In this document: piece by piece, positions 1 through 40,646 of the stretch
How positions within the stretch are numbered: position 1 is the first letter of the stretch
Layout: every line of letters begins with the position of its first letter
Assembly: GCA_017645765.1 (NCBI GenBank)
Contig: JAGCNV010000093.1
Span: 1-40,646 of the forward strand
Source of the DNA: a bacterium
Lineage (GTDB): Bacteria > UBP6 > UBA1177
Direction of reading: 5' to 3'
DNA: 40,646 nt
Notes under the pieces: generated by a model
Database searches by the model: none
What the model saw: only the letters and a program-made list of their open reading frames with translations
Told to the model about the DNA's origin: nothing
Program-made: the position numbers and the translations under genes

Positions 1-773
1 ACTGCAGCGGAGGCGCCGGGATTCAGGCCGATCTCAAAACGATGACCATGAACGGGGTTTACGCAATGAGCGCGATAACGGCTCTCACGGCGCAGAACAC
101 CACCGGCGTAACGGGGATCTCGGAAGTTTTGCCCGATTTTCTCAAACAACAGATTGACGCAGTGTTTACGGACATTTTTCCTGATGCCGTAAAAATCGGA
201 ATGGTTTCATCCACAGGCCTCATCAAAGTGATTGCCGGAAGGATGCGCTTCCATGGCGCGAAAAATATCGTAGTTGACCCTGTCATGGTTGCGACAAGCG
301 GTTCCGCGCTTCTTAAGAACGATGCGGTCGAGGCTCTTGAAACCGAGCTCTTAAGCATTGCGACAGTTGCCACACCCAATATTCCCGAAGCAGAAATCCT
401 TTCGGGAATGGCAGTAAAAAACGAAGCCGGCATGGTCAAAGCGGCTCGCGTGATCCACGAAAAATTCGGCTGCGCGGTCCTTCTCAAAGGCGGTCACAGC
501 GTAAACGACGCGAACGACCTTCTTGTTTCCGAAAAAGGGGAAAAGTGGTTCACGGGCAGAAGGATCGACAATCCCAACACCCACGGGACCGGCTGCACCC
601 TTTCTTCCGCGATCGCGGCTAATCTGGCGAAAGGTTTTGACCTTGAAACCTCGATACAGCGGGCGAAAGATTACATTTCGGGCGCACTTGCGGCAATGCT
701 CGATTTAGGCAAAGGACGAGGCCCGATGCAGCACAATTTCAACCTCTCGGGCGAATTTTCGAAGGAGGCGTAA
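1..773 (+). CDS. thiD: Hydroxymethylpyrimidine/phosphomethylpyrimidine kinase ThiD (5' partial)
   Basis: ThiD phosphorylates HMP and HMP-phosphate to HMP-pyrophosphate in the cytoplasmic thiamine pathway. The reading frame is open to the left edge: the codons before the first internal ATG (42) read CSGGAGIQADLKT, which is the conserved N-terminal ribokinase-type substrate/nucleotide-binding segment. The gene therefore starts outside the window and ATG 42 is not its start. Near the C-terminus the motif NTHGTGCTLSSAIAANLAKG is the PfkB/ThiD anion-hole and catalytic-Asp region, here with Cys where the ribokinase family often has Asp, as is usual in ThiD. The TAA stop is directly abutted by the ATG of the CytX gene, so the two are probably one operon for pyrimidine salvage. 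Confident of family; HMP versus pyridoxal preference cannot be settled by eye. Confidence 0.93.
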   Translation, partial: CSGGAGIQADLKTMTMNGVYAMSAITALTAQNTTGVTGISEVLPDFLKQQIDAVFTDIFPDAVKIGMVSSTGLIKVIAGRMRFHGAKNIVVDPVMVATSGSALLKNDAVEALETELLSIATVATPNIPEAEILSGMAVKNEAGMVKAARVIHEKFGCAVLLKGGHSVNDANDLLVSEKGEKWFTGRRIDNPNTHGTGCTLSSAIAANLAKGFDLETSIQRAKDYISGALAAMLDLGKGRGPMQHNFNLSGEFSKEA

Positions 774-1940
774 ATGGAAGAAAAAAGAACGAGTTTGCTT
801 GAAAACAGCTTTATCTGGTTCGGTGCGGCGGTGTCGATTGCCGAAATTCTCACCGGTACTTACTTCGCGCCGCTTGGCTTCAAAAACGGATTTCTTGCGA
901 TAATTTTAGGCCACATAATCGGCTGCGCGATGCTTTTTCTTGCAGGCGTTGTCGGCGGAAAAGTGCGTCTTTCCGCTATGGATTCTGTAAAAATGAGCTT
1001 CGGCGAAAAGGGCGGGATTTTATTCGCAGTTCTCAACATAATGCAGCTTTTGGGCTGGACCGGGATAATGATCTATGACGGCGCCCTTTCGGCAAACGGC
1101 CTCGTTTCGGCAGGGAACTGGGTATGGGCGCTTGTGATCGGCGTTCTCATTGTCCTTTGGGTCATGTTCGGGATCGTCAACGTTACCAAAATCAATAGCG
1201 TGGCAGTCACTGCGCTTCTTGTCCTCACCGTGATTTTAAGTGTGAAAATATTTACCGGTGAAGGTGCGGCGGTATCGGCTGAAGATGTGATGAGTTTCGG
1301 TGCGGCTGTAGAACTTTCGGCGGCAATGCCACTTTCATGGCTGCCGCTCATCAGCGACTACACGAGCAAGGCTGAAAAACCGGTCAAGGCCTCGGCAGTC
1401 AGTTCCGTTATCTACGGCATAGTCAGCTGCTGGATGTACACGATCGGCATGGGAGCCGCGATTTTCACAGGAGAAAGCGACCTTGCTCAGATAATGATAA
1501 AAGCAGGACTCGGTGCAGGACTTGTCATCATCATCTTTTCGACAGTCACGACCACATTTCTTGACGCGTATTCGGCAGGAATTTCGGCAGAATCGGTTTC
1601 AACGAAGCTCAAATCCAAGGCAGTCGCAGTCGCAGCGGCTGTTCTCGGAACCATCGGCGCAATACTCTTCAACATGGATGACATCACCGATTTCCTCTAC
1701 CTCATCGGCTCGGTTTTTGCCCCGATGACAGCGGTTTTGATCGCAGATTTCTTCATTCTGAAACGCCGCACGATCGAAAAAGCATTCGTCTGGACAAATC
1801 TCGTTGTCTGGGTAATCGGTTTCGTGCTTTACCGCTATCTCATGACAGTCGATTTCATTCTCGGGAACACCCTTCCAGACATGCTCATAACGATGGTTAT
1901 CTGCGTTGCGGCGAATAAAGTTGTCGGAAAAAAGGCTTAA
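774..1940 (+). CDS. cytX: Hydroxymethylpyrimidine transporter CytX (NCS1 family)
   Basis: A 388-aa polytopic inner-membrane permease of the NCS1 (cytosine/allantoin) family. The N-terminal segment LLENSFIWFGAAVSIAEI followed by TGTYFAPLGF is characteristic of the CytX subgroup, which is found in thiamine gene clusters and thought to import HMP. About eleven or twelve hydrophobic segments are visible along the whole length. The ATG follows the thiD stop with no gap and has a GGAGG inside the thiD end, so translation is coupled. Its stop overlaps by four bases, on the opposite strand, the stop of the esterase gene. Function is inferred from family and from the thiD neighbour; no transport data are implied. 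Confidence 0.88.
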   Translation: MEEKRTSLLENSFIWFGAAVSIAEILTGTYFAPLGFKNGFLAIILGHIIGCAMLFLAGVVGGKVRLSAMDSVKMSFGEKGGILFAVLNIMQLLGWTGIMIYDGALSANGLVSAGNWVWALVIGVLIVLWVMFGIVNVTKINSVAVTALLVLTVILSVKIFTGEGAAVSAEDVMSFGAAVELSAAMPLSWLPLISDYTSKAEKPVKASAVSSVIYGIVSCWMYTIGMGAAIFTGESDLAQIMIKAGLGAGLVIIIFSTVTTTFLDAYSAGISAESVSTKLKSKAVAVAAAVLGTIGAILFNMDDITDFLYLIGSVFAPMTAVLIADFFILKRRTIEKAFVWTNLVVWVIGFVLYRYLMTVDFILGNTLPDMLITMVICVAANKVVGKKA

Positions 1941-2608
1941 TCCAGTAGATTCTTAATCCCTTTCGCCGTTCTCAGAATAGTTTCCGTGAAGTGGTTCCCG
2001 GGATTTAATTCAAAAACAGTCTGGATAGTGCGCGATTTGTAGATCTCAGCGAGTTTTTCTGTGTTTTTCCGCACCGGAGCAAGGTTTTTGTCGCGTGTTT
2101 TCGCTTCGGTATCCCCCAGCGAAAGGTAGATCAAATCAGGGGTTTTCGCGAATTTGTTCGCTTCGGCGAATTCGGTGAATCCTGGGAACCAAAGCGATCC
2201 CGAAACGCTTGCGACACGGCTGAAAATATCGGTTCTGTATGCCGCGTAAAGGGCAAAAAGTCCCGCCAGCGAATAACCTGCAATCGCGGTAAATTCAGGC
2301 TCGAAGCCAAGTTTCGCACGGATTTCAGGCATAATTTCATTTGTCAGTTTTTTGATATATTCGTCTGCGCCGCCGAAACCGTATTTGTTGTTTCCTATCG
2401 TTGGAGCCGGCCACGGAGAGAGATCGTGATTCCAGTTGAGATTTCCGATAGCGGCGAGGGCGAAATTATCGCAGCCTAGTTCTGCGCACTTCTCGAAAAC
2501 TTCCTTCCCTTCGCCCTGGAATGTGTGAAGAATCACTAACGGAATCTCGTTGATAGACTTGGTTTTTGTAAAAATTTCAAGGGTTTTGCCTGAAATACTG
2601 AGTTGCAT
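1937..2608 (-). CDS. Alpha/beta-hydrolase esterase (IroE/Fes-like putative esterase)
   Basis: A 223-aa cytoplasmic alpha/beta hydrolase. The nucleophile elbow is GYSLAG, preceded by FTAIA, followed by FALYAAYR and then VSGSLWFPGF, as in putative esterases of the enterochelin-esterase/IroE type. The C-terminal NPGNHF supplies the probable catalytic His. I chose ATG 2608 over a longer frame beginning at 2647 because GGAG lies five bases upstream and because this start sits one base beyond the helicase stop (TGA, 2610-2612). The gene is thus the translationally coupled last member of the sngA-to-sngC strand. No signal peptide is visible. The substrate is unknown; whether it is a passenger or works with the defence genes is open. 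Confidence 0.72.
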   Translation of the reverse strand: MQLSISGKTLEIFTKTKSINEIPLVILHTFQGEGKEVFEKCAELGCDNFALAAIGNLNWNHDLSPWPAPTIGNNKYGFGGADEYIKKLTNEIMPEIRAKLGFEPEFTAIAGYSLAGLFALYAAYRTDIFSRVASVSGSLWFPGFTEFAEANKFAKTPDLIYLSLGDTEAKTRDKNLAPVRKNTEKLAEIYKSRTIQTVFELNPGNHFTETILRTAKGIKNLLD

Positions 2609-2609
2609 T

Positions 2610-4856
2610 TCAACTCCGGTTTGAATCGGTTTTTTGTGACCATTCAAGTACGCGCTTTTTCATCCCCTCGACATCGAGGATACCGAACGCGAAACCTTTT
2701 CTCACAAGGTCGACCGGAATAAATTCGTCATATTTTTCAAAAACGGGATTTTCTTTCGGATAGACGAGTTCCATCGGGTCGATCCCTTTCAAAGCCTCTT
2801 CCATTGTGACTTTGTAGAAAGTTTCAGGGTCGGCTTTCATCGTGAACTGCATGAAATAAGGCCGCGACGGAGCAAGACCTTTCAAACCAAGCTTTGAAGC
2901 GCATCGTATTTTAAGAAAGCGTTCGAGTGCGATGAATGCGTAAGTCCCGAGCCACGGAAAAAGCGCCCACATGTTGCCGCCCAAATGAACGAGCGGAGAA
3001 TTTCCGGCTGCCGATTTTCTGAAAGTTTCCCTTGAATCACTAAGTCGGCAGCGGGCATGACGCATGAGGTAAGGATAAACTTTGTCCTCAGTCAGGACTC
3101 CTTTCATCCGCTCCAGAATGTGAGTGTGGATATCACCCGCGACATCGCCGAAATATGCGGGGATATTCCCTTTGACAAGCGTGCAGTAGACGATCCTCTT
3201 TTTGTGATCGACTTCGTCAACAGCCCAGACACGCCCTGCGATCGCGATTTTTTCACCGGCTGGCGGCGGTTTCACGATCGTGCCAAGCTCTTCGGAGCCT
3301 GTTTTCACCGAATATTCGATATTTTCCTGGAATACGGCGTAAAATTTGTAGTTGTTGACTATTCTTTCTCCGGCAATACCGACGATAAGACCTCCGTTTT
3401 CGGTGCGGCTGATATGCCCGATGTTTATCAGGTGTTTAAGCAGGATCTTGAAATCATCCTGCGTTATCCTTCTGAAACAGTTGAGCGGAAGCACTTTTGA
3501 GGCAAGTTCTGCCGGCGTCATCTCTCCGCATGAAGCAAGCGTGCTCATTGTCTGGTGATAGAGCAGACTGAAAGGAAGCCTGTCAGTTTTCGGAGGCTCG
3601 ACAAAACGTTCCTCGATGTAAAGCTGCACCAGCGCGATCCCCTGAACAAGATACCACGGAATGAGTTCCGGCATCATCGCCCTCGATTCGGGGTGGTCTT
3701 CACGCATTACGAAATGCATCTCTGACGGGTCGCCGCGTCTGCCGGTCCTTCCGAGCCTCTGCAGGAAGCCTGAAACTGTAAAAGGGGAATCGATATGAAA
3801 AGCGCGTTCAAGACGGCCGATGTCGATGCCGAGTTCCAGTGTGGCTGTTGCGCAAACCGATTTAAGCGAAGAGTCGTCTTTCATCTCTTCTTCCGCACTC
3901 TCCCGGTATGAAGCCGAAAGGTTGCCGTGATGGATCAGAAAACGCTCCGGCTCGCGGTTTATTTCGCAGTACTGCCGCAGATTCTGGCAGACCGATTCAC
4001 ACTCTTCTCTCGAATTTGTAAAAATAAGACACTTTTTGCCGCGTGTATGTTCGAAAATATAGGCTAGTCCCGGATCAGCCGCTTTGGGAGCGGTATCGGT
4101 CGGTTTTTCTTCAGGAGTTTCTTCCGGAATCACATTATCGGAATCTGCCTGCGGATCTGTGTTGTAGAAATGCTCCATACTGAGCCGCCACACTTCCTTT
4201 CCGCCGTCAAAACGCGGGATCACGGTTTCTCTTTTACTTCCGGCAGAAAGAAATTTTCCCGCCGCTTCGGGATCCCCGATAGTAGCCGAAAGGCCGATCC
4301 TTCTCGGGTCGCACCCGGCAATGCGGCAAAGACGCTCGATAAGGCAGAAAGTCTGCATTCCTCTGTCACCGCGCAAAAGAGAGTGGATCTCGTCAACGAC
4401 TACAAAACGCAAGTCTCCGAAAAGAGCCGGAATTTCCATATGCTTGTTTATCAGAAGCGATTCAAGCGATTCGGGCGTTATCTGAAGGATCCCCGCGGGT
4501 TTTTTTATGAGTTTTCTTTTCTGTGTCTGCGGAACGTCGCCGTGCCAGCGGTAAACCGGGATCGCAGCTTCTTCGCAAAGCTCGTTTATCCTTCCGAACT
4601 GGTCGTTGATGAGAGCTTTAAGCGGCGCGATATAGAGAACTCCGACACTCGATGACGGATCTTCCTCAAGCATGGTCAAAATCGGGAAAAATGCCGCCTC
4701 GGTCTTTCCTGAAGCGGTCGAAGCCGATATAAGAACATTGCTGTCGCTCCCGAAAATCGCTTCTCCCGCCGCATTCTGCACGGCACGGAGCATTTTCCAG
4801 CCGCTGCGGTAGATATAATCCTGAATAAAGGGTGAATAACGGGCAAAAACGTTCAT
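2610..4856 (-). CDS. sngC: Lhr-like DEAD/DEAH superfamily 2 helicase, probable Shango SngC
   Basis: A 748-aa SF2 helicase. Motif I is ASTASGKT (residues 45-52), motif II is DEIH (155-158), motif III is SAT (190-192) and motif VI is QRLGRTGRRG (366-375), so both RecA lobes are complete. About 370 further residues form a C-terminal Lhr-like region. This is the family called BrxHI in BREX and the helicase of the three-gene Shango anti-phage system. The ATG overlaps the stop of the upstream ATPase gene as ATGA and is preceded by GGAG. With the ATPase (4853-6184) and the TerB-domain protein (8286-9767) on the same strand it makes up the Shango gene set. The system assignment rests on gene content; family membership as an Lhr-like helicase is firmer. 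Confidence 0.82.
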   Translation of the reverse strand: MNVFARYSPFIQDYIYRSGWKMLRAVQNAAGEAIFGSDSNVLISASTASGKTEAAFFPILTMLEEDPSSSVGVLYIAPLKALINDQFGRINELCEEAAIPVYRWHGDVPQTQKRKLIKKPAGILQITPESLESLLINKHMEIPALFGDLRFVVVDEIHSLLRGDRGMQTFCLIERLCRIAGCDPRRIGLSATIGDPEAAGKFLSAGSKRETVIPRFDGGKEVWRLSMEHFYNTDPQADSDNVIPEETPEEKPTDTAPKAADPGLAYIFEHTRGKKCLIFTNSREECESVCQNLRQYCEINREPERFLIHHGNLSASYRESAEEEMKDDSSLKSVCATATLELGIDIGRLERAFHIDSPFTVSGFLQRLGRTGRRGDPSEMHFVMREDHPESRAMMPELIPWYLVQGIALVQLYIEERFVEPPKTDRLPFSLLYHQTMSTLASCGEMTPAELASKVLPLNCFRRITQDDFKILLKHLINIGHISRTENGGLIVGIAGERIVNNYKFYAVFQENIEYSVKTGSEELGTIVKPPPAGEKIAIAGRVWAVDEVDHKKRIVYCTLVKGNIPAYFGDVAGDIHTHILERMKGVLTEDKVYPYLMRHARCRLSDSRETFRKSAAGNSPLVHLGGNMWALFPWLGTYAFIALERFLKIRCASKLGLKGLAPSRPYFMQFTMKADPETFYKVTMEEALKGIDPMELVYPKENPVFEKYDEFIPVDLVRKGFAFGILDVEGMKKRVLEWSQKTDSNRS

Positions 4857-6184
4857 ATAGTGAACTCCGCGAAATCTTCCTCGGTCTCATCGGAAACGGC
4901 TTCCGATTTGGTGTATGTGAAATCGTCTGACTGCATGAGGTCAGCCATTGTCATAGTTGGATGCTGATACATCAGATCAAGAAGTTCGATGAAATCTCTG
5001 ATGACTTCTCGCGGAGTGATGTTATTATCTGCTCCGATCCTGCCGTATTCAAGTTTGATGAAGGCAGTGAGGTCGTCAACGTTGATCTTGCGCTGATATC
5101 CGTAAAGTCCTGCATGCATATCAGCGAGTTTTTCGCATAAAACAAGCATCTCTTCCGCAGTCAGAGGCTCAAGTCTTATCACCGGCGCAAGCATGTCACG
5201 GGCACCCTCTCTCGAAAATTTTCCTTCGGCAAGGCGCGAACGGAGCGCTTCATAGCTGTAAACTCCGCGTCTTTTGTCATCGACTGCCTGCGGTGTCGCA
5301 CCCATGATTATCCCTAAATACCGGGCTTTCCCCTGCAATGTGTCGTTATACATCGTGAGCATTTTTTCGTAATTATACTGGCGTGTTATCGAATTCGGGA
5401 TCTTGTAGATGTTCACGAGTTCGTCGATCATTATCATCATTCCGGCGTATCCCGCGAGCCTGAAAAAGAGGGCGAAAAGTTTGAGATAGTCGTACCAGTC
5501 GTCGTCGGTGATTATGATGTTGACTCCGAGTTCTTCCTTTGCCTCGCGTTTTGTCGCGTATTCGGCGCGGAACCAGCGGACGACTTTCATTTTTGTTTCG
5601 TCGTTTCCCTCGGAATATGCGCGGTAATAGAGCGAAAGAAGCCGCGCGAACTCGAATCCGTGCACAAGTTCGCTAACTGCGCTGGTCACGGCGTAAATTT
5701 TTCTGTCAACAGCCGCAGCCAAAGCCGGATCATCGGGCGAAAACCCGTATTCCTGCATAGTTTCAGACTGCACCGTGTTTATCCAGCGGTCAAGAACAAG
5801 CGTCAGAGCGCCACCTTCCGGTTTTGTTTTGGTCGAAAGATTGCCTATCAGCTCTCTGTAAGTCGCCAGACCCTGTCCGTGTGTTCCCTGCAAGCGTCTT
5901 TCTGGCGAAAGGTCTGCATCGGCGACAATAAAACCTTTGTCCATCACATAGTTTCGTATCGTCTGGATCAGAAAACTCTTTCCGGAACCGTATTTTCCGA
6001 CGATAAAGCGGAAAGAAGCCCCTCCTTCCGCGATGATCCCGACATCGTGAAGCAGAGCTTCGATCTCGCTTTTCCTGCCGACCGCGATGTAGGGCAGCCC
6101 GATCCTCGGCACAACGCCTCCTTTCAGCGAATTTATGACTGTCTGGGCTATACGTTTTGGAACGATTCTCTTTTCTTCAGCCAT
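4853..6184 (-). CDS. sngB: P-loop ATPase of the BrxD/DUF2791 type, probable Shango SngB
   Basis: A 443-aa cytoplasmic ATPase. The N-terminus (RIAQTVINSLKGGVVPRIGL, then a GRKSE segment) is typical of BREX BrxD/DUF2791 proteins. Walker A is GKYGSGKS (residues 63-70) and Walker B is MMIMIDE (249-255). An arginine-rich stretch with an AAA-like sensor region follows around residue 310. ATG 6184 has GGAG seven bases upstream and overlaps the end of the nuclease gene by eight bases. The stop is coupled to the helicase start (ATGA). In Shango the ATPase acts with a TerB-domain protein and a helicase, and both partners are present on this strand. BREX is less likely because no PglX, PglZ or BrxC is visible, but only this window can be judged. 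Confidence 0.82.
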   Translation of the reverse strand: MAEEKRIVPKRIAQTVINSLKGGVVPRIGLPYIAVGRKSEIEALLHDVGIIAEGGASFRFIVGKYGSGKSFLIQTIRNYVMDKGFIVADADLSPERRLQGTHGQGLATYRELIGNLSTKTKPEGGALTLVLDRWINTVQSETMQEYGFSPDDPALAAAVDRKIYAVTSAVSELVHGFEFARLLSLYYRAYSEGNDETKMKVVRWFRAEYATKREAKEELGVNIIITDDDWYDYLKLFALFFRLAGYAGMMIMIDELVNIYKIPNSITRQYNYEKMLTMYNDTLQGKARYLGIIMGATPQAVDDKRRGVYSYEALRSRLAEGKFSREGARDMLAPVIRLEPLTAEEMLVLCEKLADMHAGLYGYQRKINVDDLTAFIKLEYGRIGADNNITPREVIRDFIELLDLMYQHPTMTMADLMQSDDFTYTKSEAVSDETEEDFAEFTI

Positions 6185-7259
6185 TTATTTCTCCGGAATT
6201 TTCGACATGTTTTTTTCCCAGACAATTTATAATCTCTGCGATAAAATTTGAGACATCTTCTATCTTTGCATCAAAGTCGAAAGTTTGATCGAATTTAAAA
6301 CGCCCGTTTTCGAGTTTTCCTTTAAGTCCTACTTGTTTGATATAATCATCCAGATTCACTTTATTCGATTTAGGTCTTGTAAAAAGAACAAATTCCCATC
6401 CATTCAGAGTCAAACGGGAATCAAGAGCGATATCAATATCCTTGTTTGGATAATAATCGACGACGGCAATATCAAAAAGTTTCGGAATCTCTCGCCAGAG
6501 CCATATTTTTACATTTTTATCTTCAATTTTTTCTCTAATTAATTGGCTTACCTCTTTTACGATATCTCGCAAATTCTTTCTAAACTCTTCTATTTTGCCA
6601 GCGAATTCTAGAGAAAGTTTCTCATGTTCACGCAAAAATTTCAAGAATTCCTCATCCATATTTTCACCCCGTTCAAGATTTTCGATATTGTAAAAATAAT
6701 CCAACAGGAAAGGTATATATTTCGGATTCGCCTCTTCTAAATAATTTCCAATATTTTCCTTAACTTTACTAAAGAAATCTTCGTATGTTACAAACTTGAA
6801 CTTTTTAGTTCCTTTCTTACTTTCATCTATAGGAGATAGGCTCAAAACAATTCCTATAGGTTCATCTTTGCCTTCTTCTGATGCTTTTTCATAATAATCT
6901 TTTAGATCGTTATATAATTCGGCATAAATCTTGTTTTCTATAACGATATTTATTCGTTCGCTATACAGAAGCAGATCTATATATTTGCCGTTTTTAGTAT
7001 ACACTTCCGTCTCTGATTCAAAATCTTCAGGATAATCATTTGCATTTAATCCAACGGATTCCAATAAGCTTTTCACAAATAAATTTTTTAAATTATGCTC
7101 TCTATGCGTATCCAGAAAAAAAGCCAGAATGTTACTTGAAACTTTTTCTCGGCTGGGGAATCCGCAAATTGAAATGAATGATTCGTCTCTTGGCGTCTTC
7201 TTTGGTAAATTATCGAATTCACTCAAAAGAATTTTATATCTTTGTGTATTGTCAGTCAT
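6177..7259 (-). CDS. PD-(D/E)XK superfamily nuclease-like protein (PDDEXK_4 type)
   Basis: A 360-aa protein. Its N-terminal third looks like the PD-(D/E)XK nuclease family often annotated PDDEXK_4. An early glutamate region (SNILAFFLD) is followed by the core KYIDLLLYSERINIVIENKI, with the Asp and the ExK catalytic spacing on adjacent strands, then a long helical C-terminal half. The DNA is conspicuously A+T-rich (some 60-base lines under 35% G+C) compared with the flanking sngA, sngB and sngC genes, which suggests separate acquisition. ATG 7259 has no clear Shine-Dalgarno; it lies 18 bases after the 75-aa gene. Its stop overlaps the sngB start by eight bases. It may cut DNA as part of a defence function, but the substrate and its link to Shango are inference. 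Confidence 0.7.
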   Translation of the reverse strand: MTDNTQRYKILLSEFDNLPKKTPRDESFISICGFPSREKVSSNILAFFLDTHREHNLKNLFVKSLLESVGLNANDYPEDFESETEVYTKNGKYIDLLLYSERINIVIENKIYAELYNDLKDYYEKASEEGKDEPIGIVLSLSPIDESKKGTKKFKFVTYEDFFSKVKENIGNYLEEANPKYIPFLLDYFYNIENLERGENMDEEFLKFLREHEKLSLEFAGKIEEFRKNLRDIVKEVSQLIREKIEDKNVKIWLWREIPKLFDIAVVDYYPNKDIDIALDSRLTLNGWEFVLFTRPKSNKVNLDDYIKQVGLKGKLENGRFKFDQTFDFDAKIEDVSNFIAEIINCLGKKHVENSGEING

Positions 7260-7277
7260 GGTTGTGAAATTAAAAAA

Positions 7278-7505
7278 TCACTTTGATTCTTTGTTTTTCT
7301 GTTCTTCAAGATAATGCTGATAAATGTATGCAGCTCCTTCGCGGTAAAGTCCTGTTTCCTTATCGTTAAGTGCTTCAAAAATCCGCGAGGTATAAAGTTT
7401 TTTCAATGCTTCTTCGTATTCTATTTTTTCGTCTTCAACGATGAAAGCTGCGATTTCTTTTGTGATAGAATCGATAAGCCAGTCTGTTTTGTCCGCTTTA
7501 CACAT
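7278..7505 (-). CDS. Small hypothetical protein of the DUF3791/DUF3990 cassette
   Basis: A 75-aa acidic, mostly helical protein. Features include DWLIDSITKEIAAFIVEDEKI, then a segment ending TGLYREGAAYIYQHYLEE. I recall similar small proteins following DUF3990 genes, but know no assigned function. ATG 7505 is preceded by GGAGAC, and the gene overlaps the end of the DUF3990 gene by eight bases, so the pair is coupled. Its size and acidity would suit an antitoxin or accessory protein for the ADP-ribosyltransferase-like neighbour; this is a guess from context. Confidence 0.7.
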   Translation of the reverse strand: MCKADKTDWLIDSITKEIAAFIVEDEKIEYEEALKKLYTSRIFEALNDKETGLYREGAAYIYQHYLEEQKNKESK

Positions 7506-8013
7506 AAATAGTCTCCAGTTTTTTCAGTAATTTTACGGCTTTTTCCGTATGGAACGAATACTGCATCGAAAGTTCTTTGTAAGTCATACGCTTTTTGAGC
7601 ATTTCAATGTCTATGAATTTCTGCTCATATTGCTGAAACAAAACAGCCATATCATCATTTGCGACAGGACCGTGGACAATATCATACTTGCAATCCTGAT
7701 TGCATAGCGGATCAGTCAAATCTGAAAAATAACGATTTCTGTTGTTCATAACGAACAAAGCCCACTCCTCAGACGGAATTGTCAAAAAATCCTTTATTTT
7801 CAAATCATTGCTTCTCATAAAACTGTCATTGATTTCATAGACATTCAAAATCGGCTTGCCGTAACCTTTTATTCTCACTGTTCGTTTTGCCATATTCTCA
7901 GCTTGGACACGAATATCAGACAGGTAAAATCCTCTGCCGAAATCTCTGAAAGGCTTGCACATTTTCAGAACGATTTCTTTAACTTCGGTATTGCTCCCGT
8001 GATAGAGAATCAA
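7498..8013 (-). CDS. DUF3990 protein, ADP-ribosyltransferase-like probable toxin
   Basis: A 171-aa protein matching DUF3990, a family placed in the ADP-ribosyltransferase fold group. The N-terminus MILYHGSNTEV and the following DFGRGFYLS (residues 24-32) are the two conserved ART-like strand motifs: His and Ser of the first, Tyr of the second. YDIVHGPVANDDM is the DUF3990 signature near residue 125. The start is a TTG at 8013 with a strong GGAGG six bases upstream; its first bases overlap the DUF3791 stop as TTGA. It is the centre of a DUF3791-DUF3990-small protein trio commonly seen together. Likely role: NAD-dependent modification of a host or phage target, held in check by a neighbour. Family is firm, activity is inferred. 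Confidence 0.8.
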   Translation of the reverse strand: MILYHGSNTEVKEIVLKMCKPFRDFGRGFYLSDIRVQAENMAKRTVRIKGYGKPILNVYEINDSFMRSNDLKIKDFLTIPSEEWALFVMNNRNRYFSDLTDPLCNQDCKYDIVHGPVANDDMAVLFQQYEQKFIDIEMLKKRMTYKELSMQYSFHTEKAVKLLKKLETIYV

Positions 8014-8234
8014 AGCGTTCCTCCGTTCTGACGGCAGATCTCTGCCATATCCTCGACAGCGTCTTCGATCGAAAGAGTGTGTTCGATCTCGTAATGCTCT
8101 TTCAAAAACGCTATCGCTTTGTTGTTGTAAAGGTAAATAAAAGCGTCTTTTTTTGAAAGATCGTGAGCAGCGGCAAAACCACTTACACAGGCAACCATGT
8201 AGGAAATCTGGTTATTTTGTTTAAGAATGGCCAT
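8010..8234 (-). CDS. DUF3791 protein, probable antitoxin or partner of DUF3990
   Basis: A 74-aa protein matching DUF3791: the opening ISYMVACVSGFAAAHDLS, then KKDAFIYLYNNKAIAFL and a C-terminal SIEDAVEDMAEIC helix. It is the first gene of the embedded trio. ATG 8234 has GGAG nearby, and a TTGTTA-16-TATAAT promoter lies just upstream at 8265-8292. The gene ends in a TTGA overlap with the DUF3990 start. First position and small size are usual for an antitoxin, but no experimental assignment is known to me. Confidence 0.8.
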   Translation of the reverse strand: MAILKQNNQISYMVACVSGFAAAHDLSKKDAFIYLYNNKAIAFLKEHYEIEHTLSIEDAVEDMAEICRQNGGTL

Positions 8235-8264
8235 TTGAGTGTCTCCGTCTCAAAAAAACAGAGG

Positions 8265-8292
8265 ATTATAGCAGAAAAAGGATTTTTAACAA
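8265..8292 (-). promoter_or_regulatory. Candidate sigma70 promoter for the embedded DUF3791-DUF3990 cassette
   Basis: On the minus strand TTGTTA (8292-8287) is followed after 16 bases by a perfect TATAAT (8270-8265). The -35 overlaps the sngA stop codon. The transcript would begin about 8258, some 24 bases before the DUF3791 ATG. This would let the cassette, and sngB/sngC behind it, be expressed independently of the pyrG-sngA transcript. Confidence 0.6.
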
Positions 8293-9767
8293 GGCTTTGA
8301 ATTTTGCAGCAGTTTCTCAACTTCTTCAACATAATCTTCAACGATTGCAAGTGTTTTTCCGTCACATTCAATGACGTTGTCGCCGATTTCGTCGAAAAGG
8401 GCGGCGTTTATCGTGTCGGCGACTACTGAGGGCATGAGATGTGCGGCTTTGATGTATTCGTCTGCGGAGCCTGTTTTAAGCAGGTTTCGCAGGATTTCTG
8501 TGTGGATCTTGTCAAGGAGGCCGTTTTCTTCGTTTTCGGGAAGTGTTTCGGCGGCGGTTTCTTCTTCGATCTCATCTTCAGTGAGGAGGCTTTCTCTTGT
8601 AAGAGCCGCATCGCTTCTGATCTTGTCCAAACCAGAAATGTCGATATTTATTTTCGGTCTTTTTGCTTCGGTTTCGGCTTTTTTATCTGCCGCCACGACC
8701 GCTTCGGCATACTGTGTCGCCCAGCTTTCATCAGGTTTTTTGCGTAAAGTTCTGCCGGTTTTCAGATATTTGCGGAAAACTCTCTCTCCTTCATGAAGAA
8801 GCGCGTAGAATTTTTCCTTGTCGAACATCATTTTTTCGTAGTATTCCTCATACCACACGCCGTTTTTGCAGAAATACCGTCTGCATTCGTCGATGCGGCA
8901 CTCTTTGTCGGAATCGGCGCAGTCGTCGTGGTAGAGCGCGTTGAAAAGAGGATGCCATTTTATTGTGTAGATCTGTCCGAAACATTCGGTAAAAAAGTCG
9001 AGACCGCATTCGTTGTATTTAGCCGAAACGCATTTCCAAAGTTCCGCGAAAAGGTGTTTTCCTTTACTTCCGTTTTCAGTGACAAGCGGAGAGAGGAAAA
9101 GGTCTTTTTCGGCAAAAAAACTGAGTGCCATAAATATCTCGTCATCCTTTTTTGATGCGGGTCTCCGCAGTATCGCAAGGTATGTGTCCGAAGCAAGCGT
9201 GAAAGGGTCGGCATACTGCGTGATCGTCTCAATCGGCAGCGAGTGTATCACGGCATAATCGAACATCCACTGCTTCAAATCTTTCTGAAGGAGCTTTTTC
9301 CCGAAACCGTAATCGGAAAAATCGGGAAAACTTCTGTCAAAATCCTCCATTTTTCTGAAGCCTTCTTCAGCTGAGTTTGTTCCGATGCCGCAGAGGAGTT
9401 CGTAGAGATAAAGATATGCGAAAGGAGGTTCAATAGGAGTGAAATTCCCTTTTCTCGCGGCAGTTCTCCAGGTGAAATACTTTCTTAACTGCCCCGCCGA
9501 AAGGTCGTGATAGGAGGGCGAATAGTGCATGCATACACCGCTCCAGCCGTGGAAATCGTCCTCGTAATCCTTCATGAACTCACCCTGACGGATGAAATTT
9601 TTTTTCTGCTGCCCGAAAGAGCCGTCGCCGTATTCGTAAAGTTTCATCATCTCCCAGATCTTCTGCGGGATATCGGGATCGTTTACTTCTGATGCGGTGA
9701 TGGGAGTGTCGTGGTACTGACTTTCGTTTAAGTTGGAGGAGTTTTCAAGGACGATTTCTTTTGCCAT
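8286..9767 (-). CDS. sngA: TerB-N/TerB-C domain protein, probable Shango SngA
   Basis: A 493-aa soluble protein. The N-terminal half contains the TerB-N signature LSAGQLRKYFTWRTAARKG (residues 89-107), followed by PPFAYLYLYELLCGIG. The middle is Lys/Glu-rich. The last ~100 residues look like TerB-C, with the segment INAALFDEIGDNVIECDG near the end. TerB-domain proteins paired with an ATPase and an SF2 helicase define Shango. ATG 9767 (MAKEIV) was chosen over an extension to 9887, which would overlap pyrG by about 100 bases. This start lies 17 bases beyond the pyrG stop, with AGG upstream. It is therefore probably co-transcribed with pyrG. SngA is separated from SngB by a ~2.1-kb cassette, which is unusual. 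Confidence 0.8.
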   Translation of the reverse strand: MAKEIVLENSSNLNESQYHDTPITASEVNDPDIPQKIWEMMKLYEYGDGSFGQQKKNFIRQGEFMKDYEDDFHGWSGVCMHYSPSYHDLSAGQLRKYFTWRTAARKGNFTPIEPPFAYLYLYELLCGIGTNSAEEGFRKMEDFDRSFPDFSDYGFGKKLLQKDLKQWMFDYAVIHSLPIETITQYADPFTLASDTYLAILRRPASKKDDEIFMALSFFAEKDLFLSPLVTENGSKGKHLFAELWKCVSAKYNECGLDFFTECFGQIYTIKWHPLFNALYHDDCADSDKECRIDECRRYFCKNGVWYEEYYEKMMFDKEKFYALLHEGERVFRKYLKTGRTLRKKPDESWATQYAEAVVAADKKAETEAKRPKINIDISGLDKIRSDAALTRESLLTEDEIEEETAAETLPENEENGLLDKIHTEILRNLLKTGSADEYIKAAHLMPSVVADTINAALFDEIGDNVIECDGKTLAIVEDYVEEVEKLLQNSKPC

Positions 9768-9784
9768 TAAATACCTGAAAGGAT

Positions 9785-11431
9785 CTATTTTTTCTCTTTT
9801 TTCTTTGCCAAAGCCGCCTTTACAAGCCCGTTGAAAAGCGGATGCGGATCGGTCGGTCTGCTTTTGAATTCCGGATGGAACTGGCATGCTTCGAAATATG
9901 GATGATCTGCAAGTTCGATCATTTCGACAAGTTTGCCGTCAGGCGAAGTTCCTGCAACTTTAAGCCCTGCTTTTTCCAGCTCTTCGCGGAAACGGCTTTC
10001 ATAGTTGAATTCGTAGCGGTGGCGGTGACGTTCACTGATGGATTCGCTCTTGTAAAGTTTTGCCGCTTTCGAGCCTTTTACAAGGTTGCACGGATATGCG
10101 CCGAGCCTCATCGTGCCGCCTTTTTTTGTAATTTTTCTCTGCTCGTCCATGAGGTCGATTACAGGGTGTTTCGTCTTTGTGTCGAATTCAGTCGAGTTCG
10201 CGTCCTTCCAGCCGAGAATATTCCTTGCGTATTCGATGACGCAGCACTGCATTCCGAGGCATATTCCCAGAAGCGGAACTTTGTTTTCACGGGCATATTT
10301 TATCGCGATGCACTTGCCGTTTACTCCGCGTGTACCGAAGCCGCCGGGGATAAGTATTCCGTCAGCCTTTTTGAGGAGTTTCGGATTTTTCTCCAGATCT
10401 TCGGCTTCAATGCATTCGACATGAACTTTCGAGTTGTTCGCCATTCCCGCGTGCTGAAGCGCTTCATGGACCGATTTGTAGGCATCTCTGATTGCGATGT
10501 ATTTGCCGACAAGTGCTATCGTGCATTCGTATTTCGGCTTTGTCGCCTTGCGGACAAGAGTGTCCCACTCGGTGTGGATGACTGGTTTTATCGGAAGTTT
10601 GAGCTGCTCAAGGATCCTGAGGTCAAGCTCCTGTTTCAGAAGTTCGCGCGGGACTGCATAAACTGAATCGGTGACGTCTTTTTCTTCGATTACACATTCG
10701 GGGCGGACATTGCAGAAAAGAGCGAGTTTATTGAGATGATCCTGCGGGATCGTCATTTCGGTGCGGCATACAAGGATGTCGGGGATTATACCGATGTTTC
10801 TGAGTTCAGCGACAGAATGCTGTGAAGGCTTGGTTTTGAGCTCTCCCGCCGCTTTCAGATAAGGAACAAGTGTGAGGTGGACGAAGCAGCTGTTTTCGGG
10901 GCCCACTTCAAAGCGGAATTGACGTGCAGCCTCGAGGAAAGGAAGCGATTCGATGTCGCCCGCGACTCCGCCGATTTCGCAAAGAACGATGTCGGCACCG
11001 CTTTCAGCCGCGCTGCGGAAGGCATCCTTGATCTCGTTCGTGATATGCGGAACGACCTGGACTGTGCCGCCTAGATACGCTCCGGCGCGCTCTTTTGCGA
11101 TGACAGACGAATAAATCCTTCCCGAAGTGTAGCTTGAAGCCCTTGTGCAGTGGACACCGGCAAAACGCTCGTAGTGGCCGAGGTCGAGGTCAGTCTCGTA
11201 GCCGTCATCCGTGACGAAAACTTCGCCGTGCTGATACGGGCTCATCGTTCCGGGATCGACATTGAGATAAGGGTCGAGTTTCTGCATGAAAACCTGATAT
11301 CCGCGGCTTTTAAGAATGAGTGCGAGCGATGCCGAAGTGATCCCTTTTCCTAAAGAACTCACTACTCCGCCGGTGATAAAAATGTACTTTGTCTGCTTTT
11401 TGCCTTTCGGCGATACGGTTTTTTTCTGCAT
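9785..11431 (-). CDS. pyrG: CTP synthase
   Basis: A 548-aa enzyme converting UTP, ATP and glutamine to CTP. The synthetase domain opens with [15 protein letters not shown] (ATP/UTP-binding). The C-terminal class I glutamine amidotransferase domain has the nucleophile in GICLGMQ and the His/Glu of FHPEFKS. Length matches the family (about 535-550). ATG 11431 (MQKKTVSP) has GGGAG six bases upstream and is preferred over the upstream in-frame 11461 start. The defence gene sngA follows within 17 bases, so the housekeeping gene may supply its transcription. Confidence 0.97.
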
Positions 11432-11482
11432 AACTTTCTCCCTTGAAAAAAATGTTGCCAAAAATGTTTAAAGAGCCTGCAC

Positions 11483-11510
11483 AGCATAGGGATTTTTGAT
11501 CGAAAAACAA
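11483..11510 (-). promoter_or_regulatory. Candidate promoter of pyrG
   Basis: On the minus strand TTGTTT (11510-11505), 16 bases, then TATGCT (11488-11483). It would give a leader of about 45 bases before ATG 11431. The hexamers are only moderately close to consensus. Confidence 0.4.
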
Positions 11511-11550
11511 GAATTTGGAGGCGATTTTTTAAGAAAATTCACCTGTGTAT

Positions 11551-11579
11551 TTGATTTTATTTTTATTGTAAGACATTAT
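11551..11579 (+). promoter_or_regulatory. Candidate promoter of the nucleoside deaminase gene
   Basis: TTGATT (11551-11556), 17 bases, then CATTAT (11574-11579), upstream of a GGAGGTG ribosome-binding site and ATG 11600. Divergent from the pyrG promoter. The leader would be only about 15 bases. Confidence 0.35.
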
Positions 11580-11599
11580 CGATAGATGGAGGTGAAACC

Positions 11600-12043
11600 A
11601 TGAACAAATATATGGAGATCGCTCTTCAGGAAGCGAAAAACGGTATAAATGCAGGTCACGGCGGTCCTTTCGGATGCGTTGTCGTCAAAAACGGCGAGAT
11701 CGTCGGGCGCGGTCACAATGAAGTGATAAGGCGCAACGACCCGACATGTCACGGCGAAGTCATGGCGATACGCGATGCATGCAGAAATCTGAACTCGTTC
11801 GATCTGTCAGGATGCGAACTTTACACGACGGCAGAACCGTGTCCGATGTGTTTCGGCGCGATCCTCTGGGCAAACATCAGAAAAGTCTACTACGGCTGCA
11901 CAATTTCCGATACCGACAAACTCGGTTTCCGTGACGAAATTTTCTGCACATCCTCTTTCGACATAAAAACGGAAATGGACAGAAAAGAATGCCTCGGTCT
12001 TTTTGAGGAATACAAAGCAATTAAGGACAGGAAAAGTTACTGA
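11600..12043 (+). CDS. Nucleoside/guanine deaminase of the cytidine-deaminase fold
   Basis: A 147-aa zinc deaminase. His51 and the catalytic Glu53 lie in CHGEV; the two zinc cysteines are Cys81 and Cys84 in AEPCPMC. GGPFGCVVVK near the N-terminus and the YYGCTISDTDKLGF segment resemble GuaD-type guanine deaminases more than tRNA adenosine deaminase TadA. A strong GGAGGTG precedes the ATG. The gene stands alone, divergent from pyrG. The base deaminated (guanine, cytosine or another) cannot be fixed from sequence alone. Confidence 0.88.
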   Translation: MNKYMEIALQEAKNGINAGHGGPFGCVVVKNGEIVGRGHNEVIRRNDPTCHGEVMAIRDACRNLNSFDLSGCELYTTAEPCPMCFGAILWANIRKVYYGCTISDTDKLGFRDEIFCTSSFDIKTEMDRKECLGLFEEYKAIKDRKSY

Positions 12044-12067
12044 CAGCAGAATTTTAGCTGGTTTTTA
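12044..12067 (+). terminator. Weak candidate terminator after the deaminase gene
   Basis: CAGC (12044-12047) can pair with GCTG (12057-12060) and is followed by a run of five T (12062-12066). The stem is short, so this is a weak call. Confidence 0.3.
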
Positions 12068-12087
12068 GTACAATTTACCAATCTTCA

Positions 12088-12390
12088 TCATCTGTTATTT
12101 TGTTCCTTGCGTTTCTTTATCGTTTCGTCAAGGTCCATCTTGAATCGCATCCATGTTTCTTTATCGCACTCATCACCCCAAGAATTTCCGTATTCAGCGA
12201 AGTCATCGAAATCTTGTTTCATACGCTCAAGTGTTATAAGCGATAAATCCGTCATAATTGATTTCACATAATCGCAAAAAGTGCCGACAATATAGGTTCT
12301 TCGCCCCATGACGTATCTCATGGCACAATTCAATATTAACTCTAAATTGTCGCTAAGTTCTATGGTTTTGTTAATAACTTCTGTTTTCAT
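12088..12390 (-). CDS. Hypothetical protein, 100 aa
   Basis: A small, charged, probably helical cytoplasmic protein with the central segment CAMRYVMGRRTYIVGTFCDYV and a Lys-rich tail. Similar short proteins with a 'GRRTYI' core occur in phage and accessory regions as I recall, but no function is known to me. ATG 12390 has GGAGG five bases upstream and is preferred over a TTG at 12402. A close-to-consensus promoter (TTGACT-17-TACAAT) lies directly upstream in A+T-rich DNA, so this looks like a real, independently expressed gene. It converges on the deaminase gene. Confidence 0.7.
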   Translation of the reverse strand: MKTEVINKTIELSDNLELILNCAMRYVMGRRTYIVGTFCDYVKSIMTDLSLITLERMKQDFDDFAEYGNSWGDECDKETWMRFKMDLDETIKKRKEQNNR

Positions 12391-12429
12391 TGTGGCCTCC
12401 AAAGATAAAATTCGTAAAACTGCAAAAGT

Positions 12430-12458
12430 ATTGTAGAATAATTATCTAAAAAAGTCAA
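12430..12458 (-). promoter_or_regulatory. Strong candidate promoter of the 100-aa hypothetical gene
   Basis: Minus strand TTGACT (12458-12453), 17-base spacer, TACAAT (12435-12430); ten of twelve consensus bases. Starts transcription about 30 bases before the GGAGG/ATG of the 12390 gene. Confidence 0.65.
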
Positions 12459-12509
12459 ATCATTTTTTCAAATATAACAAAATAAATTTATTAAAAGATC
12501 TCTAAATAT

Positions 12510-12537
12510 TTGCAAAATTAAAATTTGTTAATAAAAT
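12510..12537 (+). promoter_or_regulatory. Candidate promoter for the small repeat ORF and metalloprotease gene
   Basis: TTGCAA (12510-12515), 16 bases, TAAAAT (12532-12537) inside the A+T-rich intergenic stretch 12403-12579. It diverges from the minus-strand promoter at 12430-12458. Confidence 0.5.
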
Positions 12538-12579
12538 GATCCGCGGTTTGTTGCTGACGGAGAAAATAAGGGCTAAATA

Positions 12580-12690
12580 ATGGAGAAACAATTGATGCCA
12601 CAGTCAAACTTCCCAAAGATTTCCCAAAAACTTCCTAAAGACTTCCCAAAGATGGCACCCAAGATGGCACCCAAGACGGCACTCAAATGA
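12580..12690 (+). CDS. Possible 36-aa Pro/Lys/Phe-rich repetitive peptide
   Basis: ATG 12580 opens a 36-codon frame ending at TGA 12690, 13 bases before the YgjP-like gene. The peptide starts MEKQLMPQSN and then consists of degenerate repeats: FPKISQKLPKDFPK followed by two MAPK units and a closing TALK. The DNA shows the same thing as imperfect repeats of TTCCCAAAGA and GATGGCACCCAA. A candidate promoter lies upstream and AAGGG precedes the ATG. It could be a leader peptide, a genuine small protein or a low-complexity remnant; only the ORF and the repeats are directly seen. Confidence 0.35.
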   Translation: MEKQLMPQSNFPKISQKLPKDFPKMAPKMAPKTALK

Positions 12691-12703
12691 GGATTCAAAA
12701 TAA

Positions 12704-13423
12704 ATGCAGCACCAGCTTGAAATAAACGGCAGGATCCTGGAATACACTCTTGAACGGAAGAAGGTGAGGAACCTGAATCTGAGGATAAGGCGTGACGGAA
12801 GCGTCTATGTTTCGGCAAACAAGTCTGTTCCGCTGGATTACATCGAGAATTTTTTGAGGTCGAAGTCTGACTTTATTTCCAAGGCTGTTGAGCATTATTC
12901 AGAAGTTGTTTCTCAAAAGGAATCTCCGAAAAAATATGTGGACGGTGAATCGTTCCGCGTTCTCGGCCATGATCTGAGGCTGAAAGTGATCCGCGGGGCG
13001 AGGAACGAGGTCAAAAACGACGGCGTTTTCATAACTTTGCGGGTGAAAGATCCTTTTGACACCGCTATGAAAGAGCGTGTTTTCCGCAAGTGGCTGCATG
13101 ATCTCTGCCGCGAAACTGTGACAAAATTATGCGAAGCGGTTTATCCGAAATTCAGGAAATACGGGATAGATTTCCCTGAAATAAAGTTCAGAAACATGGT
13201 TTCTCGCTGGGGAAGCTGCATGCCGAGAAAAAAGATTTTAACCTTCAGTTACGCTCTCGCCACTGTTCCTGTTTCGTGCATTGAATACGTCGTCATGCAC
13301 GAATTCACTCATTTTCTGCATCTTAACCATTCGCCTGATTTTTACCGTCAGCTTGCGGTTTTCATGCCTGACTGGCGTGAACGGAAAAAACTTCTTGAAA
13401 AAAGCGGAGTTGTCGTTTTTTAG
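12704..13423 (+). CDS. YgjP-like (DUF45/SprT-fold) metallopeptidase
   Basis: A 239-aa protein of the YgjP/DUF45 family. Signature elements: an N-terminal beta region with RKKVRNLNLRIRRDGSV, the SRWGSC motif (residues 167-172) and the zinc site HEFTH (199-203) with a third ligand at His209 in LNHSPDFY. Length is typical. Such proteins are predicted metallohydrolases; a role in protein degradation is only general. It follows the 36-codon ORF by 13 bases and probably shares its promoter. Confidence 0.88.
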   Translation: MQHQLEINGRILEYTLERKKVRNLNLRIRRDGSVYVSANKSVPLDYIENFLRSKSDFISKAVEHYSEVVSQKESPKKYVDGESFRVLGHDLRLKVIRGARNEVKNDGVFITLRVKDPFDTAMKERVFRKWLHDLCRETVTKLCEAVYPKFRKYGIDFPEIKFRNMVSRWGSCMPRKKILTFSYALATVPVSCIEYVVMHEFTHFLHLNHSPDFYRQLAVFMPDWRERKKLLEKSGVVVF

Positions 13424-13488
13424 TCTCTTTTTTATCGAAATCTTTTATTTTTGGCTATATTGAGCTGTTTTTTTGTTTGGGGTGCTTT

Positions 13489-14817
13489 GTGGAGATCAAA
13501 CTTTCTGACCATTTTTCATACGGCAGGCTGCTCAAGTTTTCTCTGCCGACGATAATGATGATAATTTTTACATCAATTTACGGCATGGTGGACGGATTTT
13601 TCATCTCGAACTATGTCGGAAAGACGCCGTTTGCCGCGATAAATCTGATTTATCCGTTTCTTATGATTCTCGGTGTCGGAGGTTTTATTTTTGGAACTGG
13701 AGGCAGTGCGCTCATAGGTAAACTGTTGGGCGAGGGGAGACGTGAAAAGGCAAATTCTGTTTTTTCGCTGATCGTCTATGTAACGCTTGCTCTCGGAATC
13801 GTGATTGCCGCTGCAGGAATCGCTTCGATGCGGAGTGTCGCGACTCTTCTCGGTGCTGAAGGGCAGATGCTCGAAGACTGCGTTCTTTACGGAAATCTTG
13901 TTATGCTCGGGCTTCCTGTCGTCATGCTCCAGTTCGAATTTCACAGCCTTTTCGTAACAGCGGAAAAGCCGAAACTCGGATTTTATGTGACTCTGGCAGC
14001 AGGTTTCACAAACATGATTTTCGACTTTCTTTTAGTCGCAGTTTTTCCTTTCGGCATTGTCGGAGCGGCTCTTGCGACCGTTGCAAGCCAGATTGCAGGC
14101 GGGATCATCCCGCTCATCTATTTTTCGCGGAAAAACACAAGCCTTCTCAAGCTCGGCAAAGCAGAATTTGACGTTAAAGCGCTGCTTAAAACCTGCACAA
14201 ACGGCTCTTCAGAATTTGTTTCCGGTGTTTCGATGTCGCTTGTGAGCATGCTTTACAATATGCAGCTTCTGAAATACAGCGGCGAGGACGGTGTCGCGGC
14301 TTACGGTGTGCTGATGTACGTCAACTTTCTCTTTCTTGCGATATTCATCGGTTATTCGGTCGGAACAGCCCCGATCGTAAGTTTCAATTTCGGTGCGAAA
14401 AATGTCGCAGAGCTCAGAAATGTTTTTTATAAGAGCCTGAAAATATTTGCGCTTGTTGCTGTCGTGATGTTTTGTGCAAGTGAAATCCTCGCACGATCGC
14501 TTGCCGCAGTTTTTGTCGGCTACGATGCCGGACTCACTGAACTCACAGTAAGCGGATTCAGGATCTTTTCGTTCAGCTTTCTTCTTGCCGGGATCCCGAT
14601 TTACGGCTCATCCTTCTTCACCGCACTCAACGACGGTTTTGTGTCGGCGGCGATTTCATTTCTCAGAACTGTCGTTTTTGAAACAGTTTCAGTTCTCGTT
14701 CTGCCGCTATTTTTCGGCATAAACGGAGTGTGGTTCTCGCTTGTCGCGGCAGAATTTGTAGCTGCTCTGGTGACAGTTTCATTCTACGCGGCCAAACGGA
14801 GAAAGTACGGATATTAG
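13489..14817 (+). CDS. MATE family multidrug/sodium antiporter
   Basis: A 442-aa inner-membrane protein with about twelve hydrophobic segments in two repeated halves. The first helix region FSLPTIMMIIFTSIYGMVDG and the following NYVGKTPFAAINL, GGSALIGKLLGEG are the MepA/DinF-type MATE signature. It exports cationic drugs or metabolites by Na+ or H+ antiport. GTG 13489 (VEIKLSDHF) has GGGGTG upstream and fits family N-termini; a TTG at 13477 is an alternative. No drug-response regulator is adjacent. Confidence 0.88.
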   Translation: MEIKLSDHFSYGRLLKFSLPTIMMIIFTSIYGMVDGFFISNYVGKTPFAAINLIYPFLMILGVGGFIFGTGGSALIGKLLGEGRREKANSVFSLIVYVTLALGIVIAAAGIASMRSVATLLGAEGQMLEDCVLYGNLVMLGLPVVMLQFEFHSLFVTAEKPKLGFYVTLAAGFTNMIFDFLLVAVFPFGIVGAALATVASQIAGGIIPLIYFSRKNTSLLKLGKAEFDVKALLKTCTNGSSEFVSGVSMSLVSMLYNMQLLKYSGEDGVAAYGVLMYVNFLFLAIFIGYSVGTAPIVSFNFGAKNVAELRNVFYKSLKIFALVAVVMFCASEILARSLAAVFVGYDAGLTELTVSGFRIFSFSFLLAGIPIYGSSFFTALNDGFVSAAISFLRTVVFETVSVLVLPLFFGINGVWFSLVAAEFVAALVTVSFYAAKRRKYGY

Positions 14818-14849
14818 GGAAAGAAAAAATCTTAAACTGGAATAAAATA

Positions 14850-14877
14850 TTGAAAAATTGATATTTAAAACTATACT
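14850..14877 (+). promoter_or_regulatory. Candidate purB promoter
   Basis: TTGAAA (14850-14855), 16 bases, TATACT (14872-14877), about 28 bases before the purB ATG with CGGAGGG between. Good agreement with sigma70 consensus. Confidence 0.55.
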
Positions 14878-14905
14878 TCGGCGAATTTGTTTTTCGGAGG
14901 GTAAA

Positions 14906-16285
14906 ATGAATAATTTGGACGCTATTTCGGTTGTTGACGGCAGATATGCTTCCAAAACCGACGAACTCAGGGATATTTTTTCGGAATACGGTCTCATAAA
15001 ACATCGTGTTTTTGTCGAAGTTGAGTGGCTTAAATTCATACTCGGACGCCTTGGATTCGACGAGGCTCCGCAGGGTGTGATCGATGCGATCGACGCGATT
15101 TACAGCGGTTTCAACACCGAAAGCGGCCTTATGGTCAAAAAGTTCGAATCTGTCACGAACCACGATGTCAAATCGGTCGAATACTATGTCAAGGATCAGC
15201 TCGAAAACCGCGGTCTAGGACATTTAAAGGAGTGGGTCCACTTCTGCTGCACTTCGGAAGACATCAACAACACTTCCTACGCGCTGATGATCAAGAAGGG
15301 AAAGGATATCGTCGGAAAACTTCTGGGCGAACTTCTTGAAAAAATCGAGTCTTTGGCAAAGGCGAACAAGGCAGTTCCGATGATGGCGAGGACGCACGGT
15401 CAGCCCGCGACTCCGACGACTGTCGGAAAAGAGTTCATAAATTTCGCCGCACGTTTCAGACGCGAGCTTGATATTCTCGATAAAATCGAGGTCGAGTGCA
15501 AATTCAGCGGTGCTACGGGCAACTGGAACGCTCATGTCGCGGCAAAACCCGATGTAGACTGGCTTAGTGCCGCCGAAGAATTCATTTCGGAGCGTCTCGG
15601 CGCGAAACCTCTCATCTGGACAACGCAGATCAACAACTATCACTACATTTCAGAGATTTTCCACACGCTCATCCGCATCAGTTCAACGCTTATCGATATG
15701 GATAGAGATATCTGGACCTACATTTCGCTCGCTTATTTCAAGCAGAAACCGAAAGAGGGCGAAGTCGGTTCTTCCACAATGCCGCATAAAATCAACCCGA
15801 TCGATTTTGAAAACAGCGAAGGAAACGCAGGAGTCGCGATTTCCCTCATGGAGCATCTGAGCAGAAAACTTCTCAACTCGAGGATGCAGCGCGACCTCAC
15901 CGATTCTACCGTTCTCAGAAATGTCGGCCTTGTTTTCGGATATATTCTGATAAGCATCAAAAACTGCATGAAAGGGCTTTCCAAAATCGAAGTAAACTAT
16001 CCGAAACTTGCGGAAGACCTTGAAAACAACCTCGAACTTCTGGCCGAGCCGGTTCAGACAGTTATGAGGGTTTACGGCGAGGAAAATCCGTACGAAAAGC
16101 TGAAAGGGCTTACCCGCGGTAAAAGGATCGAGAGAAAAGGACTTGACGAATTTATTGATTCTCTTGAAAAAGTTCCCGCTGATGTCAAGGAAAAACTCAA
16201 AAAACTCGAGCCTTCGACTTATCTCGGAATTGCCGAAAAACTTGTTGACGAATATTTTGTAAGAAACGGTGGTAAAAGTGAATAA
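14906..16285 (+). CDS. purB: Adenylosuccinate lyase
   Basis: A 459-aa enzyme that splits SAICAR and adenylosuccinate in purine synthesis. The fumarase/aspartase-superfamily signature SSTMPHKINPIDFENSEGN is intact, as are the ARTHGQPATPTTVGKE and FCCTSEDINNTSYALM segments. Length and the E. coli-like opening (MNNLDAISVVDGRYASKTDEL) agree with the long bacterial PurB subgroup. ATG 14906 has CGGAGG upstream and is preferred over an earlier in-frame start at 14858. The last codons overlap the start of the lipoprotein gene. Confidence 0.97.
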   Translation: MNNLDAISVVDGRYASKTDELRDIFSEYGLIKHRVFVEVEWLKFILGRLGFDEAPQGVIDAIDAIYSGFNTESGLMVKKFESVTNHDVKSVEYYVKDQLENRGLGHLKEWVHFCCTSEDINNTSYALMIKKGKDIVGKLLGELLEKIESLAKANKAVPMMARTHGQPATPTTVGKEFINFAARFRRELDILDKIEVECKFSGATGNWNAHVAAKPDVDWLSAAEEFISERLGAKPLIWTTQINNYHYISEIFHTLIRISSTLIDMDRDIWTYISLAYFKQKPKEGEVGSSTMPHKINPIDFENSEGNAGVAISLMEHLSRKLLNSRMQRDLTDSTVLRNVGLVFGYILISIKNCMKGLSKIEVNYPKLAEDLENNLELLAEPVQTVMRVYGEENPYEKLKGLTRGKRIERKGLDEFIDSLEKVPADVKEKLKKLEPSTYLGIAEKLVDEYFVRNGGKSE

Positions 16286-17411
16286 ACTCTTGTTTTTAGT
16301 GACAAAAATCTTGGCGGTTTTAGTGCTTTCCGTGTTTATTTCAGGTTTGTCCGGTTGTGAAGAAACGTATGAAAACACGGGAAATACCGATGTCGTCGAT
16401 CCGACTGACACGACTGATCCGACAGATCCAACTGATCCGACAGAACAAGCAGATCCGACAGAACCGGCTGAACCGACTGACACGACAGATCCAACTGAGC
16501 CAACCGAACCGACCGATCCGACAGAACCGGCTGAGCCGACCGAACCCACTGAACCGACTGAGCCGGAAGACCCGTGTCTTGCACCGGATGCTGAAAAAAT
16601 AAATTCGGTGATCATCGGCACTTACAACACACATCTCTTTTTCGACAAAGTCTGCGACACAGGACACTGCTCAAGTTCTGATTTTGAAAGCGTGCTTAGT
16701 GATTCGGAGTATAATACAAAAGTCAAAGATCTTGCTGATTCAGTGAAAAAGATCGGAGCAGATATAATTCTTCTTCAGGAAGTCGAAAAAGATTCGTGTC
16801 TCCAGGATTTGTTTGGAAAAACAGGCACTTACGAAGATTGTTTTCTCGGCGAAAAGGAGACGGTTGATACCGCTGTTATGACTAAGGGAAAAATTACTTA
16901 CAAAAACAAGCATCCTGAACAGATTGAATGTGCCGGATGCGATGGCGGGAAGACAACTTTTTCACGTGCTTTTCTTGAAACCCACATCGAGCTTGGCTGT
17001 CGGAAAATCATAGTCTTCTCAGCTCATTTTAAGTCTAAAGCCGATGATGATGCTCAACGCAGACTTGCCGAGGCTGCAGCTGCGGCAAAAATACTCAAAA
17101 AAAGAGCTGAAGAAAATCCGGGCGCACTCATAGTCATGGGCGGAGATCTCAACGACGAACCTGGAAGCGATACGCTTAAATCGTTTGAAAACGACTCGGC
17201 TTTTTTAAGGGTCGCAGCCGAACTTTCTTCAAAAGATCAGGCAACCTACTACTATCGTGGTGATGCTATTGCGCTTGACCACATTTTCTTGGTGAAAACT
17301 GACGGCGGAAAGTACAAAACAGGTTCTGCAGAAGTCGTAAAAGATGCTCCGAGTTACTATTCTTTGGGTTCCTCCGATCACGCCGCATTAAAAGCGACTT
17401 TTGAATTTTAA
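16278..17411 (+). CDS. Lipoprotein with Asp/Glu-Pro-Thr linker and endonuclease/exonuclease/phosphatase domain
   Basis: About 377 aa. The hydrophobic N-terminus ends in lipobox LSGC (Cys27), so it is probably lipidated and anchored in the outer or inner membrane. A low-complexity linker follows (roughly residues 38-95), built from DPT, EPT and EPA triplets. The rest is an endonuclease/exonuclease/phosphatase domain: IGTYNTHLFF, IILLQEVEKDS (catalytic Glu), FSAHFKSK, MGGDLNDEPGS (Asp/Asn), LDHIFL and SSDHAALK (Asp-His pair). Substrate could be nucleic acid or a phospho-compound. GTG 16278 is the start used (GTG 16269 is an alternative); both overlap the purB end. Reported function is by family only. 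Confidence 0.82.
   Translation: MNKLLFLVTKILAVLVLSVFISGLSGCEETYENTGNTDVVDPTDTTDPTDPTDPTEQADPTEPAEPTDTTDPTEPTEPTDPTEPAEPTEPTEPTEPEDPCLAPDAEKINSVIIGTYNTHLFFDKVCDTGHCSSSDFESVLSDSEYNTKVKDLADSVKKIGADIILLQEVEKDSCLQDLFGKTGTYEDCFLGEKETVDTAVMTKGKITYKNKHPEQIECAGCDGGKTTFSRAFLETHIELGCRKIIVFSAHFKSKADDDAQRRLAEAAAAAKILKKRAEENPGALIVMGGDLNDEPGSDTLKSFENDSAFLRVAAELSSKDQATYYYRGDAIALDHIFLVKTDGGKYKTGSAEVVKDAPSYYSLGSSDHAALKATFEF
16390..16571 (+). repeat. Triplet-codon low-complexity repeat encoding the D/E-P-T linker
   Basis: Degenerate tandem 9-base units (GATCCGACA, GAACCGACT and variants) encode the Asp/Glu-Pro-Thr linker of the lipoprotein. The codon-level variation (CCG/CCA/CCC, ACA/ACT/ACC) suggests maintained protein composition rather than very recent slippage. 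Antisense open frames through here (Val-Gly-Ser-rich) are artefacts. Confidence 0.85.
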
Positions 17412-17412
17412 A

Positions 17413-18327
17413 ATGTTCAAATTCGTTGCCGCAACACAAAAACCGCTGATAATTCCGGTGTTTATACCGCATTTGGGATGCAAAAGGCAGTGCGCTTTCT
17501 GTAACCAGCGTGATGTTACCGGAGTTGCCGAACCAACTTTGGAAGATGTTGAAAATGCCGTGAAAAGCTATCTTTCGTGGTCAAAACCACGCGAAAGGAC
17601 TGAAATTTCTTTTTACGGCGGCACATTTACAGCACTTAATAGCGAAAAAATGATGAACTACATCAAAAAAGGGGCCGAATTTGTTGAAAACGGTATCGTA
17701 AATGCTTTGCGCTGCTCTACTAGACCTGATGAAATCGACGAAGAACGGGTTGAAATCCTGAAAAACAATCATTTTGAAACAGTAGAGCTCGGCGTGCAGA
17801 GTATGTCGGAAAAGCTGCTTGAAAAAATGAAACGCGGACACTCGGCTGGATGTGTTGAAAATGCTGTCAAACTCCTGAAAAACGCCGGAATATCGGTGGG
17901 ATTGCAGTTTATGACGGGCTTTCCTTATGAAACAGCAGAAGATGTCGAAATTTCGTGTGCCTCGCTTTCAGTTCTTAAACCCGATTTTATAAGGATTTAT
18001 CCTTTTGTTCCGCTTAAAAACACGCCGGTCGAGCGTGAAATTTCATCGGGAACCGTGCTTATGGAAAGCGTTGAAACTATTCTTGAGAGAACTGCGACGC
18101 TCTTTCTTGCCGCGATGAAACTTGAAATTCCGGTTATCAGAGTCGGCCTGCCGCAAAGCAGCGATGTACCGGAAATTTATCCCGCCAATCTTTTTCAGGT
18201 CGTGGTTGAAAAAGCGATATCGCGTCTTGCAAAAGAAGGTGAAACAGAATTCTGCATTCCCGATAATTTCGAAACAAGTTTCAATATGGCAAAGAAAAAA
18301 TTTCCTTCTATAATATGTAGAAAATAA
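17413..18327 (+). CDS. Elp3-like radical SAM protein
   Basis: About 304 aa. The radical SAM cluster motif is GCKRQCAFCNQ, with Cys23, Cys27 and Cys30 (CxxxCxxC). FYGGTFTAL, RCSTRPDEIDEE, ETVELGVQSMSEKLLEKMKRGH and LQFMTGFPYET are the Elp3/HemN-type radical SAM segments. There is no acetyltransferase domain, so it is not full Elp3; it resembles the stand-alone YhcC/Elp3-like group. ATG 17413 is one base past the lipoprotein stop, without an obvious ribosome-binding site; TTG 17401 is an alternative. Substrate is unknown, RNA modification being one possibility. Confidence 0.85.
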   Translation: MFKFVAATQKPLIIPVFIPHLGCKRQCAFCNQRDVTGVAEPTLEDVENAVKSYLSWSKPRERTEISFYGGTFTALNSEKMMNYIKKGAEFVENGIVNALRCSTRPDEIDEERVEILKNNHFETVELGVQSMSEKLLEKMKRGHSAGCVENAVKLLKNAGISVGLQFMTGFPYETAEDVEISCASLSVLKPDFIRIYPFVPLKNTPVEREISSGTVLMESVETILERTATLFLAAMKLEIPVIRVGLPQSSDVPEIYPANLFQVVVEKAISRLAKEGETEFCIPDNFETSFNMAKKKFPSIICRK

Positions 18328-18377
18328 AAATCGTTAATTAGTAGTTCTAAAAATCTTTAAAAATATTTTTAGATCTT

Positions 18378-18383
18378 TATAAT
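18378..18383 (+). promoter_or_regulatory. Candidate -10 element before the periplasmic protein gene
   Basis: A perfect TATAAT lies 26 bases before the ATG at 18409, inside the A+T-rich gap 18328-18408. The -35 at 17 bases (CTTTAA) is poor. An inverted repeat CTAAAAAT...ATTTTTAG immediately upstream could be an operator or a weak hairpin. Confidence 0.35.
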
Positions 18384-18408
18384 GAATCGTTTTTTGCGGA
18401 GGTTTGCT

Positions 18409-19272
18409 ATGAAGGTTTCGGTTTTTGTTTTGTTTTTTTTCGCGGTTTTTCTTTTGTCGGCGCAGGTCGTAGTCGAAAGTCCTGAGACTGATGCTCTGCT
18501 GGCAACGCAGATGTTTCTCATAAACGAGCTTGCAATTGACAGCCGGACTGCCGAAACGGAGCGTTTCATCGAGTATATCGGGCAGTTCGCCGAAATTGTT
18601 TCTGCCATAAAAAAGAGGAGTGAAGAGGCTGCCAAGGTGCTGAAAATCGGCAGCGAACTTAAAAACAAGAGTGCGAAAGATTGGCTTTCCGAAGTCGAAA
18701 AAGGACTCGCCGGAGTTTATCCCGATCTCGGAGAAGCAGCGGAATTTTTCTCTGAAGCCGGCGGAAAAGCGGCAAGTGCCGGAAAGTATGCAGGGTATGT
18801 TTCGGGATGGGGTAGAAAACTCGGCGAATATCACGACAAACTGCTTGAAAATTACGGCGGACACCTTGTTTTTCCTGAGCTTTTTCCTGCCGCGGCAGAG
18901 TCGGGAAAAGATTTTATCAGTGCTGAAAGTTCGCAGAAGATCGTCCACAAGGCGTGGCTTGAATCGGGAATGGAATATGAGATGAAAAATGATGCCGTGC
19001 GAGGCGAGATGTTCAGGCGCTACTACGAGGAATACCTCAGGGATGCGCGGGAGAACGACAACATCGAGGCTTTAGGGCTAGCCAACCTGATGCAGGCGAG
19101 CTATATTTCGACCGAAACTCTGGAACATATACGTAAAAACCTTGATCTGAAGGTGATGAAAGAGCAGTTTGACCGTGATTCCGCAGGGTCGTATCTCCAG
19201 TTCCTGAGTGATGAAAATAAGGAAAAAGATTTGCAGAAAAGTGATAGGAAAAAGAGTATTTTCGGACTTTGA
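18409..19272 (+). CDS. Secreted helical protein of unknown function
   Basis: About 287 aa. A clear signal peptide opens it (MKVSVFVLFFFAVFLLSAQ, cleavage likely near AQ-V). The mature part is Glu/Lys/Ala-rich and probably all alpha-helical or coiled coil. ATG 18409 has GCGGAGG eight bases upstream and is preferred over ATG 18382, which would put charged residues before the signal sequence. It lies 12 bases before a lytic transglycosylase gene. The pairing faintly recalls VirB5/TrbJ next to VirB1 in type IV secretion, but no other secretion gene is visible and I do not recognise the family. Confidence 0.72.
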   Translation: MKVSVFVLFFFAVFLLSAQVVVESPETDALLATQMFLINELAIDSRTAETERFIEYIGQFAEIVSAIKKRSEEAAKVLKIGSELKNKSAKDWLSEVEKGLAGVYPDLGEAAEFFSEAGGKAASAGKYAGYVSGWGRKLGEYHDKLLENYGGHLVFPELFPAAAESGKDFISAESSQKIVHKAWLESGMEYEMKNDAVRGEMFRRYYEEYLRDARENDNIEALGLANLMQASYISTETLEHIRKNLDLKVMKEQFDRDSAGSYLQFLSDENKEKDLQKSDRKKSIFGL

Positions 19273-19284
19273 TCGGAGGATTTT

Positions 19285-19821
19285 TTGCTTTTTACAGTGT
19301 TTTTCATGCTTTTTGCAGGGATCGACATGTCAGCCGCAAAGCTGATTGATACAGGATATTCGTGCATTATCGAAGATGCTGTGAAAAAGTATCCGTATAT
19401 TTCGGCTGACGGTGGCAGAAAAATCATGGATCCTTCGCTGATAAAAGCCGTAATATATGTCGAATCGCGCGGGAAACCCGATGCTAGAAGTGCTGCTGGA
19501 GCTTACGGACTGACCCAGATAATGCCGCAAACCGCGAAACTTCTCGGGTGCGACTACGAAACGCTGAATGTGCCACGGAATGCAGTTGAGTGTTCGGTGA
19601 AGTTTTTAGCGGCGCTTTTAACCTATAACAAAGGTGATCTCGTCAAAACTTTGTCAGGTTACAACGGAGGAACTTACTCGACCGAGAGCAGACCGACCGA
19701 AAAGAGCGGAGGACTCGCAGGAAAAATTTACGAAAATCCCGAAACAAAACGCTATGTTGTGTCGGTTTTGAGAATGTTTGAGTTCTTTAAAAGGTCTGGA
19801 AAAACGAAAAAATGTAAATGA
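19285..19821 (+). CDS. Lytic transglycosylase (SLT domain)
   Basis: A 178-aa periplasmic peptidoglycan-cleaving enzyme. A short hydrophobic N-terminus (MLFTVFFMLFAGIDMSAAK) serves as signal peptide. The SLT domain has catalytic Glu60 in IYVESRGKP, GAYGLTQIMP (residues 72-81) and SGYNGG. The start is TTG 19285, with CGGAGG five bases upstream. Small length and lack of wall-binding repeats make it like specialised VirB1-type enzymes. It is probably co-transcribed with the upstream secreted protein, with which it may act. Confidence 0.86.
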   Translation: MLFTVFFMLFAGIDMSAAKLIDTGYSCIIEDAVKKYPYISADGGRKIMDPSLIKAVIYVESRGKPDARSAAGAYGLTQIMPQTAKLLGCDYETLNVPRNAVECSVKFLAALLTYNKGDLVKTLSGYNGGTYSTESRPTEKSGGLAGKIYENPETKRYVVSVLRMFEFFKRSGKTKKCK

Positions 19822-19855
19822 AATCAGATATTTGTGTCAGTTTGCGGAAAAAATA

Positions 19856-19884
19856 TTGACATCGGGGAAACATTTGATTATAAA
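19856..19884 (+). promoter_or_regulatory. Near-consensus promoter of the tRNA-Val/thrS operon
   Basis: Perfect TTGACA (19856-19861), 17-base spacer, TATAAA (19879-19884), followed by the G+C-rich discriminator GCGCGG. Start point would be about 19891, 20 bases before the tRNA. Discriminators of this kind are typical of stable-RNA promoters under growth-rate control. Confidence 0.85.
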
Positions 19885-19910
19885 GCGCGGCAATTTTCTT
19901 GTTCATGTGT

Positions 19911-19985
19911 GGGCTCGTAGCTCAGCGGGAGAGCACTGCTTTGACGTAGCAGGGGTCAGTGGTTCGATCCCACTCGGGCCTACCA
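19911..19985 (+). tRNA. tRNA-Val (GAC)
   Basis: A complete cloverleaf: acceptor GGGCTCG with CGGGCCT (first pair G-U), T8-A9, D arm GCTC/GAGC, anticodon stem CTGCT/AGCAG with loop TTGACGT (anticodon GAC), and T arm AGTGG-TTCGATC-CCACT. CCA is encoded at 19983-19985. It sits 20 bases after the predicted start of transcription and 19 bases before the thrS ATG, so a processing cut is needed between tRNA and mRNA. Confidence 0.96.
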
Positions 19986-20004
19986 TGTTTCTTTTGAGGT
20001 TGAT

Positions 20005-21918
20005 ATGTTTGAAGTAATACTTCCCGACGGGAATAAAATCGAATCCGAAATTTCTGAAAACTGGTTGTCGTTTATAAAACGTGTAATAGGCGAAGGTCTT
20101 GCAAAAGCGGCTGTCGCTGTTTCTATAAACGACAAAATTGTTGATGTTACGGCTGAAGTCGAATCGGGCAATATGTCAGTCATAACGATGAAGATGCCGG
20201 AAGGCGTTGCGATTATGCGCCATTCCGCGTCCCACATCATGGCTGATGCAGTCCAGAAACTTTTTCCGGGCACGAAAGTAACAATCGGTCCTTCGATAGA
20301 GAACGGTTTTTATTACGATTTTGATTCTCCTCACCGTTTTTCGGTAGATGATTTCGAGGCTATTGAAAAGAAGATGTCCGAGATCGTAAAAGGGAGATTC
20401 CCTTTCATGAGAAAAGTCGTAACAAAAGAAGCGGCTATCGAGCTTTTCACTAAAATGGGTGAAAATTACAAAGTCGAAATCATTGAAGATTTGGGCGAGC
20501 CGTTCGTTTCTCTCTACTACCATGGTGATTTTGTCGACCTTTGCCGCGGTCCTCATGTTCCGAACACAGGTTTTGTAAAGGCTTTCAAACTTATGTCGGT
20601 TGCAGGCGCTTACTGGAGAGGCGATGAAAACAGAAATATGCTCCAGAGAATTTATGCAACTGCGTTTCCGAACAAGGAATCGTTGGACGAATATCTCAAG
20701 ATGCTTGAGGAAGCAAAAGAGAGAGATCACAGAAAAATCGGTGCAGATCTTGATCTTTTCACCTTCTCCGAAAATGTCGGCGGCGGACTTGTTCTTTGGA
20801 CTCCGAACGGCGGCATAGTCAGAACGGTCATCGAGAATTTCTGGAGAAAACAGCACGTAAGAAACGGATATAATCTTGTTTTCACTCCGCATATCGGCAG
20901 AAGCCTTCTTTGGGAAACAAGCGGTCATCTGAGTTTCTACAAAGACGGAATGTACAATCCGATGGATATAGACGGCGAAGATTATTATGTAAAACCGATG
21001 AACTGTCCGTTCCATGTAATGCTCTACAAAAGAAAAAAATGGAGCTACCGCGAATTCCCGTTCAGATGGGCTGAGCTCGGCACCGTTTACAGATATGAAA
21101 AATCGGGAACTCTCAACGGTCTTAAGCGTGTCCGCGGGTTCACTCAGGACGATGCGCACCTTTTCTGCAGGCTCGACCAGCTTGAGGATGAAATCGAGCG
21201 TGTTCTTAATTTCGCGCTTTTCATGCTGAGAAGTTTCGGATTCGAGAAATTCAAAGTCTTCCTCAGCACCCGTCCGAATGAGTATGTCGGCGAGTTGGAA
21301 GTTTGGAATAAAGCCGAAGACGCTTTGAAAAAAGTTCTCGATGCTTCCGGTCTTCCGTGGGAGATCCAGGAAGGCGACGGTGCTTTCTACGGTCCGAAGA
21401 TAGATGTGAACATCACCGATTCGATCGGCAGACTTTGGCAGCTCTCGACGGTTCAGGTAGATTTCAACCTGCCGGAAAGATTCGATATTTCATATGTCGG
21501 CGAAGACGGGCAGGAACACCGTCCGATCATGCTCCACAGGGCTCTGCTCGGTTCGATCGAACGTTTCTTCGGTGTTCTTATCGAGCATTTCAAAGGCGCT
21601 TTCCCGATGTGGCTTGCACCCGTTCAGGTCGCAGTCCTTCCTGTTTCTGAAAAACATGCGGAAACTGCTGACAAGCTGATCCAGAAGCTTATTGAAACCG
21701 GAATTAGAGTCAAACTTGACGACAGAAACGAAAAAGTCGGATATAAAATTCGCGAATGGTCTGTTCAGAAAGTTCCCTACATCGTTGTTGTCGGTGACAA
21801 CGAAGCTGATCTCAAGACTATCACGGTCAGAAAGAGAGGCGGAGAACAGAAAACTTTTACAACGGAAGATTTCCTGGCTAAGTTAAACTCTGAAAATTTC
21901 AATGGAGTTTACTATTGA
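20005..21918 (+). CDS. thrS: Threonyl-tRNA synthetase
   Basis: A 637-aa class II synthetase. In order: an N-terminal TGS domain (FEVILPDGNKIE), the editing domain with HSASH, the catalytic core with zinc-site segment MNCPFHVMLYK, motif 2 around RWAELGTVYRYE and GLKRVRGFTQDDAH, motif 3 HRALLGSIERF, and an anticodon-binding domain beginning APVQVAVLPVS. Full length. The TGA overlaps the infC ATG as TGATG. First protein gene of the operon whose leader contains tRNA-Val. Confidence 0.98.
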   Translation: MFEVILPDGNKIESEISENWLSFIKRVIGEGLAKAAVAVSINDKIVDVTAEVESGNMSVITMKMPEGVAIMRHSASHIMADAVQKLFPGTKVTIGPSIENGFYYDFDSPHRFSVDDFEAIEKKMSEIVKGRFPFMRKVVTKEAAIELFTKMGENYKVEIIEDLGEPFVSLYYHGDFVDLCRGPHVPNTGFVKAFKLMSVAGAYWRGDENRNMLQRIYATAFPNKESLDEYLKMLEEAKERDHRKIGADLDLFTFSENVGGGLVLWTPNGGIVRTVIENFWRKQHVRNGYNLVFTPHIGRSLLWETSGHLSFYKDGMYNPMDIDGEDYYVKPMNCPFHVMLYKRKKWSYREFPFRWAELGTVYRYEKSGTLNGLKRVRGFTQDDAHLFCRLDQLEDEIERVLNFALFMLRSFGFEKFKVFLSTRPNEYVGELEVWNKAEDALKKVLDASGLPWEIQEGDGAFYGPKIDVNITDSIGRLWQLSTVQVDFNLPERFDISYVGEDGQEHRPIMLHRALLGSIERFFGVLIEHFKGAFPMWLAPVQVAVLPVSEKHAETADKLIQKLIETGIRVKLDDRNEKVGYKIREWSVQKVPYIVVVGDNEADLKTITVRKRGGEQKTFTTEDFLAKLNSENFNGVYY

Positions 21919-22469
21919 TGAAGCCTGCTAAGCCGGAATCAGGCAATTCGGCACAGCCTGCACCTGGTCTTGTAAACGAGACCATAAAATCACCTACGAT
22001 GCGGGTGGTTGCTCCCACGGGCGAAGTGCTGGGTGTTCTTACAAAACGGGAAGCTTTGGAAAAAGCGAGAGAATTTGGGCTGGATCTCGTCTGTGTTTCC
22101 CCAAACACGGATCCTGTAGTATGTAAGATAATGGATTTCGGAAAACATCTTTACAAGTTAAAGAAAAAAGCTAAAAAAGCTAAGGCAAATCAGGTTGTTG
22201 TTGAAATTAAAGAGCTTAAGATCCGTCCGAATACCGATACGCACGACCTTATGACGAAAGTCCGTCAGGCAAAAAAGTTCCTTGAGGACGGAAATAAGGT
22301 TAAATTCACAGTTTTTTTCAGAGGCAGAGAAATTATGTTTGCTGAAAAAGCTCTGGAAAATCTTAATGTTATTGTTAAGGAACTTGGTGGAGAAGATCAG
22401 CTCGCGATAGAATTGGATAGTGTTGTTAAAAATAAAAAAATGACAATGTTGGTAGCGCAAAAAAATTAA
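21918..22469 (+). CDS. infC: Translation initiation factor IF-3
   Basis: A 183-aa IF-3 that binds the 30S subunit and checks the initiator codon. The N-domain motif (EALEKAREFGLDLVCVSPNTDPVVCKIMD) and C-domain (EIKELKIRPNTDTHDL, VKFTVFFRGREI) are intact. Translation starts with ATG at 21918, overlapping the thrS stop by one base, with GGAG about ten bases upstream. Note that the rare AUU start, used for autoregulation in enterobacteria, is not seen at this position. A short Pro/Ala-rich tail precedes the N-domain. Confidence 0.97.
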   Translation: MKPAKPESGNSAQPAPGLVNETIKSPTMRVVAPTGEVLGVLTKREALEKAREFGLDLVCVSPNTDPVVCKIMDFGKHLYKLKKKAKKAKANQVVVEIKELKIRPNTDTHDLMTKVRQAKKFLEDGNKVKFTVFFRGREIMFAEKALENLNVIVKELGGEDQLAIELDSVVKNKKMTMLVAQKN

Positions 22470-22481
22470 GGAGAATTTGTT

Positions 22482-22679
22482 ATGCCGAAAATGAAAACTA
22501 ATAGAGCTGCTGCGAAAAGAGTTAAATCGAACGGCAGCGGTAAATTGAAAAGATGGCATCCTTTCAAAAGCCACATCCTTACGAAGAAAACACGCAAGAG
22601 AAAAAGAGACCTGAGAAAGGGCGCATACATCGCGACATGCGATATGCCGCAGATGAAGAAACTTCTTCCGTATCTTTAA
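22482..22679 (+). CDS. rpmI: 50S ribosomal protein L35
   Basis: A 65-aa basic protein opening [15 protein letters not shown], with [23 protein letters not shown], typical of L35. AAGGAG precedes the ATG by nine bases. It stands in the standard infC-rpmI-rplT order. Confidence 0.98.
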
Positions 22680-22692
22680 TTAGGAGACAGAA

Positions 22693-23043
22693 ATGAGAGT
22701 AAAAAGAGGATTTAAAGCCAATAGAAGAAGAGCGACTATACTTAAAGCCGCAAAAGGCAACTATATGGCAAGATCGAGAAGATACAGAGTTGCCAAGGAA
22801 ACCGTAGAAAGAGGCTGGGCTTATGCGTTCGCTCACAGAAAACTTAAAAAGAGAGATTTCAGAAAACTCTGGATTACGAGAATCAATTCCGCAGTCAGAG
22901 AAAGAGGTCTTTCATACTCGAAATTCATGGATATGATTCATAAGGCAAATATTGACATTGACAGAAAGGTTCTTGCTTACCTCGCAGCTGAAGATCCGAA
23001 AGCTTTCGACAGAATCATAGAAGAAGCCAGAGGCGTTAACTGA
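22693..23043 (+). CDS. rplT: 50S ribosomal protein L20
   Basis: A 116-aa L20, an early 23S rRNA-binding assembly protein. It opens MRVKRGFKANRRRATILKAA and contains the conserved GWAYAFAHRKLKKRDFRKLWI. AGGAGA precedes the ATG. In other bacteria L20 represses this operon through a leader site; no such structure was worked out here. Confidence 0.98.
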   Translation: MRVKRGFKANRRRATILKAAKGNYMARSRRYRVAKETVERGWAYAFAHRKLKKRDFRKLWITRINSAVRERGLSYSKFMDMIHKANIDIDRKVLAYLAAEDPKAFDRIIEEARGVN

Positions 23044-23059
23044 TTAATTGGGGGAAAAA

Positions 23060-23344
23060 ATGAGTGTAACAAAAGTTGAACTTGCAGATTTCGTTTACGA
23101 GCAGATGAAAATCGATAAAAAATATGCATCGGAACTTGTTGATATGTTCTTTGAAGAGTTGAAGGACACTCTTGCAAAAGACGGCGAGATCCAGCTCAGC
23201 GGTTTCGGCAAATTCACCGTTAAGGAAAAGAAAGAGAGAAGAGGACGCAATCCTCAGACCAAAAAACCCTTGACGATCAGCAAAAGAAGAGTTGCGACTT
23301 TCCATCACAGTCAGGTGCTGAAAGACAGGCTCAACAACAAGTAA
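23060..23344 (+). CDS. ihfA: Integration host factor alpha-like DNA-bending protein
   Basis: A 94-aa HU/IHF-family protein. IQLSGFGKFTVKEKKERRGRNPQT and the C-terminal RRVATFHHSQVLK are closest to IHF-alpha, including the GRNPQT loop with the intercalating proline. ATG 23060 has GGGGGA upstream; a TTG at 23048 would add MGEK and is less likely. In enterobacteria ihfA also ends the thrS-infC-rpmI-rplT cluster, but after pheST, which is absent here. Confidence 0.9.
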   Translation: MSVTKVELADFVYEQMKIDKKYASELVDMFFEELKDTLAKDGEIQLSGFGKFTVKEKKERRGRNPQTKKPLTISKRRVATFHHSQVLKDRLNNK

Positions 23345-23360
23345 GTTGTTCCAATAAGGT

Positions 23361-23438
23361 CGGGATGTAGCGCAGTCTGGGTAGCGTACCTGAATGGGGT
23401 TCAGGTGGTCGCTGGTTCAAATCCAGTCATCCCGACCA
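23361..23438 (+). tRNA. tRNA-Pro (GGG)
   Basis: Acceptor CGGGATG pairs with CATCCCG; T8-A9 follow; D arm GCGC/GCGT; anticodon stem CCTGA/TCAGG with loop ATGGGGT (anticodon GGG); T arm GCTGG-TTCAAAT-CCAGT; discriminator A and encoded CCA (23436-23438). It lies 16 bases after the ihfA stop and 11 before the surE ATG, with no terminator on either side. Confidence 0.96.
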
Positions 23439-23449
23439 TTTTTTGAAAA

Positions 23450-24226
23450 ATGATTAAAAAGATTTTTCTTACAAACGATGACGGAATTTATGCCGCAGGT
23501 TTGTCGGCTTTGGAAATCGCGGCATCGAAGAGAAATCTTTTGTGCTTTATTTCTGCGCCGCTGAACGAACAGAGCGGTGCCGGTCATTCAATAACTCTGG
23601 GTGCTCCGCTCAGGGTTTCAAAGTTTTCTGAAAATCGTTTTGCCGTTCACGGAACTCCGACGGACGCGGTTTATATCGGTGTCAACGCTTTGATGAAGGA
23701 AAAACCTCTTTTTGCTGTATCTGGCATAAATAAAGGTGGCAATCTTGGCGACGATATAACGTATTCGGGCACTGTTTCGGCAGCGATGGAAACTTTTTAC
23801 GACGGAATCACTTCGTTTGCCGTTTCTCTTTACATCACCGATTTCGCGGCATTCAAGAACGAAACTTTTGCTGTCTGTGCCGATTTCTTTTTTGACGAAA
23901 TTCTTCCGGAAATCGAAAAAAAGATGGGAAAATCAGAACTTTATGACAATCCCAAACTTTTTAATATCAACATTCCGGAAACTATCGCAAAGTCAGGAAA
24001 AGTTCCGATAAAATGGGTTCCTTTCGGTAAAAGGCTGTACGGCGGAGATGTTGTAAAACGGGTCGATCCGCGCGGAAAAGAGTACTATTGGATCGGCGGT
24101 GATCAGTTCGGTTTTGCCGATATAGACGGCAGCGACTGTCACGAGATAAGGCAGGGATGCACGACGATAACACCTGTGTCACTTGATTTTACAGATGAAA
24201 AAACTCTTGAAAAAATAAGAGGTTAA
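23450..24226 (+). CDS. surE: 5'/3'-nucleotidase SurE
   Basis: A 258-aa metal-dependent nucleotidase. The metal site NDDG (residues 9-12) is at the N-terminus. APLNEQSGAGHSIT, GTPTDAVYIG and SGINKGGNLGDDITYSGT are the SurE signatures. The ATG is only 11 bases downstream of the tRNA-Pro CCA and has no clear Shine-Dalgarno, so its translation may depend on how the tRNA is cut out. Clustering with rph and popT in one strand is likely operonic. Confidence 0.95.
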   Translation: MIKKIFLTNDDGIYAAGLSALEIAASKRNLLCFISAPLNEQSGAGHSITLGAPLRVSKFSENRFAVHGTPTDAVYIGVNALMKEKPLFAVSGINKGGNLGDDITYSGTVSAAMETFYDGITSFAVSLYITDFAAFKNETFAVCADFFFDEILPEIEKKMGKSELYDNPKLFNINIPETIAKSGKVPIKWVPFGKRLYGGDVVKRVDPRGKEYYWIGGDQFGFADIDGSDCHEIRQGCTTITPVSLDFTDEKTLEKIRG

Positions 24227-24227
24227 A

Positions 24228-25190
24228 ATGGAAAAGCTCACTTTTAAAAAAGCAATTATGGCTACTTCGGGTCCGAATTCATGGAAAGAAGCGATAGTTC
24301 TCGCGATAACGGGACTCTGCATGGGAGCTGCAAACGTCATTCCCGGCGTTTCGGGCGGCACGATCGCGCTTATTGCCGGAATTTACCAGAAACTTCTCGC
24401 CGCGATCAAATCTTTTGATGCCGTATGCGTGAAAAAACTGCTTTCTTTCGATATCAAAGGGGCTATTGCACACCTTCACACCCGTTTTCTTGCAGTTCTT
24501 TTCTTCGGTGTTGCCGTTGCGATAGTTTCTTTAGCGCACATCATGAAGTTTTTGCTCAACGAGTGTCCAGAGCCGACATATAGCCTTTTTTACGGTCTTA
24601 TCGCAGCTTCGATCTATGTCGTAGGAAAGACGATAAAATGGCGTATCCCTGAGGTAATTTCGATACTTGCAGGAACTGTCGCGGCATATTTTCTGGTCGG
24701 ACTTATTCCTGTAGAGACTCCGAACGGACTGTGGTTCATCTTCCTCTGCGGTGTTTTGAGCATCTGTGCGATGATTCTTCCGGGTATAAGCGGCGCATTT
24801 ATTCTGCTTGTCCTCAAAAAATATGAGTACATTATAGAAGCTGTTAAAAATCCGTTCACTCTCAACAGTATTCTCGTAATCATCATTTTCTGCCTCGGCT
24901 GCGGCGCAGGACTCATCGGATTTTCACGCTTTTTCAACTGGCTTCTCACTAAATGGCACTCCGTGACGCTTGCTTTTCTTACCGGTCTTATGGCTGGTTC
25001 GCTTCGCAGTATCTGGCCGTGGAAAGGGGAGTCAATTGTTGAAATTGTCGGAGGAAAAGAGAAAATCGTTTCGCAGGCGAACGTGTTTCCGCAGGAATTC
25101 GGCGGATATTTCTTCCTCTGCATTGCGCTGATGATTGTCGGCGTCGTTTTGATAGTCGTTCTTGACAGAATTTCGGAAAAACACGGATAA
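24228..25190 (+). CDS. popT: DUF368 polyprenyl-phosphate translocase PopT
   Basis: A 320-aa inner-membrane protein with eight or more hydrophobic segments. GAANVIPGVSGGTIALI and the second-half ICAMILPGISGAFILL are the duplicated PGxSG motifs of DUF368. The family has been shown to recycle undecaprenyl phosphate across the membrane (PopT). The ATG is one base after the surE stop with AGAGG upstream. The function suits the peptidoglycan genes elsewhere in the window. Confidence 0.9.
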   Translation: MEKLTFKKAIMATSGPNSWKEAIVLAITGLCMGAANVIPGVSGGTIALIAGIYQKLLAAIKSFDAVCVKKLLSFDIKGAIAHLHTRFLAVLFFGVAVAIVSLAHIMKFLLNECPEPTYSLFYGLIAASIYVVGKTIKWRIPEVISILAGTVAAYFLVGLIPVETPNGLWFIFLCGVLSICAMILPGISGAFILLVLKKYEYIIEAVKNPFTLNSILVIIIFCLGCGAGLIGFSRFFNWLLTKWHSVTLAFLTGLMAGSLRSIWPWKGESIVEIVGGKEKIVSQANVFPQEFGGYFFLCIALMIVGVVLIVVLDRISEKHG

Positions 25191-25216
25191 TTATTTAACT
25201 TTTATTGGAGAGACCT

Positions 25217-25897
25217 TTGAGAGAACACTCTTTTGTCACAAATTATTTGAAAAATCCTTATTCTTCGGTTCTCTCGGTTTCGGGAAACACGAAGGTTATA
25301 ACTGCGCTTTCGCTTGACATGAAAGTTCCTCCGCACGTAAAAAGCGGCGGCTGGCTCACTGCCGAATATTCACTTCTTCCGGGTTCGACAAACGTCAGAA
25401 GTGCCCGCGAAAGAACCAAAATTTCGGGGAGAACCGCTGAAATCCAGCGCTTGATCGGACGCTCGCTCAGAATGGCGGTCGATCTCGAAAAAATCCCTGG
25501 AATAACGATGCTTATCGACTGCGACGTGTTGGAAGCAGACGGCGGGACGCGCACCGCTTCGGTAAACGGCGGAATGCTTGCAGTTGCACTTGCATGCAGA
25601 AAACTGGTAGAAGAAGGGGTAGTTCCCGAAAATCCGCTTAAAAACTGGATCGGAGCTATAAGCGGCGGGGTTATTGACGGTGAAGTAGTTATTGATTTAG
25701 ACTATGAAAAAGATTCCCGTGCAGACACCGATTTTAATTTTGTTTTTTCTGAAAACGGCAATATAATCGAACTTCAGGGGACTGCCGAGAGAGTTCCTCT
25801 TGACGACGCGAAGTTCTTTGAATTGCTGAATAAATCGCGTGAATGCGTTAAAGAGATTATTGACGGAATGAAATCAATCGCAGGATTTACAAAATGA
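25217..25897 (+). CDS. rph: Ribonuclease PH
   Basis: A 226-aa phosphorolytic 3' exoribonuclease that trims tRNA 3' ends. Conserved segments: RTAEIQRLIGRSLRMAVD, LIDCDVLEADGGTRTA and NWIGAISGG. TTG 25217 is chosen because GGAGAG lies just upstream; an in-frame TTG at 25205 would have none. With either start the N-terminus is about ten residues shorter than usual, missing a clear RxDGR start, but it still contains TNYLKNPYSSVLSVSGNTKV. The stop overlaps aroF as ATGA. Its position downstream of two tRNA genes is functionally apt. Confidence 0.9.
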   Translation: MREHSFVTNYLKNPYSSVLSVSGNTKVITALSLDMKVPPHVKSGGWLTAEYSLLPGSTNVRSARERTKISGRTAEIQRLIGRSLRMAVDLEKIPGITMLIDCDVLEADGGTRTASVNGGMLAVALACRKLVEEGVVPENPLKNWIGAISGGVIDGEVVIDLDYEKDSRADTDFNFVFSENGNIIELQGTAERVPLDDAKFFELLNKSRECVKEIIDGMKSIAGFTK

Positions 25898-26904
25898 TCA
25901 TTGTTGTTAAAAAAGGGACCAACGAAGAATTTTTGGACAATATCAGAGAGACTTTGATTGCCAACGGAATGTCGTTCGAAGTCTTGCAGGGTTCAAGTTA
26001 TGTGTTGATTCCGGTTGTCGGCGATCTTACAACTTCCGATATCGGACGTTTTAAATCTCTGCCTGGAGTCGAGCGCATAATCAACATATCAAAACCATAT
26101 TTCATGGTGTCTAAAAATTATCGGGAAAAGAGTGTCGTCGACTTGGGGGACGGAGTAAGGCTTGGTGAAGATTTCGCAATGATATCTGGCCCGTGCAGTG
26201 TCGAAAGCGCTGATTCTCTTGATAAGATAGCAGCTTTTCTTTCAGGCTTGGGGGTAAAAATCCTTCGCGGCGGGACATTCAAAATGAGAACTTCTCCCTA
26301 TTCTTTCCAGGGGCTTGGAGAAAATGGCGTAAAAATTCTTGATGAGACTGCGAAAAGATACAACATGAAGTCTGTTTCTGAGATAGTCGATGTCAGACAT
26401 ATCGATCTTTTCGAGCAGTATATCGACATCATTCAGGTCGGTGCGAGAAACATGATGAATTTTGCACTTCTGAAGGAGTTGGGCAGATGCAGCAAGCCGA
26501 TCCTTCTCAAGCGTTCGGCGAACGCCACGATCGACGAATTTCTGTCGAGTGCCGAATACATCATGGCTGAAGGCAACGAAAACATTATTCTCTGCGAGCG
26601 CGGAATCACTTCATTCGACGATTCAACGCGAAGTATAGTGAATATTGCAGCGATTCCGATAATAAAAGGGCTTACTCATCTTCCGGTTATTCTTGATCCT
26701 TCGCACAGCGTAGGCAACTTCAAGTATGTTCCGGTCGTTTCGGAAGCGGCTGTCGTTCTCGGAGCAGACGGTTTGATCGTAGAAACCCATTATAATCCTA
26801 CAAACGCCCTTTCGGACGGTTACCAGTCTCTGAATTTCGAGCATTTCGAATCAATGTATAAGAAAATTCTCAAACTCTGCGAATTTAATAAAGAAAATTC
26901 TTAA
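25894..26904 (+). CDS. aroF: 3-deoxy-7-phosphoheptulonate synthase (DAHP synthase)
   Basis: A 336-aa first enzyme of the shikimate pathway, of the AroF/KDO8P-synthase-like type with an N-terminal ferredoxin-like domain (residues 1-70, MIIVVKKGTNEE) that may bind an inhibitor. Catalytic segments are SGPCSVES, LRGGTFKMRTSPYSFQG, IQVGARNMMNF, LLKRS and LDPSHSVGN. ATG overlaps the rph stop. Three bases beyond its stop the convergent MopE-like gene ends, leaving no room for a separate terminator. Confidence 0.96.
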   Translation: MIIVVKKGTNEEFLDNIRETLIANGMSFEVLQGSSYVLIPVVGDLTTSDIGRFKSLPGVERIINISKPYFMVSKNYREKSVVDLGDGVRLGEDFAMISGPCSVESADSLDKIAAFLSGLGVKILRGGTFKMRTSPYSFQGLGENGVKILDETAKRYNMKSVSEIVDVRHIDLFEQYIDIIQVGARNMMNFALLKELGRCSKPILLKRSANATIDEFLSSAEYIMAEGNENIILCERGITSFDDSTRSIVNIAAIPIIKGLTHLPVILDPSHSVGNFKYVPVVSEAAVVLGADGLIVETHYNPTNALSDGYQSLNFEHFESMYKKILKLCEFNKENS

Positions 26905-26907
26905 ATT

Positions 26908-27645
26908 TCAATACTTTTTGGGTTTCGGTCTTGGCGGCGGCGGAAGATTGCCCGGATTTTCGTCAATTATGCCGTTGCAGTTGTTGTCAAGTCTGTCAAA
27001 ATGTTCGTAGGCGCCGGGATAAATGTCCGGATTGTTGTCGTTACAGTCACCGGTTTTTTCGGCTCTGAAAATGCCGTCTGCTTTGCATAAACACCTGCTT
27101 TCGTCACCGATCCCGAATCCGTCGCCGTCACTGTCGCGGTAGAAGGGCCGGCAGTTTGCGGCGTTCTCGCCCTCATCAACGATGCCGTTGCAGTTGTCGT
27201 CAAGATCGTTGCAGATCTCTTTTGCTTCCGGGTGTATTTTCGGGTTATTGTCGTTACAGTCGCCTCTTTCGAGTGCGCGGAAATCGCCTTCCGAGACGCA
27301 CAGACAGCGGTATTCATCGGTTCCTGTCCCGTCGTAATCGAGATCTTTGTAGTATTTGTTGCAGTCTTTTGAATTTTCCGGATCGATTTTTCCATCGCAG
27401 TTGTCATCAATTCCGTTGCAGATTTCGTCCGCTTTCGGATGAACATAGCGGTTGTTGTCGTTGCAGTCTCCGCCTTTGCTTGAATAGCCTGTCGGAATAT
27501 CATCCTCTGAGCATTCGTAGTCGAAAACAGCCTTTTCTCTGCCGAATCCGTCACCGTCGCGGTCTACAAAAAGGACGCATTTCGCTGAAACAGGAAAAAA
27601 GATGCTCAAAGCAGCTGCGAAAAGGAAAAATTTTGCCAAGTTCAT
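26908..27645 (-). CDS. Secreted MopE-type metal-binding repeat protein
   Basis: About 245 aa with a signal peptide (MNLAKFFLFAAALSIFFPVSA). Three copies of the putative metal-binding unit GDCNDNNxxxxPxAxE are each followed by a DNxCxGxID-like segment; Ca-loop-like DRDGDGFG and DSDGDGFG lie between. The C-terminus is a Pro-rich tail (PPPPRPKPKKY). In Methylococcus, MopE binds copper; here calcium or another metal is equally possible. ATG 27645 has GGGGAAAG upstream and overlaps the YkgJ-type gene stop as ATGA, so the two are coupled. Confidence 0.87.
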   Translation of the reverse strand: MNLAKFFLFAAALSIFFPVSAKCVLFVDRDGDGFGREKAVFDYECSEDDIPTGYSSKGGDCNDNNRYVHPKADEICNGIDDNCDGKIDPENSKDCNKYYKDLDYDGTGTDEYRCLCVSEGDFRALERGDCNDNNPKIHPEAKEICNDLDDNCNGIVDEGENAANCRPFYRDSDGDGFGIGDESRCLCKADGIFRAEKTGDCNDNNPDIYPGAYEHFDRLDNNCNGIIDENPGNLPPPPRPKPKKY

Positions 27646-28082
27646 TGTTCTTTCCCCTGCAAACATTGTTTTTTCATATTTTCGAGCCGTTTTTTTGCCC
27701 ACTCTTTTTTGCGGTCAACGGCTAAATAGGTGAGGAGCTCTTCTGCCGTGTTGAAAATCGTTCCTTCGAGTCTTTTGATACTGTCGAAATGGCATCCGTC
27801 TTCTTCCGGCGGATATTCGCGGCATAGGTCGGGGCGCGCTTCGTAGATCATACATTTGTTAGATTCGTTGAGGTTTTCGCACTTTCCCATGACGAGAACA
27901 GACCAGATGCGGCCGTTTTTAAGGATTTTGATGTTGGGGTTGAAAAGCCACCAGATTATTTCATCAAAACGGTCTTCGGAGCGAGGCTCTTTTTCAATAT
28001 CGATTGTTACGTAGCGGCAGCACATTCCGTTGCAGAATCTGCAATCGTCACCGTTGAAGTACATCTTCTGATTTTTTGCCAT
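27642..28082 (-). CDS. YkgJ-family cysteine-cluster protein
   Basis: A 146-aa protein with the YkgJ/UPF0153 Cys pattern: CRFCNGMCC near the N-terminus, then KCENL...KCMIYEARPDLCREYPP and a further Cys. The family binds zinc or an Fe-S cluster and has no firmly known role. It starts two bases after the mraY stop and ends coupled to the MopE-like gene, which is a strange pairing for a cytoplasmic protein. Confidence 0.86.
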   Translation of the reverse strand: MAKNQKMYFNGDDCRFCNGMCCRYVTIDIEKEPRSEDRFDEIIWWLFNPNIKILKNGRIWSVLVMGKCENLNESNKCMIYEARPDLCREYPPEEDGCHFDSIKRLEGTIFNTAEELLTYLAVDRKKEWAKKRLENMKKQCLQGKEQ

Positions 28083-28084
28083 AA

Positions 28085-29179
28085 CTACCTGAATTTAATT
28101 GTGATAAGAGCAAGCGCAGCCATGATCGCGCTTACGATCCAGAACCTTGTTACGATCTTAGCCTCTGCCATTCCCTGATGCTGGTAGTGATGGTGCAGAG
28201 GTGCGCGGTAAAGGATTCGTCTGTGCATTTTGAAACCGATATTTTCCTGCACGAAAGTCGAAGTTATTTCGATCACGAAGATTGCTCCGGCAATGATGTA
28301 GACAACTTCCTGTCTTATCAGAACAGCTGCCGTTCCCATCGTTCCGCCAAGGAAAAGGCTTCCCATGTCGCCCATGAAAACTTCGGCAGGATGGGAGTTG
28401 AACCACAAAAATCCGATCCCCGCTCCCACTATCGCGCCGCAGAAAACTGCGATTTCACCGCTTCCAGGAATGTATTCGTAAAGCAGGTGCTGAGCCTGGA
28501 TCTTGTTGCCGACGATGTATGCGAAAACGCCGAGAACGATGAAGACGAAGACCGACGGAACTATCGTGAGACCGTCCATGCCGTCTGAGAAATTTACAGC
28601 ATTCGCCGAGTAGACGATAATGAAAACTATCCAGAGCGCCGTGAGAACCGTTGAACTGAAAATAAATCCTTTGAAAAACGGAAACTGGAAAGAGTTCGCT
28701 ACATCTGCCGGAAGCGGAGAGATCGCCGGAGTAAGGACGAAAACCGCAAGCAGCACGCCGAAAAGAATCTGGATCGTGTATTTCGCGAAGCGCGAAAGCC
28801 CTTCATCGGCATCTTTCCCTTTGATTTTCTTGTAGTCGTCGATCGCTCCGAAAAGCGCGAACCAGAAAGCGCTTGCAAGCAGCGCCCAGATAAACGGGTT
28901 TGCAAGGTCGCACCAGAGCAGGGCACTTCCGATCCCGGTGATGAATATCAGAATTCCGCCAAGCATCGGAGTTCCCGTTTTTTTCTGCGAATTTATTTCG
29001 CCGTAGCTTCTCTCGAAAGAGCGGAAACCATGCCTGTAAAGCGCATTGATAAGCGGTCTTCCGATGATCAGCGAGAGGAAAAACGCCGTTACGAAGGCGA
29101 TCAGTGTTCTCGAAGAAAGGTATTTGAAAACTGCGAATCCACCTGTTCCGAAAACGGATTTGAAGATCGCGTATATCAT
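28085..29179 (-). CDS. mraY: Phospho-N-acetylmuramoyl-pentapeptide transferase
   Basis: A 364-aa integral membrane enzyme making lipid I from UDP-MurNAc-pentapeptide and undecaprenyl phosphate. Key segments: GTPMLGGILI, GAIDDYKK (Asp-Asp-Tyr), NAVNFSDGMDGL, FMGDMGSLFLGG and the histidine-rich HHHYQHQG. About ten hydrophobic segments, full length. ATG 29179 overlaps the murG stop as ATGA. The order murG then mraY, without murD or ftsW, departs from the common dcw cluster. Confidence 0.96.
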   Translation of the reverse strand: MIYAIFKSVFGTGGFAVFKYLSSRTLIAFVTAFFLSLIIGRPLINALYRHGFRSFERSYGEINSQKKTGTPMLGGILIFITGIGSALLWCDLANPFIWALLASAFWFALFGAIDDYKKIKGKDADEGLSRFAKYTIQILFGVLLAVFVLTPAISPLPADVANSFQFPFFKGFIFSSTVLTALWIVFIIVYSANAVNFSDGMDGLTIVPSVFVFIVLGVFAYIVGNKIQAQHLLYEYIPGSGEIAVFCGAIVGAGIGFLWFNSHPAEVFMGDMGSLFLGGTMGTAAVLIRQEVVYIIAGAIFVIEITSTFVQENIGFKMHRRILYRAPLHHHYQHQGMAEAKIVTRFWIVSAIMAALALITIKFR

Positions 29180-31179
29180 GATTTTTTCTCCTGTGAAATA
29201 AGTTCAATGAGCGAATTATACTCTTTTTTAAGCTCGTATTCAGTCGTGTATCCGTTGCTTGTGATGAGGATTTTGTCAATTTCCGATGCGGCAGTACTTT
29301 TGTCGAGAACACCTCTTTTTATGAGGATCTCAAAGGCCTGAAGAATCGCCATCCGCACTTTCCAGACGGCATCGAAATAGAGTTTTGAAAAGTGCTTGAG
29401 CAGATTTTCGATATCTGTTGAAATCTGTGCCGCCGCAAGGACTGCTTCAGCTCTTACTTCAAAGCAGTGGTCCGACATGTTTTTAAAGAGAAGTTCCATA
29501 AATTTTCCGCGTTCGTTTTCGCTTATCCCGAAGTGATTTGCAAACGCAGGGATGCACCTTTCGGCTGAAAAACGTGTTTCGTAGTATGAATTTTCAAGCC
29601 CCGAAAGTATTGCGTTGTATAGATTTTCGCGTTTGTCTGTTTCGCAGACGAGAGAGAGCTGCTTCAATGCGGCAAAAGCGTCCCTGCTAAGAAACGGTGC
29701 GCTGTTTTTGTCTGCGGCATAACGGATTATGAGCGGAATGACTTCGGAATAACCCAGGATCCCGGAAGAGCGGCATGCACGGGCTTTGATGACGGGATTG
29801 TGAGAGGAGAAAAGCATGTCGATCTTGTTTTTTATGAGTTTCACTTCATCAGCTTCAAGCGGTTTTTCCGCGCCGGATTTCGTTTTCTGCAGAAACTTTT
29901 CAAGCGTTGTCGAATTGAGGCCTAAAACGCGGTCGTTCACGAACTCTGTTCCCTTTATTTCAGCCGGTTTTTCGCCGAGGTGACAGAGATAAAGCAGGTT
30001 TTTGACGATGATTTCTGCCGGATTGCCCGGGAAAATATTTTTTGCAGCTTCCGACATTCCGGCAAGTTTATGCGCATCACTTCTGAGTTTCGAAACAGTT
30101 TCGCAGAATTCGTCAGCGTCTGCAAACGCAATGTCGATCCCGTTCAAAGGATCGGTCCTTTCATAGATCACGGCAGCCGCTCCGGCGCGTTCTATGAAGC
30201 GGGCGTTGCCGATCTGGTGGTCGTTTCCGATGTTGCTTATCGGGATTATGAGCGAAGGTTTTCCCTGACGGCACACTTCAACGATCGAACCTGCTCCGGC
30301 CCTGATTACGAGAAGATCCGACGCTGCGTAGTAAAGCCCCATGTTGTCAATGAAATCGCGGAGAAGATAGCGCTTTTTCTCTTCTTCGGAAAGTTGCTGT
30401 TTTTCAAGAATGCCGGAAACATCGTTGAAACCGTGGTATTCATAAACTTTTCCGAAAGGTTTGCCAGCACCGTGAATTATGTAAGTGTTCGGATCTTCAA
30501 GAAGTTTTTTTGCGGAATTTGCAAGGACGCGGTTGATGGTGCGCGATCCCTGAGAGCCGCCGAAAGCGAAGATAACGAATGCATCATCAGGGATGCCAAG
30601 TTCTTTTCTTGCGGAACTTCTTTCTTCCAAAGCAATTGAACTTCGTACAGGATAACCTGAGAAAAATCCTTTGTTTTTCGGCAGATGCCTGATCGTTTCG
30701 GAAAACGATACCGCGACTTTGTCAGCTGCTTTAGCGGCAGCCTTGTTCATTTTGCCGAGATCGGTATTCGATTCGTGGATCATGATCCTGGTTTTGAAGA
30801 GTCCGAATGTCGCCTTGCGCAGGATCCATGCGGCAAAGACCGTAGGCGCGCTGACAAATCCGCCGGTAGCGAAAACTGCGGCAGGTCTGATTTTTAGCAG
30901 AAGCAGTGCCGCTTTTGAAAGCCCTGAAAACATCGTTATTGCGAATTTCAGAAGTTTTACGGGCGATTTTCCCTGCGGAAGAGGCGCGCTTTTCACGAAT
31001 TTCAGCGGGATGCCGACTTTAGGAACCATGTGCGCTTCGGCTTTGTTTTTGACTCCTATATAGGTGATTTCAGCTTCCGGGAGAGTTTTTTTGAGTTCGG
31101 CTGCAACTGCAAGAGCGGGGCTGACATGACCGCCGCTGCCGCCGCCGGTGAAGATGAATTTTATCTTTTTTTCTTTCAT
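29176..31179 (-). CDS. murG: MurG glycosyltransferase with a C-terminal HEAT-like extension
   Basis: A 667-aa protein. Residues 1-400 are MurG, which adds GlcNAc to lipid I to make lipid II at the inner face of the membrane: GGGSGGH (12-18), ATGGFVSAPT, HESN, FGGSQGSRTIN and the UDP-GlcNAc site RAGAGSIVE with DHQIGNA (321-326). Normal MurG ends near 360. Here about 265 extra residues follow: a linker (400-450) then helical repeats with HEAT-like pattern (for example ARACRSSGILGYSEVIPLII and FEVRAEAVLAAAQI). The extension is continuous in frame, with no internal stop. Likely an interaction scaffold. ATG 31179 is preceded by AGAGG. Confidence 0.93.
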   Translation of the reverse strand: MKEKKIKFIFTGGGSGGHVSPALAVAAELKKTLPEAEITYIGVKNKAEAHMVPKVGIPLKFVKSAPLPQGKSPVKLLKFAITMFSGLSKAALLLLKIRPAAVFATGGFVSAPTVFAAWILRKATFGLFKTRIMIHESNTDLGKMNKAAAKAADKVAVSFSETIRHLPKNKGFFSGYPVRSSIALEERSSARKELGIPDDAFVIFAFGGSQGSRTINRVLANSAKKLLEDPNTYIIHGAGKPFGKVYEYHGFNDVSGILEKQQLSEEEKKRYLLRDFIDNMGLYYAASDLLVIRAGAGSIVEVCRQGKPSLIIPISNIGNDHQIGNARFIERAGAAAVIYERTDPLNGIDIAFADADEFCETVSKLRSDAHKLAGMSEAAKNIFPGNPAEIIVKNLLYLCHLGEKPAEIKGTEFVNDRVLGLNSTTLEKFLQKTKSGAEKPLEADEVKLIKNKIDMLFSSHNPVIKARACRSSGILGYSEVIPLIIRYAADKNSAPFLSRDAFAALKQLSLVCETDKRENLYNAILSGLENSYYETRFSAERCIPAFANHFGISENERGKFMELLFKNMSDHCFEVRAEAVLAAAQISTDIENLLKHFSKLYFDAVWKVRMAILQAFEILIKRGVLDKSTAASEIDKILITSNGYTTEYELKKEYNSLIELISQEKKS

Positions 31180-31270
31180 AGAACCTCTTTTTGTACAAAA
31201 AACCGCTCACTTTTAGCAAAAATAAAGAATATTACAAGTAAAAAAGATATAAAATTATACCTAATTTGTA

Positions 31271-31293
31271 GAGACGTCATATCATGGCGTCTC
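31271..31293. repeat. Palindromic hairpin element
   Basis: GAGACGTCAT (31271-31280) and ATGGCGTCTC (31284-31293) form a ten-pair stem with one G-T pair and a three-base loop ATC. It resembles the AGAGACGnnn...CGTCTCT palindromes I recall as dispersed intergenic repeats in varied bacteria. Whether it is a repeated element or a terminator cannot be told from one copy. Confidence 0.5.
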
Positions 31294-31431
31294 TTATAAT
31301 GATGGCGTTCCATTTTTTACCGGCATTAACCACGCAGCCGTTCCCTAATTTGCCATGGTGACTTTTTACAATTAAGTATTAATTTTTTTAGTAGTTAACT
31401 AAAATAATATTTTAAATTATAGAAAATAAAC

Positions 31432-31460
31432 TTGATTTTTTAAATTAAAATAAATATTGT
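31432..31460 (+). promoter_or_regulatory. Candidate promoter of the RhuM-family gene
   Basis: TTGATT (31432-31437), 17 bases, TATTGT (31455-31460), about 44 bases before ATG 31504. In such A+T-rich DNA chance matches are common. Confidence 0.35.
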
Positions 31461-31503
31461 AATTCACTAAAATGTTTATTTTAATATTAGAAAGAGGAAC
31501 AAA

Positions 31504-32541
31504 ATGGTATCAGAAAAACAGATGAATGAACTGGTAAAAACAAACAATGTTGTTTTTTATCAGACGGAAAACGCGGATGTTGTCGTAAATGTGGTTTACA
31601 AAGATGAAACTTTCTGGCTTACACAGAAAGCGATGGCTGTGCTGTTCGATTGCAGTGTGGATAATATTTCTCTACACTTAAAAAACATTTATGACAGCAA
31701 TGAACTTGAAAAAAATCGAACTGTCGAGGATTTCTCGATAGTTCAAAAAGAAGGCAACCGGTCAGTCAAACGCTCAATGGAATTTTACAATCTCGATGCG
31801 ATTATCGCAGTCGGCTACCGCGTAAATTCCAAAAAAGCGACAAAATTCAGACAGTGGGCAACAAAAACTCTGCGAGAATACATCACCAAAGGTTTTGTCA
31901 TCAACGAAAAACTTCTGAAAAACGGAAAGCCGTTCGGCAAAGACTATTTTGACGATTTACTTGAAAAAATACGCGAGATCAGAGCGAGTGAACGTCGTGC
32001 GTATCAGAAAATCACCGATATTTTCGAGCAGTGCAGCTGCGATTTCGATAAGAACAGCGAAATCACCAAAAATTTTTATGCTTTCGTGCAGAATAAACTT
32101 CATTTTGCAGTAAGCGGAAATACTGCCGCTGAAATTGTTTACAACCGTGCCGATTCGCGGAAAGAGCACATGGGACTGACAACATGGAAAAACTCGCCTG
32201 ACGGAAAAATTTATGAATCCGATGTCATAATCGCCAAAAATTATCTGAATGAAAAGGAGATCTCGCGCCTGAACCGCCTTGTCGCAATGTTCATCGACTA
32301 CGCCGAGTTGCAGGCTGAGGACGGTCATCTGATGAAAATGCAGGACTGCGTTGATGCTGTGAACCTTTTTTTAACGAGTGCCCGCCAGCAGGTGCTCGAA
32401 ACCAAAGGAAAAATCAGCCACGATCAGGCGATAAAAAAGGCTCTTAAGGAATATGATGTTTTCCGCATCATTCAGGACAGAGAATATATTTCAGAATTTG
32501 ACAGACAGACAAAAGAACTCGAAAAAAACAATCAGAAATAG
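31504..32541 (+). CDS. RhuM-family (virulence RhuM) protein
   Basis: A 345-aa protein of the RhuM family, widely found on pathogenicity and defence islands. Family segments: FYQTENADVVVNVVYKDETF, WLTQKAMAVLFDCSVDNIS (a helix-turn-helix-like start), the invariant-looking YNLDAIIAVGYRVNSKKATKFRQWAT and a C-terminal DYAELQAEDG. No catalytic residues are established to my knowledge; DNA binding is likely for the N-terminal part. AGAGGA precedes ATG 31504. It is alone on the plus strand between murG and the type III toxin-antitoxin locus, and its stop is 10 bases before a direct-repeat copy. Confidence 0.87.
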   Translation: MVSEKQMNELVKTNNVVFYQTENADVVVNVVYKDETFWLTQKAMAVLFDCSVDNISLHLKNIYDSNELEKNRTVEDFSIVQKEGNRSVKRSMEFYNLDAIIAVGYRVNSKKATKFRQWATKTLREYITKGFVINEKLLKNGKPFGKDYFDDLLEKIREIRASERRAYQKITDIFEQCSCDFDKNSEITKNFYAFVQNKLHFAVSGNTAAEIVYNRADSRKEHMGLTTWKNSPDGKIYESDVIIAKNYLNEKEISRLNRLVAMFIDYAELQAEDGHLMKMQDCVDAVNLFLTSARQQVLETKGKISHDQAIKKALKEYDVFRIIQDREYISEFDRQTKELEKNNQK

Positions 32542-32551
32542 ATTGATCTTT

Positions 32552-32622
32552 ACCTCAAGCCACGATTTTTGGAGATGTTCAGGATTGCAGGGAACCGTTC
32601 CGGAGTGCCTTAACGGACGCAG
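32552..32622. repeat. Direct repeat copy 1: truncated 3' end of a DUF1566-type gene
   Basis: This stretch matches 33404-33474 at a constant offset of 852 bases with about ten mismatches and no gaps; the shared core is GATTTTTGGAGAT, TTCAGGATTGCAGG and TAACGGAC. On the minus strand it ends a reading frame with ...IIICVR-stop, the characteristic Lcl_C/DUF1566 C-terminus, but the frame is cut after ten residues by TAA next to the toxN end. It is therefore the tail plus downstream region of a lost paralogue, or a duplicated integration site. Confidence 0.8.
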
Positions 32623-32647
32623 ATGATTATTCCAATTTCCGCTTAAA

Positions 32648-33139
32648 CTATTTGCCTTGATATTGAGTGTATATCTGCTCAAGCAGTTTAATATCGCAGC
32701 ATCTTTGTTTGATGCGGATTTCGTAGTCTGCGAGTTCACTATCATCGGAAAGCAGCAGTTCTCGGAGCAAATTGGCCGTTTTCTGTATCTGAACAGTGTC
32801 GCTGCGGATTGCTTTGTATTGATTCTGCAAAAGACGGCGGTATTTTTCGTCGCTGATTTTTTCTATGTCAATAAGAATTAAAGCCGAATCCGTTACAGGA
32901 ATCATGTTGTTAAAATTGATTGCTCCGTATAAACCACCGGCTATTTTCCTGAAATCTACAGCATTTTTCATGGTTTTGTGTTTCGGTTTCGGGGAAGAAA
33001 ACGGTGCGTAGTATTTCACGCTGCCTATTTCAAGAACGATTCCGACATAAGGTCTGGTTTCGTGCTTGTTATCAGCAACTTTTTCATCATATCTTCTAAG
33101 AAAGTTTATGTAATCATCTTTCACATGATAAAATCTCAT
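32648..33139 (-). CDS. toxN: Type III toxin-antitoxin endoribonuclease, ToxN/AbiQ family
   Basis: A 163-aa ribonuclease toxin. Recognised by MRFYHVKDDYINFLRRYD at the N-terminus, RPYVGIVLEIGSVKYYAPFS, SPKPKHKTMKNAVDF, and GAINFNNMIPV, which are the ToxN/AbiQ core including the conserved Lys/His-rich SPKxKH loop. Family length is 160-180 aa. These enzymes cut A-rich sites in RNA and are held inactive by a repeat RNA antitoxin; several abort phage infection. ATG 33139 follows a GGGGG stretch. Directly upstream are the repeat RNA and its terminator, the classical locus order. Strong call. Confidence 0.93.
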   Translation of the reverse strand: MRFYHVKDDYINFLRRYDEKVADNKHETRPYVGIVLEIGSVKYYAPFSSPKPKHKTMKNAVDFRKIAGGLYGAINFNNMIPVTDSALILIDIEKISDEKYRRLLQNQYKAIRSDTVQIQKTANLLRELLLSDDSELADYEIRIKQRCCDIKLLEQIYTQYQGK

Positions 33140-33147
33140 TTTTCCCC

Positions 33148-33178
33148 CTAAAAAAACAAAGGGCGGATGAACCGCCCT
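33148..33178 (-). terminator. Terminator between the antitoxin RNA and toxN
   Basis: GGGCGG (33177-33172) and CCGCCC (33166-33161), loop TTCAT, followed on the minus strand by TTTG and seven T. A perfect six-pair G+C stem with T tail. In type III systems this terminator sets the antitoxin:toxin ratio by allowing only part of transcription into the toxin. The A-run on the other side makes it potentially bidirectional. Confidence 0.9.
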
Positions 33179-33289
33179 TTTTTAAGTCCTCTGTTGTGGT
33201 CGAGGCTCACCGCTTTTTTAAGATTTCGCTTAATGGTGGAAACTCACCGCTTTTTTCAGTTTCCAATTAAGGTCGGAACTTACCTGCGC
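33148..33289 (-). ncRNA. Type III antitoxin RNA (ToxI/AntiQ-like tandem repeats)
   Basis: Three tandem units on the minus strand begin at 33284, 33248 and 33211 (spacing 36 and 37) and a fourth partial begins at 33174 inside the terminator (spacing 37). Units start GGTAAGTTCCGACC, GGTGAGTTTCCACC and GGTGAGCCTCGACC; each can pair GGT(G) with (C)ACC, and A-runs (AAAAAAG) precede the second and third units. Period, number, A-rich boundaries and this GGTGA...ACC pattern match the pseudoknot-forming ToxI/AntiQ antitoxins. The units are diverged from each other, which argues against simple recent slippage. Confidence 0.88.
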
Positions 33290-33294
33290 CAAAA

Positions 33295-33322
33295 ACTTTA
33301 GTCGTTTTTTATTGGAAGTCAA
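33295..33322 (-). promoter_or_regulatory. Promoter of the type III toxin-antitoxin locus
   Basis: Minus strand TTGACT (33322-33317), 16 bases, TAAAGT (33300-33295). The start point would be about 33288, just before the first antitoxin repeat. The -35 is strong, the -10 moderate. Confidence 0.65.
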
Positions 33323-33362
33323 GAGAATTTTATAATAAATTAGAAAAATATTTATTGTTTGG

Positions 33363-33402
33363 ATTCAAAAAGATTAAATAGATGTCAGCGCCGTCTGACG
33401 TT
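33363..33402 (-). terminator. Candidate terminator of the giant modular gene
   Basis: GTCAG (33384-33388) pairs with CTGAC (33395-33399) and the stem can extend by three A-T/G-T pairs. Downstream on the minus strand is a T-rich stretch (TATTTAATCTTTTT). Weak to moderate. Confidence 0.4.
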
Positions 33403-33403
33403 C

Positions 33404-33474
33404 ACCTCAAACCGTGATTTTTGGAGATCTTCAGGATTGCAGGAAAGCGTTGCGGACTGCCCTAACGGACACAC
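33404..33474. repeat. Direct repeat copy 2: native 3' end of the giant modular gene
   Basis: The intact counterpart of 32552-32622. It holds the stop codon (33462-33464) and last codons of the giant Lcl_C gene plus 58 bases of downstream sequence. The antitoxin promoter, repeat RNA and toxN lie exactly between the two copies. Confidence 0.8.
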
Positions 33475-36400
33475 ATAGTATTTTGTCCGCTGTCATAGGT
33501 ATTTTTAATCTCCATAGAACCGCCGTTATACCGAACCGTCCAGATATTAGTATAGCCGGTGGTATAAAATGGATTTGTGGAAGAAGACCATGGCGTAGAC
33601 ATCAAATTTATATTCGGGAAATCAGATGCACGGTTATAGTTAAGGTTGAGAAGAGAAAGAAGTTCAAAAATGTTCGGTAACCGCCAGTCAGTGTATCCGG
33701 CATAAGTTGAATTTTCGCAGTAGGCAAGTGCTAATTTCCAAGTGTCGAATTTTGCAAAGTTTTTATTCCAGATAAGTCCGGTGAGGTTATCCGTAACAAT
33801 TTCATCTCCGTTTCTGGTCGAGACAGTTAATGTCGGACTTTCAGGTAGAATTTCACCCCTTACGCAACGGACATAGAGCGTGGTGTCATTGGAATAAAAC
33901 TTCAATTCACCACCATAATAACTATGAAAATCTATGCCCCAAGAATTAGCAGAGTTGCGTGCATATTTTTTTGATGTCCAGAAAGCACTGTCGCTGCTTA
34001 TTCCTCCTGCAAAATAAGTTGTATCCACTGGAGGATCGTTCCGACTGTAATCAACTATACTCAGCATCTCTTTCGGTTTCGGGAGTCTCCAGTCAGTGTA
34101 TCCTGCATATTCAAGATCCGCGCAGTAACTTATCGCATGCTGCCAGTCAAATTTGTCTGCCGGAATACTCTTCTGCCATTCGAGACCGAGATTATTGTCA
34201 ACTACAACTTTTTCTTCAGGATGTCCGACATCTGGAGTTTTTATAGTAAAACTTTTCGGTGTACATGCTCCTGCTTCTGTATATTGCGCATCCTGCCCGT
34301 AGAACTCTCCGCTTTCCGCACAGCTTATCTCATTAGCGGAATCGTCATAGCATTTTATTATTCCTGTGCAGATATTGCCGAAAGCATGTTTTGTCATGCA
34401 TCTCGAACCGTTCCAGAAGTAACCGTTTATGCAGCCGCAGGTAAATTTTGTTCCGTCTATCGGAGTGCATATTCCGTCTGAACCGTCCATCGAAGCGCAC
34501 TTGTTGTCAAAACACGGATCGGTTTGGCAAGTTGAGCTTTGTGCATCCCAGATATATCCTTCAACGCAGCCGCACGAAAATTCGCTTGCAGTCAACGGAA
34601 TACATATTCCGTCTGAATGTTCCATAGTGCAGGAGTTTGCCGTACACGGACTCGGCTCACAGTTTTTCCCGGACAGAAATTCTCCTTCCCCGCACAAATC
34701 GGAGCGGACACAACGCGTCAGCGGCATATTATAGTTGTTTGTTTTACTGCGTGTACTAACCTCACCGCTGGAAAAGTTGGCATACACAACGTTTCCGGTG
34801 CTGTAATTAAGTGTCGTTGTAGAAGACCAGAAAGTTTTGGAAGGCATATTCGGAAAATCCGAAGCGGGACTCTTTGCTTCATAATTTACAAGGGAAATAA
34901 GTTCGTTGATATTCGGAAGTCTCCAGTCCGTGTAACCGCCGTAATTCAGGTTTTCGCAGTATACAAGAGCATCGTTCCAGAGCATGTCCTCTGCATAACT
35001 TTTTTGCCAATAAAGATTGGTAGTCAAATCTTTTATGACTTCATTACTTACGTTCTCAAATGATGAGTTTTCCGGCATAGTGTGTTGAGGGTCGGTATCT
35101 CTTACGCAAATAAAATTGCCGCTATAAGTTTTTGTGTAAGTAGTAAGTATTCCCGATCCACTGGAAATCCACCATGCTTTATTTCCATCTGCCAACGATT
35201 CGTTGTTCGTCCAGAACCAACCAGAAGTTTCATTAAAATAGTCAGTGTTGAATGCGGGATTTAATTTTCCATAATCAATAATTGTCTGCCATTCTTTGAC
35301 GGTCGGCAGTCTCCAGTCCGTGTATCCTCCGAAACCGAGTTCTTCGCAGGAAGTTACAGACTCTCCCCATGATTTTGTGCGTACAGTTCTGTCCCATTCA
35401 AGCCCCGTATTATTGTCAATAACAGTTTTCTGGGAAGAAGTTCCGCCAAAAACAAATTTTTTAGGTATGCAATAACCCATGTCGGCATACTGTGCATCCT
35501 GACCGTAGAAATCATCTCCTTCTTGAGCACAGCCCGTTTCTGTCTCGTTGTCGTAACATTTAAGAGTCCCAGTGCAGAGATTGCCAAGTGCCACGTTTTC
35601 CGAGCGGCAACCGGTCTTGCCCCACCAAAGGTATTCTTCTTCACATTCACAGGAATAAGGCAGAGAGAGGTTGTTTGTTTCTTCACATACTCTCGTAGAA
35701 TTATTAACATCGTCACACGGATTATGTTCACAAGGATGATCTACACATTTGCCGTCCAGCGGATAATAACCTGTATCGCAGACATATTTACATTCGGTAT
35801 CGCTTGCAGCTACGCTATACTTAGGTTCAAGCGTCGGAATCCATTTTTTGCCGTCCCAAGTTTGAGTAATAGTAGGTGCATAGTTCCACAGTGAATGCTC
35901 GGGACGCGGGTTGCAGTCCATGATTCTTGTGTTTGCGACACACGTTCCGTTGCCGTCCCATGAATAGTTTTCCCTGCATTTGAAACGGCATTCCGTCAGG
36001 CTTTCCTCTTCGCTGAAAATTCCGGAATCACCGGGTTCCCATGCCGCCCCTTTCCATTCCTGCAAAACTGTCGCGACCGAGTTCCACTGCGCGTTTTGTG
36101 GAAGTCCCCGGCAAGGTACTGTCTGTTTCTTTGCGACGCAAAGACCGCCCTTCCACTCGTAATTGTCAAAGCACTTGAAAATGCAGTTTTCAGTCGTCGG
36201 TGTTTCGCCGAAATCACCTGAAAGTTTCGGCAACCACTCGCTTCCGCTCCAAGTCTGAGTGATGCTTTCAACCGAGTTCCACTCTGCGTTTGCCGGAAGG
36301 CCCGTACAGTCTCTCGTTCTTGTCGCAGGAACGCAGGATTTCTGGTCATCGGAAACAGTGTAGTTTTCAAGGCACTTGAAGCGGCACTCTTCAGTTGTCG

Positions 36401-39400
36401 GAGTTTCACCGTATGAAGCTGTCTTCGAAGGTATGAACTTTTCGCCGTCCCAGTGCTGTGTGATGCTTGAAGCACTGTTCCATTCAGCATTCGCGGGCTT
36501 TTCTTCACAGTTTTCGATTTTGGTTACCGGATCGCAAGTCAATCCGTTCCAGTTGTAGTTGGTGTCGCAGTGGAAACGGCAGAGATTCTGGTTCGAAGTG
36601 TCGGATGCACTGTAGCTGCCTGCTGTCGGCGGGAACCATTCAGTGCCGTTCCATGTCTGGTTGACGCTTGTCTTCCACCATGTCGCGTTCTCGGGTTTCG
36701 TTTCGTTGTCGCAGTCGACGTTGGGATTACTGTCGGCTACGCATGCAGTATTTTTCCAGGTGTAGTTTTCGTTACATCCGAAGTAGCATCGGTTGTTTTC
36801 GGGCGTGTCGTTGTAGCTTGCGACCGCCGATGGTGACCAGCCGCCGTTCGTCCATGTCTGCGTGATCTCTGTCGAATCGTTCCACCAGTGCGCGTTCGCC
36901 GGAAGCCCTGTGCAGGTCGCGGGCTGTGTTTCGGCTACACATATATTGTTTTCTTCATCCCATTCGTAGTGTTCCTTGCAGACAAAGCGGCACTCTTCTT
37001 CGCTTGATTCTTCGTTGTAAACAGAGGTCGCCGACGGGATCCAGTTTTCGCCGTCCCATGTCTGCGAGATCCTGGAAACTACGTTCCACTCTGAGTAAGG
37101 TTTCTTTTCTGAGCACTGAGCCAATTTTGAAACCGGACGACATTTTTCTTCGTCTGTATCCCATGTGTAGTTTGTCGCGCACACAAATCTGCATTCGGTC
37201 GAACTCTTGACCTTGTTGAACGTACCTACTTCGCTAGGATACCACTTGTCGCCGTCATAAGTCTGGCTGATGCCGAAAACGGTGTTCCAGACTGCGTTTT
37301 CAGGCAGACCTTCGCAGGCGATGTATCTCGTCGTTCCGAGGAGACACTTTGCATGGTTCCAGTTGAAGCCCGATTTGCAGCCGCAGGTGAAGTCGTATCC
37401 GTTTGCTGTGCAGAGTCCTGTCGAGTTTGCCATATCTTTGCACTGGTCAAATCCGCATGCGTTCGGACATTCGCCGCCGAAGCACGGATCATCGTTTCTT
37501 ACGCAGATTATGTATTTTGTGTCAGTCTTATCCGCAGATTTAATGCTTCCGTCTGCAAAATCGACTGTCCATGCTTCTGCTCCAGCGGTCTCTGAGCCTG
37601 TCGAAGCCATCGAAGTAGTCGAAGTCCAGAAACCTTTTGCAGCTATTGCAGGGAAATCGCTCATTGCGCCGCTTGCTTTCGTATAGTCAACAAGGGAAGC
37701 TAGTTCGTTTCTGTTCGGAAGTCTCCAGTCAAATTTGTCTGCCGTCGAAACTTCTTCGCAGTAGCTAAGTGCTTCAGCCCATGTTCTTGAAGCAACTGCC
37801 TGTTTCTGCCACATAAGGCCGCTCTCGTTGTCTTTGACAGTTTCGTTTTCTTCGGTGAAGCGGCTTTCTGCCGGAGTGTAGTTGCTGAGGTATCTGACGC
37901 AGAGAACATGGTTTTCATTTGTCTTTGCAACGCTTGCAAGAGCGCCGTTTTCCGTTACTTTCCAGGCGTTTTCATTGTTTCTGCTCTCTTCCGCAGCCCA
38001 GAATGTATGGCCGTAAGCCGTGAATTTTTCTCCGAGAGCGGGGCTTGCCGTGCCGCTCTCAACGATCGTGAGCAGTTCATCCGGGCTCGGGATCCTCCAC
38101 TGTGCAACAGTCGAACTCTCATTGTTGAGTGTCGAGCAGTATTCGTCTGCCGCAGCCCAGTTCATCGCGTTTTCGCTTGTTGCAGCGATCCATTCGTAAT
38201 GAGTGTAGATGTCTTTTACAATCTTCTTTTCGCCGCTTCCTTCCTCCATGAATTTGTGCTCCGTGCAGTAGCCGGCATCCATGTACTGTGCATCCTGACC
38301 GAAGAAGGATTCGCCGTACTCAGGGCAGACTGTGTCTGCTGTGTTGTCAAAGCATCCGGTTGCTCCGGTGCAGATCAGGCCGAGTGAAAGCGGACTTTCA
38401 AGGCACTGGCTGCCGTTCCATCTGTAGCCTTTGGTGCACGAGAAGACGCATTCGTCTTTCGTTGTGTCGTCGTACTGTGCGCTCTTGATTGCAGGAGCCC
38501 AGTCTGAGCCGTCATAAATCTGCGAGAATGTCCCTTCGCCGTCATTCCACTGTGCGTTTGCGGGAAGGTTTCCGCACTTAGCTGCCTTTCTTGTACAGTT
38601 GTTTGCCGTGATATAACCCGAGCAGTCAGATGCGCACGGTGCCGAGCCCGTTGATCCTGAATCTCCTAAACCGGCGATTTCAGCACATGCCTTTGAGCCG
38701 CCGTCGCAGTGCTCTGCAGGAGCGTCGATTATGCCGTCGCCGCAGTCTGCCGCCTTTCCGCATTCATGCTTGTCGAACGTGCAGGTATCAGGATCGCAGA
38801 CTGCTGTTTTTTCAGGATAGGTCGATGCAGGATAGATCGTTCCGCAGGAAACAGGGGCCGCAAGTGAAGGTTCGCACTCTTCAGCTGAATCGACTATGCC
38901 GTTGCCGCATGCGTTCTTTGCTACGACCTTGATTTCCTTTTCGTTCTTGTCTTTGTGAAGCGTTATAGCTTCAAGGTATCTGTAAAGATCCTCGCCTACT
39001 GCAAGAAGCGTGTATCTGCCTGAGGCTATTTCGATATTTACTTTGTCGTAAGTATTGGTCTCATTGTTGAACTTAGCCGCTTCGTTCGCTACAAGCTCCA
39101 TGTAATCGTTGTAGATCTGGATGTAAACCTTCGACGGATGCTTTGCAGTATCGATTTTTACAGAAAGCTCAAGGCTTGCATCTTCCGAGTTCGTAAGCTC
39201 TTTGTCAAGCTTGATCTCAACGCTGAAATTTGCGCCTGCCGGAACATTTACGCTCGTGCTCTTTGCGTAGTAACCGTCTGCATAAGCGTCGACTGTGTAT
39301 GCCGCCGGAGTAAGGTTTTCAATGCTTACTACGCCGTCAACAGGATAGTAAACCTTGTTGCCGGGATTCATGATTATCATCGGATTTGCATCGTCTGCTA

Positions 39401-40646
39401 TCTGGTGCCCCGTTGAATCATGGACAAGGATCTGAATATCTGCCGGAACTTCCTTCGAGCTGACACCGTCGCTGTCACTATTGACGAAGAATTCGTAAGT
39501 TCTCTGTGTCGAATAGGTTTTGCCGGAAATCTTAGAGTTCGCGACTATCGTCATTTTTCCTGTGATGCTGCCGAGAGAATCGACATTTTCAGAACCGAGA
39601 AGCTCTTTAAGAGCCTTTTCGCCCTGTGAAAGTGTTCCCGGAGTGAGAACTATCGACTTTTCCTTGAGATCGCCAGTCTGTTTGTAGTAAGTTCTCGTAT
39701 TTTCCTGAACTTTTTCAAATTCTTTTCCTTCGATATTTATAAGAACTTTTTCTACATCCGCGCTTGATGCAGCAACTTTGAGCGAAATTTTGTCGGTAAG
39801 TGCGCTCAGCTTCGTGATGTAAGGTCTCGTTACCATGTTGTTGCCGTCGTCAAGAACCTGTACCGTGTGAGCCGATGCGTCAAACGAGTCGGCTATGCTG
39901 ACTGCCTTTGCGTTGTCGTCGATACCGTCAAAAACAAGGTATGCGGTTTTGAGAAGTGAATCGTTCAGCTCTTCGACATCCGAACCGTTATAGAAAATCG
40001 TGCCTGCATATTTGAGGGCAAGGTAGAATGTTCTGAATAGGTCGAGTTTTTCTGAATCGCCAAGTCTGCTGTTCATCGGCATGAAGTGTTTTGTAAAGAT
40101 CGCATTTGCCTCTGCCGCGCTTACTTCCGTGCCGCCCAGCGTTACATGTCCCGCCTCGTTGATCGTGTAAACCTTGTTGCAGTTCTGCGCCGGTGTATCG
40201 GGATTGAACCACGCGCAGACAAGCTGATCGGGATTGAGAACCGAGGAAACAGAGTTGAAATTAGGTCCTTTTGATGAAGTCGTGATGTAGTTCGCGAAAA
40301 TCATCATCTCTTTCTTTGTCGCGGTGTATCTTTCTGCCGCGTCGGAATTGCCTGTGAGTGCTGCCTTTGCCTTCGAAGTATAGTCTTCAGGAGCCGTGCC
40401 GCTGTAAGTAAGCGGGATCATCGACGGATCAAACATGTCGGCAAGGGTCGTGCTTCTGTTGTGCGAAGTCGTTGCCGTGTAAAGTGCCGCGATCGCGCTA
40501 CGCAGTTCAAGACCGTTCTTGACTGCCGCGACGCTGTTTCCGCGTTTCGCCTTCATGCGGTTGTAGAACTCTTTTACAAAGAAAAGGTTCTCGAAAAGAT
40601 TGAGGTTTCTCTGGAAGCCGACCTGTTTGTTGATAAGCTCGTAAAG
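33462..40646 (-). CDS. Giant modular secreted protein with six DUF1566/Lcl_C domains (5' partial)
   Basis: At least 2,394 aa; the frame is open to the right edge, so the true start lies outside and the Met at 40556 is internal. From the N-side: an unrecognised ~400-aa region; a carboxypeptidase-regulatory-like beta domain (about 38950-39500); Cys-rich CGNGIVDSAEECE and CGDGIIDAPAEHC units (38690-38930); one ~65-aa Cys repeat; two Lcl_C domains (37490-38240); an EGF-like unit; eight more Cys repeats (35730-37335); Lcl_C pair 2 (34690-35430); two EGF-like units; Lcl_C pair 3 (33462-34240). Each Lcl_C carries a TDWRLPN-like motif and ends near CVR. Three copies of an LCTG...CYDN...FYGQDAQY module precede the pairs. 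Lcl_C has a C-type-lectin-like fold; adhesion is the likely role. Secretion signal not visible. Confidence 0.88.
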   Translation of the reverse strand, partial: LYELINKQVGFQRNLNLFENLFFVKEFYNRMKAKRGNSVAAVKNGLELRSAIAALYTATTSHNRSTTLADMFDPSMIPLTYSGTAPEDYTSKAKAALTGNSDAAERYTATKKEMMIFANYITTSSKGPNFNSVSSVLNPDQLVCAWFNPDTPAQNCNKVYTINEAGHVTLGGTEVSAAEANAIFTKHFMPMNSRLGDSEKLDLFRTFYLALKYAGTIFYNGSDVEELNDSLLKTAYLVFDGIDDNAKAVSIADSFDASAHTVQVLDDGNNMVTRPYITKLSALTDKISLKVAASSADVEKVLINIEGKEFEKVQENTRTYYKQTGDLKEKSIVLTPGTLSQGEKALKELLGSENVDSLGSITGKMTIVANSKISGKTYSTQRTYEFFVNSDSDGVSSKEVPADIQILVHDSTGHQIADDANPMIIMNPGNKVYYPVDGVVSIENLTPAAYTVDAYADGYYAKSTSVNVPAGANFSVEIKLDKELTNSEDASLELSVKIDTAKHPSKVYIQIYNDYMELVANEAAKFNNETNTYDKVNIEIASGRYTLLAVGEDLYRYLEAITLHKDKNEKEIKVVAKNACGNGIVDSAEECEPSLAAPVSCGTIYPASTYPEKTAVCDPDTCTFDKHECGKAADCGDGIIDAPAEHCDGGSKACAEIAGLGDSGSTGSAPCASDCSGYITANNCTRKAAKCGNLPANAQWNDGEGTFSQIYDGSDWAPAIKSAQYDDTTKDECVFSCTKGYRWNGSQCLESPLSLGLICTGATGCFDNTADTVCPEYGESFFGQDAQYMDAGYCTEHKFMEEGSGEKKIVKDIYTHYEWIAATSENAMNWAAADEYCSTLNNESSTVAQWRIPSPDELLTIVESGTASPALGEKFTAYGHTFWAAEESRNNENAWKVTENGALASVAKTNENHVLCVRYLSNYTPAESRFTEENETVKDNESGLMWQKQAVASRTWAEALSYCEEVSTADKFDWRLPNRNELASLVDYTKASGAMSDFPAIAAKGFWTSTTSMASTGSETAGAEAWTVDFADGSIKSADKTDTKYIICVRNDDPCFGGECPNACGFDQCKDMANSTGLCTANGYDFTCGCKSGFNWNHAKCLLGTTRYIACEGLPENAVWNTVFGISQTYDGDKWYPSEVGTFNKVKSSTECRFVCATNYTWDTDEEKCRPVSKLAQCSEKKPYSEWNVVSRISQTWDGENWIPSATSVYNEESSEEECRFVCKEHYEWDEENNICVAETQPATCTGLPANAHWWNDSTEITQTWTNGGWSPSAVASYNDTPENNRCYFGCNENYTWKNTACVADSNPNVDCDNETKPENATWWKTSVNQTWNGTEWFPPTAGSYSASDTSNQNLCRFHCDTNYNWNGLTCDPVTKIENCEEKPANAEWNSASSITQHWDGEKFIPSKTASYGETPTTEECRFKCLENYTVSDDQKSCVPATRTRDCTGLPANAEWNSVESITQTWSGSEWLPKLSGDFGETPTTENCIFKCFDNYEWKGGLCVAKKQTVPCRGLPQNAQWNSVATVLQEWKGAAWEPGDSGIFSEEESLTECRFKCRENYSWDGNGTCVANTRIMDCNPRPEHSLWNYAPTITQTWDGKKWIPTLEPKYSVAASDTECKYVCDTGYYPLDGKCVDHPCEHNPCDDVNNSTRVCEETNNLSLPYSCECEEEYLWWGKTGCRSENVALGNLCTGTLKCYDNETETGCAQEGDDFYGQDAQYADMGYCIPKKFVFGGTSSQKTVIDNNTGLEWDRTVRTKSWGESVTSCEELGFGGYTDWRLPTVKEWQTIIDYGKLNPAFNTDYFNETSGWFWTNNESLADGNKAWWISSGSGILTTYTKTYSGNFICVRDTDPQHTMPENSSFENVSNEVIKDLTTNLYWQKSYAEDMLWNDALVYCENLNYGGYTDWRLPNINELISLVNYEAKSPASDFPNMPSKTFWSSTTTLNYSTGNVVYANFSSGEVSTRSKTNNYNMPLTRCVRSDLCGEGEFLSGKNCEPSPCTANSCTMEHSDGICIPLTASEFSCGCVEGYIWDAQSSTCQTDPCFDNKCASMDGSDGICTPIDGTKFTCGCINGYFWNGSRCMTKHAFGNICTGIIKCYDDSANEISCAESGEFYGQDAQYTEAGACTPKSFTIKTPDVGHPEEKVVVDNNLGLEWQKSIPADKFDWQHAISYCADLEYAGYTDWRLPKPKEMLSIVDYSRNDPPVDTTYFAGGISSDSAFWTSKKYARNSANSWGIDFHSYYGGELKFYSNDTTLYVRCVRGEILPESPTLTVSTRNGDEIVTDNLTGLIWNKNFAKFDTWKLALAYCENSTYAGYTDWRLPNIFELLSLLNLNYNRASDFPNINLMSTPWSSSTNPFYTTGYTNIWTVRYNGGSMEIKNTYDSGQNTMCVR
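35730..37335 (-). repeat. Eight tandem ~65-aa Cys-rich repeats inside the giant protein
   Basis: Units share C-x-LPANAEWN, ITQTWDG-x-x-W-x-P, then ECRFKC and NYxWxxxxCV. They are about 195 bases each and similar in DNA as well as protein. A ninth, isolated unit is at about 38393-38592. Four to six Cys per unit suggest disulfide-stabilised extracellular modules. I do not know this repeat as a named domain. Confidence 0.85.

What the first reader, a model, noticed from the sequence alone, without database searches (positions are those of the whole stretch)
2610..9767. Probable Shango anti-phage system split by an inserted cassette
TerB-N/TerB-C protein, BrxD-like ATPase and Lhr-like helicase occur on one strand, the gene set of Shango. 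Normally three adjacent genes, here sngA is separated from sngB by about 2.1 kb. sngB and sngC are still coupled by an ATGA overlap. The interruption either added new effectors to the system or is an insertion that the operon tolerates because a new promoter drives the rear genes. The layout as a combined system is, as far as I know, not described.
Basis: partly seen in the sequence, partly recalled or inferred. Interest (0 to 1): 0.8.

Follow-up and report, generated by a model that had tools for sequence, protein, structure and literature searches.

The report
Phage-defence operon hosting swappable defence genes
A complete three-gene anti-phage system (Shango) in a gut bacterium carries four extra genes, a likely toxin-antitoxin set and a DNA-cutting enzyme, between its first and second genes, and relatives carry different extra genes at the same spot, so the operon seems to serve as a docking site for further defences.

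Summary
SngA (8286-9767), SngB (4853-6184) and SngC (2610-4856) are intact, on one strand and match PADLOC Shango models best. PglZ is absent from all 15 genomes of the genus, so this is not BREX. The 2.1-kb gap holds four same-strand genes: DUF3791, DUF3990, a small partner (together PADLOC PDC-M13) and a PD-(D/E)XK nuclease (PDC-S26). DUF3990 has a predicted ADP-ribosyltransferase fold, closest to ParT/RES toxins. It is no assembly error: 10 of 13 Shango genomes of the genus carry inserts at sngA-sngB, 2 are uninterrupted, 1 has sngA elsewhere. Outside the genus that gap exceeds 300 nt in 1 of 71 measurable loci. Cargo differs between species. Cassette genes are often much less diverged than the Shango genes around them (dS 0-0.45 against 0.26-1.1), so cassettes move between species. 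A promoter-like element at the sngA stop codon probably drives the cassette and sngBC. Embedding of defences in restriction-modification and BREX loci is known, including an ADP-ribosylating toxin pair. I found no report of it in Shango, nor of repeated cassette exchange at one junction. Whether cassette and Shango work together is untested.

The parts
8286..9767 (-). sngA, TerB_N/TerB_C protein, 493 aa; starts 17 nt after pyrG
   Evidence: PADLOC SngA 4.8e-66; Pfam TerB_N, TerB_C
8265..8292 (-). promoter-like element (TTGTTA, 16 nt, TATAAT with TG before it) whose -35 box overlaps the sngA stop codon
   Evidence: highest-scoring of 11 promoter-like sites in 1800-10100; the element is at the cassette front in 8 of 8 genomes with triad-type inserts and about 45 nt before sngB in G014, not in G013
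8010..8234 (-). DUF3791 protein, 74 aa; probable antitoxin of the triad (inferred)
   Evidence: Pfam DUF3791 5e-21; PADLOC PDC-M13 2.1e-32; intact in 8 of 8 relatives' triads including G005, where DUF3990 is truncated
7498..8013 (-). DUF3990 protein, 171 aa, predicted ADP-ribosyltransferase-fold toxin; TTG start
   Evidence: Pfam DUF3990 1.1e-42; PDC-M13 4.9e-50; model pLDDT 88.6, ParT Z 9.1
7278..7505 (-). third small gene of the triad, 75 aa
   Evidence: PADLOC PDC-M13 4.2e-21; no Pfam family over cut-off
6177..7259 (-). PDDEXK_4 nuclease, 360 aa, D95, E108 and K110 kept; its stop lies inside sngB
   Evidence: Pfam PDDEXK_4 6.5e-16; PADLOC PDC-S26 7e-81; these residues invariant in 5 of 5
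6185..6194 (-). 10 nt before sngB identical to the sngA tail of the uninterrupted operon in G006; contains the likely ribosome-binding site
4853..6184 (-). sngB, BrxC/BrxD-like ATPase, 443 aa
   Evidence: PADLOC SngB 3.5e-190; Pfam BrxC_BrxD 5.8e-169
2610..4856 (-). sngC, Lhr/BrxHI-like DEAD-box helicase, 748 aa; overlaps sngB by ATGA
   Evidence: PADLOC SngC 2.8e-276
9785..11461 (-). pyrG, gene upstream of sngA (flank, not part of the system)
   Evidence: contiguous with sngA in 7 of 7 loci that hold both on one strand in this order; not so placed in G002, G004, G008, G012, G013; the name is recalled from the sequence, no family search was run on it
1937..2647 (-). esterase-like gene downstream of sngC (flank)
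   Evidence: Pfam Esterase 1.3e-11; contiguous with sngC in 7 of 7 loci that hold both

Best explanation
This is a complete Shango operon that has become a nested docking site for other defence-type genes. Shown by sequence: a module of PDC-M13 (DUF3791, DUF3990, small partner) plus a PD-(D/E)XK nuclease sits at the sngA-sngB junction, in one tight same-strand gene run with sngB and sngC behind a promoter-like element; cassette contents differ between species and have crossed species more recently than the Shango genes diverged. Inferred: sngA is read from the pyrG side, while the cassette promoter drives the cassette and sngBC, so the operon tolerates the insert and its expression is tied to it. 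Inferred function: layered immunity. Shango acts on invading DNA with its ATPase and helicase; the nuclease is an extra cutter; the DUF3990 ADP-ribosyltransferase, held in check by DUF3791 (perhaps with the third gene), is a back-up that stops the infected cell if a phage disturbs the operon, and also penalises loss of the locus. The modules are probably biochemically independent and only co-expressed.
For: Shango identity. Core in the genus: SngA and SngB in 13 of 15 genomes, 9 of 9 good ones; SngB in 0 of 4 other genomes of the family. Insert at sngA-sngB in 10 of 13, contiguous in G006 and G012, G002 with sngA elsewhere; outside the genus a gap over 300 nt in 1 of 71 measurable loci, L115, which shows two SngA ORFs in a row. 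Other same-strand pairs in the same species show no inserts: pyrG-sngA 7 of 7, sngC-esterase 7 of 7, two further pairs 5 of 5 each, one 4 of 4; the same automatic count gives inserts in 9 of 10 for sngA-sngB and 2 of 9 for sngB-sngC. Cassette transfer: G003 and G004 share the Sel1 cargo at dS 0 while sngA is 0.51, sngB 0.60, sngC 0.75; G008 against G004 DUF3990 dS 0.03, sngA 0.90. Scar: 19 nt of the sngA tail remain before sngB in G003 and G004. Toxin-antitoxin logic: in G005 DUF3990 stops after about 28 residues while DUF3791 is whole. Triads also stand alone elsewhere. ART fold.
Against: No transcription, toxicity or phage data exist for any of these genes. Several cargoes are not defence-like (Sel1 and Lcl_C secreted-type proteins), and one lies on the opposite strand (KilA-N in G013 and G014), which fits neutral insertion as well. 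PADLOC 'PDC' families are candidates; PDC-S01 and PDC-M13 are very common in rumen genomes (PMC13356809, passages), so finding them nested is weak evidence of function. Promoter-like sites in the region are no more numerous than in shuffles (11 against 10.3), the element is absent from G013, and its sameness among recently exchanged cassettes is not independent evidence. The transfer signal is uneven: the third small gene reaches dS 0.44, the Sel1 gene 0.45 and DUF3791 0.24 in some pairs. The Foldseek match for DUF3990 is E 1.9e-3, just short of 0.001, and Z values of 7 to 8 are common for unrelated models.
Confidence: 0.62

Rival explanations
1. Neutral hitchhiking. Mobile toxin-antitoxin and single-gene modules land in a permissive site after sngA and persist by addiction; they give no benefit to Shango and Shango gives none to them.
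For: Triads are found free-standing in several species; non-defence and opposite-strand cargo; DUF3990 has decayed in G005.
Against: Other gene junctions nearby carry no inserts; DUF3791 is identical in protein in 7 of 8 copies and 71 of 74 in the eighth, and DUF3990 is 98-100% identical among intact copies compared, though recent transfer explains part of this; the cassette is tightly joined to sngB.
Confidence: 0.22
2. One integrated machine: the nuclease is the effector that SngB and SngC deliver to DNA, and the ART triad is a sensor-linked arm; the seven genes form a new Shango subtype.
For: Translational overlap of nuclease and sngB in G000; PD-(D/E)XK nucleases are the commonest auxiliary effectors in BREX and related loci (PMC12839542, section 35 part 1 read).
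Against: The nuclease is found in only 5 of 15 genomes over most of its length, plus a fragment in G002; other Shango operons of the genus do without it; triads live without Shango.
Confidence: 0.12
3. A BREX remnant rather than Shango.
For: SngB and SngC have BrxD and BrxHI as second-best PADLOC matches.
Against: Shango models score far higher; PglZ in 0 of 15 genomes of the genus.
Confidence: 0.01
4. Shango here has been domesticated for a housekeeping DNA role, and the nested genes are incidental (not exclusive of the other readings).
For: Present in 9 of 9 good genomes of the genus, beside pyrG in 7 loci; SngB is 93-99% identical between species, 79-82% against G002 and G012.
Against: In G012 and G002 SngA is only 34-38% identical to the others, in G002 it sits elsewhere, and sngC has moved in G012; SngB absent from the other 4 genomes of the family.
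Confidence: 0.1

Closest known systems
Shango (SngABC) of P. aeruginosa PA14 and E. coli (PMC10250203, passages read)
   Same: TerB-domain protein, ATPase and helicase
   Different: There a three-gene operon; here four genes lie between sngA and sngB
DarTG2 embedded in a type I restriction-modification operon of E. coli (PMC12255303, passages read)
   Same: A toxin-antitoxin module, ADP-ribosylating (recalled for DarT), nested between the genes of another defence system
   Different: Host is Shango, toxin family is DUF3990 (DarT-DUF3990 relation not tested), with a nuclease added; repeated exchange between species shown here
TgvAB embedded in a type I RM cluster of V. cholerae (PMC11411939, passages read)
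   Same: A second defence inside a first
   Different: Different host system and cargo
Backup nucleases inside BREX loci (PMC12839542, section 35 part 1 and passages read)
   Same: PD-(D/E)XK nucleases within a core defence locus with related ATPase and helicase
   Different: The term Shango has 0 occurrences in that paper
PADLOC phage defence candidates PDC-M13 and PDC-S26
   Same: Direct profile matches; PDCs are said to come from guilt-by-embedding (PMC12988326, passages; the Payne 2024 preprint was seen only as a reference)
   Different: Which host systems they were found in could not be read
ParT/ParS and RES/Xre toxin-antitoxin pairs
   Same: ART fold of the toxin, Z 9.1 for ParT
   Different: Sequence identity about 10%; partners are DUF3791 and a second small protein; targets unknown

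Membership tests
Shango | SngA with TerB_N and TerB_C | tested here: met
Shango | SngB BrxD-like ATPase, better match to SngB than to BrxD | tested here: met
   3.5e-190 against 1.5e-47
Shango | SngC Lhr/BrxHI-like helicase, better match to SngC than to BrxHI | tested here: met
   2.8e-276 against 5.8e-121; the SngC model alone is unspecific, hitting 13 of 14 control genomes
Shango | all three genes in one same-strand locus in the order A, B, C | tested here: met
   strict adjacency, the usual layout but not used here as defining, is broken between A and B
Shango | anti-phage activity | not testable with these tools
   needs plaque assays
BREX | pglZ | tested here: not met
   PF08665 in 0 of 15 genomes of the genus
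PDC-M13 (PADLOC candidate) | DUF3791, DUF3990 and a small third gene in a row | tested here: met
PDC-S26 (PADLOC candidate) | PDDEXK_4 nuclease with active-site residues | tested here: met
ADP-ribosyltransferase toxins (ParT/RES type) | ART fold | tested here: met
   predicted model only; top solved matches are ARTs
ADP-ribosyltransferase toxins (ParT/RES type) | sequence relation to RES/ParT families | tested here: inconclusive
   no PDB sequence match up to E 5; Pfam gives DUF3990, with ART-PolyVal only at 0.049
ADP-ribosyltransferase toxins (ParT/RES type) | toxicity neutralised by a neighbouring antitoxin | not testable with these tools
   needs expression tests; indirect hint only: toxin broken, DUF3791 whole in G005
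Embedded defence modules | complete candidate module between core genes of another defence operon | tested here: met

The most novel reading that the evidence does not exclude
Across this genus the Shango operon is its own defence hotspot: exchangeable cassettes (ART toxin-antitoxin triad with nuclease or Sel1 protein, KilA-N, MmeI type IIG enzyme, ATPases) enter at the sngA-sngB and sngB-sngC junctions, are swapped between species by recombination through the sng genes themselves, and bring the promoter that now drives sngBC, so that immune operon and toxin-antitoxin module have become mutually dependent.
Probability: 0.35. Interest if true: 0.72.

Novelty: new variant of a known kind. Interest (0 to 1): 0.5.

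Why it matters
It extends guilt-by-embedding to Shango, whose mechanism I found no account of, with a natural series of empty, occupied and re-occupied sites in one genus. That series makes it testable whether nested genes are effectors, insurance or passengers, and how an operon survives having its middle rewritten. It also gives the little-studied DUF3791-DUF3990 pair a predicted ADP-ribosyltransferase fold and a defence context.

Tried and rejected
BREX remnant: rejected. Assembly error: rejected, as the same order is in other species' assemblies; the split sngB of G009 is an exact 141-nt contig overlap. Transposon insertion with target duplication: a 10-nt repeat at both cassette edges exists only in G003 (2 of 500 shuffles reach it); the other 8 of 9 junctions tested have 5 to 8 nt, so I do not claim it; no transposase was seen among the ten cargo proteins scanned. 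G014 has the cassette promoter element and, just before sngB, 16 nt equal to the nuclease 3' end; I read it as a lost cassette, but a precursor state is not excluded. L111 DUF3990 hit beside Shango: spurious, a methyltransferase-like protein. PtuA match of the Sel1 protein: judged repeat similarity only. No SngB in the phage records, and the single-protein scans of viral contigs gave no SngB or nuclease relative. A first promoter pattern was wrongly spaced by one base and found nothing, also in the whole genome; the corrected pattern was run on the window and on fetched loci only, so its genome-wide frequency is unknown. The nine copies listed were found with a pattern that fixes both hexamers, so their sameness there is by construction; one search shows the eight cassette-front copies without that filter. 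My ORF listing hid DUF3791 in G003 and G005; one search shows it whole in both. The Fisher tests (A-B 2.9e-10, B-C 0.002) treat related species as independent and so overstate; the B-C table left out G012 and G014 and counted G011, where only the MmeI-sngC side is seen. One script stopped before its last three comparisons.
Full report
1. What is there. On the minus strand the order is pyrG, sngA (8286-9767), DUF3791 (8010-8234), DUF3990 (7498-8013), a 75-aa gene (7278-7505), a PDDEXK_4 nuclease (6177-7259), sngB (4853-6184), sngC (2610-4856), esterase. From DUF3791 to sngC every junction overlaps or leaves at most 18 nt. The three Shango proteins match PADLOC SngA, SngB and SngC best, far above BrxD and BrxHI. 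The four inserted genes match PADLOC PDC-M13 (three genes) and PDC-S26. Nucleotide-binding and catalytic motifs of SngB, SngC and the nuclease are kept (SngB Walker positions invariant in 9 of 9 aligned proteins; nuclease D95, E108, K110 in 5 of 5; SngC motifs read by eye from the sequence).

2. Is it real and is it unusual? SngB and SngA occur in 13 of 15 genomes of the genus, 9 of 9 of those at least 90% complete and at most 5% contaminated; the two without (G001, G007) are 77% and 72% complete. SngB is in 0 of 4 other genomes of the family and in no other of the 28 genomes searched for the phylum. At the sngA-sngB junction 10 of 13 genomes carry an insert with both genes on one contig; G006 and G012 are contiguous; in G002 sngA lies on another contig among other genes. 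At sngB-sngC 7 of 13 are contiguous; G010, G002 and G009 have inserts (G009 read across two contigs that share a 141-nt end); G011 and G014 show an MmeI-type gene on one side only; in G012 sngC is elsewhere.

3. Outside the genus. Of 80 SngB loci from a GTDB scan, one (L052) is evidently the G014 contig itself (same length and genes). In the other 79 the A-B distance was measurable in 71 and over 300 nt in one (L115, with two SngA ORFs in a row); of the 8 not measured, 7 have SngA as the overlapping neighbour in the gene list and one is cut. B-C was measurable in 71 and over 300 nt in two: L079 (two opposite-strand genes, one UxuA-like) and L129 (a 163-aa P-loop-like protein). One of the unmeasured, L098, has no sngC next to sngB but an opposite-strand DUF4143 gene up to the contig end, the cargo type also found at this junction in G002 and G009. 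That scan reports the best 80 of 566 loci, so it covers near relatives of SngB. Five annotated plasmid Shango loci show no inserted annotated gene, one with a 322-nt A-B gap; a sixth had no annotation. Within the genus, the other same-strand gene pairs seen contiguous and in at least four fetched loci had no inserts.

4. What the cargo is. A-B: triad plus nuclease in G000, G008, G009, G011; the same in G005 but with DUF3990 cut to about 28 residues while DUF3791 is whole; triad plus a Sel1-repeat protein in G003, G004, G010; Lcl_C protein plus opposite-strand KilA-N in G014, and the same plus an ATPase_2/DUF234 protein in G013. B-C: MmeI type IIG enzyme, overlapping sngC by 4 nt, in G010 and G011; AAA_14/DUF4143 ATPase in G002 and G009; secreted-type proteins. 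Ten cargo or neighbouring proteins were scanned; the rest are named by similarity. So cargo is largely, not wholly, of defence-candidate type.

5. Movement. Between species the triad, nuclease and Sel1 genes show dS of 0 to 0.45, in most pairs under 0.2 for DUF3791, DUF3990 and the nuclease, where sngA shows 0.26 to 1.1 and sngC 0.3 to 1.0 among cassette-bearing genomes. Identity falls off outside the exchanged stretch: G003 and G004 are 99-100% identical across the Sel1 part while sngA is 66-96% and sngB 79-96% per 100 nt. The last 19 nt before sngB in G003 and G004 equal the end of sngA in the uninterrupted G006 operon, and 10 nt do so in five others; G010 and G013 keep only 5 and 2. This indicates that contiguous A-B is ancestral and that the insert entered the last codons of sngA; the 10-nt part also holds the likely ribosome-binding site, so selection alone could keep it.

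6. Promoter. The highest-scoring promoter-like site of 1800-10100 is at 8292-8265 with an extended -10; the number of sites in the region is as in shuffles. The same element fronts the cassette in all eight genomes with triad-type inserts (hexamers alike, spacer varying) and lies about 45 nt before sngB in G014, where triad and nuclease are gone; G013 lacks it. In the 164 loci then fetched, the 23 with a match are all copies of these nine places. Its genome-wide frequency was not measured.

7. DUF3990. A model from 16 sequences has pLDDT 88.6 and pTM 0.84. Foldseek's first hit is a RES toxin (E 1.9e-3, probability 0.99). VIA-align puts ParT first (Z 9.1, 3.6 A, 130 residues), then MbcT and other ARTs including PARPs. 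H5, G28, F29 and Y30 are invariant in two alignments, in keeping with an H-Y type ART site (recalled). The triad occurs free-standing in the genus: L163 shows all three by similarity; L156, L157 and L160 have a Pfam DUF3791 gene before DUF3990 and a further small gene after it. DUF3990 relatives are also in 22 viral-contig loci and 7 phage records.

8. Interpretation. The most likely reading is a complete Shango operon serving as a nested docking site, with co-expressed but probably independent modules giving layered defence; the toxin set may also lock the locus in place. Hitchhiking without benefit is the main rival. Shown: gene content, recurrence, transfer, scar, recurring promoter-like element. 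Inferred: transcription, toxin action, layering.

9. Known context. Shango gave modest (10 to 100-fold) protection on plates against many, not all, phages in PAO1 (PMC10250203, passages). Embedding is published: TgvAB in type I RM (PMC11411939, passages), DarTG2 in type I RM (PMC12255303, passages), nucleases in BREX loci (PMC12839542, passages and section 35 part 1). PDC families are described as found by guilt-by-embedding (PMC12988326, passages). My searches showed no paper on inserts in Shango, but the library lacks preprints and most subscription papers, and one search listed only 40 of 203 papers.

Noticed in passing
window 32648-33139 (-) and 33197-33270: ToxN toxin (Pfam 4.8e-53) preceded by two 37-nt direct repeats (78% alike; the tandem-repeat finder lists none): a likely type III ToxIN module, next to a RhuM gene at 31504-32541.
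   Followed up: partly
window 33462-40556 (-): A 2364-aa open frame with six Lcl_C stretches, reaching to near the window end; the same domain is in the cargo protein of G013.
   Followed up: no
L042 and L043 (G006): Two sngA copies 90% identical over 518 nt, both at contig ends, one in an uninterrupted sngABC operon and one beside pyrG.
   Followed up: partly
L038 (G002), L044 (G012): SngA is only 34-38% identical to the rest of the genus while SngB is 79-82%, so sngA seems to have been replaced or evolves apart; in G012 a TGA splits it.
   Followed up: no
window 6177-7259 and relatives (A2): The nuclease is a mosaic between species: stretches of 100% DNA identity next to patches with many changes and small indels; dN close to dS against G005.
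   Followed up: partly
L163 3177-4121 (G008): A second DUF3791-DUF3990-third-gene triad, about 50% identical, on the same contig about 16 kb from Shango.
   Followed up: no
window 9767-9785: sngA starts 17 nt after pyrG, so Shango may be read from the promoter of an essential gene (essentiality recalled); contiguous in 7 of 7 loci with that order.
   Followed up: partly
L098 11320-12300: In a Bacteroidales MAG sngB is followed by an opposite-strand DUF4143 gene at the contig end instead of sngC: a possible sngB-sngC interruption outside the genus by the same cargo type.
   Followed up: partly

Follow-up and report, generated by a model that had tools for sequence, protein, structure and literature searches.

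A triangular 3:3 complex is a criterion of type III toxin-antitoxin systems of the ToxIN/AbiQ kind. A review presents repeats as a key feature of type III systems and assigns the ToxN family chiefly to Firmicutes and Fusobacteria, naming neither spirochaetes nor Treponema (PMC5086642). In known ToxINs the toxin cuts A-rich sites, and Tandem Repeats Finder has been used to verify arrays (PMC8860590). CptIN of Eubacterium rectale has two 45-nt units in a 2:2 complex (PMC4627078), and phages have escaped ToxIN through expansion of a ToxI-like repeat or through recombination with toxI (PMC3475682).

The window, by which we mean the whole 40,646-nucleotide stretch of DNA analysed, comes from a gut bacterium and carries on its minus strand a type III toxin-antitoxin locus in which a promoter-like site, three units, a terminator, AGGGGG and toxN follow one another 5' to 3' (Table 1). 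An earlier note had described a classical order, and its promoter-like site, repeats, terminator and ToxN gene were each found in the sequence; its span, 32648-33322, has the -35 box and the stop codon as its exact limits. The locus shares its toxin family and main active-site residues with ToxIN of Pectobacterium atrosepticum and E. coli and with AbiQ/antiQ of Lactococcus lactis (PMC8860590, PMC5086642), as it does the units of ~36 nt, the H-type pseudoknot pattern, the A-rich borders and the terminator between antitoxin and toxin. Unlike in these systems, the array opens without a leader on the first of exactly three units, the units are only 61-76% identical and are conserved by position, and the host belongs to none of the groups that the text of the 2016 review names. 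Judged from its sequence, the locus is probably a complete and active type III system, and we put the probability at roughly 0.9 that it is a new member of the ToxIN/AbiQ family whose distinctive trait is its diverged, position-conserved monomers.

Table 1. Positions of the toxIN features and flanking sequences in the window.
Feature	Position	Strand	Basis
Promoter-like site: -35 TTGACT (33322-33317), -10 TAAAGT (33300-33295), 16-nt spacer	33295..33322	-	consensus match
toxI monomer 1, predicted pseudoknot: S1 GGT/ACC, S2 TTCC/GGAA	33261..33284	-	pattern scan and covariation
A6 run, monomer 1/2 border, predicted ToxN cut site	33251..33256	-	sequence
toxI monomer 2, predicted pseudoknot: S1 GGT/ACC, S2 TTTC/GAAA	33224..33248	-	pattern scan and covariation
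A6 run, monomer 2/3 border, predicted ToxN cut site	33214..33219	-	sequence; A-rich cleavage in known ToxINs
toxI monomer 3, predicted pseudoknot: S1 GGT/ACC, S2 CCTC/GAGG	33188..33211	-	pattern scan and covariation
Intrinsic terminator between toxI and toxN: 9-pair stem, T run	33158..33180	-	hairpin scan
Shine-Dalgarno-like AGGGGG ahead of the toxN ATG	33144..33149	-	read from sequence
toxN, 163-aa ToxN/AbiQ-family endoribonuclease	32648..33139	-	ORF and profile match
Flanking copy A, 76-bp sequence known from ends of DUF1566 genes	32549..32624	+	repeat comparison
Flanking copy B, 76-bp sequence, overlaps DUF1566 gene end	33401..33476	+	repeat comparison

The toxin matches PF13958 ToxN_toxin over the full profile length (E=4.8e-53, 180 bits against a cut-off of 25) and PADLOC AbiQ (E=2.5e-43), and by sequence it matches four solved structures in the PDB: ToxN of E. 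coli, Pectobacterium and Bacillus, and AbiQ. These matches agree with the family to which it had previously been assigned, the ToxN/AbiQ endoribonucleases, and the profile and PDB sequence matches suffice to establish its fold. Residues R29, S48, S49, K51 and Q107 align with K33, T52, S53, K55 and Q117 of E. coli ToxN, while W57 and N79 are not conserved, being replaced by K53 and lying opposite a gap, respectively. K33 is an arginine in two E. coli clusters, 4-5, and the E. coli mutants W57F and N79L lose toxicity (PMC8860590). Because arginine occurs in place of K33 elsewhere and W57 and N79 are needed in E. coli ToxN, activity of the toxin here is likely, not certain. No relative was found among IMG/VR viral contigs. 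Like CptIN, the locus has an RNA pseudoknot antitoxin and the same gene order; membership of CptIN was rejected because there are three units of 36-37 nt, not 45, and the toxin belongs to PF13958 and matches ToxN/AbiQ structures.

The promoter-like site agrees with the consensus at 9/12 positions and is weak evidence alone, since 0.7 such sites are expected by chance in the stretch; it lies within a block, conserved with L008 and L009, that is 95% identical to the locus of a second species. Terminator-like sites number five in the stretch compared with 0.4 in shuffles, and the hairpin ahead of toxN, which is followed by GTTTTTTT, is the strongest of them, bearing out its reading as a terminator. 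A partial fourth repeat had also been proposed. It is lost on inspection: AAAAAAGGGCGGT looks like the start of a repeat, yet it is unable to form a unit and belongs to the terminator stem as its 5' arm.

In ToxIN systems the toxin gene is immediately preceded by units of ~34-36 nt in tandem, and the three units found here form such an array. A pattern scan placed the starts of their first stems at 33284, 33248 and 33211, a spacing of 36 and 37 nt. Each unit follows an H-type pseudoknot pattern, S1(3)-L1(3)-S2(4)-1-S1'(3)-L3(6-7)-S2'(4), and they parse as GGT AAG TTCC G ACC TTAATT GGAA (monomer 1), GGT GAG TTTC C ACC ATTAAGC GAAA (monomer 2) and GGT GAG CCTC G ACC ACAACA GAGG (monomer 3), so that the GGT-ACC pairing claimed for three 36-37-nt repeats is kept in all three. 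Among 500 dinucleotide shuffles of the stretch, none gave three units of this pattern and four gave two.

Across the window locus and related loci, stem 2 is perfect, with four Watson-Crick pairs, in 35 of 37 monomers, compared with 10.9 (sd 2.6, maximum 20) when the 3' partners were re-dealt 5000 times with equal placement freedom. In a fixed-length alignment all cells pair and both sides change in 43 cells (12.5 when shuffled, 0-6 when slid), but stem 2 was brought into register manually, which biases this alignment to the structure and makes the re-dealing control the fairer one; stem 1 is GGT/ACC or GGC/GCC throughout the alignment. The pattern in every unit and the covariation of stem 2 support the reading of each toxI unit as an H-type pseudoknot. 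Nested folding favours pairing of the monomer 1 3' strand with the monomer 2 5' strand, in competition with the pseudoknots; by inspection, this pairing is weaker in the L008 sequence. The proposed covariance search had no success, in that the repeats matched no Rfam model and no antitoxin was matched at gathering thresholds or at E<=1. Covariance models cannot represent pseudoknots.

Pairwise identity among the three window units is 0.61-0.76 over 36-37 nt, consistent with the difference in about a third of positions that had been noticed. Tandem Repeats Finder reported no repeat in the array because the units are too diverged, and verification of arrays with this program (PMC8860590) would therefore miss the locus. 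Since diverged units escape the repeat finders used for verification, type III systems are probably under-counted, and probably most strongly outside Bacillota, Fusobacteria and Proteobacteria.

We compared the window locus with L008, which belongs to another species of the genus. Units in corresponding positions show 95-100% identity (mean 0.97), whereas units within one locus average 0.69; the toxI block is 95% conserved, toxN 83% and the upstream DNA 52%. The same holds for the three-unit class of the genus (0.97 at the same position, 0.72 within a locus), for its two-unit class (0.96 and 0.57) and for four Treponema loci (0.90 and 0.73). The suspicion that the antitoxin consists of non-identical monomers is thereby strengthened to position-specific units kept across species. 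Going by same-position identity and by the conservation of the toxI block above that of toxN, the divergence is maintained and is not decay.

Unit heterogeneity is not peculiar to this locus and forms a continuum. In 57 distinct arrays of at least three units, the mean identity between units ranges from ~0.65 to 1.00 in cleanly parsed arrays, with a median of 0.78 in all and 11 arrays at 0.95 or more; parsing gives some false fourth units in distant loci, and only the ends of this distribution are to be trusted. The window array has a value of 0.66, close to the bottom of the range. It had been called less usual than well-studied loci, which holds for its place in the range and has to be qualified by the continuum and by the commonness of diverged units in the toxin's own clade; three differing, equally folded units are a mild departure from the usual near-identical repeats. 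Ordered non-identical units were not found described in the literature searched, a weak absence given that the founding classification paper (doi 10.1093/nar/gks231) lay outside the search.

How else might these units be explained? In a degenerate ToxIN the repeats would be decaying, with units that have drifted apart and do not all still work. Their low identity, the empty result of Tandem Repeats Finder and the presence elsewhere in the window's genome of a broken toxN that retains its antitoxin (L007) would fit such decay, but pairing is kept in all three units through compensating changes, each unit matches its counterpart in the other species more closely than the toxin gene does, and the reading frame of toxN is intact, so that decay is very improbable. 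It is also unlikely, though less so, that one or two monomers alone bind ToxN and that the rest are spacers or control elements acting, for instance, on terminator read-through or on the anti-phage range. Different jobs would be expected to produce position-wise conservation, and monomer 1 lies at the predicted transcription start and has a 5' tail that is not A-rich, unlike those of monomers 2 and 3; however, both stems, including the GGT/ACC of S1, are kept in all three units, which would be needless in a spacer. Finally, the failure of Rfam to match the repeats might suggest that they are unrelated to toxN, as a leader or a CRISPR-like repeat would be. Against this, most of the ~100 ToxN relatives inspected have a like unit directly upstream and the parts in identical order, leaving that idea almost no credence.

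For the favoured reading, an antitoxin array of diverged pseudoknots, we infer from the sequence how processing, the toxin-RNA ring, toxicity and defence would work and why the units diverge. One promoter would produce an RNA that ends mostly at the terminator, with read-through supplying ToxN. A6 runs at both internal unit borders are expected, since ToxN cuts A-rich sites, and cutting of the toxI RNA within them would yield three pseudoknots of 36-37 nt; as monomer 1 begins ~4 nt past the predicted transcription start, one cut only would free it. The pseudoknots would keep ToxN inactive, most likely in a three-toxin, three-RNA ring, and with unlike sequences sharing one fold such a ring could hold different monomers. 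If the supply of toxI dropped, for example on phage shutdown of host transcription, free ToxN would cut A-rich RNAs and growth would stop. Because phages are known to escape by recombination with toxI, protection from recombination is a plausible reason for diverged units, and the maintained divergence probably guards the array against loss or gain of units by this route.

A further proposal, which we hold tentatively and consider rather doubtful, is that the antitoxin is an ordered hetero-oligomer, in which three unlike RNAs with separate conserved roles form a ring with ToxN, the type III antitoxin of this genus having branched out into ordered designs of one, two and three units. Candidate roles, to be taken just as cautiously, are cutting order, affinity and the ability to withstand phage mimics and recombination. 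Diverged units amount to a natural mutagenesis of ToxI that shows which bases are free to change while pairing stays, and with them it can be asked whether ToxIN tolerates or needs a ring of unlike RNAs.

Among the 28 species compared in this small phylum, at least one ToxN-like locus was found in 15/15 genomes of the genus and in 0/13 others; the window's genome has seven, one of them broken. In a ToxN tree that carried long-branch warnings, and was relied on solely for the well-supported clade of the window toxin, the toxin groups with those of Lachnospiraceae, Oscillospiraceae and Treponema, apart from the other ToxNs of its genome; the six copies tested need at least five changes. This placement suggests exchange of ToxN among gut bacteria. 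The toxin is 51-65% identical to those of rumen Treponema loci (L037, L039, L041, L043, L044) and of Lachnospiraceae/Oscillospiraceae loci (L038, L040, L042, L045-L055), which share the pseudoknot. Several of these loci have equally diverged, position-specific units, but unit order and sequence have no one-to-one match to those of the window.

By inspection and pattern scan, three-unit antitoxins in the window's genome are those of the window locus and L007, and single-unit antitoxins are those of L004, L005 and probably L006. In L007 (G000:C65:14356-14559), as in L030, toxN is broken after about 70 residues and the promoter and antitoxin are still there, making L007 an orphan antitoxin in a genome with working-looking toxins. 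Two-unit antitoxins occur at L002 and L003, in the window's genome, and at L013, L016 and L024; their two units are ~57% identical and differ in stem 1, GGT/ACC as against GAC/GTC. A single-unit class (L004, L005, L018-L021, L025-L028, L033, L034) reads GGT CTC CATT A ACC, an inserted hairpin of varying sequence (e.g. GCGGG/CCCGC, GCGGC/GCCGC) and GATG, with the terminator directly after. Further single-pseudoknot antitoxins are found in other species at L014, L015 and L017, and probably at L006, an example being AGG ATG TCGC G CCT TTGACT GCGA, which lies between promoter and terminator. Type III antitoxins without repeats would conflict with the usual definition.

Homology with L008 and L009 spans 32660-33346 and then ends, indicating that promoter, toxI and toxN move together. 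The toxIN sits between the two flanking copies, which are 84% identical to each other, and no third copy was found in the window's genome. In G014, the region upstream of murG is 90-92% identical and is directly followed by a single 76-bp copy, to which copy A is 92% identical over 64 bp, and a DUF1566 gene; neither RhuM nor toxIN is present at this matching site. By this comparison, the window locus is an inserted cassette and G014 has the site without the insertion. The flanks were also considered as integron attC or hairpin sites and rejected, as they have no special fold and the copies in other genomes adjoin DUF1566 genes. Positions 33462-40556 encode a 2364-aa protein of repeated DUF1566-like cysteine-rich blocks, and the 76-bp sequence is met again where the paralogues of this protein end in G014 and G005.

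The RhuM-family gene at 31504-32541 (PF13310; PADLOC candidate defence PDC-S05) is unlikely to be a toxIN component, since RhuM genes 98-99% identical to it occur elsewhere in other species without toxIN or its flanks. It moves independently, and homologues also lie near the toxN loci at G000:C65 and G013:C28. A short palindrome, GTAGAGACGTCATATCATGGCGTCTCT, lies at the insertion junction (about 31266-31295), and similar sequences upstream of two other toxN loci, L023 and L034, suggest that it is perhaps a small repeated element serving as an insertion site.
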